Shown: positions 1 through 64,000 of the stretch, piece after piece
How positions within the stretch are numbered: the first letter of the stretch is position 1
Layout: each line of letters begins with the position of its first letter
Origin: Lepidurus packardi
Taxonomy: Eukaryota > Arthropoda > Branchiopoda > Notostraca > Triopsidae
Assembly (NCBI GenBank): GCA_023053545.1
Contig: JAKZAN010000067.1
Coordinates: forward strand, 124,001 to 188,000
Direction: 5' to 3'
Length of the DNA stretch: 64,000 nt
Made by a program: the position numbers and the translations under genes
Notes under the pieces: generated by a model
Databases searched by the model: none
What the model saw: the letters and a program-made list of their open reading frames with translations, nothing else
Told to the model about the DNA's origin: nothing

Positions 1-392
1 GGACTGAATTAAATCCTTACGGACTGAATTAATTCCTTACGGACTTAATGAATTCCTTACGGACTGAATTAATTCATTACGGACTGAATTAATTCCTTAC
101 GGACTGAATTAATTCCTTACGGACTGAATTAATTCCTTACGGACTGAATTAATTCCTTACGGACTGAATTAATTCCTTACGGACTGAATTAATACCTTAC
201 GGACTGAATTAAATCCTTACGGACTGAATTAATTCCTTACGGACTTAATGAATTCCTTACGGACTGAATTAATTCATTACGGACTGAATTAATTCCTTAC
301 GGACTGAATTAATTCCTTACGGACTGAATTAATTCCTTACGGACTGAATTAATTCTTTACGGACTGAATTATTTCCTTACGGACCTAATTAA

Positions 393-440
393 TTCTTTAG
401 GATTGATTGAATTCCTTTCTTACTGAATAAATTCCTTACG
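393..440 (+). repeat. GGATTGATTG module (type example of 46 located)
   Basis: A 19-bp monomer ending TTCTTTA is followed by GGATTGATTGAATTCCTTTC and a monomer starting TTACTG or TTACGG. I located 46 copies by their TTCTTTA start. Subtypes: CCTTTCTTACTG and CCTTTCTTACGG, mainly left of 24 kb; CCGTTCTTACTG only at or right of 36010 (for example 37405, 39781, 43432, 48598, 52213, 55363, 59510, 62525); CCATTTTTACTG or CCATTCTTACTG in the tight pairs at 38.6, 41.2 and 45.3 kb. It creates GAATTC and lacks the normal CpG at its start (TTAGGATT). Confidence 0.9.
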
Positions 441-455
441 GACTGAATTAATTCC

Positions 456-467
456 TTAATTAATTCC
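456..467 (+). repeat. 12-bp short unit TTAATTAATTCC (type example)
   Basis: First of several dozen occurrences of CCTTAATTAATTCC, a monomer lacking 8 bp (CGGACTGA). It is the main phase-shifting element of the array and contains TTAATTAA. In most places the next monomer is TTTCATAC-type, which implies a single ancestral event spread by amplification. This example is instead followed by GTACTGAAGTTATTCC, a later recombinant. Other examples lie near 1859, 2489, 4870, 7347, 12727, 19748, 27714, 37154, 47514, 55022 and 62183. Confidence 0.9.
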
Positions 468-723
468 TTACGTACTGAAGTTATTCCTTACGGACTGAAT
501 TAATACCTTACGGACTGAATTAAATCCTTACGGACAGAATTAATTCCTTACGAACTGAATTAATTCCTTACGGACTGAATTAATTCCTTACGGACTGAAT
601 TAATTCCTTACGGACTGAATTAATTCTTTACGGACTGAATTAATTCCTTACGGACTTAATTAATTCCTTACGGACTGAATTAATTCCTTACGGACTGAAT
701 TACTTCCTTACGGACTGAATTAA

Positions 724-1180
724 TTCTTTAGGATTGATTGAATTCCTTTCTTACGGAATTAATTCCTTACGGACTGAATGAATTCCTTACGGACTGAACT
801 AATTTCATACGGACTGAATTAATTTATTACGGACTTAATTAATTTATTACGGACTGAATTAATTCCTTACGGACTGAATTATTTCCTTTCGGACTTAATT
901 AATTCCTTTCGTACTTAATTAATTCCTTACGGTCTGAATTAATTCCGTACGGATTTTATTAATTCCTTACGGACTGAATTAATTCATTACAGACTTAATT
1001 AATCCATTACGGACTGAATTATTTCCTTACGAACTGAAGTTATTCCTTACGGACTGAATTAATTACTTACGGACTAAATTATTTCCTTACGTACTGAAAT
1101 AATTCCTTACGGACTGAATTAATTCCTTACGGACTAAATTAATTCCTTACGGACTGAATTAATTCCTTACGGACTGAATT
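724..1180. repeat. Family I block, matches 10869 onward at 10,145 bp offset
   Basis: The block begins with a GGATTGATTG module of the TTACGGAATT subtype. It carries the GGTCTG...CCGTACGGATTTTATT pair (GGATTTTA at 951) and then GAACTGAAGTTATTCC, ATTACTTAC and GTACTGAAATAATTCC in order. The same order begins at 10869 with GGATTTTA at 11096; both anchors give an offset of exactly 10,145 bp. Small substitutions separate the copies, for example TTTATTAC here against TTCATTAC near 10970. The match ends near 1180, where a CCGTAAGG module takes over. This is the leftmost piece of the family that dominates 10.9-23 kb. Confidence 0.85.
951..970 (+). repeat. GGATTTTATT monomer (type example, family I marker)
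   Basis: A monomer GGATTTTATTAATTCC follows CCGTAC, usually after a GGTCTG monomer. It is the clearest phase marker of family I. Copies at 951, 11096, 17417, 18308, 18999, 20382 and then every 672 bp through 25-34 kb allow HOR periods to be read directly. In the right half the equivalent position often carries GGATTTAATT, a one-base difference that separates right-end copies. Confidence 0.85.
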
Positions 1181-4100
1181 AATTCATTATGGACTTAATT
1201 AATTCCGTAAGGAATGAAAGAATTAATTACGGACTGAATTAATTCCTTACGGACTTAATTAATTCCTTACGGACTGAATTAATTCCTTACGGACTGAATT
1301 AATTACTTACGGACTGAATTAGTTCCTTACGGACTGAATTAATTCTTTAGGATTGATTGAATTCCTTTCTTACTGAATAAATTCCTTACGGACTGAATTA
1401 ATTCCTTAATTAATTCCTTACGGACTGAATTAATTTCATACGGACTGAATTAATTCATTACGGACTTAATTAATCGATTTCGGACTGAATTAATTCATTA
1501 CGGACTTAATTAAATCCTTACAGACTGAATTAATTCCTTATGGACTTAATTAATTCCGTAAGGAATGAATTAATTAATTACGGACTGAAATAATTCCTTA
1601 CGGACTGAATTAATTCCTTACGGACTGAATTAATTCATTACGGACTTAATTAAATCCTTACAGACTGAATTAATTCCTTATGGACTTAATTAATTCCGTA
1701 AGGAATGAATTAATTAATTACGGACTGAAATAATTCCTTACGGACTGAATTAATTCCTTACGGACTGAATTAATTCCTTACGGACTGAATTAATTCCTTA
1801 CGGACTGAATTAATTCCTTACGGACTGAATTAATTCCTTACGGACAGAATTAATTCCTTAATTAATTCCTTACGGACTGAATTAATTTCATACGGACTGA
1901 ATTAATTCATTTCGGACTTAATTAATCGATTACGGACTGAATTAATTCCCTACGTACTGAACTTATTCCTTACGGACTGATTTAATTCCTTACGGACTGA
2001 ATTAATTCCTTACGGACTGAATTAATTCCTTACGGACTGAATTAATTCCTTACGGACTAAATTAATTCCTTACGGACTGAATTAATTCCTTACGGACTGA
2101 ATTAATACCTTACGAACTGAACTTATTCCTTACGGACTGATTTAATTCCTTACGGACTGAATTAATTCCTTACGGGCTGAATTAATTCCTTACGGACTGA
2201 ATTAATTCCTTACGGACTAAATTAATTCCTTACGGACTGAATTAATTCCTTACGGACTGAATTAATACCTTACGAACTGAATTAATTCTTTACGGACTGA
2301 ATTAAATCCTTACGGATTGAATTAATTCCTTACGGACTGAATTAATTCCTTACGGACTGAATATATTCATTACGGACTTAATTAAATCCTTACAGACTGA
2401 ATTAATTCCTTATGGACTTAATTAATTCCGTAAGGAATGAATTAATTAATTACGGACTGAAATAATTCCTTACGGACTGAATTAATTCCTTAATTAATTC
2501 CTTACGGACTGAATTAATTTCATACGGACTGAATTAATTCATTACGGACTTAATTAATCGATTTCGGACTGAATTAATTCATTACGGACTTAATTAAATC
2601 CTTACAGACTGAATTAATTCCTTATGGACTTAATTAATTCCGTAAGGAATGAATTAATTAATTACGGACTGAAATAATTCCTTACGGACTGAATTAATTC
2701 CTTACGGACTGAATTAATTCCTTACGGACTGAATTAATTCCTTACGGACTGAATTAATTCCTTACGGACTGAATTAATTCCTTACGGACAGAATTAATTC
2801 CTTAATTAATTCCTTACGGACTGAATTAATTTCATACGGACTGAATTAATTCATTTCGGACTTAATTAATCGATTAAGGACTGAATTAATTCCTTACGTA
2901 CTGAACTTATTCCTTACGGACTGATTTAATTCCTTACGGACTGAATTAATTCCTTACGGACTGAATTAATTCCTTACGGACTGAATTATTACCTTACGGA
3001 CTGAAATAAATCCTTACGGACTGAATTAATTCCTTACGGACTGAATTAATTAATTATGGACTTACTTAATCCCGTAAGGAATGAATGAATGAATTATATA
3101 CGGACTGAAATAATTCCTTACGGACTGAATTAATTCCTTACGGACTGAATTAATTCCTTACGGACTGAATTAGTTCCTTACGGACTGAATTAATTCTTTA
3201 GAATTGATTGAATTCCTTTCTTACTGAATTAATTCCTTACGGACTGAATTAATTTCGTACTGACTGAATTAATTCCTTAATTAATTCCTTACGGACTGAA
3301 TTAATTTCATACGGACTGAATTAATTCATTTCGGACTTAATTAATCGATTATGGACTGAAATAATTCCTCACGTAATGAACTTATTCCTTACGGAATGGA
3401 TTAATTCCTTACGGACTGAATTAATTCCTTACGGACTGAATTAATTCCTTACGGACTGAATTAATACCTTACGGACTGAATTAAATCCTTACGGACTGAA
3501 TTAATTCCTTACGGACTTAATGAATTCCTTACGGACTTAATTAATTCATTATGGACTGAATTAATTCCTTACGGGCTGAATTAATTCCTTACGGACCTAA
3601 TTAATTCCTTACGGACGGAATTAATTCTTTACGGACTTAATTAATTCCTTACGGATTTAATTAATTCCTTACGGACTGAATTAATTCCTTACGGACTGAA
3701 TTAATTCATTATGGACTTAATTAATTCCGTAAGGAATGAATTAATTAATTACGGACTGAATTAATTCCTTACGGACTTAATTAATTCCTTACGGACTTAA
3801 TTAATTCCTTACGGACTGACTTAATTCCTTACGGACTGAATTAATTTCGTACGGACTGAATTAGTTCCTTACGGACTGAATTAATTCTTTAGGATTGATT
3901 GAATTCCTTTCTTACTGAATAAATTCCTTACGGACTGAATTAATTCCTTACGGACTGAATTAATTCCTTACGGACTTAAATTAATTCCTTACGGACTGAA
4001 TTAATTCCTTACGGACTGAATTAATTCATTACGGACTTAATTAAATCCTTACAGACTGAATTAATTCCTTATGGACTTAATTCATTCCGTAAGGAATGAA

Positions 4101-6760
4101 TTAATTAATTACGGACTGAAATAATTCCTTACGGACTGAATTAATTCCTTAATTAATTCCTTACGGACTGAATTAATTTCATACGGACTGAATTAATTCA
4201 TTACGGACTTAATTAATCGATTTCGGACTGAATTAATTCATTACGGACTTAATTAAATCCTTACAGACTGAATTAATTCCTTATGGACTTAATTAATTCC
4301 GTAAGGAATGAATTAATTAATTACGGACTGAAATAATTCCTTACGGACTGAATTAATTCCTTACGGACTGAATTAATTCCTTACGGACAGAATTAATTCC
4401 TTAATTAATTCCTTACGGACTAAATTAATTTCATACGGACTGAATTAATTCATTTCGGACTTAATTAATCGATTACGGACTGAATTAATTCCCTACGTAC
4501 TGAACTTATTCCTTACGGACTGATTTAATTCCTTACGGACTGAATTAATTCCTTACGGACTGAATTAATTCCTTACGGACTGAATTAATTCCTTACGGAC
4601 TAAATTAATTCCTTACGGACTGAATTAATTCCTTACGGACTGAATTAATACCTTACGAACTGAATTAATTCCTTGCGGACTGAATTAAATCCTTACGGAT
4701 TGAATTAATTCCTTACGGACTGAATTAATTCCTTACGGACTGAATTAATTCATTACGGACTTAATTAAATCCTTACAGACTGAATTAATTCCTTATGGAC
4801 TTAATTAATTCCGTAAGGAATGAATTAATTAATTACGGACTGAAATAATTCCTTACGGACTGAATTAATTCCTTAATTAATTCCTTACGGACTGAATTAA
4901 TTTCATACGGACTGAATTAATTCATTACGGACTTAATTAATCGATTTCGGACTGAATTAATTCATTACGGACTTAATTAAATCCTTACAGACTGAATTAA
5001 TTCCTTATGGACTTAATTAATTCCGTAAGGAATGAATTAATTAATTACGGACTGAAATAATTCCTTACGGGCTGAATTAATTCCTTACGGACTGAATTAA
5101 TTCCTTACGGACTGAATTAATTCCTTACGGACTGAATTAATTCCTTACGGACTGAATTAATTCCTTACGGGCTGAATTAATTCCTTACGGACCTAATTAA
5201 TTCCTTACGGACGGAATTAATTCTTTACGGACTTAATTAATTCCTTACGGATTTAATTAATTCCTTACGGACTGAATTAATTCCTTACGGACTGAATTAA
5301 TTCATTATGGACTTAATTAATTCCGTAAGGAATGAATGAATTAATTACGGACTGAATTAATTCCTTACGGACTTAATTAATTCCTTACGGACTGAATTAA
5401 TTCCTTACGGACTGAATTAATTACGTACGGACTGAATTAGTTCCTTACGGACTGAATTAATTCTTTAGGATTGATTGAATTCCTTTCTTACTGAATAAAT
5501 TCCTTACGGACTGAATTAATTCCTTACGGACTGAATTAATTCCTTACGGACTTAAATTAATTCCTTACGGACTGAATTAATTCCTTACGGACTGAATTTA
5601 TTCATTACGGACTTAATTAAATCCTTACAGACTGAATTAATTCCTTATGGACTTAATTAATTCCGTAAGGAATGAATTAATTAATTACGGACTGAAATAA
5701 TTCCTTACGGACTGAATTAATTCCTTAATTAATTCCTTACGGACTGAATTAATTTCATACGGACTGAATTAATTCATTACGGACTTAATTAATCGATTTC
5801 GGACTGAATTAATTCATTACGGACTTAATTAAATCCTTACAGACTGAATTAATTCCTTATGGACTTAATTAATTCCGTAAGGAATGAATTAATTAATTAC
5901 GGACTGAAATAATTCCTTACGGACTGAATTAATTCCTTACGGGCTGAATTAATTCATTTCGGACTTAATTAATCGATTACGGACTGAATTAATTCCCTAC
6001 GTACTGAACTTATTCCTTACGGACTGATTTAATTCCTTACGGACTGAATTAATTCCTTACGGACTGAATTAATTCCTTACGGACTGAATTAATTCCTTAC
6101 GGACTAAATTAATTCCTTACGGACTGAATTAATTCCTTACGGACTGAATTAATACCTTACGAACTGAATTAATTCCTTGCGGACTGAATTAAATCCTTAC
6201 GGATTGAATTAATTCCTTACGGACTGAATTAATTCCTTACGGACTGAATTAATTCATTACGGACTTAATTAAATCCTTACAGACTGAATTAATTCCTTAT
6301 GGACTTAATTAATTCCGTAAGGAATGAATTAATTAATTACGGACTGAAATAATTCCTTACGGACTGAATTAATTCCTTAATTAATTCCTTACGGACTGAA
6401 TTAATTTCATACGGACTGAATTAATTCATTACGGACTTAATTAATCGATTTCGGACTGAATTAATTCCTTATGGACTTAATTAATTCCGTAAGGAATGAA
6501 TTAATTAATTACGGACTGAAATAATTCCTTACGGACTGAATTAATTCCTTACGGACTGAATTAATTCCTTACGGACTGAATTAATTCCTTACGGACTGAA
6601 TTAATTCATTACGGACTTAATTAAATCCTTACAGACTGAATTAATTCCTTATGGACTTAATTAATTCCGTAAGGAATGAATGAATTAATTACGGACTGAA
6701 TTAATTCCTTACGGACTTAATTAATTCCTTACGGACTGAATTAATTCCTTACGGACTGAA
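1181..6760. repeat. Family II block: CCGTAAGG-rich HORs of 212, 1,504 and 1,576 bp
   Basis: The recurrent series is TTCATTACGGACTTAATT, AAATCCTTACAGACTG, CCTTATGGACTT, CCGTAAGGAATG, then GACTGAAATAATTCC. CCGTAAGG starts at 1205, 1556, 1696, 2428, 2640, 3072, 3727, 4087, 4299, 4811, 5023, 5323, 5663, 5875, 6315, 6487 and 6667. Four pairs are spaced exactly 212 bp (eleven units, one of them the 12-bp unit). Offsets of 1,576 (4087 to 5663; 4299 to 5875) and 1,504 bp (CCCTACG 4491 to 5995; TTGCGG 4673 to 6177; CCGTAAGG 4811 to 6315) show larger overlapping duplications. A 21-bp monomer containing GGACTTAAATT appears near 3971 and 5547 and again at 6891 and 8266. Confidence 0.85.
1205..1240 (+). 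repeat. CCGTAAGG module (type example)
   Basis: Where consensus reads ATTCCTTACGGACTG, this module reads ATTCCGTAAGGAATG. CCGTAAGG is the exact reverse complement of CCTTACGG, so the change can be read as an 8-bp inversion in place plus one C-to-A substitution, with no length change. The next junction is AATTAATTACGG instead of AATTCCTTACGG. It is usually preceded by TTATGGACTT. It defines family II and is also built into the 672-bp and 1,944-bp HORs and most of the right half. Confidence 0.85.
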
Positions 6761-7694
6761 TTAATTACGTACGGACTGAATTAGTTCCTTACGGACTGAA
6801 TTAATTCTTTAGGATTGATTGAATTCCTTTCTTACTGAATAAATTCCTTACGGACTGAATTAATTCCTTACGGACTGAATTAATTCCTTACGGACTTAAA
6901 TTAATTCCTTACGGACTGAATTAATTCCTTACGGACTGAATTAATTCATTACGGACTTAATTAAATCCTTACAGACTGAATTAATTCCTTATGGACTTAA
7001 TTACTTCCGTAAGGAATGAATTAATTAATTACGGACTGAAATAATTCCTTACGGACTGAATTAATTCCTTACGGACTGAATTAATTCCTTACGGACTGAA
7101 TTAATTCCTTACGGACTGAATTAATTCATTACGGACTTAATTAAATCCTTACAGACTGAATTAATTCCTCATGGACTTAATTAATTCCGTAAGGAATGAA
7201 TTAATTAATTACGGACTGAAATAATTCCTTACGGACTGAATTAATTCCTTACGGACTGAATTAATTCCTTACGGACTGAATTAATTCCTTACGGACTGAA
7301 TTAATTCCATACGGACTGAATTAATTCCTTACGGACAGAATTAATTCCTTAATTAATTCCTTACGGACTGAATTAATTTCATACGGACTGAATTAATTCA
7401 TTTCGGACTGAATTAATCGATTACGGACTGAATTAATTCCTTACGTACTGAACTTATTCCTTACGGACTGATTTAATTCCTTACGGACTGAATTAATTCC
7501 TTACGGACTGAAATAATTCCTTACGGACTGAATTAATACCTTACGGACTGAATTAAATCCTTACGGACTGAATTAATTCCTTTCGGACTGAATTAATTCC
7601 TTACGGACTGAATTAATTCCTTACTGACTGAATTAATTCCTTACGGACTGAATTAATTCCTTACGGACTGAATTAATTCATTATGGACTTACTT

Positions 7695-7735
7695 AATTCC
7701 GTAAGGAATGAATGAATGAATTATATACGGACTGA
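7695..7735. repeat. 4-bp-expanded CCGTAAGG module (GAAT triplication)
   Basis: After CCGTAAGG the sequence reads GAATGAATGAATTATATACG instead of the usual GAATGAATTAATTAATTACG. The module is 4 bp longer and contains three adjacent GAAT words and a TATATA. The same form occurs near 3072 (there preceded by CCCG) and at 9374, the second copy of the 1,675-bp HOR. It is a local slippage product that was later amplified with its HOR. Confidence 0.8.
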
Positions 7736-7959
7736 AATAATTCCTTACGGACTGAATTAATTCCTTACGGACTGAATTAATTCCTTACGGACTGAATTAG
7801 TTCCTTATGGACTGAATTAATTCTTTAGAATTGATTGAATTCCTTTCTTACTGAATTAATTCCTTACGGACTGAATTAATTTCGTACGGACTGAATTAAT
7901 TCCTTAATTAATTCCTTACGGACTGAATTAATTTCATACGGACTGAATTAATTCATTTC

Positions 7960-8010
7960 GGACTTAATTAATCGGACTTAATTATTTCGGACTTAATTAT
8001 TCCTTACGGA
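7960..8010. repeat. Run of shortened monomers (14, 15, 19 bp)
   Basis: Three consecutive units are truncated: GGACTTAATTAATC (14), GGACTTAATTATTTC (15) and a 19-bp unit ending ATTATTCCTTAC. Two successive losses of CCTTAC-type tails bring GGACTTAATT elements closer together and remove 12 bp. The identical arrangement lies at the second copy of the 1,675-bp HOR (9635-9685). Elsewhere nearly all length changes are isolated, so three in a row are unusual. Confidence 0.85.
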
Positions 8011-9839
8011 CTGGATTAATTCCTTACGGACTGAATTAATTCTTTACGGACTGAATTAATTCCTTACGGACTGAATTAATACCTTACGGACTGAATTAAA
8101 TCCTTACGGACTGAATTAATTCCTTACGGACTGAATTAATTACGTACGGACTGAATTAGTTCCTTACGGACTGAATTAATTCTTTAGGATTGATTGAATT
8201 CCTTTCTTACTGAATAAATTCCTTACGGACTGAATTAATTCCTTACGGACTGAATTAATTCCTTACGGACTTAAATTAATTCCTTACGGACTGAATTAAT
8301 TCCTTACGGACTGAATTAATTCATTACGGACTTAATTAAATCCTTACAGACTGAATTAATTCCTTATGGACTTAATTAATTCCGTAAGGAATGAATTAAT
8401 TAATTACGGACTGAAATAATTCCTTACGGACTGAATTAATTCCTTACGGACTGAATTAATTCCTTACGGACTGAATTAATTCCTTACGGACTGAATTAAT
8501 TCATTACGGACTTAATTAAATCCTTACAGACTGAATTAATTCCTCATGGACTTAATTAATTCCGTAAGGAATGAATTAATTAATTACGGACTGAAATAAT
8601 TCCTTACGGACTGAATTAATTCCTTACGGACTGAATTAATTCCTTACGGACTGAATTAATTCCTTATGGACTTAATTAATTCCGTAAGGAATGAATTAAT
8701 TAATTACGGACTGAAATAATTCCTTACGGACTGAATTAATTCCTTACGGACTGAATTAATTCCTTACGGACTGAATTAATTCCTTACGGACTGAATTAAT
8801 TCATTACGGACTTAATTAAATCCTTACAGACTGAATTAATTCCTCATGGACTTAATTAATTCCGTAAGGAATGAATTAATTAATTACGGACTGAAATAAT
8901 TCCTTACGGACTGAATTAATTCCTTACGGACTGAATTAATTCCTTACGGACTGAATTAATTCCTTACGGACTGAATTAATTCCATACGGACTGAATTAAT
9001 TCCTTACGGACAGAATTAATTCCTTAATTAATTCCTTACGGACTGAATTAATTTCATACGGACTGAATTAATTCATTTCGGACTTAATTAATCGATTACG
9101 GACTGAATTAATTCCTTACGTACTGAACTTATTCCTTACGGACTGATTTAATTCCTTACGGACTGAATTAATTCCTTACGGACTGAAATAATTCCTTACG
9201 GACTGAATTAATACCTTACGGACTGAATTAAATCCTTACGGACTGAATTAATTCCTTTCGGACTGAATTAATTCCTTACGGACTGAATTAATTCCTTACT
9301 GACTGAATTAATTCCTTACGGACTGAATTAATTCCTTACGGACTGAATTAATTCATTATGGACTTACTTAATTCCGTAAGGAATGAATGAATGAATTATA
9401 TACGGACTGAAATAATTCCTTACGGACTGAATTAATTCCTTACGGACTGAATTAATTCCTTACGGACTGAATTAGTTCCTTATGGACTGAATTAATTCTT
9501 TAGAATTGATTGAATTCCTTTCTTACTGAATTAATTCCTTACGGACTGAATTAATTTCGTACGGACTGAATTAATTCCTTAATTAATTCCTTACGGACTG
9601 AATTAATTTCATACGGACTGAATTAATTCATTTCGGACTTAATTAATCGGACTTAATTATTTCGGACTTAATTATTCCTTACGGACTGGATTAATTCCTT
9701 ACGGACTGAATTAATTCTTTACGGACTGAATTAATTCCTTACGGACTGAATTAATACCTTACGGACTGAATTAAATCCTTACGGACTGAATTAATTCCTT
9801 ACGGACTTAATGAATTCCTTACGGACTGAATTAATTCAT

Positions 9840-10868
9840 TACGGACTGAATTAATTCCTTACGGGCTGAATTAATTCCTTACGGACCTAATTAATTCCTT
9901 ACGGACGGAATTAATTCTTTACGGACTTAATTAATTCCTTACGGATTTAATTAATTCCTTACGGACTGAATTAATTCCTTACGGACTGAATTAATTCCTT
10001 AAGGACTTAATTAATTCCTTACGGACTGAATTAATTCCTTTCGGACTGAATTAATTACTTACGGACTGAATTAGTTCCTTACGGACTGAATTAATTCTTT
10101 AGGATTGATTGAATTCCTTTCTTACTGAATAAATTCCTTACGGACTGAATTAATTCCTTAATTAATTCCTTACGGACTGAATTAATTTCATACGGACTGA
10201 ATTAATTCATTACGGAATTAATTAATCCATTACGGACTGAATTAATTCCTTACGTACTGAACTTATTCCTTACGGACTGAATTAATTCCTTACGGACTGA
10301 ATTAATTCCTTAATTAATTCATTACGGACTGAATTAATTTCATACGGACTGAATTAATTCATTACGGAATTAATTAATCCATTACGGACTGAATTAATTC
10401 CTTACGTACTGAAAGTATTCCTTACGGACTGAATTAATTCCTTACGGACTGAATTAATTCCTTACGGACTGAATTAATTCCTTACGGACTGAATTAATTC
10501 TTTACGGACTGAATTATTTCCTTACGGACTGAATTAATTCTTTAGGATTGATTGAATTCCTTTCTTACTGAATAAATTCCTTACGGACTGAATTAATTCC
10601 TTAATTAATTCCTTACGGACTGAATTAAATTCATACGGACTGAATTAATTCATTACGGAATTAATTAATCCATTACGGACAGAATTAATTCCTTACGTAC
10701 TGAACTTATTCCTTACGGACTGAATTAATTCCTTACGGACTGAATTAATTCCTTACGGACTGAATTAATTCCTTACGGACTGAATTAATTCCTTACGGAC
10801 TTAATTAATTCCTTACGGACTGAATTAATTCCTTACGGACTGAATTACTTCCTTACGGACTGAATTAA
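9840..10868. repeat. Mixed transition block between families II and I
   Basis: The block opens with the ordered variants GGGCTGAATT, GGACCTAATT, GGACGGAATT and CTTTACGGACTT also found near 3565-3625 and 5170-5230. It then carries GGATTGATTG modules at 10095 and 10538 and three copies of a set with GGAATTAATTAATCC at 10214, 10366 and 10657. The first two are 152 bp apart (eight units minus 8), the next 291 bp (15 units minus 9, one short unit and one 19-bp monomer). No non-satellite sequence is present. Confidence 0.8.
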
Positions 10869-13800
10869 TTCTTTAGGATTGATTGAATTCCTTTCTTACG
10901 GAATTAATTCCTTACGGACTGAATGAATTCCTTACGGACTGAACTAATTTCATACGGACTGAATTAATTCATTACGGACTTAATTAATTAATTACGGACT
11001 GAATTAATTCCTTACGGACTGAATTATTTCCTTTCGGACTTAATTAATTCCTTACGTACTTAATTAATTCCTTACGGTCTGAATTAATTCCGTACGGATT
11101 TTATTAATTCCTTACGGACTGAATTAATTCATTACGGACTTAATTAATCCATTACGGACTGAATTATTTCCTTACGAACTGAAGTTATTCCTTACGGACT
11201 GAATTAATTACTTACGGACTAAATTATTTCCTTACGTACTGAAATAATTCCTTACGGACTGAATTAATTCCTTACGGACTGAATTAATTCCTTACGGACT
11301 GAATTAATTCCTTAATTAATTCCTTACGGACTGAATTAATTTCATACGGACTGCATTAATTACTTACGGACTGAATTATTTCCTTACGTACTGAAGTTAT
11401 TCCTTACGGACTGAATTAATACCTTACGGACTGAATTAAATCCTTACGGACAGAATTAATTCCTTACGAACTGAATTAATTCCTTACGGACTGAATTAAT
11501 TCCTTACGGACTGAATTAATTCCTTACGGACTGAATTAATTCTTTACGGACTGAATTAATTCCTTAATTAATTCCTTACGGACTGAATTAATTTCATACA
11601 GACTGAATTAATTTCACAGGGACTGAATTAATTCATTTCGGACTTAATTAATCGATTACGGACTGAAATAATTCCTCACGTAATGAACTTATTCCTTACG
11701 GACTGGATTAATTCCTTACGGACTGAATTAATTCCTTACGGACTGAATTAATTCCTTACCTACTGAATTAATACCTTACGGACTGAATTAAATCCTTACG
11801 GACAGAATTAATTCCTTACGGACTTAATGAATTCCTTACGGACTGAATTAATTCATTACGGACTGAATTAATTCCTTACGGACTGAATTAATTCCTTACG
11901 GACTGAATTAATTCCTTACGGACTGAATTAATTTTTTACGGACTGAATTATTTCCTTACGGACTGAATTAATTCTTTAGGATTGATTGAATTCCTTTCTT
12001 ACTGAATAAATTCCTTACGGACTGAATTAATTCCTTAATTAATTCCTTACGGACTGAATTAAATTCATACGGACTGAATTAATTCATTACGGAATTGATT
12101 AATCCATTACGGACAGAATTAATGCCTTACGTACTGAACTTATTCCTTACGGACTGAATTAATTCCTTACGGACTGAATTAATTCCTTACGGACTGAATT
12201 AATTCCTTACGGACTGAATTAATTCCTTACGGACTTAATTAATTCCTTACGGACTGAATTAATTCCTTACGGACTGAATTACTTCCTTACGGACTGAATT
12301 AATTCTTTAGGATTGATTGAATTCCTTTCTTACGGAATTAATTCCTTACGGACTGAATGAATTCCTTACGGACTGAACTAATTTCATACGGACTGAATTA
12401 ATTCATTACGGACTTAATTAATTTATTACGGACTGAATTAATTCCTTACGGACTGAATTATTTCCTTTCGGACTTAATTAATTCCTTACGGTCTGAATTA
12501 ATTCCGTACGGATTTTATTAATTCCTTACGGACTGAATTAATTCATTACGGACTTAATTAATCCATTACGGACTGAATTATTTCCTTACGAACTGAAGTT
12601 ATTCCTTACGGACTGAATTAATTACTTACGGACTAAATTATTTCCTTACGTACTGAAATAATTCCTTACGGACTGAATTAATTCCTTACGGATTGAATTA
12701 ATTCCTTACGGACTGAATTAATTCCTTAATTAATTCCTTACGGACTGAATTAATTTCATACGGACTGCATTAATTACTTACGGACTGAATTATTTCCTTA
12801 CGTACTAAAGTTATTCCTTACGGACTGAATTAATACCTTACGGACTGAATTAAATCCTTACGGACAGAATTAATTCCTTACGAACTGAATTAATTCCTTA
12901 CGGACTGAATTAATTCCTTACGGACTGAATTAATTCCTTACGGACTGAATTAATTCTTTACGGACTGAAATAATTCCTTAATTAATTCCTTACGGACTGA
13001 ATTAATTTCATACAGACTGAATTAATTTCACAGGGACTGAATTAATTCATTTCGGACTTAATTAATCGATTACGGACTGAAATAATTCCTCACGTAATGA
13101 ACTTATTCCTTACGGACTGGATTAATTCCTTACGGACTGAATTAATTCCTTACGGACTGAATTAATTCCTTACCTACTGAATTAATACCTTACGGACTGA
13201 ATTAAATCCTTACGGACTGAATTAATTCCTTACGGACTTAATGAATTCCTTACGGACTGAATTAATTCATTACGGACTGAATTAATTCCTTACGGACTGA
13301 ATTAATTCCTTACGGACTGAATTAATTCCTTACGGACTGAATTAATTTTTTACGGACTGAATTATTTCCTTACGGACTGAATTAATTCTTTAGGATTGAT
13401 TGAATTCCTTTCTTACTGAATAAATTCCTTACGGACTGAATTAATTCCTTAATTAATTCCTTACGGACTGAATTAAATTCATACGGACTGAATTAATTCA
13501 TTACGGAATTGATTAATCCATTACGGACAGAATTAATGCCTTACGTACTGAACTTATTCCTTACGGACTGAATTAATTCCTTACGGACTGAATTAATTCC
13601 TTACGGACTGAATTAATTCCTTACGGACTGAATTAATTCCTTACGGACTTAATTAATTCCTTACGGACTGAATTAATTCCTTACGGACTGAATTACTTCC
13701 TTACGGACTGAATTAATTCTTTAGGATTGATTGAATTCCTTTCTTACGGAATTAATTCCTTACGGACTGAATGAATTCCTTACGGACTGAACTAATTTCA

Positions 13801-14600
13801 TACGGACTGAATTAATTCATTACGGACTTAATTAATTTATTACGGACTGAATTAATTCCTTACGGACTGAATTATTTCCTTTCGGACTTAATTAATTCCT
13901 TACGGTCTGAATTAATTCCGTACGGATTTTATTAATTCCTTACGGACTGAATTAATTCATTACGGACTTAATTAATCCATTACGGACTGAATTATTTCCT
14001 TACGAACTGAAGTTATTCCTTACGGACTGAATTAATTACTTACGGACTAAATTATTTCCTTACGTACTGAAATAATTCCTTACGGACTGAATTAATTCCT
14101 TACGGATTGAATTAATTCCTTACGGACTGAATTAATTCCTTAATTAATTCCTTACGGACTGAATTAATTTCATACGGACTGCATTAATTACTTACGGACT
14201 GAATTATTTCCTTACGTACTAAAGTTATTCCTTACGGACTGAATTAATACCTTACGGACTGAATTAAATCCTTACGGACAGAATTAATTCCTTACGAACT
14301 GAATTAATTCCTTACGGACTGAATTAATTCCTTACGGACTGAATTAATTCCTTACGGACTGAATTAATTCTTTACGGACTGAAATAATTCCTTAATTAAT
14401 TCCTTACGGACTGAATTAATTTCATACAGACTGAATTCATTTCACAGGGACTGAATTAATTCATTTCGGACTTAATTAATCGATTACGGACTGAAATAAT
14501 TCCTCACGTAATGAACTTATTCTTTACGGACTGGATTAATTCCTTACGGACTGAATTAATTCCTTACGGACTGAATTAATTCCTTACGGACTGAATTAAT
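10869..14600. repeat. 1,434/1,414-bp HOR, about 2.6 copies
   Basis: The TTACGGAATT subtype of the GGATTGATTG module begins at 10869, 12303 and 13717. The other subtype repeats at 11972/13386, GGAATTGATT at 12091/13505, and TTTCACAGGGAC at 11611, 13025 and 14439. All later spacings are exactly 1,414 bp. The first copy is 1,434 bp because it keeps one extra monomer, GTACTTAATT, before GGTCTG near 11055. The 1,414-bp unit fits 72 monomers with three 12-bp units and two 19-bp monomers (1,440 minus 26). The third copy breaks off near 14600, after the AATACC monomer. Confidence 0.9.
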
Positions 14601-15960
14601 ACCTTACGGACTGAATTAATTCCTTACGGACTGAATTAATTCATTATGGACTTAATTAATTCCGTTAGGAATGAATGAATTAATTACGGACTGAATTAAT
14701 TCCTTACGTACTGAACTTATTCCTTACGGACTGAATTAATTCCTTACGGACTGAATTAATTCCTTACGGACTGAATTATTTCCTTACGGACTGAATTAAT
14801 TCTTTAGGATTGATTGAATTCCTTTCTTACTGAATAAATTCTTTACGGACTGAATTAATTCCTTAATTAATAACTTACGGACTGAATTAATTCATTACGG
14901 ACTTAATTAATTTATTACGGACTGAATTAATTCCTTACGGACTGAATTATTTCCTTTCGGACTTAATTAATTCCTTACGGTCTGAATTAATTCCGTACGG
15001 ATTTTATTAATTCCTTACGGACTGAATTAATTCATTACGGACTTAATTAATCCATTACGGACTGAATTATTTCCTTACGAACTGAAGTTATTCCTTACGG
15101 ACTGAATTAATTACTTACGGACTAAATTATTTCCTTACGTACTGAAATAATTCCTTACGGACTGAATTAATTCCTTACGGATTGAATTAATTCCTTACGG
15201 ACTGAATTAATTCCTTAATTAATTCCTTACGGACTGAATTAATTTCATACGGACTGCATTAATTACTTACGGACTGAATTATTTCCTTACGTACTAAAGT
15301 TATTCCTTACGGACTGAATTAATACCTTACGGACTGAATTAAATCCTTACGGACAGAATTAATTCCTTACGAACTGAATTAATTCCTTACGGACTGAATT
15401 AATTCCTTACGGACTGAATTAATTCCTTACGGACTGAATTAATTCTTTACGGACTGAAATAATTCCTTAATTAATTCCTTACGGACTGAATTAATTTCAT
15501 ACAGACTGAATTCATTTCACAGGGACTGAATTAATTCATTTCGGACTTAATTAATCGATTACGGACTGAAATAATTCCTCACGTAATGAACTTATTCTTT
15601 ACGGACTGGATTAATTCCTTACGGACTGAATTAATTCCTTACGGACTGAATTAATTCCTTACGGACTGAATTAATACCTTACGGACTGAATTAATTCCTT
15701 ACGGACTGAATTAATTCATTATGGACTTAATTAATTCCGTTAGGAATGAATGAATTAATTACGGACTGAATTAATTCCTTACGTACTGAACTTATTCCTT
15801 ACGGACTGAATTAATTCCTTACGGACTGAATTAATTCCTTACGGACTGAATTATTTCCTTACGGACTGAATTAATTCTTTAGGATTGATTGAATTCCTTT
15901 CTTACTGAATAAATTCTTTACGGACTGAATTAATTCCTTAATTAATAACTTACGGACTGA
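13800..15960. repeat. 1,075-bp derivative HOR, two copies
   Basis: TTTCACAGGGAC at 14439 and 15514, CCGTTAGG near 14663 and 15738, and the GGATTGATTG module at 14800 and 15875 all recur at exactly 1,075 bp. The unit looks like the 1,414-bp HOR with part of it replaced by a CCGTTAGG segment. The junction TTAATTAATAACTTACGG at 14864 and 15939 is where it re-enters the parent sequence. The length fits 55 units with three 12-bp units and one 19-bp monomer (1,100 minus 25). CCGTTAGG differs from the usual CCGTAAGG by one base. Confidence 0.87.
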
Positions 15961-18900
15961 ATTAAATTCATACGGACTGAATTAATTCATTACGGACTGA
16001 ATTAATTCCTTACGGACTGAATTAGTTCCTTACGGACTGAATTAATTCTTTAGGATTGATTGAATTCCTTTCTTACGGAATTAATTCCTTACGGACTGAA
16101 TGAATTCCTTACGGACTGAATTAATTTCATACGGACTGAGTTAATTCATTACGGACTTAATTAATTTATTACGGACTGAATTAATTCCTTACGGACTGAA
16201 TCAATTCCTTTCGGACTTAATTAATTCCTTACGTACTTAATTAATTCCTTACGGTCTGAATTAATTCCGTACGGATTTTATTAATTCCTTACGGACTGAA
16301 TTAATTCATTACGGACTTAATTAATCCATTACGGACTGAATTATTTCCTTACGAATTGAAGTTATTCCTTACGGACTGAATTAATTACTTACGGACTGCA
16401 TTAATTCCTTACGTACTGAATTAATTCCTTACGAACTGAATTAATTCCTTACGGAATGAATTAATTCCTTACGGACTGAATTAATTCCTTAATTAATTCC
16501 TTACGGACTGAATTAATTTCATACGGACTGAATTAATTACTTACGGACTGAATTATTTCCTTACGTACTGAAGTTATTCCTTACGGACTGAATTAATACC
16601 TTACGGACTGAATTAAATCCTTACGGACTGAATTAATTCCTTACGGACTTAATTAATTCCTTACGGACTTAATTAATTCCTTACGGACTAAATTAATTCC
16701 TTACGGACTGTATTAAATTCCTTACGGACTGAATTAATTCCTTACGGACTGAATTAATTCCTTACGGAATGAATTAATTCCTTACGGACTGAATTAATTC
16801 CTTACGGACTGAATTAATTCCTTAATTAATTCCTTACGGACTGAATTAATTTCATACGGATTGAATTAATTTCACACGGACTGAATTAATTCATTTCGGA
16901 CTTAATTAATCGATTACGGACTGAAATAATTCCTCACGTAATGAACTTATTCCTTACGGACTGGATTAATTCCTTACGGACTGAATTAATTCCTTACGGA
17001 CTGAATTAATTCCTTACGGACTGAATTAATTCCTTACGGACTGAATTAATACCTTACGGACTGAATTAAATCCTAACGGACTGAATTAATTCCTTACGGA
17101 CTGAATAAATTCCTTACGGACTTAATTAATTCCTTACGGACTGAATTAAATTCATACGGACTGAATTTATTCATTACGGACTGAATTAATTCCTTACGGA
17201 CTGAATTAGTTCCTTACGGACTGAATTAATTCTTTAGGATTGATTGAATTCCTTTCTTACGGAATTAATTCCTTACGGACTGAATGAATTCCTTACGGAC
17301 TGAATTAATTTCATACGGACTGAGTTAATTCATTACGGACTGAATCAATTCCTTTCGGACTTAATTAATTCCTTACGTACTTAATTAATTCCTTACGGTC
17401 TGAATTAATTCCGTACGGATTTTATTAATTCCTTACGGACTGAATTAATTCATTACGGACTTAATTAATCCATTACGGACTGAATTATTTCCTTACGAAT
17501 TGAAGTTATTCCTTACGGACTGAATTAATTACTTACGGACTGCATTAATTCCTTACGGAATGAATTAATTCCTTACGGACTGAATTAATTCCTTAATTAA
17601 TTCCTTACGGACTGAATTAATTTCATACGGACTGAATTAATTACTTACGGACTGAATTATTTCCTTACGTACTGAAGTTATTCCTTACGGACTGAATTAA
17701 TACCTTACGGACTGAATTAAATCCTTACGGACTGAATTAATTCCTTACGGACTTAATTAATTCCTTACGGACTTAATTAATTCCTTACGGACTAAATTAA
17801 TTCCTTACGGACTGTATTAATTCCTTACGGACTGAATTAAATTCATACGGACTGAATTTATTCATTACGGACTGAATTAATTCCTTACGGACTGAATTAA
17901 TTCCTTACGGACTGAATTAATTCCTTACGGACTGAATTAATACCTTACGGACTGAATTAAATCCTAACGGACTGAATTAATTCCTTACGGACTGAATAAA
18001 TTCCTTACGGACTTAATTAATTCCTTACGGACTGAATTAAATTCATACGGACTGAATTTATTCATTACGGACTGAATTAATTCCTTACGGACTGAATTAG
18101 TTCCTTACGGACTGAATTAATTCTTTAGGATTGATTGAATTCCTTTCTTACGGAATTAATTCCTTACGGACTGAATGAATTCCTTACGGACTGAATTAAT
18201 TTCATACGGACTGAGTTAATTCATTACGGACTGAATCAATTCCTTTCGGACTTAATTAATTCCTTACGTACTTAATTAATTCCTTACGGTCTGAATTAAT
18301 TCCGTACGGATTTTATTAATTCCTTACGGACTGAATTAATTCATTACGGACTTAATTAATCCATTACGGACTGAATTATTTCCTTACGAATTGAAGTTAT
18401 TCCTTACGGACTGAATTAATTACTTACGGACTGCATTAATTCCTTACGGAATGAATTAATTCCTTACGGACTGAATTAATTCCTTAATTAATTCCTTACG
18501 GACTGAATTAATTTCATACGGACTGAATTAATTACTTACGGACTGAATTATTTCCTTACGTACTGAAGTTATTCCTTACGGACTGAATTAATACCTTACG
18601 GACTGAATTAAATCCTTACGGACTGAATTAATTCCTTACGGACTTAATTAATTCCTTACGGACTTAATTAATTCCTTACGGACTAAATTAATTCCTTACG
18701 GACTGTATTAATTCCTTACGGACTGAATTAAATTCATACGGACTGAATTTATTCATTACGGACTGAATTAATTCCTTACGGACTGAATTAGTTCCTTACG
18801 GACTGAATTAATTCTTTAGGATTGATTGAATTCCTTTCTTACGGAATTAATTCCTTACGGACTGAATGAATTCCTTACGGACTGAATTAATTTCATACGG

Positions 18901-19330
18901 ACTGAGTTAATTCATTACGGACTGAATCAATTCCTTTCGGACTTAATTAATTCCTTACGTACTTAATTAATTCCTTACGGTCTGAATTAATTCCGTACGG
19001 ATTTTATTAATTCCTTACGGACTGAATTAATTCATTACGGACTTAATTAATCCATTACGGACTGAATTATTTCCTTACGAATTGAAGTTATTCCTTACGG
19101 ACTGAATTAATTACTTACGGACTGCATTAATTCCTTACGGAATGAATTAATTCCTTACGGACTGAATTAATTCCTTAATTAATTCCTTACGGACTGAATT
19201 AATTTCATACGGACTGAATTAATTACTTACGGACTGAATTATTTCCTTACGTACTGAAGTTATTCCTTACGGACTGAATTAATACCTTACGGACTGAATT
19301 AAATCCTTACGGACTGAATTAATTCCTTAC

Positions 19331-19690
19331 GGACTTAATTAATTCCTTACGGACTTAATTAATTCCTTACGGACTAAATTAATTCCTTACGGACTGTATT
19401 AATTCCTTACGGACTGAATTAATTCCTTACGGACTGAATTAATTCCTTACGGACTTAATTAATTCCTTACGGACTTAATTAATTCCTTACGGACTAAATT
19501 AATTCCTTACGGACTGTATTAATTCCTTACGGACTGAATTAAATCCTTACGGACTGAATTAATTCCTTACGGATTTAATTAATTCCTTACGGACTTAATT
19601 AATTCCTTACGGACTAAATTAATTCCTTACGGACTGTATTAATTCCTTACGGACTGAATTAATTCCTTACGGACTGAATTAATTCCTTAC
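19331..19690. repeat. 120-bp (six-monomer) tandem, three copies
   Basis: The ordered set GGACTTAATT, GGACTTAATT, GGACTAAATT, GGACTGTATT followed by two GAATT monomers repeats in tandem. GGACTGTATT lies at 19391, 19511 and 19631, exactly 120 bp apart. The second copy has AAATCC near its end and the third has GGATTTAATT in place of the first GGACTTAATT. Few differences suggest a recent local expansion inside the 691-bp HOR family. Confidence 0.88.
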
Positions 19691-20609
19691 GGAATGAATT
19701 AATTCCTTACGGACTGAATTAATTCCTTACGGACTGAATTAATTCCTTAATTAATTCCTTACGGACTGAATTAATTTCATACGGATTGAATTAATTTCAC
19801 ACGGACTGAATTAATTCATTTCGGACTTAATTAATCGATTACGGACTGAAATAATTCCTCACGTAATGAACTTATTCCTTACGGACTGGATTAATTCCTT
19901 ACGGACTGAATTAATTCCTTACGGACTGAATTAATTCCTTACGGACTGAATTAATTCCTTACGGACTGAATTAATACCTTACGGACTGAATTAAATCCTT
20001 ACGGACTGAATTAATTCCTTACGGACTGAATAAATTCCTTACGGACTTAATTAATTCCTTACGGACTTAATTAAATTCATACGGACTGAATTAATTCATT
20101 ACGGACTGAATTAATTCCTTACGGACTGAATTAGTTCCTTACGGACTGAATTAATTCTTTAGGATTGATTGAATTCCTTTCTTACGGAATTAATTCCTTA
20201 CGGACTGAATGAATTCCTTACGGACTGAATTAATTTCATACGGACTGAGTTAATTCATTACGGACTTAATTAATTTATTACGGACTGAATTAATTCCTTA
20301 CGGACTGAATCAATTCCTTTCGGACTTAATTAATTCCTTACGTACTTAATTAATTCCTTACGGTCTGAATTAATTCCGTACGGATTTTATTAATTCCTTA
20401 CGGACTGAATTAATTCATTACGGACTTAATTAATCCATTACGGACTGAATTATTTCCTTACGAATTGAAGTTATTCCTTACGGACTGAATTAATTACTTA
20501 CGGACTGCATTAATTCCTTACGGAATGAATTAATTCCTTACGGACTGAATTAATTCCTTAATTAATTCCTTACGGACTGAATTAATTTCATACGGACTGA
20601 ATTAATTAC

Positions 20610-20945
20610 TTACGGACTGAATTATTTCCTTACGTACTGAAGTTATTCCTTACGGACTGAATTAATACCTTACGGACTGAATTAAATCCTTACGGACTGA
20701 ATTAATTCCTTACGGACTTAATTAATTCCTTACGGACTTAATTAATTCCTTACGGACTAAATTAATTCCTTACGGACTGTATTATTTCCTTACGTACTGA
20801 AGTTATTCCTTACGGACTGAATTAATACCTTACGGACTGAATTAAATCCTTACGGACTGAATTAATTCCTTACGGACTTAATTAATTCCTTACGGACTTA
20901 ATTAATTCCTTACGGACTAAATTAATTCCTTACGGACTGTATTAA
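20610..20945. repeat. 160-bp (eight-monomer) tandem duplication
   Basis: The series GTACTGAAGTTATTCC, AATACC, AAATCC, consensus, GGACTTAATT twice, GGACTAAATT, GGACTGTATT occurs twice in a row. GGACTGT lies at 20774 and 20934, exactly 160 bp apart. The join replaces AATTCC after the first GGACTGTATT by ATTTCC, so the crossover joined one monomer to the equivalent position of another. Confidence 0.85.
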
Positions 20946-23499
20946 TTCCTTACGGACTGAATTAATACCTTACGGACTGAATTATTTCCTTACGAATGGA
21001 AGTTATTCCTTACGGACTGAATTAATTACTTACGGACTGCATTAATTCCTTACCGAATGAATTAATTCCTTACGGACTGAATTAATTCCTTAATTAATTC
21101 CTTACGGACTGAATTAATTTCATACGGACTGAATTAATTACTTACGGACTGAATTATTTCCTTACGTACTGAAGTTATTCCTTACGGACTGAATTAATAC
21201 CTTACGGACTGAATTAAATCCTTACGGACTGAATTAATTCCTTACGGACTTAATTAATTCCTTACGGACTTAATTAATTCCTTACGGACTAAATTAATTC
21301 CTTACGGACTGTATTAATTCCTTACGGACTGAATTAATTCCTTACGGACTGAATTAATTCCTTACGGAATGAATTAATTCCTTACGGACTGAATTAATTC
21401 CTTACGGACTGAATTAATTCCTTAATTAATTCCTTACGGACTGAATTAATTTCATACGGACTGACTTAATTTCACACGGACTGAATTAATTCATTTCGGA
21501 CTTAATTAATCGATTACGGACTGAAATAATTCCTCACGTAATGAACTTATTCCTTACGGACTGGATTAATTCCTTACGGACTGAATTAATTCCTTACGGA
21601 CTGAATTAATTCCTTACGGACTGAATTAATTCCTTACGGACTGAATTAATACCTTACGGACTGAATTAATACCTTACGGACTGAATTAAATCCTTACGGA
21701 CTGAATTAATTCCTTACGGAATTAATTAATTCCTTACGGACTTAATTAATTCCTTACGGACTAAATTAATTCCTTACGGACTGTATTAATTCCTTACGGA
21801 CTGAATTAATTCCTTACGGACTGTATTAATTCCTTACGGACTGAATTAATTCCTTACGGACTGAATTAATTCCTTACGGAATGAATTAATTCCTTACGGA
21901 CTGAATTAATTCCTTACGGACTGAATTAATTCCTTAATTAATTCCTTACGGACTGAATTAATTTCATACGGACTGAATTAATTTCACACGGACTGAATTA
22001 ATTCATTTCGGACTTAATTAATCGATTACGGACTGAAATAATTCCTCACGTAATGAACTTATTCCTTACGGACTGGATTAATTCCTTACGGACTGAATTA
22101 ATTCCTTACGGACTGAATAAATTCCTTACGGACTTAATTAATTCCGAACGGACTTAATTAATTCCTTACGGACTTAATTAATTCCTTACGGACTGAATTA
22201 ATTCCTTACGGACTGAATTAGTTCCTTACGGACTGAATTAATTCTTTAGGATTGATTGAATTCCTTTCTTACGGAATTAATTCCTTACGGACTGAATGAA
22301 TTCCTTACGGACTGAATTAATTTCATACGGACTGAGTTAATTCATTACGGACTTAATTAATTTATTACGGACTGAATTAATTCCTTACGGACTGAATCAA
22401 TTCCTTTCGGACTTAATTAATTCCTTATGTACTTAATTAATTCCTTACGGTCTGAATTAATTCCGTACGGATTTTATTAATTCCTTACGGACTGAATTAA
22501 TTCATTACGGACTTAATTAATCCATTACGGACTGAATTATTTCCTTACGAATTGAAGTTATTCCTTACGGACTGAATTAATTACTTACGGACTGCATTAA
22601 TTCCTTACCGAATGAATTAATTCCTTACGGACTGAATTAATTCCTTAATTAATTCCTTACGGACTGAATTAATTTCATACGGACTGAATTAATTACTTAC
22701 GGACTGAATTATTTCCTTACGTACTGAAGTTATTCCTTACGGACTGAATTAATACCTTACGGACTGAATTAAATCCTTACGGACTGAATTAATTCCTTAC
22801 GGACTTAATTAATTCCTTACGGACTTAATTAATTCCTTACGGACTAAATTAATTCCTTACGGACTGTATTAATTCCTTACGGACTGAATTAATTCCTTAC
22901 GGACTGAATTAATTCCTTACGGAATGAATTAATTCCTTACGGACTGAATTAATTCCTTACGGACTGAATTAATTCCTTAATTAATTCCTTACGGACTGAA
23001 TTAATTTCATACGGACTGAATTAATTTCACACGGACTGAATTAATTCATTTCGGACTTAATTAATCGATTACGGACTGAAATAATTCCTCACGTAATGAA
23101 CTTATTCCTTACGGACTGGATTAATTCCTTACGGACTGAATTAATTCCTTACGGACTAAATTAATTCCTTACGGACTGTATTAATTCCTTACGGACTGAA
23201 TTAATTCCTTACGGACTGAATTAATTCCTTACGGAATGAATTAATTCCTTACGGACTGAATTAATTCCTTACGGACTGAATTAATTCCTTAATTAATTCC
23301 TTACGGACTGAATTAATTTCATACGGACTGAATTAATTTCACACGGACTGAATTAATTCATTTCGGACTTAATTAATCGATTACGGACTGAAATAATTCC
23401 TCACGTAATGAATTAATTCCTTACGGACTGAATTAATTCCTTACGGACTGAATTAATTCCTTACGGACTGAATTAATACCTTACGGACTGAATTAAATC

Positions 23500-25000
23500 C
23501 TTACGGACTGAATTAATTCCTTACGGACTTAATGAATTCCTTACGGACTGAATTAATTCATTACGGACTGAATTAATTCCTTACGGGCTGAATTAATTCC
23601 TTACGGACTGAATTAATTCCTTACGGACTGAATTAATTCATTATGGACTTAATTAATTCCGTAAGGAATGAATGAATTAATTACGGACTGAATTAATTCC
23701 TTACGGACTTAATTAATTCCTTACGGACTGAATTAATTCCTTACGGACTGAATTAATTCCTTACGGACTGAATTAGTTCCTTACGGACTGAATTAATTCT
23801 TTAGGATTGATTGAATACCTTTCTTACTGAATAAATTCCTTACGGAATGAATTAATTCCTTAATTAATTCCTTACGGACTGAATTAATTCCTTACGGACT
23901 GAATTAGTTCTTTACGTACTGAATTAGTTCCTTACGGACTGAATTAACTACTTAGGGACTGAATTAATTTCTTTACGGACTTAATTAATTCCTTAATTAA
24001 TTCCTTACGGACTGAATTAATTTCATACTGACTGAATTAATTACTTACGGACTGAATTATTTCCTTACGTACTGAAGTTATTCCTTACGGACTGAATAAT
24101 TCCTTTCGGAGTGAATTAATTCCTTACGGACTGAATTAATATATTACGGACTGAATTAAATCCTTACGGACTGAATAAATTCCTTACGGACTTAATTAAT
24201 TCCTTACGGACTTAATTAATTCCTTACGGACTTAATTAATTCCTTACGGACTGAATTAATACCTTACGGACTGAATTAAATCCTTACGGACAGAATTAAT
24301 TCCTTACGAACTGAATTAATTTCTTACGGACTGAATTAATTCCTTACGGACTGAATTAATTCATTACGGACTTAATTAAATCCTTACAGACTGAATTAAT
24401 TCCTTATGGACTTAATTAATTCCGTAAGTAATGAATTAATTAATTAAGGACTGAAATAATTCCTTACGGACTGAATTAATTCCTTACGGACTTAATTAAT
24501 CGATTACGGACTGAATTAAATCCTTACGGACTGAATTAATTCCTTACGGACTGAATTAGTTCCTTACGGACTGAATTAATTCCTTAATTAATTCCTTACG
24601 GACTGAATTATTTTCATACGGACTGAATTAATTACTTACGGACTGATTTATTTCCTTACGTACTGAAGTTATTCCTTACGGACTGAATTAATACCTTACG
24701 GACTGAATTAAATCCTTACGGACAGAATTAATTCCTTACGAACTGAATTAATACCTTACGGACTGAATTAAATCCTTACGGACAGAATTAATTCCTTACG
24801 AACTGAATTAATTCCTTACGGACTGAATTAATTCCTTACGGACTGAATTAATTCATTACGGACTTAATTAAATCCTTTCAGACTGAATTAATTCCTTATG
24901 GACTTAATTAATTCTGTAAGGAATGAATTAATTAATTACGGACTGAAATAATTCCTTACGGACTGAATTAATTCCTTACGGACTGAATTAATACCTTAAT
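23500..25000. repeat. Irregular transition block
   Basis: This stretch mixes family I and family II monomers without a clear long period. It holds the last GGATTGATTG module (23797, with GAATACC in place of GAATTCC) before a 12-kb gap. It also has a 12-bp short unit followed unusually by consensus near 23855, a CTACTTAGGGACTG variant near 23948, a 21-bp monomer ending TTTCTTTAC near 23965, and a CCGTAAGT variant of the CCGTAAGG module near 24423. A 60-bp tandem (AATACC, AAATCC, GGACAG) is at 24681-24800. Nothing here departs from satellite sequence. Confidence 0.8.
24681..24800. repeat. 60-bp (three-monomer) tandem duplication
   Basis: The ordered triplet AATACC monomer, AAATCC monomer, GGACAG monomer is present twice in direct succession; GACAGAATTA lies at 24721 and 24781. 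Elsewhere this triplet is single and followed by GAACTGAATT with AATTCC. It is the shortest clear HOR expansion in the window. Confidence 0.85.
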
Positions 25001-28000
25001 AAATTCCTTACGGACTGAATTAATTTCATACGGGCTGAATTAATTCATTTCGGACTTAATTAATCGATTACGGACTGAATTAACTCCTTACGTAATGAAC
25101 TTATTCCTTACGGACTAAATTAATTCCTTACGGACTGAATTAATTCCTTACGGACTGAAATAATTCCTTACGGACTGAATTAGTACCTTACGGACTGAAT
25201 TAAATCCTTACGGACCGAATTAATTCCTTACGGACTTAATTAATTCCTTTCGGACTTAATTAATTCCTTACGTACTTAATTAATTCCTTACGGTCTGAAT
25301 TAATTCCGTACGGATTTTATTAATTCCTTACGGACTGAATTAATTCATTACGGACTTAATTAATCCATTACGGACTGAATTATTTCCTTACGAATTGAAG
25401 TTATTCCTTACGGACTGAATTAATTACTTACGGACTGCATTAATTCATTACGGACTTAATTAAATCCTTACAGACTGAATTAATTCCTTATGGACTTAAT
25501 TAATTCCGTAAGGAATGAATTAATTAATTACGGACTGATAATAATTCCTTACGGACTGAATTAATTCCTTACGGACTGAATTAATTCCTTACGGACTGAA
25601 TTAATACCTTAATTAATTCCTTACGGACTGAATTAATTTCATACGGACTGAATTAATTCATTTCGGACTTAATTAATCGATTACGGAGTGAATTAATTCC
25701 TTACGTAATGAACTTATTCCTTACGGACTGAATTAATTCCTTACGGACTGAATTAATTCCTTACGGACTGAATTAATTCCTTACGGACTGAATTAATTCC
25801 TTACGGACTGAATTAATACCTTACGGACTGAATTAAATCCTTACGGACTGAATTAATTCCTTACGGACTTAATTAATTCCTTTCGGACTTAATTAATTCC
25901 TTACGTACTTATTAATTCCTTACGGTCTGAATTAATTCGGTACGGATTTTATTAATTCCTTACGGACTGAATTAATTCATTACGGATTTAATTAATCCAT
26001 TACGGACTGAATTATTTCCTTACGAATTGAAGTTATTCCTTACGGACTGAATTAATTCCTTACGGACTGAATTAATTCCTTACGGACTGAATTAATTCCT
26101 TACGGACTGAATTAATTCCTTACGGACTGAATTAATACCTTACGGACTGAATTAAATCCTTACGGACTGAATTAATTCCTTACGGACTTAATTAATTCCT
26201 TTCGGACTTAATTAATTCCTTACGTACTTAATTAATTCCTTACGGTCTGAATTAATTCCGTACGGATTTTATTAATTCCTTACGGACTGAATTAATTCAT
26301 TACGGACTTAATTAGTCCATTACGGACTGAATTATTTCCTTACGAATTGAAGTTATTCCTTACGGACTGAATTAATTACTTACGGACTGAATTAATTCCT
26401 TACGGACTGAATTAATTACTTACGGACTGAATTAATTCCTTACGGACTGAATTAATTCATTACGGACTTAATTAAATCCTTACGGACTGAATTAATTCCT
26501 TACGGACTGAATTAATTCCTTACGGACTGAATTAATTCCTTACGGACTGAATTAATTCCTTACGGACTGAATTAATACCTTACGGACTGAATTAAATCCT
26601 TACGGACTGAATTAATTCCTTACGGACTTAATTAATTCCTTTCGGACTTAATTAATTCCTTACGTACTTAATTAATTCCTTACGGTCTGAATTAATTCCG
26701 TACGGATTTTATTAATTCCTTACGGACTGAATTAATTCATTACGGACTTAATTAATCCATTACGGACTGAATTATTTCCTTACGAATTGAAGTTATTCCT
26801 TACGGACTGAATTAATTACTTACGGACTGAATTAATTCCTTACGTACTGAATTAATTCCTTACGGACTGAATTAATTCCTTACGGACTGAATTAATTCAT
26901 TACGGACTTAATTAAATCCTTACAGACTGAATTAATTCCTTATGGACTTAATTAATTCCGTAAGGAATGAATTAATTAATTACGGACTGAAATAATTCCT
27001 TACGGACTGAATTAATTCCTTACGGACTGAATTAATACCTTAATTAATTCCTTACGGATTGAATTAATTTCATACGGACTGAATTAATTCATTTCGGACT
27101 TAATTAATCGATTACGGACTGAATTAATTCCTTACGTAATGAACTTATTCCTTACGGACTGAATTAATTCCTTACGGACTGAATTAATTCCTTACGGACT
27201 GAATTAATTCCTTACGGACTGAATTAATTCCTTACGGACTGAATTAATACCTTACGGACTGAATTAAATCCTTACGGACTGAATTAATTCCTTACGGACT
27301 TAATTAATTCCTTTCGGACTTAATTAATTCCTTACGTACTTAATTAATTCCTTACGGTCTGAATTAATTCCGTACGGATTTTATTAATTCCTTACGGACT
27401 GAATTAATTCATTACGGACTTAATTAATCCATTACGGACTGAATTATTTCCTTACGAATTGAAGTTATTCCTTACGGACTGAATTAATTACTTACGGACT
27501 GAATTAATTCCTTACGGACTGAATTAATTACTTACGGACTGAATTAATTCCTTACGGACTGAATTAATTCATTACGGACTTAATTAAATCCTTACAGACT
27601 GAATTAATTCCTTATGGACTTAATTAATTCCGTAAGGAATGAATTAATTAATTACGGACTGAAATAATTCCTTACGGACTGAATTAATTCCTTACGGACT
27701 GAATTAATACCTTAATTAATTCCTTACGGACTGAATTAATTTCATACGGACTGAATTAATTCATTTCGGACTTAATTAATTGATTACGGACTGAATTAAT
27801 TCCTTACGTAATGAACTTATTCCTTACGGACTGAATTAATTCCTTACGAACTGAATTAATTCCTTACGGACTGAATTAATTCCTTACGGACTGAATTAAT
27901 TCCTTACGGACTGAATTAATACCTTACGGACTGAATTAAATCCTTACGGACTGAATTAATTCCTTACGGACTTAATTAATTCCTTTCGGACTTAATTAAT

Positions 28001-30700
28001 TCCTTACGTACTTAATTAATTCCTTACGGTCTGAATTAATTCCGTACGGATTTTATTAATTCTTTACGGACTGAACTAATTCATTACGGACTTAATTAAT
28101 CCATTACGGACTGAATTATTTCCTTACGAATTGAAGTTATTCCTTACGGACTGAATTAATTACTTACGGACTGAATTAATTCCTTACGGACTGAATTAAT
28201 TCATTACGGACTTAATTAAATCCTTACAGACTGAATTAATTCCTTATGGACTTAATTAATTCCGTAAGGAATGAATTAATTAATTACGGACTGAAATAAT
28301 TCCTTACGGACTGAATTAATTCCTTACGGACTGAATTAATACCTTAATTAATTCCTTACGGACTGAATTAATTTCATACGGACTGAATTAATTCATTACG
28401 GACTTAATTAATCCATTACGGACTGAATTATTTCCTTACGAATTGAAGTTATTCCTTACGGACTGAATTAATTACTTACGGACTGAATTAATTCCTTACG
28501 GACTGAATTAATTACTTACGGACTGAATTAATTCCTTACGGACTGAATTAATTCATTACGGACTTAATTAAATCCTTACAGACTGAATTAATTCCTTATG
28601 GACTTAATTAATTCCGTTAGGAATGAATTAATTAATTACGGACTGAAATAATTCCTTACGGACTGAATTAATTCCTTACGGACTGAATTAATTCCTTACG
28701 GACTGAATTAATTCCGTACGGATTTTATTAATTCCTTACGGACTGAACTAATTCATTACGGACTTAATTAATCCATTACGGACTGAATTATTTCCTTACG
28801 AATTGAAGTTATTCCTTACGGACTGAATTAATTACTTACGGACTGAATTAATTCCTTACGGACTGAATTAATTACTTACGGACTGAATTAATTCCTTACG
28901 GACTGAATTAATTCATTACGGACTTAATTAAATCCTTACAGACTGAATTAATTCCTTATGGACTTAATTAATTCCGTAAGGAATGAATTAATTAATTACG
29001 GACTGAAATAATTCCTTACGGACTGAATTAATTCCTTACGGACTGAATTAATACCTTAATTAATTCCTTACGGACTGAATTAATTTCATACGGACTGAAT
29101 TAATTCATTTCGGACTTAATTAATCGATTACGGACTGAATTAATTCCTTACGTAATGAACTTATTCCTTACGGACTGAATTAATTCCTTACGGACTGAAT
29201 TAATTCCTTACGGACTGAATTAATTCCTTACGGACTGAATTAATTCCTTACGGACTGAATTAATACCTTACGGACTGAATTAAATCCTTACGGACTGAAT
29301 TAATTCCTTACGGACTTAATTAATTCCTTTCGGACTTAATTAATTCCTTACGTACTTAATTAATTCCTTACGGTCTGAATTAATTCCGTACGGATTTTAT
29401 TAATTCCTTACGGACTGAATTAATTCATTACGGACTTAATTAATCCATTACGGACTGAATTATTTCATTACGAATTGAAGTTATTCCTTACGGACTGAAT
29501 TAATTACTTACGGACTGAATTAATTCCTTACGGACTGAAGTAATTACTTACGGACTGAATTAATTCCTTACGGACTGAATTAATTCATTACGGACTTAAT
29601 TAAATCCTTACAGACTGAATTAATTCCTTATGGACTTAATTAATTCCGTAAGGAATGAATTAATTAATTACGGACTGAAATAATTCCTTACGGACTGAAT
29701 TAATTCCTTACGGACTGAATTAAATCCTTACGGACTGAATTAATTCCGTACGGATTTTATTAATTCCTTACGGACTGAACTAATTCATTACGGACTTAAT
29801 TAATCCATTACGGACTGAATTATTTCCTTACGAATTGAAGTTATTCCTTACGGACTGAATTAATTACTTACGGACTGAATTAATTCCTTACGGACTGAAT
29901 TAATTACTTACGGACTGAATTAATTCCTTACGGACTGAATTAATTCATTACGGACTTAATTAAATCCTTACAGACTGAATTAATTCCTTATGGACTTAAT
30001 TAATTCCGTAAGGAATGAATTAATTAATTACGGACTGAAATAATTCCTTACGGACTGAATTAATTCCTTACGGACTGAATTAATACCTTAATTAATTCCT
30101 TACGGACTGAATTAATTTCATACGGACTGAATTAATTCCTTACGGACTTAATTAATTCCTTTCGGACTTAATTAATTCCTTACGTACTTAATTAATTCCT
30201 TACGGTCTGAATTAATTCCGTACGGATTTTATTAATTCCTTACGGACTGAATTAATTCATTACGGACTTAATTAATCCATTACGGACTGAACTATTTCCT
30301 TACGAATTGAAGTTATTCCTTACGGACTGAATTAATTACTTACGGACTGAATTAATTCCTTACGTACTGAATTAATTCCTTACGGACTGAATTAATTCCT
30401 TACGGACTGAATTAATTCATTACGGACTTAATTAAATCCTTACAGACTGAATTAATTCCTTATGGACTTAATTAATTCCGTAAGGAATGAATTAATTAAT
30501 TACGGACTGAAATAATTCCTTACGGACTGAATTAATTCCTTACGGACTGAATTAATACCTTAATTAATTCCTAACGGACTGAATTAATTTCATACGGACT
30601 GAATTAATTCATTTCGGACTTAATTAATCGATTACGGACTGAATTAATTCCTTACGTAATGAACTTATTCCTTACGGACTGAATTAATTCCTTACGGACT
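25000..30700. repeat. 672-bp HOR array
   Basis: GGATTTTA, within CCGTACGGATTTTATT, starts at 26704, 27376, 28048, 28720 and 29392, five in a row at exactly 672 bp. Flanking copies lie at 25312, 25944, 26264, 29752 and 30224. GTAATGAAC gives the same spacing between 27136 and 27808. The unit fits 34 monomers of which one is the 12-bp unit (680 minus 8). It joins the GGTCTG/GGATTTTATT series of family I to the TTACAGACTG/TTATGGACTT/CCGTAAGG series of family II, so it is a hybrid of the two. No GGATTGATTG module occurs here. The copies near 28720 and 29752 lack GGTCTG, a deletion-type variant. Confidence 0.88.
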
Positions 30701-33700
30701 GAATTAATTCCTTACGGACTGAATTAATTCCTTACGGACTGAATTAATTCCTTACGGACTGAATTAATACCTTACGGACTGAATTAAATCCTTACGGAGT
30801 GAATTAATTCCTTACGGACTTAATTAATTCCTTTCGGACTTAATTAATTCCTTACGTACTTAATTAATTCCTTACGGTCTGAATTAATTCCGTACGGATT
30901 TTATTAATTCCTTACGGACTGAATTAATTCATTACGGACTTAATTAATCCATTACGGACTGAATTATTTCCTTACGAATTGAAGTTATTCCTTACGGACT
31001 GAATTAATTACTTACGGACTGAATTAATTCCTTACGGACTGAATTAATTACTTACGGACTGAATTAATTCCTTACGGACTGAATTAATTCATTACGGACT
31101 TAATTAAATCCTTACAGACTGAATTAATTCCTTATGGACTTAATTAATTCCGTTAGGAATGAATTAATTAATTACGGACTGAAATAATTCCTTACGGACT
31201 GAATTAATTCCTTACGGACTGAATTAATTCCTTACGGACTGAATTAATTCCGTACGGATTTTATTAATTCCTTACGGACTGAACTAATTCATTACGGACT
31301 TAATTAATCCATTACGGACTGAATTATTTCCTTACGAATTGAAGTTATTCCTTACGGACTGAATTAATTACTTACGGACTGAATTAATTCCTTACGGACT
31401 GAATTAATTACTTACGGACTGAATTAATTCCTTACGGACTGAATTAATTCATTACGGACTTAATTAAATCCTTACAGACTGAATTAATTCCTTATGGACT
31501 TAATTAATTCCGTAAGGAATGAATTAATTAATTACGGACTGAAATAATTCCTTACGGACTGAATTAATTCCTTACGGACTGAATTAATACCTTAATTAAT
31601 TCCTTACGGACTGAATTAATTTCATACGGACTGAATTAATTCATTTCGGACTTAATTAATCGATTACGGACTGAATTAATTCCTTACGTAATGAACTTAT
31701 TCCTTACGGACTGAATTAATTCCTTACGGACTGAATTAATTCCTTACGGACTGAATTAATTCCTTACGGACTGAATTAATTCCTTACGGACTGAATTAAT
31801 ACCTTACGGACTGAATTAAATCCTTACGGACTGAATTAATTCCTTACGGACTTAATTAATTCCTTTCGGACTTAATTAATTCCTTACGTACTTAATTAAT
31901 TCCTTACGGTCTGAATTAATTCCGTACGGATTTTATTAATTCCTTACGGACTGAATTAATTCATTACGGACTTAATTAATCCATTACGGACTGAATTATT
32001 TCCTTACGAATTGAAGTTATTCCTTACGGACTGAATTAATTACTTACGGACTGAATTAATTCCTTACGGACTGAATTAATTACTTACGGACTGAATTAAT
32101 TCCTTACGGACTGAATTAATTCATTACGGACTTAATTAAATCCTTACAGACTGAATTAATTCCTTATGGACTTAATTAATTCCGTAAGGAATGAATTAAT
32201 TAATTACGGACTGAAATAATTCCTTACGGACTGAATTAATTCCTTACGGACTGAATTAATTCCTTACGGACTGAATTAATACCTTAATTAATTCCTTACG
32301 GACTGAATTAATTTCATACGGACTGAATTAATTCATTTCGGACTTAATTAATCGATTACGGACTGAATTAATTCCTTACGTAATGAACTTATTCCTTACG
32401 GACTGAATTAATTCCTTACGGACTGAATTAATTCCTTACGGACTGAATTAATACCTTACGGACTGAATTAAATCCTTACGGACTGAATTAATTCATTTCG
32501 GACTTAATTAATCGATTACGGACTGAATTAATTCCTTACGTAATGAACTTATTCCTTACGGACTGAATTAATTCCTTACGGACTGAATTAATTCCTTACG
32601 GACTGAATTAATTCCTTACGGACTGAATTAATTCCTTACGGACTGAATTAATACCTTACGGACTGAATTAAATCCTTACGGACTGAATTAATTCCTTACG
32701 GACTGAATTAATACCTTACGGACTGAATTAAATCCTTACGGAGTGAATTAATTCCTTACGGACTTAATTAATTCCTTTCGGACTTAATTAATTCCTTACG
32801 TACTTAATTAATTCCTTACGGTCTGAATTAATTCCGTACGGATTTTATTAATTCCTTACGGACTGAATTAATTCATTACGGACTTAATTAATCCATTACG
32901 GACTGAATTATTTCCTTACGAATTGAAGTTATTCCTTACGGACTGAATTAATTACTTACGGACTGAATTAATTCCTTACGGACTGAATTAATTACTTACG
33001 GACTGAATTAATTCCTTACGGACTGAATTAATTCATTACGGACTTAATTAAATCCTTACAGACTGAATTAATTCCTTATGGACTTAATTAATTCCGTTAG
33101 GAATGAATTAATTAATTACGGACTGAAATAATTCCTTACGGACTGAATTAATTCCTTACGGACTGAATTAATTCCTTACGGACTGAATTAATTCCGTACG
33201 GATTTTATTAATTCCTTACGGACTGAACTAATTCATTACGGACTTAATTAATCCATTACGGACTGAATTATTTCCTTACGAATTGAAGTTATTCCTTACG
33301 GACTGAATTAATTACTTACGGACTGAATTAATTCCTTACGGACTGAATTAATTACTTACGGACTGAATTAATTCCTTACGGACTGAATTAATTCATTACG
33401 GACTTAATTAAATCCTTACAGACTGAATTAATTCCTTATGGACTTAATTAATTCCGTAAGGAATGAATTAATTAATTACGGACTGAAATAATTCCTTACG
33501 GACTGAATTAATTCCTTACGGACTGAATTAATACCTTAATTAATTCCTTACGGACTGAATTAATTTCATACGGACTGAATTAATTCATTTCGGACTTAAT
33601 TAATCGATTACGGACTGAATTAATTCCTTACGTAATGAACTTATTCCTTACGGACTGAATTAATTCCTTACGGACTGAATTAATTCCTTACGGACTGAAT

Positions 33701-34930
33701 TAATTCCTTACGGACTGAATTAATTCCTTACGGACTGAATTAATACCTTACGGACTGAATTAAATCCTTACGGACTGAATTAATTCCTTACGGACTTAAT
33801 TAATTCCTTTCGGACTTAATTAATTCCTTACGTACTTAATTAATTCCTTACGGTCTGAATTAATTCCGTACGGATTTTATTAATTCCTTACGGACTGAAT
33901 TAATTCATTACGGACTTAATTAATCCATTACGGACTGAATTATTTCCTTACGAATTGAAGTTATTCCTTACGGACTGAATTAATTACTTACGGACTGAAT
34001 TAATTCCTTACGGACTGAATTAATTACTTACGGACTGAATTAATTCCTTACGGACTGAATTAATTCATTACGGACTTAATTAAATCCTTACAGACTGAAT
34101 TAATTCCTTATGGACTTAATTAATTCCGTAAGGAATGAATTAATTAATTACGGACTGAAATAATTCCTTACGGACTGAATTAATTCCTTACGGACTGAAT
34201 TAATTCCTTACGGACTGAATTAATACCTTAATTAATTCCTTACGGACTGAATTAATTTCATACGGACTGAATTAATTCATTTCGGACTTAATTAATCGAT
34301 TACGGACTGAATTAATTCCTTACGTAATGAACTTATTCCTTACGGACTGAATTAATTCCTTACGGACTGAATTAATTCCTTACGGACTGAATTAATACCT
34401 TACGGACTGAATTAAATCCTTACGGACTGAATTAATTCATTTCGGACTTAATTAATCGATTACGGACTGAATTAATTCCTTACGTAATGAACTTATTCCT
34501 TACGGACTGAATTAATTCCTTACGGACTGAATTAATTCCTTACGGACTGAATTAATTCCTTACGGACTGAATTAATTCCTTACGGACTGAATTAATACCT
34601 TACGGACTGAATTAAATCCTTACGGACTGAATTAATTCCTTACGGACTGAATTAATACCTTACGGACTGAATTAAATCCTTACGGACTGAATTAATTCCT
34701 TACGGACTTAATTAATTCCTTTCGGACTTAATTAATTCCTTACGTACTTAATTAATTCCTTACGGTCTGAATTAATTCCGTACGGATTTTATTAATTCCT
34801 TACGGACTGAATTAATTCATTACGGACTTAATTAATCCATTACGGACTGAATTATTTCCTTACGAATTGAAGTTATTCCTTACGGACTGAATTAATTACT
34901 TACGGACTGAATTAATTCCTTACGGACTGA
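30700..34930. repeat. 1,944-bp composite HOR, about 2.1 copies
   Basis: Anchors recurring at exactly 1,944 bp: GGAGTG 30796/32740, CCGTTAGG 31150/33094, GGATTTTA 30896/32840/34784, 31256/33200 and 31928/33872, and GTAATGAAC 31688/33632, 32380/34324 and 32540/34484. Inside each copy the GGATTTTA spacing is 360, 672 and 912 bp, so the composite is a rearranged set of 672-bp units, including a 160-bp duplication (32380/32540). Its length fits 98 units with two 12-bp units. The third copy carries GGACTG at 34684 where the first two have GGAGTG, and it ends near 34930. Confidence 0.9.
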
Positions 34931-36000
34931 ATTAATTCCTTACGGACTGAATTAATTCCTTACGGACTGAATTAATTCCTTACGGACTGAATTAATTACT
35001 TACGGACTGAATTAATTCCTTACGGACTGAATTAATTCCTTACGGACTGAATTAATTCCTTACGGACTGAATTAATTCATTACGGACTTAATTAAATCCT
35101 TACAGACTGAATTAATTCCTTATGGACTGAATTAATTCCTTACGGACTGAATTAATTCCTTACGGACTGAATTAATACCTTACGGACTGAATTAAATCCT
35201 TACGGACTGAATTAATTCCTTACGGACTGAATTAATTCCTTACGGACTTATTAATTCCTTTCGGACTTAATTAATTCCTTACGTACTTAATTAATTCCTT
35301 ACGGTCTGAATTAATTCCGTACGGATTTTATTAATTCCTTACGGACTGAATTAATTCATTACGGACTGAATTAATCCATTACGGACTGAATTATTTTCTT
35401 ACGAATTGAAGTTATTCCTTACGGACTGAATTAATTACTTACGGACTAAATTATTTCGGACTGAATTAATTCCTTACGGACTAAATTAATTCCTTACGGA
35501 CTGAATTAATTCATTACGGACTGAATTAATTCCTTACGGACTGAATTAATTCCTTACGGACCTAATTAATTCCTTACGGACGGAATTAATTCCTTACGGA
35601 CTGAATTAATTCATTACGGACTTAATTAAGTCCTTGCGGTCTGAATTAATTCCGTACGGATTTAATTAATTCCTTGCGGACTGAATTAATTCTTTACGGA
35701 CTGAATTAATTCCTTATGGACTTAATTAATTCCGTAAGGAATGAATGAATTAATTACGGACTGAAATAATTCCTTACGGACTGAATTAATTCCGTAGGGG
35801 TTATATTAATTCCTTACGGACTGAATTAATTCTTTACGGACTGAATTAATTCATTATGGACTTAATTAATTCCGTAAGGAATGAATGAATTAATTACGGA
35901 TTGAAATAATTCCTTACGGACTGAATTAATTCCTTACGGACTGAATTAATTCGTTACGGACTGAATTAATTCCTTACGGACTGAATTAATTCCTTACGGA
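34930..36000. repeat. Degenerate block after the 1,944-bp HOR
   Basis: Register errors and private variants cluster here. A 19-bp monomer, GGACTTATTAATTCC..., lies near 35246. A 15-bp monomer (GGACTAAATTATTTC joined to GGACTG) near 35445 marks an abrupt switch from family I to a GGACCTAATT/GGACGGAATT series. CTTGCGG occurs near 35635 and 35673. The pair CCGTAGGGGTTATATT near 35792 divides 40 bp as 19 and 21. CCGTAAGG modules occur near 35731 and 35871. No long period is evident. Confidence 0.78.
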
Positions 36001-36009
36001 CTGAATTAA

Positions 36010-36480
36010 TTCTTTAGGATTGATTGAATTCCGTTCTTACTGAATTAATTCCTTACGTACTGAATAAATTCCTTAATTAATTCCTTACGGACTGAATTAA
36101 TTCCTTAATTAATTCCTTACTTACTGAATTAATTCCTTACGGACTGAATTAACTACTTAGGGACTGAATTAATTCCTAAGGGACTTAATTAAATCCTTGG
36201 GGACTGAATTAATTACTTTCTTACTGAATTAATTCCTTACGGACTGAATGAATTCCTTACGGACTGAATTAATTCCTTAATTAATTCCTTACGGACTGAA
36301 TTAATTCCTTAATTAATTCCTTACTTACTGAATTAATTCCTTACGGACTGAATTAACTACTTAGGGACTGAATTAATTCCTAAGGGACTTAATTAAATCC
36401 TTACAGACTGAATTAATTCCTTACGGACTGAATTAATTCCTTACGGACTGAATTAATTCCTTACGGACTGAATTAATTCC
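36010..36480. repeat. CpG-poor divergent module, duplicated at 204 bp
   Basis: The most diverged run of monomers with the 20-bp register still readable. Junctions that are normally TTACGGAC read TTACTTACTG, CTTAGGGACTG, CTAAGGGACTT and CTTGGGGACTG. The series beginning AACTACTTAGGGAC occurs at 36151 and 36355, 204 bp apart. 12-bp short units are packed densely, several between 36070 and 36310. A unique CCTTTATTAATTCC junction follows at 36479. A related CTACTTAGGG monomer occurs near 23948. Confidence 0.78.
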
Positions 36481-39400
36481 TTTATTAATTCCTTACGGAC
36501 TGAATTAATTCCTTACGGACTGAATTAATTCCTTACGGACTGAATTAATACCTTACGGACTGAATTAAATCCTTACGGACTGAATTAATTCCTTACGGAC
36601 TGAATTAGTTCCTTACGTACTGAATTAATTCCTTACGGACTGAATTAATTCCTTTCGGACTTAATTAATTCCTTACGTACTTAATTAATTCCTTACGGTC
36701 TGAATTAATTCCGTACGGATTTTATTAATTCCTTACGGACTGAATTAATTCATTACGGACTTAATTAATCCATTACGGACTGAATTATTACCTTACGAAC
36801 TGAAGTTATTCCTTACGGACTGAATTAATTACTTACGGACTAAATTATTTCCTTACGTACTGAAATTATTCCTTACGGACTGAATTAATTCCTTACGGAC
36901 TGAATTAATTCCTTACGGACTGAATTAATTCCTTAATTAATTCCTTACGGACTGAATTAATTCCTTAATTAATTCCTTACGGACTGAATTAATTTCATAC
37001 GGACTGAATTAATTACTTACGGACTGAATTATTTCCTTAAGTACTGAAGTTATTCCTTACGGACTGAATTAATACCTTACGGACTGAATTAAATCCTTAC
37101 GGACAGAATTAATTCCTTACGAACTGAATTAATTCCTTACGGACTGAATTAATTCCTTAATTAATTCCTTAAGGACTGAATTAATTTCATACGGACTGAA
37201 TTAATTACTTACGGACTGAATTATTTCCTTAAGTACTGAAGCTATTCCTTACGGACTGAATTAATACCTTACGGACTGAAATAATTCCTTACGGACTGAA
37301 TTAATTCCTTACGGACTGAATTAATTCGTTATGGACTTAATTAATTCCTTACGGACTGAATTAGTTCCTTACGGACTGAATTATTTCCTTACGGACTGAA
37401 TTAATTCTTTAGGATTGATTGAATTCCGTTCTTACTGAATTAATTCCTTACGGACTGAATTAATTCCTTAATTAATTCCTTACGGACTTAATTAATTCCT
37501 TACGGAATGAATTAATACCTTACGGACTGAATTAAATCCTTACGGACTAAATTAATTCCTTACGGTCTGAATTAAATCATTACGGACTGAATTAATTCCT
37601 TACGGACTGAATTAATTCATTACGGACCTAATTAATTCCTTACGGACGGAATTAATCCTTTACGGACTTAATTAATTCCTTACGGACTTAATTAATTCCT
37701 TACGTACTTAATTAAATCCTTACGGTCTGAATTAAATCCGTACGGATTTAATTAATTCCTTACGGACTGAATTAAATCCTTACGGTCTGAATTAATTCCG
37801 TACGGATTTAATTAATTCCTTACGGACTGAATTAAATCCTTACGGACTGAATTAATTCATTATGGACTTAATTAATTCCGTAAGGAATGAATGAGTTAAT
37901 TACGGACTGAATTAATTCCTTACGGCCTGAATTATTTCCTTACGGACTGAATTAATTTCATACGTACTGAAATAATTCCTTATGGACTGAATTAATTCCT
38001 TACGGACTGAATTAATTCCTTACGGACTGAATTAATTCCTTAATTAATTCCTTACGGACTGAATTAATTTCATACGGACTGAATTAATTACTTACGGACT
38101 GAATTATTTCCTTACGTACTGAAGTTATTCCTTACGGACTGAATTAATACCTTACGGACTGAATTAAATCCTTACGGACAGAATTAATTCCTTACGGACT
38201 GAATTAATACCTTACGGACTGAATTAATTCCTTACGGACTGAATTAATTCCTTATGGACTGAATTATTTCCTTACGGACTGAATTAATTCTTTAGGATTG
38301 ATTGAATTCCTTTCTTATTGAATTAATTCCTTACGGACTGAATTAATTCCTTAATTAATTCCTTACGGACTGAATTAATTTCATACGGACGGAATTAATT
38401 TATTACGGAGTTAATTAATCCATTACGGACTGAATTAATTCCTTACGTACTGAACTTATTCCTTACGGACTGAATTAATTCCTTACGGACTGAATTAATA
38501 TCTTACGGACTGAATTAAATCCTTACGGACAGAACTAATTCCTTACGGACTGAATTAATTCCTTACGGACTTAATTATTTCCTTACGGACTGAATTTTTT
38601 CCTTACGGACTGAATTAATTCTTTAGGATTGATTGATTTCCATTTTTACTGAATTAATTCCTTACGGACTGAATTAATTCTTTAGGATTGATTGAATTCC
38701 ATTCTTACTGAATTAATTCCTTACGGACTGAATTAATTCCTTACGGACTTAATTAATTCCTTACGGACTTAATTAATTCCTTACGGACTTAATTAATTCC
38801 TTATGGACTAAATTAATTCCTTACGGACTGAATTAATTCATTACGGACTGAATTAATTCCTTACAGACTGAATTAATTCCTTATGGACTTAACTAATTCC
38901 GTAAGGAATGAATTAATTAATTACGGACTGAAATAATTCCTTACGGACTGAATTAATTCCTTACGGACTGAATTAATTCCTTAATTAATTCCTTACGGAC
39001 TGAATTAATTTCATACGGACTGAATTAATTCATTTCGGACTTAATTAATCAATTACGGACTGAATTAATTCCTTACGTAATGAACTTATTCCTTACGGAC
39101 TGAATTAATTCCTTACGGACTGAATTAATTCCTTACGGACTGAATTAATTCCTTACGGACTGAACTAATTCCTTACGGACTGAATTAATACCTTACGGAC
39201 TGAATTAAATCCTTACGGACTGAATTAATTCCTTACGGACTGAATTAGTTCCTTACGGACTGAACTAATTCCTTACGGACTGAATTAATTCCTTTCGGAT
39301 TTAATTAATTCCTTACGTACTTAATTAATTCCTTACGGTCTGAATTAATTCCGTACGGATTTTATTAATTCCTTACGGACTGAATTAATTCATTACGGAC

Positions 39401-42400
39401 TTAATTAATCCATTACGGACTGAATTATTTCCTTACGAACTGAAGTTATTCCTTACGGACTGAATTAATTACTTACGGACTAAATTATTTCCTTACGTAC
39501 TGAAATAATTCCTTATGGACTGAATTAATTCCTTACGAACTGAATTAATTCCTTACGGACTGAATTAATTCCTTAATTAATTCCTTAAGGACTGAATTAA
39601 TTTCATACGGACTGAATTAATTCCTTACGGACTGAATTAATACCTTACGGACTGAAATAATTCCTTACGGACTGAATTAATTCCTTACGGACTGAATTAA
39701 TTCGTTATGGACTTAATTAATTCCTTACGGACTGAATTAGTTCCTTACGGACTGAATTATTTCCTTACGGACTGAATTAATTCTTTAGGATTGATTGAAT
39801 TCCGTTCTTACTGAATTAATTCCTTACGGACTGAATTAATTCCTTAATTAATTCCTTACGGACTTAATTAATTCCTTACGGAATGAATTAATACCTTACG
39901 GACTGAATTAAATCCTGACGGACTAAATTAATTCCTTACGGTCTGAATTAAATCATTACGGACTGAATTAATTCCTTACGGACTGAATTAATTCATTACG
40001 GACCTAATTAATTCCTTACGGACGGAATTAATCCTTTACGGACTTAATTAATTCCTTACGGACTTAATTAATTCCTTACGTACTTAATTAAATCCTTACG
40101 GTCTGAATTAAATCCGTACGGATTTAATTAATTCCTTACGGACTGAATTAAATCCTTACGGTCTGAATTAATTCCGTACGGATTTAATTAATTCCTTACG
40201 GACTGAATTAAATCCTTACGGACTGAATTAATTCATTATGGACTTAATTAATTCCGTAAGGAATGAATGAGTTAATTACGGACTGAATTAATTCCTTACG
40301 GCCTGAATTATTTCCTTACGGACTGAATTAATTTCATACGGACTGAAATAATTCATTACAGACTTAATTAATTCCTTACGGACTGAATTAATTCCTTACG
40401 GACTTAATTAATTCCTTACGGACTTAATTAATTCCTTACGGACTTAATTAATTCCTTACGGACTAAATTAATTCCTTACGGACTGAACTAATTCATTACG
40501 GACTGAATTAATTCCTTACGGACTGAATTAATTACTTACGGACTAAATTATTTCCTTACGTACTGAAATAATTCCTTATGGACTGAATTAATTCCTTACG
40601 GACTGAATTAATTCCTTACGGACTGAATTAATTCCTTAATTAATTCCTTACGGACTGAATTAATTTCATACGGACTGAATTAATTACTTACGGACTGAAT
40701 TATTTCCTTACGTACTGAAGTTATTCCTTACGGACTGAATTAATACCTTACGGACTGAATTAAATCCTTACGGACAGAATTAATTCCTTACGGACTGAAT
40801 TAATACCTTACGGACTGAATTAATTCCTTACGGACTGAATTAATTCCTTATGGACTGAATTATTTCCTTACGGACTGAATTAATTCTTTAGGATTGATTG
40901 AATTCCTTTCTTATTGAATTAATTCCTTACGGACTGAATTAATTCCTTAATTAATTCCTTACGGACTGAATTAATTTCATACGGACGGAATTAATTTATT
41001 ACGGACTTAATTAATCCATTACGGACTGAATTAATTCCTTACGTACTGAACTTATTCCTTACGGACTGAATTAATTCCTTACGGACTGAATTAATATCTT
41101 ACGGACTGAATTAAATCCTTACGGACAGAACTAATTCCTTACGGACTGAATTAATTCTTTAGGATTGATTGATTTCCATTTTTACTGAATTAATTCCTTA
41201 CGGACTGAATTAATTCTTTAGGATTGATTGAATTCCATTCTTACTGAATTAATTCCTTACGGACTGAATTAATTCCTTACGGACTTAATTAATTCCTTAC
41301 GGACTTAATTAATTCCTTACGGACTTAATTAATTCCTTATGGACTAAATTAATTCCTTACGGACTGAATTAATTCATTACGGACTGAATTAATTCCTTAC
41401 AGACTGAATTAATTCCTTATGGACTTAACTAATTCCGTAAGGAATGAATTAATTAATTACGGACTGAAATAATTCCTTACGGACTGAATTAATTCCTTAC
41501 GGACTGAATTAATTCCTTAATTAATTCCTTACGGACTGAATTAATTTCATACGGACTGAATTAATTCATTTCGGACTTAATTAATCAATTACGGACTGAA
41601 TTAATTCCTTACGTAATGAACTTATTCCTTACGGACTGAATTAATTCCTTACGGACTGAATTAATTCCTTACGGACTGAATTAATTCCTTACGGACTGAA
41701 CTAATTCCTTACGGACTGAATTAATACCTTACGGACTGAATTAAATCCTTACGGACTGAATTAATTCCTTACGGACTGAATTAGTTCCTTACGGACTGAA
41801 CTAATTCCTTACGGACTGAATTAATTCCTTACGGTCTGAATTAATTCCGTACGGATTTTATTAATTCCTTACGGACTGAATTAATTCATTACGGACTTAA
41901 TTAATCCATTACGGACTGAATTATTTCCTTACGAACTGAAGTTATTCCTTACGGACTGAATTAATTACTTACGGACTAAATTATTTCCTTACGTACTGAA
42001 ATAATTCCTTATGGACTGAATTAATTCCTTACGGACTGAATTAATTCCTTACGGACTGAATTAATTTCATACGGACTGAATTAATTACTTACGGACTGAA
42101 TTATTTCCTTACGTACTGAAGTTATTCCTTACGGACTGAATTAATACCTTACGGACTGAATTAAATCCTTACGGACAGAATTAATTCCTTACGAACTGAA
42201 TTAATTCCTTACGGACTGAATTAATTCCTTACGTACTGAATTAATTCCTTACGGACTGAATTAATTCCTTACGGACTGAATTAATTCATTACGGACTTAA
42301 TTAAATCCTTACAGACTGAATTAATTCCTTACGGACTGAATTAATTCCTTACGGACTGAATTAATTCCTTTATTAATTCCTTACGGACTGAATTAATTCC

Positions 42401-43250
42401 TTACGGACTGAATTAATTCCTTACGGACTGAATTAATACCTTACGGACTGAATTAAATCCTTACGGACTGAATTAATTCCTTACGGACTGAATTAGTTCC
42501 TTACGTACTGAATTAATTCCTTACGGACTGAATTAATTCCTTTCGGACTTAATTAATTCCTTACGTACTTAATTAATTCCTTACGGTCTGAATTAATTCC
42601 GTACGGATTTTATTAATTCCTTACGGACTGAATTAATTCATTACGGACTTAATTAATCCATTACGGACTGAATTATTACCTTACGAACTGAAGTTATTCC
42701 TTACGGACTGAATTAATTACTTACGGACTAAATTATTTCCTTACGTACTGAAATTATTCCTTACGGACTGAATTAATTCCTTACGGACTGAATTATTCCT
42801 TACGGACTGAATTAATTCCTTAATTAATTCCTTACGGACTGAATTAATTCCTTAATTAATTCCTTACGGACTGAATTAATTTCATACGGACTGAATTAAT
42901 TACTTACGGACTGAATTATTTCCTTAAGTACTGAAGTTATTCCTTACGGACTGAATTAATACCTTACGGACTGAATTAAATCCTTACGGACAGAATTAAT
43001 TCCTTACGAACTGAATTAATTCCTTACGGACTGAATTAATTCCTTAATTAATTCCTTAAGGACTGAATTAATTTCATACGGACTGAATTAATTACTTACG
43101 GACTGAATTATTTCCTTAAGTACTGAAGTTATTCCTTACGGACTGAATTAATACCTTACGGACTGAATTAATTCCTTACGGACTGAATTTATTCCTTACG
43201 GACTGAATTAATTCATTACGTACTTAATTAAATCCTTACAGACTGAATTT
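36385..43250. repeat. 5,888-bp-spaced duplication flanking 2.4-2.6-kb HORs
   Basis: CCTTTATTAATT occurs only at 36479 and 42367, and GAATTATTACC recurs at 36782/42670, both 5,888 bp apart. Sequence from about 36385 to 37270 is therefore repeated at about 42270-43160. The second copy has a 19-bp monomer (GAATTATTCC) near 42790. Between them lie 2,376-bp (GGTCTGAATTAAATC 37564/39940; GGATTGATTG module 37405/39781), 2,596-bp (38288/40884) and 2,536-bp (38619/41155; 38678/41214) repeats. The drop from 2,596 to 2,536 is a three-monomer deletion near 41140. Confidence 0.85.
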
Positions 43251-46200
43251 ATTCCTTATGGACTTAATTAATTCCGTAAGGAATGAATTAATTAATTACG
43301 GACTGAAATAATTCCTTACGGACTGAATTAATTCCTTACGGACTGAATTAATTCGTTATGGACTTAATTAATTCCTTACGGACTGAATTAGTTCCTTACG
43401 GACTGAATTATTTCCATACGGACTGAATTAATTCTTTAGGATTGATTGAATTCCGTTCTTACTGAATTAATTCCTTACGGACTGAATTAATTCCTTAATT
43501 AATTCCTTACGGACTTAATTAATTCCTTACGGAATGAATTAATACCTTACGGACTGAATTAAATCCTTACGGACTAAATAAATTCCTTACGGTCTGAATT
43601 AAATCATTACGGACTGAATTAATTCCTTACGGACTGAATTAATTCATTACGGACCTAATTAATTCCTTACGGACGGAATTAATCCTTTACGGACTTAATT
43701 AATTCCTTACGGACTTAATTAATTCCTTACGTACTTAATTAAATCCTTACGGTCTGAATTAAATCCGTACGGATTTAATTAATTCCTTACGGACTGAATT
43801 AAATCCTTACGGTCTGAATTAATTCCGTACGGATTTAATTAATTCCTTACGGACTGAATTAAATCCTTACGGACTGAATTAATTCATTATGGACTTAATT
43901 AATTCCGTAAGGAATGAATGAGTTAATTACGTACTGAATTATTTCCTTACGGCCTGAATTATTTCCTTACGGACTGAATTAATTTCATACGGACTGAAAT
44001 AATTCATTACAGACTTAATTAATCCATTACGGACTGAATTAATTCCTTACGTACTGAACTTATTCCTTACGGACTGAATTAATTCCTTACGGACTGAATT
44101 AATTCCTTACGGACTTAATTAATTCCTTACGGACTTAATTAATTCCTTACGGACTTAATTAATTCCTTACGGACTAAATTAATTCCTTACGGACTGAACT
44201 AATTCATTACGGACTGAATTAATTCCTTACGGACTGAATTAATTCCTTACGGACCTAATTAATTCCTTACGGACGTAATTAATTCCTTACGGATTGAATT
44301 AAATCCTTACGGACTGAATTAATTCCGTACGGATTATATTAATTCCTTACGGACTGAATTAATTCTTTACGGATTATATTAATTCCTTACGGACTGAATT
44401 AATTCTTTACGGACTGAATTAATTCCTTACGGACTGAATTAAATCCTTACGGACTGAATTAATTCCGTACGGATTACATTAATTCCTTACGGACTGAATT
44501 AATTCTTTACGGACTGAATTAATTCATTATGGACTTAATTAATTCCGTAAGGAATAAATGAATTAATTACGGACTGAAATAATTCCTTACGGACTGAATT
44601 AATTCCTTACGGACTAAATTAATTCGTTACGGACTGAATTAATTCCTTACGGACTGAATTAATTCCTTACGGACTGAATTATTTCCTTGCGGACTGAATT
44701 AATTCTTTAGGATTGATTGAATTCCGTTCTTACTGAATTAATTCCTTACGGACTGAATTAATTCCTTAATTAATTCCTTACGGACTGAATTAATTCCTTA
44801 CGGACTTAATTAATTCCTTACGGACTGAATTAATTCCTTACAAACTGAATTAATTCCTTACGGACTGAATTATTTCCTTACGGACTGAATTAATTCTTTA
44901 GGATTGATTGAATTCCTTTCTTACTGAATTAATTCCTTACGGACTGAATTAATTCCTTACGGACTGAATTAATACCTTACGGACTGAATTAATTCCTTAC
45001 GGACTGAATTAATTCCTTATGGACTGAATTATTTCCTTACGGACTGAATTAATTCTTTAGGATTGATTGAATTCCTTTCTTATTGAATTAATTCCTTACG
45101 GACTGAGTTAATTTCATACGGACTGAATTAATTTATTACGGACTGAACTTATTCCTTACGGACTGAATTAATTCCTTACGGACTGAATTAATACCTTACG
45201 GACTGAATTAAATCCTTACGGACAGAACTAATTCCTTACGGACTGAATTAATTCCTTACGGACTTAATTAATTCCTTACGGACTGAATTTTTTCCTTACG
45301 GACTGAATTAATTCTTAAGGATTGATTGATTTCCATTTTTACTGAATTAATTCCTTACGGACTGAATTAATTCTTTAGGATTGATTGAATTCCATTCTTA
45401 CTGAATTAATTCCTTACGGACTGAATTAATTCCTTACGGACTTAATTAATTCCTTACGGACTTAATTAATTCCTTACGGACTTAATTAATTCCTTATGGA
45501 CTAAATTAATTCCTTACGGACTGAATTAATTCATTACGGACTGAATTAATTCCTTACAGACTGAATTAATTCCTTATGGGCTTAACTAATTCCGTAAGGA
45601 ATGAATTATTTAATTACGGACTGAAATAATTCCTTACGGACTGAATTAATTCCTTACGGACTGAATTAATTCCTTACGGACTGAATTAATTCCTTAATTA
45701 ATTCCTTACGGACTGAATTAATTTCATACGGACTGAATTAATTCATTTCGGACTTAATTAATCAATTACGGACTGAATTAATTCCTTACGTAATGAACTT
45801 ATTCCTTACGGACTGAATTAATTCCTTACGGACTGAATTAATTCCTTACGGACTGAACTAATTCCTTACGGACTGAATTAATACCTTACGGACTGAATTA
45901 AATCCTTACGGACTGAATTAATTCCTTACGGACTGAATTAGTTCCTTACTGACTGAACTAATTCCTTACGGACTGAATAAATTCCTTTCGGATTTAATTA
46001 ATTCCTTACGTACTTAATTAATTCCTTACGGTCTGAATTAATTCCGAACGGATTTTATTAATTCCTTACGGACTGAATTAATTCATTACGGACTTAATTA
46101 ATCCATTACGGACTGAATTATTTCCTTACGAACTGAAGTTATTCCTTACGGACTGAATTAGTTACTTACGGACTAAATTATTTCCTTACGTACTGAAATA

Positions 46201-46260
46201 ATTCCTTATGGACTGAATTAATTCCTTACGGACTGAACTAATTCCTTACGGACTGAATTA
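43250..46260. repeat. Irregular block with dense GGATTGATTG modules
   Basis: Five modules lie within 670 bp, at 44703, 44894, 45053, 45312 and 45371, the densest cluster in the window. The last pair is only 59 bp apart, the same tight pair seen at 38619/38678 and 41155/41214. The module at 45312 reads TTCTTAAGG, a private variant. Between 44320 and 44480 a GGATTATATT/GGATTACATT monomer alternates with CTTTACGG monomers. The remainder repeats the GGACCTAATT/GGACGGAATT series and the GGTCTG series. Confidence 0.8.
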
Positions 46261-48899
46261 ATTCCTTAATTAATTCCTTACGGACTGAATTAATTTCATA
46301 CGGACTGAATTAATTACTTACGGACTGAATTATTTCCTTACGTACTGAAGTTATTCCTTACGGACTGAATTAATACCTTACGGACTGAATTAAATCCTTA
46401 CGGACAGAATTAATTCCGTACGAACTGAATTAATTCCTTACGGACTGAATTAATTCCTTACGTACTGAATTAATTTCTTACGGACTGAATTAATTCCTTA
46501 CGGACTGAATTAATTCATTACGGACTTAATTAAATCCTTACAGACTGAATTAATTCCTTACGGACTGAATTAATTCCTTACGGACTGAATTAATTCCTTA
46601 ATTAATTCCTTACGGACTGAATTAATTCCTTACGGACTGAATTAATTCCTTACGGACTGAATTAATACCTTACGGACTGAATTAAATCCTTACGGACTGA
46701 ATTAATTCCTTACGGACTGAATTAGTTCCTTACGGACTGAATTAATTCCTTACGGACTGAATTAATTCCTTTCGGACTAAATTAATTCCTTACGTACTTA
46801 ATTAATTCCTTACGGTCTGAATTAATTCCGTACGGATTTTATTAATTCCTTACGGACTGAATTAATTCATTACGGACTTAATTAATCCATTACGGACTGA
46901 ATTATTACCTTACGAACTGAAGTTATTCCTTACGGACTGAATTAATTACTTACGGACTAAATTATTTCCTTACGTACTGAAATTATTCCTTACGGACTGA
47001 ATTAATTCCTTACGGACTGAATTAATTCCTTAATTAATTCCTTACGGACGGAATAAATTCCTTAATTAATTCCTTAAGGACTGAATTAATTTCATACGGA
47101 CTGAATTAATTACTTACGGACTGAATTATTTCCTTAAGTACTGAAGTTATTCCTTACGGACTGAATTAATACCTTACGGACTGAATTAAATCCTTACGGA
47201 CAGAATTAATTCCTTACGAACTGAATTAATTCCTTACGTACTTAATTAAATCCTTACAGACTGAATTTATTCCTTATGGACTTAATTAATTCCGTAAGGA
47301 ATGAATTAATTAATTACGGACTGAATTAATTCCTTACGGACTGAATTAATTCGTTATGGACTTAATTAATTCCTTACGGACTGAATTAATTCCTTACGGA
47401 CTGAATTAATTCCTTACGGACTGAATTAATTCATTACGGACTTAATTAAATCCTTACAGACTGAATTAATTCCTTACGGACTGAATTAATTCCTTACGGA
47501 CTGAATTAATTCCTTAATTAATTCCTTACGGACTGAATTAATTCCTTACGGACTGAATTAATTCCTTACGGACTGAATTAATTCCTTACGGACTGAATTA
47601 ATACCTTACGGACTGAATTAAATCCTTACGGACTGAATTAATTCCTTACGGACTGAATTAGTTCCTTACGTACTGAATTAATTCCTTACGGACTGAATTA
47701 ATTCCTTTCGGACTTAATTAATTCCTTACGTACTTAATTAATTCCTTACGGTCTGAATTAATTCCGTACGGATTTTATTAATTCCTTACGGACTGAATTA
47801 ATTCATTACGGACTTAATTAATCCATTACGGACTGAATTATTACCTTACGAACTGAAGTTATTCCTTACGGACTGAATTAATTACTTACGGACTAAATTA
47901 TTTCCTTACGTACTGAAATTATTCCTTACGGACTGAATTAATTCCTTACGGACTGAATTAATTCCTTACGGACTGAATTAATTCCTTAATTAATTCCTTA
48001 CGGACTGAATTAATTTCATACGGACTGAATTAATTCCTTACGGACTGAATTAATTCCTTACGGACTGAATTAATTCCTTAATTAATTCCTTAAGGACTGA
48101 ATTAATTCCTTACGGACTGAATTAATTCCTTAATTAATTCCTTAAGGACTGAATTAATTTCATACGGACTGAATTAATTACTTACGGACTGAATTATTTC
48201 CTTAAGTATTCAAGTTATTCCTTACGGACTGAATTAATACCTTACGGACTGAATTAAATCCTTACGGACAGAATTAATTCCTTACGAACTGAATTAATTC
48301 CTTACGGACTGAATTAATTCCTTACGTACTGAATTAATTCCTTACGGACTGAATTTATTCCTTACGGACTGAATTAATTCATTACGTACTTAATTAAATC
48401 CTTACAGACTGAATTTATTCCTTATGGACTTAATTAATTCCGTAAGGAATGAATTAATTAATTACGGACTGAAATAATTCCTTACGGACTGAATTAATTC
48501 CTTACGGACTGAATTAATTCGTTATGGACTTAATTAATTCCTTACGGACTGAATTAGTTCCTTACGGACTGAATTATTTCCTTACGGACTGAATTAATTC
48601 TTTAGGATTGATTGAATTCCGTTCTTACTGAATTAATTCCTTACGGACTGAATTAATTCCTTAATTAATTCCTTACGGACTTAATTAATTCCTTACGGAA
48701 TGAATTAATACCTTACGGACTGAATTAAATCCTTACGGACTAAATTAATTCCTTACGGTCTGAATTAAATCATTACGGACTGAATTAATTCCTTACGGAC
48801 TGAATTAATTCATTACGGACCTAATTAATTCCTTACGGACGGAATTAATCCTTTACGGATTTAATTAATTCCTTACGGACTGAATTAAATCCTTTCGGA

Positions 48900-49030
48900 C
48901 TTAATTAATTCATTACGGACTTTATTAATTCATTACGGACTTAATTAATTCATCACGGACTTAATTAATTCATTACGGACTTAATTAATTCATCACGGAC
49001 TTAATTAATTCATTACGGACTTAATTAAAT
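48900..49030. repeat. 40-bp dimer: alternating CATTACGG / CATCACGG monomers
   Basis: Monomers GGACTTAATTAATTCATTAC and GGACTTAATTAATTCATCAC alternate, CATCACGG lying near 48951 and 48991. The second HOR copy has the same pair near 52567 and 52607. Related blocks at about 55720, 59865, 60985 and 62879 retain a single CATCAC. It is a two-monomer micro-HOR that distinguishes older from younger copies in the right half. Confidence 0.82.
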
Positions 49031-49436
49031 CCTTACGGACTGAATTAATTCATTATGGACTTAATTAATTCCGTATAGAATGAATGAGTTAATTACGGAC
49101 TGAATTAATTCCTTACGGCCTGAATTATTTCTTTACGGACTGAATTAATTTCATACGGACTGAATTAATTCATTACAGACTTAATTAATCCATTACGGAC
49201 TGAATTAATTCCTTACGTACTGAACTTATTCCTTACGGACTGAATTAATTCCTTACGGACTGAATTAATTCCTTACGGACTTAATTAATTCCTTACGGAC
49301 TTAATTAATTCCTTACGGACTTAATTAATTCCTTACGGACTGAATTAATTCATTACGGACTGAATTAATTCCTTACGGACTGAATTAATTCCTTACGGAC
49401 CTAATTAATTCCTTACGGACGGAATTAATTCCTTAC

Positions 49437-49456
49437 GGAGGGAATTAATCCCTTAC
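49437..49456 (+). repeat. GGAGGGAATTAATCCC monomer, right-end specific
   Basis: A GC-richer monomer with a short inverted repeat, GGGA-ATTAA-TCCC. It occurs at 49437, 53052, 56222, 56962, 58442, 60369, 61489 and 63384 and was not noticed left of 49 kb. It always follows a GGACCTAATT, GGACGGAATT pair and precedes GTACTTAATT. It is a private marker of the 49-64 kb subfamily. Confidence 0.87.
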
Positions 49457-52400
49457 GTACTTAATTAATTCCTTACGGTCTGAATTAATTCCGTGCGGAT
49501 TTAATTAATTCCTTACGGACTGAATTAAATCCTTACGGACTGAATTAATTCATTATGGACTTAATTAATTCCGTAAGAAATGAATGAATTAATTACGGAC
49601 TGAAATAATTCCTTACGGACTGAATTAATTCCTTACGGACTGAATTAATTCGTTACGGACTGAATTAATTTCATACGGACTGAATTAATTCATTACTGAC
49701 TTAATTAATCCATTACGGACCTAATTAATTCCTTACGTACTGAACTTATTCCTTACGGACTTAATTAATTCCTTACGGACTGAATTAATACCTTACGGAC
49801 TGAATGAAATCCTTACGGACTAAATTAATTCCTTACGGACTGAATTAATTCATTACGGACCTAATTCATTCCTTACTGACGGAATTAATTCCTTACGTAC
49901 TTAATTAATTCCTTACGGTCTGAATTAATTCCGTACGGATTTAATTAATTCCTTACGGACTGAATTAAATCCTTACGGACTGAATTAATTCATTATGGAC
50001 TTAATTAATTCCGTAAGGAATGAAATAATTCCTTACGGACTGAAATAATTCCTTACGGACTGAATTAATTCCTTATGGACTGAATTAATTCCTTACGGAC
50101 TGAACTAATTCCTTACGGACTGAATTAATTCCTTAATTAATTCCTTACGGACTGAATTAATTTCATACGGACTGAATTAATTACTTACGGACTGAATTAT
50201 TTCCTTACGTACTGAAGTTATTCCTTACGGACTGAATTAATACCTTACGGACTGAATTAAATCCTTACGGACAGAATTAATTCCGTACGAACTGAATTAA
50301 TTCCTTACGGACTGAATTAATTCCTTACGTACTGAATTAATTTCTTACGGACTGAATTAATTCCTTACGGACTGAATTAATTCATTACGGACTTAATTAA
50401 ATCCTTACAGACTGAATTAATTCCTTACGGACTGAATTAATTCCTTACGGACTGAATTAATTCCTTAATTAATTCCTTACGGACTGAATTAATTCCTTAC
50501 GGACTGAATTAATTCCTTACGGACTGAATTAATACCTTACGGACTGAATTAAATCCTTACGGACTGAATTAATTCCTTACGGACTGAATTAGTTCCTTAC
50601 GGACTGAATTAATTCCTTACGGACTGAATTAATTCCTTTCGGACTAAATTAATTCCTTACGTACTTAATTAATTCCTTACGGTCTGAATTAATTCCGTAC
50701 GGATTTTATTAATTCCTTACGGACTGAATTAATTCATTACGGACTTAATTAATCCATTACGGACTGAATTATTACCTTACGAACTGAAGTTATTCCTTAC
50801 GGACTGAATTAATTACTTACGGACTAAATTATTTCCTTACGTACTGAAATTATTCCTTACGGACTGAATTAATTCCTTACGGACTGAATTAATTCCTTAA
50901 TTAATTCCTTACGGACGGAATAAATTCCTTAATTAATTCCTTAAGGACTGAATTAATTTCATACGGACTGAATTAATTACTTACGGACTGAATTATTTCC
51001 TTAAGTACTGAAGTTATTCCTTACGGACTGAATTAATACCTTACGGACTGAATTAAATCCTTACGGACAGAATTAATTCCTTACGAACTGAATTAATTCC
51101 TTACGTACTTAATTAAATCCTTACAGACTGAATTTATTCCTTATGGACTTAATTAATTCCGTAAGGAATGAATTAATTAATTACGGACTGAATTAATTCC
51201 TTACGGACTGAATTAATTCGTTATGGACTTAATTAATTCCTTACGGACTGAATTAATTCCTTACGGACTGAATTAATTCCTTACGGACTGAATTAATTCA
51301 TTACGGACTTAATTAAATCCTTACAGACTGAATTAATTCCTTACGGACTGAATTAATTCCTTACGGACTGAATTAATTCCTTAATTAATTCCTTACGGAC
51401 TGAATTAATTCCTTACGGACTGAATTAATTCCTTACGGACTGAATTAATTCCTTACGGACTGAATTAATACCTTACGGACTGAATTAAATCCTTACGGAC
51501 TGAATTAATTCCTTACGGACTGAATTAGTTCCTTACGTACTGAATTAATTCCTTACGGACTGAATTAATTCCTTTCGGACTTAATTAATTCCTTACGTAC
51601 TTAATTAATTCCTTACGGTCTGAATTAATTCCATACGGATTTTATTAATTCCTTACGGACTGAATTAATTCATTACGGACTTAATTAATCCATTACGGAC
51701 TGAATTATTACCTTACGAACTGAAGTTATTCCTTACGGACTGAATTAATTACTTACGGACTAAATTATTTCCTTACGTACTGAAATTATTCCTTACGGAC
51801 TGAATTAATTCCTTACGGACTGAATTAATTCCTTACGGACTGAATTAATTCCTTAATTAATTCCTTACGGACTGAATTAATTTCATACGGACTGAATTAA
51901 TTCCTTACGGACTGAATTAATTCCTTACGGACTGAATTAATTCCTTAATTAATTCCTTAAGGACTGAATTAATTTCATACGGACTGAATTAATTACTTAC
52001 GGACTGAATTATTTCCTTAAGTATTCAAGTTATTCCTTACGGACTGAATTAATACCTTACGGACTGAATTAAATCCTTACGGACAGAATTAATTCCTTAC
52101 GGACTGAATTACTTCCTTACGGACTGAATTAATTCGTTATGGACTTAATTAATTCCTTACGGACTGAATTAGTTCCTTACGGACTGAATTATTTCCTTAC
52201 GGACTGAATTAATTCTTTAGGATTGATTGAATTCCGTTCTTACTGAATTAATTCCTTACGGACTGAATTAATTCCTTAATTAATTCCTTACGGACTTAAT
52301 TAATTCCTTACGGAATGAATTAATACCTTACGGACTGAATTAAATCCTTACGGACTAAATTAATTCCTTACGGTCTGAATTAAATCATTACGGACTGAAT

Positions 52401-52619
52401 TAATTCCTTACGGACTGAATTAATTCATTACGGACCTAATTAATTCCTTACGGACGGAATTAATACTTTACGGATTTAATTAATTCCTTACGGACTGAAT
52501 TAAATCCTTTCGGACTTAATTAATTCATTACGGATTTTATTAATTCATTACGGACTTAATTAATTCATCACGGACTTAATTAATTCATTACGGACTTAAT
52601 TAATTCATCACGGACTTAA

Positions 52620-54250
52620 TTAATTCATTACGGACTTAATTAAATCCTTACGGACTGAATTAATTCATTATGGACTTAATTAATTCCGTATAGAATGAAT
52701 GAGTTAATTACGGACTGAATTAATTCCTTACGGCCTGAATTATTTCTTTACGGACTGAATTAATTTCATACGGACTGAATTAATTCATTACAGACTTAAT
52801 TAATCCATTACGGACTGAATTAATTCCTTACGTACTGAACTTATTCCTTACGGACTGAATTAATTCCTTACGGACTGAATTAATTCCTTACGGACTTAAT
52901 TAATTCCTTACGGACTTAATTAATTCCTTACGGACTTAATTAATTCCTTACGGACTGAATTAATTCATTACGGACTGAATTAATTCCTTACGGACTGAAT
53001 TAATTCCTTACGGACCTAATTAATTCCTTACGGACGGAATTAATTCCTTACGGAGGGAATTAATCCCTTACGTACTTAATTAATTCCTTACGGTCTGAAT
53101 TAATTCCGTGCGGATTTAATTAATTCCTTACGGACTGAATTAAATCCTTACGGACTGAATTAATTCATTATGGACTTAATTAATTCCGTAAGAAATGAAT
53201 GAATTAATTACGGACTGAAATAATTCCTTACGGACTGAATTAATTCCTTACGGACTGAATTAATTCGTTACGGACTGAATTAATTTCATACGGACTGAAT
53301 TAATTCATTACTGACTTAATTAATCCATTACGGACCTAATTAATTCCTTACGTACTGAACTTATTCCTTACGGACTTAATTAATTCCTTACGGACTGAAT
53401 TAATACCTTACGGACTGAATGAAATCCTTACGGACTAAATTAATTCCTTACGGACTGAATTAATTCATTACGGACCTAATTCATTCCTTACTGACGGAAT
53501 TAATTCCTTACGTACTTAATTAATTCCTTACGGTCTGAATTAATTCCGTACGGATTTAATTAATTCCTTACGGACTGAATTAAATCCTTACGGACTGAAT
53601 TAATTCATTATGGACTTAATTAATTCCGTAAGGAATGAATGAATTAATTACGGACTGAAATAATTCCTTACGGACTGAATTAATTCCTTACGGACTGAAT
53701 TAATTCGTTACGGACTGAATTAATTTCATACGGACTGAATTAATTCATTACTGACTTAATTAATCCATTACGGACTTAATTAATTCCTTACGTACTGAAC
53801 TTATTCCTTACGGACTTAATTAATTCCTTACGGACTGAATTAATACCTTACGGACTGAATGAAATCCTTACGGACTAAATTAATTCCTTACGGACTGAAT
53901 TAATTCATTACGGACCTAATTCATTCCTTACTGACGGAATTAATTCCTTACGTACTTAATTAATTCCTTACGGTCTGAATTAATTCCGTACGGATTTAAT
54001 TAATTCCTTACGGACTGAATTAAATCCTTACGGACTGAATTAATTCATTATGGACTTAATTAATTCCGTAAGGAATGAATGAGTTAATTACGGACTGAAA
54101 TAATTCCTTACAGACTGAATTAATTCCTTACGGACTGAATTAATTCCTTACGGACTGAATTATTTCCTTACGGACTGAATTATTTCCTTACGGACTGAAT
54201 AAATTTCATACGGACTGAATTAATTCATTACGGACTTAATTAATCCATTA
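52620..54250. repeat. 3,910-bp-spaced duplication, first copy
   Basis: CCGTATAGAATG (in blocks at 52681 and 56591), CCGTAAGAAATG (53186/57096) and GAATAAATTTCATACGG (AAATTTCATA 54201/58111) recur at exactly 3,910 bp. About 1.6 kb matches 56530-58160. The second copy has a private change near 57665 (GACTTATATAATCC for GACTTAATTAATCC). The shared sequence stops at about 54250, directly where the CATTAAT patch begins; the second copy instead continues with normal monomers. Confidence 0.88.
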
Positions 54251-54254
54251 CGGA

Positions 54255-54367
54255 CATTAATCCATTAATTCCATTAATTTCATTAATAATTTCATTAATA
54301 ATTTCATTAATTTTCATTAATAATTTCATTAATTTCATTAATTCCATTAATACATTAATCCATTAAT
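54255..54367 (+). repeat. CATTAAT patch, unique interruption of the array
   Basis: Twelve CATTAAT motifs start at 54255, 54263, 54272, 54281, 54293, 54305, 54315, 54327, 54336, 54345, 54353 and 54361. Spacings are 8, 9, 9, 12, 12, 10, 12, 9, 9, 8, 8, almost symmetric about the centre. Spacer bases follow the same order in and out (C, TC, TT, AATTT ... AATTT, TT, TC, A, C). GGACTG, CpG and the 20-bp register are absent across about 110 bp. The motif resembles the TTAATCCATTAC monomer just upstream, so local expansion of a satellite fragment is likelier than an insertion. It lies between the ends of the 3,910- and 4,147-bp duplications and was seen once in the window. Confidence 0.93.
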
Positions 54368-56530
54368 TCCTTACGGACTGAATTAATTCGTTATGGACTT
54401 AATTAATTCCTTACGGACTGAATTAATTCCTTACGGACTGAATTAATTCCTTACGGACTGAATTAATTCATTACGGACTTAATTAAATCCTTACCGACTG
54501 AATTAATTCCTTACGGACTGAATTAATTCCTTACGGACTGAATTAATTCCTTAATTAATTCCTTACGGACTGAATTAATTCCTTACGGACTGAATTAATT
54601 CCTTACGGACTGAATTAATTCCTTACGGACTGAATTAATACCTTACGGACTGAATTAAATCCTTACGGACTGAATTAATTCCTTACGGACTGAATTAGTT
54701 CCTTACGTACTGAATTAATTCCTTACGGACTGAATTAATTCCTTTCGGACTTAATTAATTCCTTACGTACTTAATTAATTCCTTACGGTCTGAATTAATT
54801 CCGTACGGATTTTATTAATTCCTTACGGACTGAATTAATTCATTACGGACTTAATTAATCCATTACGGACTGAATTATTACCTTACGAACTGAAGTTATT
54901 CCTTACGGACTGAATTAATTACTTACGGACTAAATTATTTCCTTACGTACTGAAATTATTCCTTACGGACTGAATTAATTCCTTACGGACTGAATTAATT
55001 CCTTACGGACTGAATTAATTCCTTAATTAATTCCTTACGGACTGAATTAATTTCATACGGACTGAATTAATTCCTTACGGACTGAATTAATTCCTTACGG
55101 ACTGAATTAATTCCTTAATTAATTCCTTAAGGACTGAATTAATTTCATACGGACTGAATTAATTCCTTACGGACTGAATTAATACCTTACGGACTGAATT
55201 AAATCCTTACGGACAGAATTAATTCCTTACGAACTGAATTAATTCCTTACGGACTGAATTAATTCCTTACGGACTGAATTAATTCGTTATGGACTTAATT
55301 AATTCCTTACGGACTGAATTAGTTCCTTACGGACTGAATTATTTCCTTACGGACTGAATTAATTCTTTAGGATTGATTGAATTCCGTTCTTACTGAATTA
55401 ATTCCTTACGGACTGAATTAATTCCTTAATTAATTCCTTACGGACTTAATTAATTCCTTACGGAATGAATTAATACCTTACGGACTGAATTAAATCCTTA
55501 CGGACTAAATTAATTCCTTACGGTCTGAATTAAATCATTACGGACTGAATTAATTCCTTACGGACTGAATTAATTCATTACGGACCTAATTAATTCCTTA
55601 CGGACGGAATTAATCCTTTACGGATTTAATTAATTCCTTACGGACTGAATTAAATCCTTTCGGACTTAATTAATTCATTACGGACTTTATTAATTCATTA
55701 CGGACTTAATTAATTCATCACGGACTTAATTAATTCATTACGGACTTAATTAATTCCTTACGGACTGAATTAATTCCTTACGGACTGAATTAAATCCTTA
55801 CGGACTGAATTAATTCATTATGGACTTAATTAATTCCGTAAGGAATGAATGAGTTAATTACGGACTGAATTAATTCCTTACGGCCTGAATTATTTCTTTA
55901 CGGACTGAATTAATTTCATACGGACTGAATTAATTCATTACAGACTTAATTAATCCATTACGGACTGAATTAATTCCTTACGTACTGAACTTATTCCTTA
56001 CGGACTGAATTAATTCCTTACGGACTGAATTAATTCCTTACGGACTTAATTAATTCCTTACGGACTTAATTAATTCCTTACGGACTTAATTAATTCCTTA
56101 CGGAATAAATTAATTCCTTACGGACTGAATTAATTCATTACGGACTGAATTAATTCCTTACGGACTGAATTAATTCCTTACGGACCTAATTAATTCCTTA
56201 CGGACGGAATTAATTCCTTACGGAGGGAATTAATCCCTTACGTACTTAATTAATTCCTTACGGTCTGAATTAATTCCGTACGGATTTAATTAATTCCTTA
56301 CGGACTGAATTAAATCCTTACGGACTGAATTAATTCATTATGGACTTAATTAATTCCGTAAGGAATGAATGAATTAATTACGGACTGAAATAATTCCTTA
56401 CGGACTGAATTAATTCCTTACGGACTGAATTAATTCCTTACGGACTGAATTAATTCGTTACGGACTGAATTAATTTCATACGGACTGAATTAATTCATTA
56501 CTGACTTAATTAATCCATTACGGACTTAAT
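54368..56530. repeat. 4,147-bp-spaced duplication, first copy
   Basis: TTCGTTATGG (54387/58534), TTACCGAC (54491/58638), the GGATTGATTG module (55363/59510) and GGAGGG (56222/60369) are all separated by exactly 4,147 bp. The match covers about 2.16 kb and ends near 56530/60680, where this copy switches into sequence shared with 52.6 kb. The 4,147-bp spacing fits 209 units with four 12-bp units and one 19-bp monomer. The AATAAATT variant near 56105 is present in both copies. Confidence 0.9.
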
Positions 56531-58160
56531 TAATTCATTACGGACTTAATTAAATCCTTACGGACTGAATTAATTCATTATGGACTTAATTAATTCCGTA
56601 TAGAATGAATGAGTTAATTACGGACTGAATTAATTCCTTACGGCCTGAATTATTTCTTTACGGACTGAATTAATTTCATACGGACTGAATTAATTCATTA
56701 CAGACTTAATTAATCCATTACGGACTGAATTAATTCCTTACGTACTGAACTTATTCCTTACGGACTGAATTAATTCCTTACGGACTGAATTAATTCCTTA
56801 CGGACTTAATTAATTCCTTACGGACTTAATTAATTCCTTACGGACTTAATTAATTCCTTACGGACTGAATTAATTCATTACGGACTGAATTAATTCCTTA
56901 CGGACTGAATTAATTCCTTACGGACCTAATTAATTCCTTACGGACGGAATTAATTCCTTACGGAGGGAATTAATCCCTTACGTACTTAATTAATTCCTTA
57001 CGGTCTGAATTAATTCCGTGCGGATTTAATTAATTCCTTACGGACTGAATTAAATCCTTACGGACTGAATTAATTCATTATGGACTTAATTAATTCCGTA
57101 AGAAATGAATGAATTAATTACGGACTGAAATAATTCCTTACGGACTGAATTAATTCCTTACGGACTGAATTAATTCGTTACGGACTGAATTAATTTCATA
57201 CGGACTGAATTAATTCATTACTGACTTAATTAATCCATTACGGACCTAATTAATTCCTTACGTACTGAACTTATTCCTTACGGACTTAATTAATTCCTTA
57301 CGGACTGAATTAATACCTTACGGACTGAATGAAATCCTTACGGACTAAATTAATTCCTTACGGACTGAATTAATTCATTACGGACCTAATTCATTCCTTA
57401 CTGACGGAATTAATTCCTTACGTACTTAATTAATTCCTTACGGTCTGAATTAATTCCGTACGGATTTAATTAATTCCTTACGGACTGAATTAAATCCTTA
57501 CGGACTGAATTAATTCATTATGGACTTAATTAATTCCGTAAGGAATGAATGAATTAATTACGGACTGAAATAATTCCTTACGGACTGAATTAATTCCTTA
57601 CGGACTGAATTAATTCGTTACGGACTGAATTAATTTCATACGGACTGAATTAATTCATTACTGACTTATATAATCCATTACGGACTTAATTAATTCCTTA
57701 CGTACTGAACTTATTCCTTACGGACTTAATTAATTCCTTACGGACTGAATTAATACCTTACGGACTGAATGAAATCCTTACGGACTAAATTAATTCCTTA
57801 CGGACTGAATTAATTCATTACGGACCTAATTCATTCCTTACTGACGGAATTAATTCCTTACGTACTTAATTAATTCCTTACGGTCTGAATTAATTCCGTA
57901 CGGATTTAATTAATTCCTTACGGACTGAATTAAATCCTTACGGACTGAATTAATTCATTATGGACTTAATTAATTCCGTAAGGAATGAATGAGTTAATTA
58001 CGGACTGAAATAATTCCTTACAGACTGAATTAATTCCTTACGGACTGAATTAATTCCTTACGGACTGAATTATTTCCTTACGGACTGAATTATTTCCTTA
58101 CGGACTGAATAAATTTCATACGGACTGAATTAATTCATTACGGACTTAATTAATCCATTA
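56530..58160. repeat. 3,910-bp-spaced duplication, second copy
   Basis: Copy of 52620-54250. Its left junction is at about 56530, where TCCATTACGGACTTAATT is followed by TTCATTACGGACTT instead of the GTACTGAACTTATTCC series of the neighbouring block. It holds GGAGGG at 56962, 740 bp after the previous one. Its private TATATAATCC change near 57665 separates it from the first copy. Confidence 0.88.
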
Positions 58161-58510
58161 CGGACTGAATTAATCCATTACGGACTGAATTAATTCCTTA
58201 CGTACTGAACTTATTCCTTACGGACTGAATTAATTCCTTACGGACTGAATTAATTCCTTACGGACTTAATTAATTCCTTAGGGACTTAATTAATTCCTTA
58301 CGGACTTAATTAATTCCTTACGGACTAAATTAATTCCTTACGGACTGAATTAATTCATTACGGACTGAATTAATTCCTTACGGACTGAATTAATTCCTTA
58401 CGGACCTAATTAATTCCTTACGGACGGAATTAATTCCTTACGGAGGGAATTAATCCCTTACGTACTTAATTAATTCCTTACGGTCTGAATTAATTCCGTA
58501 CGGACTGAAT
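58160..58510. repeat. Normal monomers where the sister copy has the CATTAAT patch
   Basis: About 340 bp of ordinary monomers, including TCCATTAC twice, GTACTGAACTTATTCC, GGACTTAATT monomers, GGACCTAATT, GGACGGAATT and GGAGGG (58442). The block ends at about 58501, where CCGTACGG is followed by ACTGAATT instead of the usual ATTTAATT. That is the crossover into the 4,147-bp-spaced copy. It sits at the same place relative to its neighbours as 54255-54367. Confidence 0.83.
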
Positions 58511-60680
58511 TAATTCCTTACGGACTGAATTAATTCGTTATGGACTTAATTAATTCCTTACGGACTGAATTAATTCCTTACGGACTGAATTAATTCCTTA
58601 CGGACTGAATTAATTCATTACGGACTTAATTAAATCCTTACCGACTGAATTAATTCCTTACGGACTGAATTAATTCCTTACGGACTGAATTAATTCCTTA
58701 ATTAATTCCTTACGGACTGAATTAATTCCTTACGGACTGAATTAATTCCTTACGGACTGAATTAATTCCTTACGGACTGAATTAATACCTTACGGACTGA
58801 ATTAAATCCTTACGGACTGAATTAATTCCTTACGGACTGAATTAGTTCCTTACGTACTGAATTAATTCCTTACGGACTGAATTAATTCCTTTCGGACTTA
58901 ATTAATTCCTTACGTACTTAATTAATTCCTTACGGTCTGAATTAATTCCGTACGGATTTTATTAATTCCTTACGGACTGAATTAATTCATTACGGACTTA
59001 ATTAATCCATTACGGACTGAATTATTACCTTACGAACTGAAGTTATTCCTTACGGACTGAATTAATTACTTACGGACTAAATTATTTCCTTACGTACTGA
59101 AATTATTCCTTACGGACTGAATTAATTCCTTACGGACTGAATTAATTCCTTACGGACTGAATTAATTCCTTAATTAATTCCTTACGGACTGAATTAATTT
59201 CATACGGACTGAATTAATTCCTTACGGACTGAATTAATTCCTTACGGACTGAATTAATTCCTTAATTAATTCCTTAAGGACTGAATTAATTTCATACGGA
59301 CTGAATTAATTCCTTACGGACTGAATTAATACCTTACGGACTGAATTAAATCCTTACGGACAGAATTAATTCCTTACGAACTGAATTAATTCCTTACGGA
59401 CTGAATTAATTCCTTACGGACTGAATTAATTCGTTATGGACTTAATTAATTCCTTACGGACTGAATTAGTTCCTTACGGACTGAATTATTTCCTTACGGA
59501 CTGAATTAATTCTTTAGGATTGATTGAATTCCGTTCTTACTGAATTAATTCCTTACGGACTGAATTAATTCCTTAATTAATTCCTTACGGACTTAATTAA
59601 TTCCTTACGGAATGAATTAATACCTTACGGACTGAATTAAATCCTTACGGACTAAATTAATTCCTTACGGTCTGAATTAAATCATTACGGACTGAATTAA
59701 TTCCTTACGGACTGAATTAATTCATTACGGACCTAATTAATTCCTTACGGACGGAATTAATCCTTTACGGATTTAATTAATTCCTTACGGACTGAATTAA
59801 ATCCTTTCGGACTTAATTAATTCATTACGGACTTTATTAATTCATTACGGACTTAATTAATTCATCACGGACTTAATTAATTCATTACGGACTTAATTAA
59901 TTCCTTACGGACTGAATTAATTCCTTACGGACTGAATTAAATCCTTACGGACTGAATTAATTCATTATGGACTTAATTAATTCCGTAAGGAATGAATGAG
60001 TTAATTACGGACTGAATTAATTCCTTACGGCCTGAATTATTTCTTTACGGACTGAATTAATTTCATACGGACTGAATTAATTCATTACAGACTTAATTAA
60101 TCCATTACGGACTGAATTAATTCCTTACGTACTGAACTTATTCCTTACGGACTGAATTAATTCCTTACGGACTGAATTAATTCCTTACGGACTTAATTAA
60201 TTCCTTACGGACTTAATTAATTCCTTACGGACTTAATTAATTCCTTACGGAATAAATTAATTCCTTACGGACTGAATTAATTCATTACGGACTGAATTAA
60301 TTCCTTACGGACTGAATTAATTCCTTACGGACCTAATTAATTCCTTACGGACGGAATTAATTCCTTACGGAGGGAATTAATCCCTTACGTACTTAATTAA
60401 TTCCTTACGGTCTGAATTAATTCCGTACGGATTTAATTAATTCCTTACGGACTGAATTAAATCCTTACGGACTGAATTAATTCATTATGGACTTAATTAA
60501 TTCCGTAAGGAATGAATGAATTAATTACGGACTGAAATAATTCCTTACGGACTGAATTAATTCCTTACGGACTGAATTAATTCCTTACGGACTGAATTAA
60601 TTCGTTACGGACTGAATTAATTTCATACGGACTGAATTAATTCATTACTGACTTAATTAATCCATTACGGACTTAATTAA
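58510..60680. repeat. 4,147-bp-spaced duplication, second copy
   Basis: Copy of 54368-56530, with the same ordered anchors (TTCGTTATGG 58534, TTACCGAC 58638, GGATTGATTG module 59510, GGAGGG 60369). Part of it, from about 59150, is duplicated again at 3,015 bp (62170 onward). The segment 59801-60920 is repeated directly as 60921-62020. The region was therefore used as a template at least twice. Confidence 0.88.
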
Positions 60681-62040
60681 TTCCTTACGTACTGAACTTA
60701 TTCCTTACGGACTTAATTAATTCCTTACGGACTGAATTAATACCTTACGGACTGAATGAAATCCTTACGGACTAAATTAATTCCTTACGGACTGAATTAA
60801 TTCATTACGGACCTAATTCATTCCTTACTGACGGAATTAATTCCTTACGTACTTAATTAATTCCTTACGGTCTGAATTAATTCCGTACGGATTTAATTAA
60901 TTCCTTACGGACTGAATTAAATCCTTTCGGACTTAATTAATTCATTACGGACTTTATTAATTCATTACGGACTTAATTAATTCATCACGGACTTAATTAA
61001 TTCATTACGGACTTAATTAATTCCTTACGGACTGAATTAATTCCTTACGGACTGAATTAAATCCTTACGGACTGAATTAATTCATTATGGACTTAATTAA
61101 TTCCGTAAGGAATGAATGAGTTAATTACGGACTGAATTAATTCCTTACGGCCTGAATTATTTCTTTACGGACTGAATTAATTTCATACGGACTGAATTAA
61201 TTCATTACAGACTTAATTAATCCATTACGGACTGAATTAATTCCTTACGTACTGAACTTATTCCTTACGGACTGAATTAATTCCTTACGGACTGAATTAA
61301 TTCCTTACGGACTTAATTAATTCCTTACGGACTTAATTAATTCCTTACGGACTTAATTAATTCCTTACGGACTAAATTAATTCCTTACGGACTGAATTAA
61401 TTCATTACGGACTGAATTATTTCCTTACGGACTGAATTAATTCCTTACGGACCTAATTAATTCCTTACGGACGGAATTAATTCCTTACGGAGGGAATTAA
61501 TCCCTTACGTACTTAATTAATTCCTTACGGTCTGAATTAATTCCGTACGGATTTAATTAATTCCTTACGGACTGAATTAAATCCTTACGGACTGAATTAA
61601 TTCATTATGGACTTAATTAATTCCGTAAGGAATGAATGAATTAATTACGGACTGAAATAATTCCTTACGGACTGAATTAATTCCTTACGGACTGAATTAA
61701 TTCGTTACGGACTGAATTAATTTCATACGGACTGAATTAATTCATTACTGACTTAATTAATCCATTACGGACTTAATTAATTCCTTACGTACTGAACTTA
61801 TTCCTTACGGACTTAATTAATTCCTTACGGACTGAATTAATACCTTACGGACTGAATGAAATCCTTACGGACTAAATTAATTCCTTACGGACTGAATTAA
61901 TTCATTACGGACCTAATTCATTCCTTACTGACGGAATTAATTCCTTACGTACTTAATTAATTCCTTACGGTCTGAATTAATTCCGTACGGATTTAATTAA
62001 TTCCTTACGGACTGAATTAAATCCTTACGGACTGAATTAA
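59801..62040. repeat. 1,120/1,100-bp tandem duplication
   Basis: ATCCTTTCGG at 59801 and 60921 and GGAGGG at 60369 and 61489 are spaced exactly 1,120 bp. TTCGTTACGG is spaced 1,100 bp (60601/61701) because the second copy lacks one consensus monomer. Other differences are AATAAATT (60250) against ACTAAATT (61370) and one GAATTATTTCC monomer near 61420. Confidence 0.87.
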
Positions 62041-62169
62041 TTCATTATGGACTTAATTAATTCCGTAAGGAATGAATGAGTTAATTACGGACTGAAATAA
62101 TTCCTTACAGACTGAATTAATTCCTTACGGACTGAATTAATTCCTTACGGACTGAATTAATTCCTTACG

Positions 62170-64000
62170 GACTGAATTAATTCCTTAATTAATTCCTTAC
62201 GGACTGAATTAATTTCATACGGACTGAATTAATTCCTTACGGACTGAATTAATTCCTTACGGACTGAATTAATTCCTTAATTAATTCCTTAAGGACTGAA
62301 TTAATTTCATACGGACTGAATTAATTCCTTACGGACTGAATTAATACCTTACGGACTGAATTAAATCCTTACGGACAGAATTAATTCCTTACGAACTGAA
62401 TTAATTCCTTACGGACTGAATTAATTCCTTACGGACTGAATTAATTCGTTATGGACTTAATTAATTCCTTACGGACTGAATTAGTTCCTTACGGACTGAA
62501 TTATTTCCTTACGGACTGAATTAATTCTTTAGGATTGATTGAATTCCGTTCTTACTGAATTAATTCCTTACGGACTGAATTAATTCCTTAATTAATTCCT
62601 TACGGACTTAATTAATTCCTTACGGAATGAATTAATACCTTACGGACTGAATTAAATCCTTACGGACTAAATTAATTCCTTACGGTCTGAATTAAATCAT
62701 TACGGACTGAATTAATTCCTTACGGACTGAATTAATTCATTACGGACCTAATTAATTCCTTACGGACGGAATTAATCCTTTACGGATTTAATTAATTCCT
62801 TACGGACTGAATTAAATCCTTTCGGACTTAATTAATTCATTACGGACTTTATTAATTCATTACGGACTTAATTAATTCATCACGGACTTAATTAATTCAT
62901 TACGGACTTAATTAATTCCTTACGGACTGAATTAATTCCTTACGGACTGAATTAAATCCTTACGGACTGAATTAATTCATTATGGACTTAATTAATTCCG
63001 TAAGGAATGAATGAGTTAATTACGGACTGAATTAATTCCTTACGGCCTGAATTATTTCTTTACGGACTGAATTAATTTCATACGGACTGAATTAATTCAT
63101 TACAGACTTAATTAATCCATTACGGACTGAATTAATTCCTTACGTACTGAACTTATTCCTTACGGACTGAATTAATTCCTTACGGACTGAATTAATTCCT
63201 TACGGACTTAATTAATTCCTTACGGACTTAATTAATTCCTTACGGACTTAATTAATTCCTTACGGAATAAATTAATTCCTTACGGACTGAATTAATTCAT
63301 TACGGACTGAATTAATTCCTTACGGACTGAATTAATTCCTTACGGACCTAATTAATTCCTTACGGACGGAATTAATTCCTTACGGAGGGAATTAATCCCT
63401 TACGTACTTAATTAATTCCTTACGGTCTGAATTAATTCCGTACGGATTTAATTAATTCCTTACGGACTGAATTAAATCCTTACGGACTGAATTAATTCAT
63501 TATGGACTTAATTAATTCCGTAAGGAATGAATGAATTAATTACGGACTGAAATAATTCCTTACGGACTGAATTAATTCCTTACGGACTGAATTAATTCCT
63601 TACGGACTGAATTAATTCGTTACGGACTGAATTAATTTCATACGGACTGAATTAATTCATTACTGACTTAATTAATCCATTACGGACTTAATTAATTCCT
63701 TACGTACTGAACTTATTCCTTACGGACTTAATTAATTCCTTACGGACTGAATTAATACCTTACGGACTGAATGAAATCCTTACGGACTAAATTAATTCCT
63801 TACGGACTGAATTAATTCATTACGGACCTAATTCATTCCTTACTGACGGAATTAATTCCTTACGTACTTAATTAATTCCTTACGGTCTGAATTAATTCCG
63901 TACGGATTTAATTAATTCCTTACGGACTGAATTAAATCCTTTCGGACTTAATTAATTCATTACGGACTTTATTAATTCATTACGGACTTAATTAATTCAT
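62170..64000. repeat. 3,015-bp-spaced duplication running off the right edge
   Basis: The short-unit junction (59168/62183), AAGGACTG (59276/62291), the GGATTGATTG module (59510/62525), GGAGGG (60369/63384) and ATCCTTTCGG (60921/63936) are all spaced 3,015 bp. The match continues to the last base, so the window ends inside a HOR copy. The spacing fits 152 units with three 12-bp units and one 19-bp monomer (3,040 minus 25). Confidence 0.9.

Follow-up and report, generated by a model that had tools for sequence, protein, structure and literature searches.

How does a cluster of short CATTAAT repeats come to lie inside an array of 20-bp satellite monomers in Lepidurus packardi, and does it record the repair of a break, the birth of a new satellite, or a fault of the assembly? 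The stretch of DNA analyzed here (the window, 64,000 nucleotides) corresponds to positions 124,001–188,000 of the 204,423-bp contig JAKZAN010000067.1, which is called C56 in the following. Positions without a contig name refer to the window, and the assembly that was searched comprised 108.6 Mb.

The CATTAAT patch within the satellite array

Monomer analysis, motif scanning, and sequence comparison delimited the following features:

1..63998, forward strand: host array of the 20-bp satellite GGACTGAATTAATTCCTTAC (monomer analysis of the window)
54256..54361, forward strand: the patch, 106 bp in place of 343 bp of ordinary monomers (motif scan and comparison with the twin copy described below)
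54254..54272, forward strand: left copy of a 19-bp direct repeat, ACATTAATCCATTAATTCC (sequence comparison)
54352..54370, forward strand: right copy of ACATTAATCCATTAATTCC, 98 bp from the left copy and continuing into an ordinary monomer

The patch is composed of short-period ATTAAT units with the linkers CC, TCC, TTC, AATTTC, TTTC, and AC. A recount of its 12 CATTAAT motifs (starting at 54255, 54263, 54272, 54281, 54293, 54305, 54315, 54327, 54336, 54345, 54353, and 54361) reproduced exactly the spacings given in the preliminary description (8, 9, 9, 12, 12, 10, 12, 9, 9, 8, and 8), the spacers from left to right being C, TC, TT, AATTT, AATTT, TTT, AATTT, TT, TC, A, and C. The other 13 of the 25 CATTAAT motifs of the window are isolated. 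As an assembly of 12 tandem units of 8–12 bp at one locus, the patch has the makeup of a minisatellite, in which the units measure about 6–100 bp. The absence of GGACTG and CpG that had been pointed out earlier also holds, because positions 54255–54367 contain no G at all; the longest G-free run of C56 (121 bp) lies around the patch, and the next longest measures 38 bp. In a wrap-around comparison with the 20-bp consensus, 45 stretches of C56 scored below the cut-off of 0.76, and among them only two non-satellite insertions (0.38) scored lower than the patch (0.58). Three further stretches of the window fell below the cut-off (lowest score 0.72), and the patch is thus rightly regarded as the main break in the register.

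Words from the edges of the patch, ATTAATCCATTA for example, occur 158 times in C56 outside it, whereas five other linker words of the patch that were tested in C56 had no occurrence elsewhere in the contig. Judged from these words, the ends of the patch look array-like and its middle units look new and without a source in the array. The earlier idea that the expansion was seeded by ATTAATCCATTA accordingly fits both ends of the patch but not its middle.

The surrounding satellite is abundant, with 29,172 exact dimers of GGACTGAATTAATTCCTTAC in the assembly and 578 in C56; scaled from the latter, its total would very roughly amount to 10 Mb. A literature text search with one rotation and one strand of the monomer yielded no match. 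The monomer consensus includes a perfect 10-bp palindrome (GAATTAATTC), and the unit spacing in the array is mostly 20, 40, or 60 bp. Short monomers of 12 bp (AATTAATTCCTT) are found, for example, at 446–470, 1396–1420, and 54541–54565. C56 contains the double word ATTAATTCCTTAATTAATTCC in 175 places, the first ten of which all lie beyond about C56:69.8 kb. Small short-unit expansions (CTACTGAATTCTTACTGAATTCTTACTGAA) at nine places in C56:70363–77954 have spread along with the array. A further segment of 2,972 bp stands twice in tandem with no mismatch between the copies (59105–62076 and 62120–65091), the second of which extends beyond the window, and the array around 59105–65091 is under rearrangement now. 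C56 also contains non-satellite insertions at 47402–47895 and 50319–52142, the latter with gag-like frames and a zinc-knuckle-like motif judged by eye. A related second 20-bp satellite, ACTGACTTAATTCATGAATT, is present in many contigs, and some of its loci continue into a ACCTGACCTC-like repeat. Elsewhere in the assembly, a mitochondrial-like COX1 copy translates under invertebrate code 5 with one stop; COX1 frames on contigs C52, C214, and C43 have no stops under the standard code, whereas the copies on large contigs are NUMT-like instead, and these three contigs are possibly bacterial.

The twin copy and the putative deletion joint

The patch is located in one copy (copy A) of a tandem duplication of approximately 4 kb, the other copy (copy B) being its twin:

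52610..54255, forward strand: left flank in copy A, equal to 56520–58165 in copy B except for 2 of 1,646 bases
54362..56536, forward strand: right flank in copy A, identical over all 2,175 bases to 58509–60683 in copy B
58166..58508, forward strand: ordinary monomers in copy B, the state before the event (343 bp, 17.15 units)
58181..58512, forward strand: putatively lost stretch on the most economical reading (332 bp)
58499..58504, forward strand: point in copy B at which one satellite sub-lineage gives way to another, within an identical stretch of 6 bp

In all, the flanks of copies A and B differ by 2 mismatches in 3,821 bases and recur 3,910 bp (left) and 4,147 bp (right) downstream, and between them copy A has 106 bp in place of the 343 bp of its twin. 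Three further relatives (C56:189102, 190142, and 192522) align without gaps with the twin over 701 bp, have 1, 1, and 3 mismatches to it within 58166–58504, and share with it the intact left joint. The 343 bp missing from copy A are thus retained by the twin and by all three relatives, the loss of sequence that is expected of an end-joining scar. Since all four carry ordinary monomers at this place, the comparison identifies these monomers as ancestral and the patch as derived and young. The two flank mismatches are adjacent (57669–57670), and because the three relatives agree there with copy A, both changes are private to the twin; the patched copy therefore has no private flank change where the relatives allow polarization.

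Alternatively, the patch could be an artefact of a difficult repeat, arising from miscalling or chimerism of a read or from an error of the consensus. Nanopore basecallers have been described as turning tandem repeats into other short repeats (PMC9414165), and the patch resembles such strand-specific miscalls in that a tandem repeat would have been read as a shorter one. Moreover, the patch occurs at one site, among the other contigs that match its 125-bp right flank with at most 1 mismatch none spans it, and a single bad molecule at a thin spot is possible. However, miscalls follow the sequence and, according to that study (PMC9414165), hit every comparable repeat, so that they should reappear wherever the sequence recurs, whereas the twin with equal flanks was called normally and the patch, unique in the assembly, is absent from all arrays of the 29,172 exact dimers. 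The end of contig C284 repeats C56:193425–195956 with 0 mismatches in 2,532 bases, and eight landmarks agree over the inferred 10,999-bp overlap of these two contigs, which may share reads. The reads look accurate, and 10,999 bp is about the length of a HiFi read, which they presumably are. A second patch of this type, at a true sequence joint on contig C1 (see below), likewise speaks against an artefact, which we judge unlikely.

How the 343 bp were replaced is suggested by the ends of the missing stretch. Both lengths, 343 and 332, depart from multiples of 20. On the most parsimonious view, the joint would lie at a shared ATTA (58177–58180 with 58509–58512), so that position 58180 would have been joined to position 58513 of the twin; such a join predicts ATTAATCCATTAATTCCTTACGG, and the patch ends on its right with precisely this sequence. 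ATTA thus joins the deletion ends as predicted, but as almost all monomers contain this word, the homology alone is of little weight. On its right side, the lost stretch ends 4 to 14 bp away from the switch between the sub-lineages, and this nearness means either that the spot was broken twice or that the two coincide by chance. Merging the two copies of ACATTAATCCATTAATTCC into one, and taking out what lies between them, yields a nearly regular array once the loss of a TGA ahead of the first ATTAAT is allowed for; two of its ATTAAT words then lie at a distance of 8 bp. Counted by sequence match alone, 21 sites in 7 other contigs show this geometry in unexpanded form, with a different spacer base (ATTAATTCATTAATTCCTTACGG).

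On balance, the patch is probably a real and young deletion-with-filler scar that resulted from a break, end joining at ATTA, and the expansion of a short repeat. The array block of approximately 4 kb would first have been duplicated in tandem, and a break would then have occurred in one of the copies. End joining at an ATTA microhomology would have sealed this break out of register, with the loss of about 332 bp and the TGA, and the joint would have placed two ATTAAT words 8 bp apart. From this seed, slipped or re-primed synthesis may have produced the 12 short units, either during the same event or shortly afterwards, and the units would have changed in length and in at least one base on the way; the A spacer may have been copied from the AC in the flank. 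Most likely, the scar is the product of ordinary mechanisms whose before-and-after state is unusually clear. The preliminary description had proposed an expansion during break repair, and this part of its interpretation gains support from the twin copy, which reveals a replacement out of step with the 20-bp unit (343 bp by 106 bp) and a putative ATTA microhomology, and from the second patch at a satellite/retroelement joint.

Scars of this kind have been described for polymerase theta (Pol theta) in C. elegans, where deletions are reported to carry templated, error-rich inserts that are primed by a single base, contain about 1 error per 30 bp, and are mostly shorter than 25 bp (PMC5068794). 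The patch is similar to the scars covered there in the deletion of a few hundred base pairs, the putative short homology at the joint, and the error-rich insert, but differs from them in the length of the insert (106 bp) and in having no demonstrable template in the flanks. A local template was not apparent, as the patch could be built from words of its own flanks no better than from random places in C56: among 3,000 such places, 542, 447, and 833 did as well or better for flanks of 40, 60, and 100 bp, respectively. The patch is therefore likened to a templated-insert scar and not classed as one, and by this likeness a pathway resembling Pol theta end joining may have acted in L. packardi. Counting against a deletion with filler are the length of the patch, which is long for such filler, the middle units without a source, and the coincidence with the lineage switch.

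The patch might instead have been imported whole from a different repeat rich in CATTAAT, and CATTAAT clusters do exist in the related satellite ACTGACTTAATTCATGAATT (19 of the 20 non-window loci examined, out of 45 matches). Yet the patch alone contains the core AATTTCATTAATAATTTCATTAAT without a mismatch, the best match elsewhere having 2 mismatches, and the related-satellite loci need 14 to 25 pieces in forward and 15 to 20 in reverse orientation to compose the patch, as against a mean of 15.5 for its own array. The related satellite was hence rejected as donor, as it explains the patch no better than the own array does, and such an import is very improbable. A match on contig C6 (79% over part of the patch) consists of a series of words resembling AATGAAAA next to genes and was put down to chance.

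Spacer order and proposed growth of the patch

The spacers had been described as mirrored on the same strand. Nine of the 11 form a palindromic order if insertions are allowed, but only two of the five pairs match about the exact middle, and the outer shells are translated rather than mirrored because the patch ends form a 19-bp direct repeat (54254–54272 equal to 54352–54370). Shuffling of the 11 spacers reached the palindromic order in 115 of 20,000 cases (974 of 20,000 by length only), and 599 of 15,752 equally smooth orders did so. For the inner eight spacers, which were chosen post hoc, 72 of 1,680 orders reach the mirror, and when the flanking linkers AC and TCC are counted it appears in 1,306 of 20,000 shuffles. 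Because the choice of what to count determines how rare the mirror is, no weight is placed on it here.

Simulations of growth with six unit types, scored for palindromic order, gave the mirror in 1 of 15,513 and 11 of 35,141 arrays under uniform unit duplication (12 of 50,654 in all), and in 16 of 20,746, 18 of 40,384, and 28 of 49,311 arrays under block duplication. The frequency was about 1 to 1.5% if growth proceeded from the youngest unit (230 of 15,401 and 482 of 34,975) or from the center (166 of 15,465 and 342 of 34,898). In these models the mirror order, if meaningful, would weakly favor inside-out growth. The earlier statement that slippage hardly gives such an order is consequently fair as far as uniform slippage is concerned; with the flanking linkers included, however, the mirror itself becomes weak. 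Centromeric satellites expand in layers, with the younger copies in the middle; the patch shares with them the ordered shells of variants, but has a size of only about 0.1 kb with 12 units, and its mirror is partial.

Minisatellites can be born by slippage between short separated repeats. The patch is similar in that two short repeats were apparently brought near each other before tandem growth, and different in that it starts within a 20-bp satellite, at a deletion joint. Slow slippage, that is, growth unit by unit over many generations after a simple deletion, is consistent with the ladder formed by the patch states (C, TC, TT, and AATTT) and with three-unit 8-bp runs in the related satellite. 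It would require that about ten units were gained while the flanks acquired no private change where tested, and that an order arose which is rare under uniform duplication in the simulations with six types. This case from flanks and order is weak, since slippage can far outpace point mutation; nonetheless, we regard slow stepwise growth as distinctly unlikely.

The self-complementary ATTAAT words fold back on paper, which would be compatible with a protein-binding or replication site under selection. Compared with dinucleotide shuffles, hairpin folding of the patch had z values of −3.49 and −4.59, and ordinary satellite one of −7.01. The order of the units adds no folding, as reordered spacers folded equally well in 267, 152, 514, and 577 of 1,000 cases, and hairpins thus do not account for that order and were rejected as its cause. 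With a single young site that is missing from the relatives, a functional element is extremely improbable. Copying by fold-back was also discarded as unlikely, because the linkers of both arms are same-sense and not complementary.

A second G-free patch

Among the matches listed in a search for clustered ATTAAT (652 matches, each place counted on both strands), at least one further stretch is comparable to the patch:

C1:13996529–13996673, reverse strand: G-free short-period stretch of 145 bp with TTAATTC- and TTAATCC-like units

It occupies the exact joint of a chromosome-end array of the GGACTGAATTAATTCCTTAC satellite and a truncated Pao-like retroelement, whose frame has matches to the Pao retrotransposon peptidase and to an integrase zinc-binding domain, and this location supports the reading as repair filler. 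No 9-mers are common to the two patches, and the word CTTAATTCTTAATTCTTAATT of the C1 patch is unique in the assembly. With this second G-free short-period scar, the CATTAAT patch remains unique in its sequence but is not the only one of its type. It is hardly the nascent satellite that had been considered: a new satellite family would comprise many copies or several loci, and since the assembly contains one site with 12 units and no second copy, the patch is at most a possible seed.

We tentatively propose, as a doubtful but possible generalization, that breaks in the satellite are closed by G-free short-period filler of up to about 150 bp, built exclusively from that half of the monomer which reads AATTAATTCC, and that such scars seed new repeats, perhaps satellites. 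If this were true, the C1 and CATTAAT scars would be its first two cases, with unrelated words and, in one of them, a twin in the state before the event. Changes of the repeat unit of satellites are usually inferred from old and blurred arrays. Here, the sequence from before the change lies four kilobases away and makes deletion, joint, and expansion readable base by base, and the second scar in the GGACTGAATTAATTCCTTAC satellite suggests that the class could be counted across the genome. If confirmed by reads, the patch would be a dated example of a short repeat born at a repair joint.
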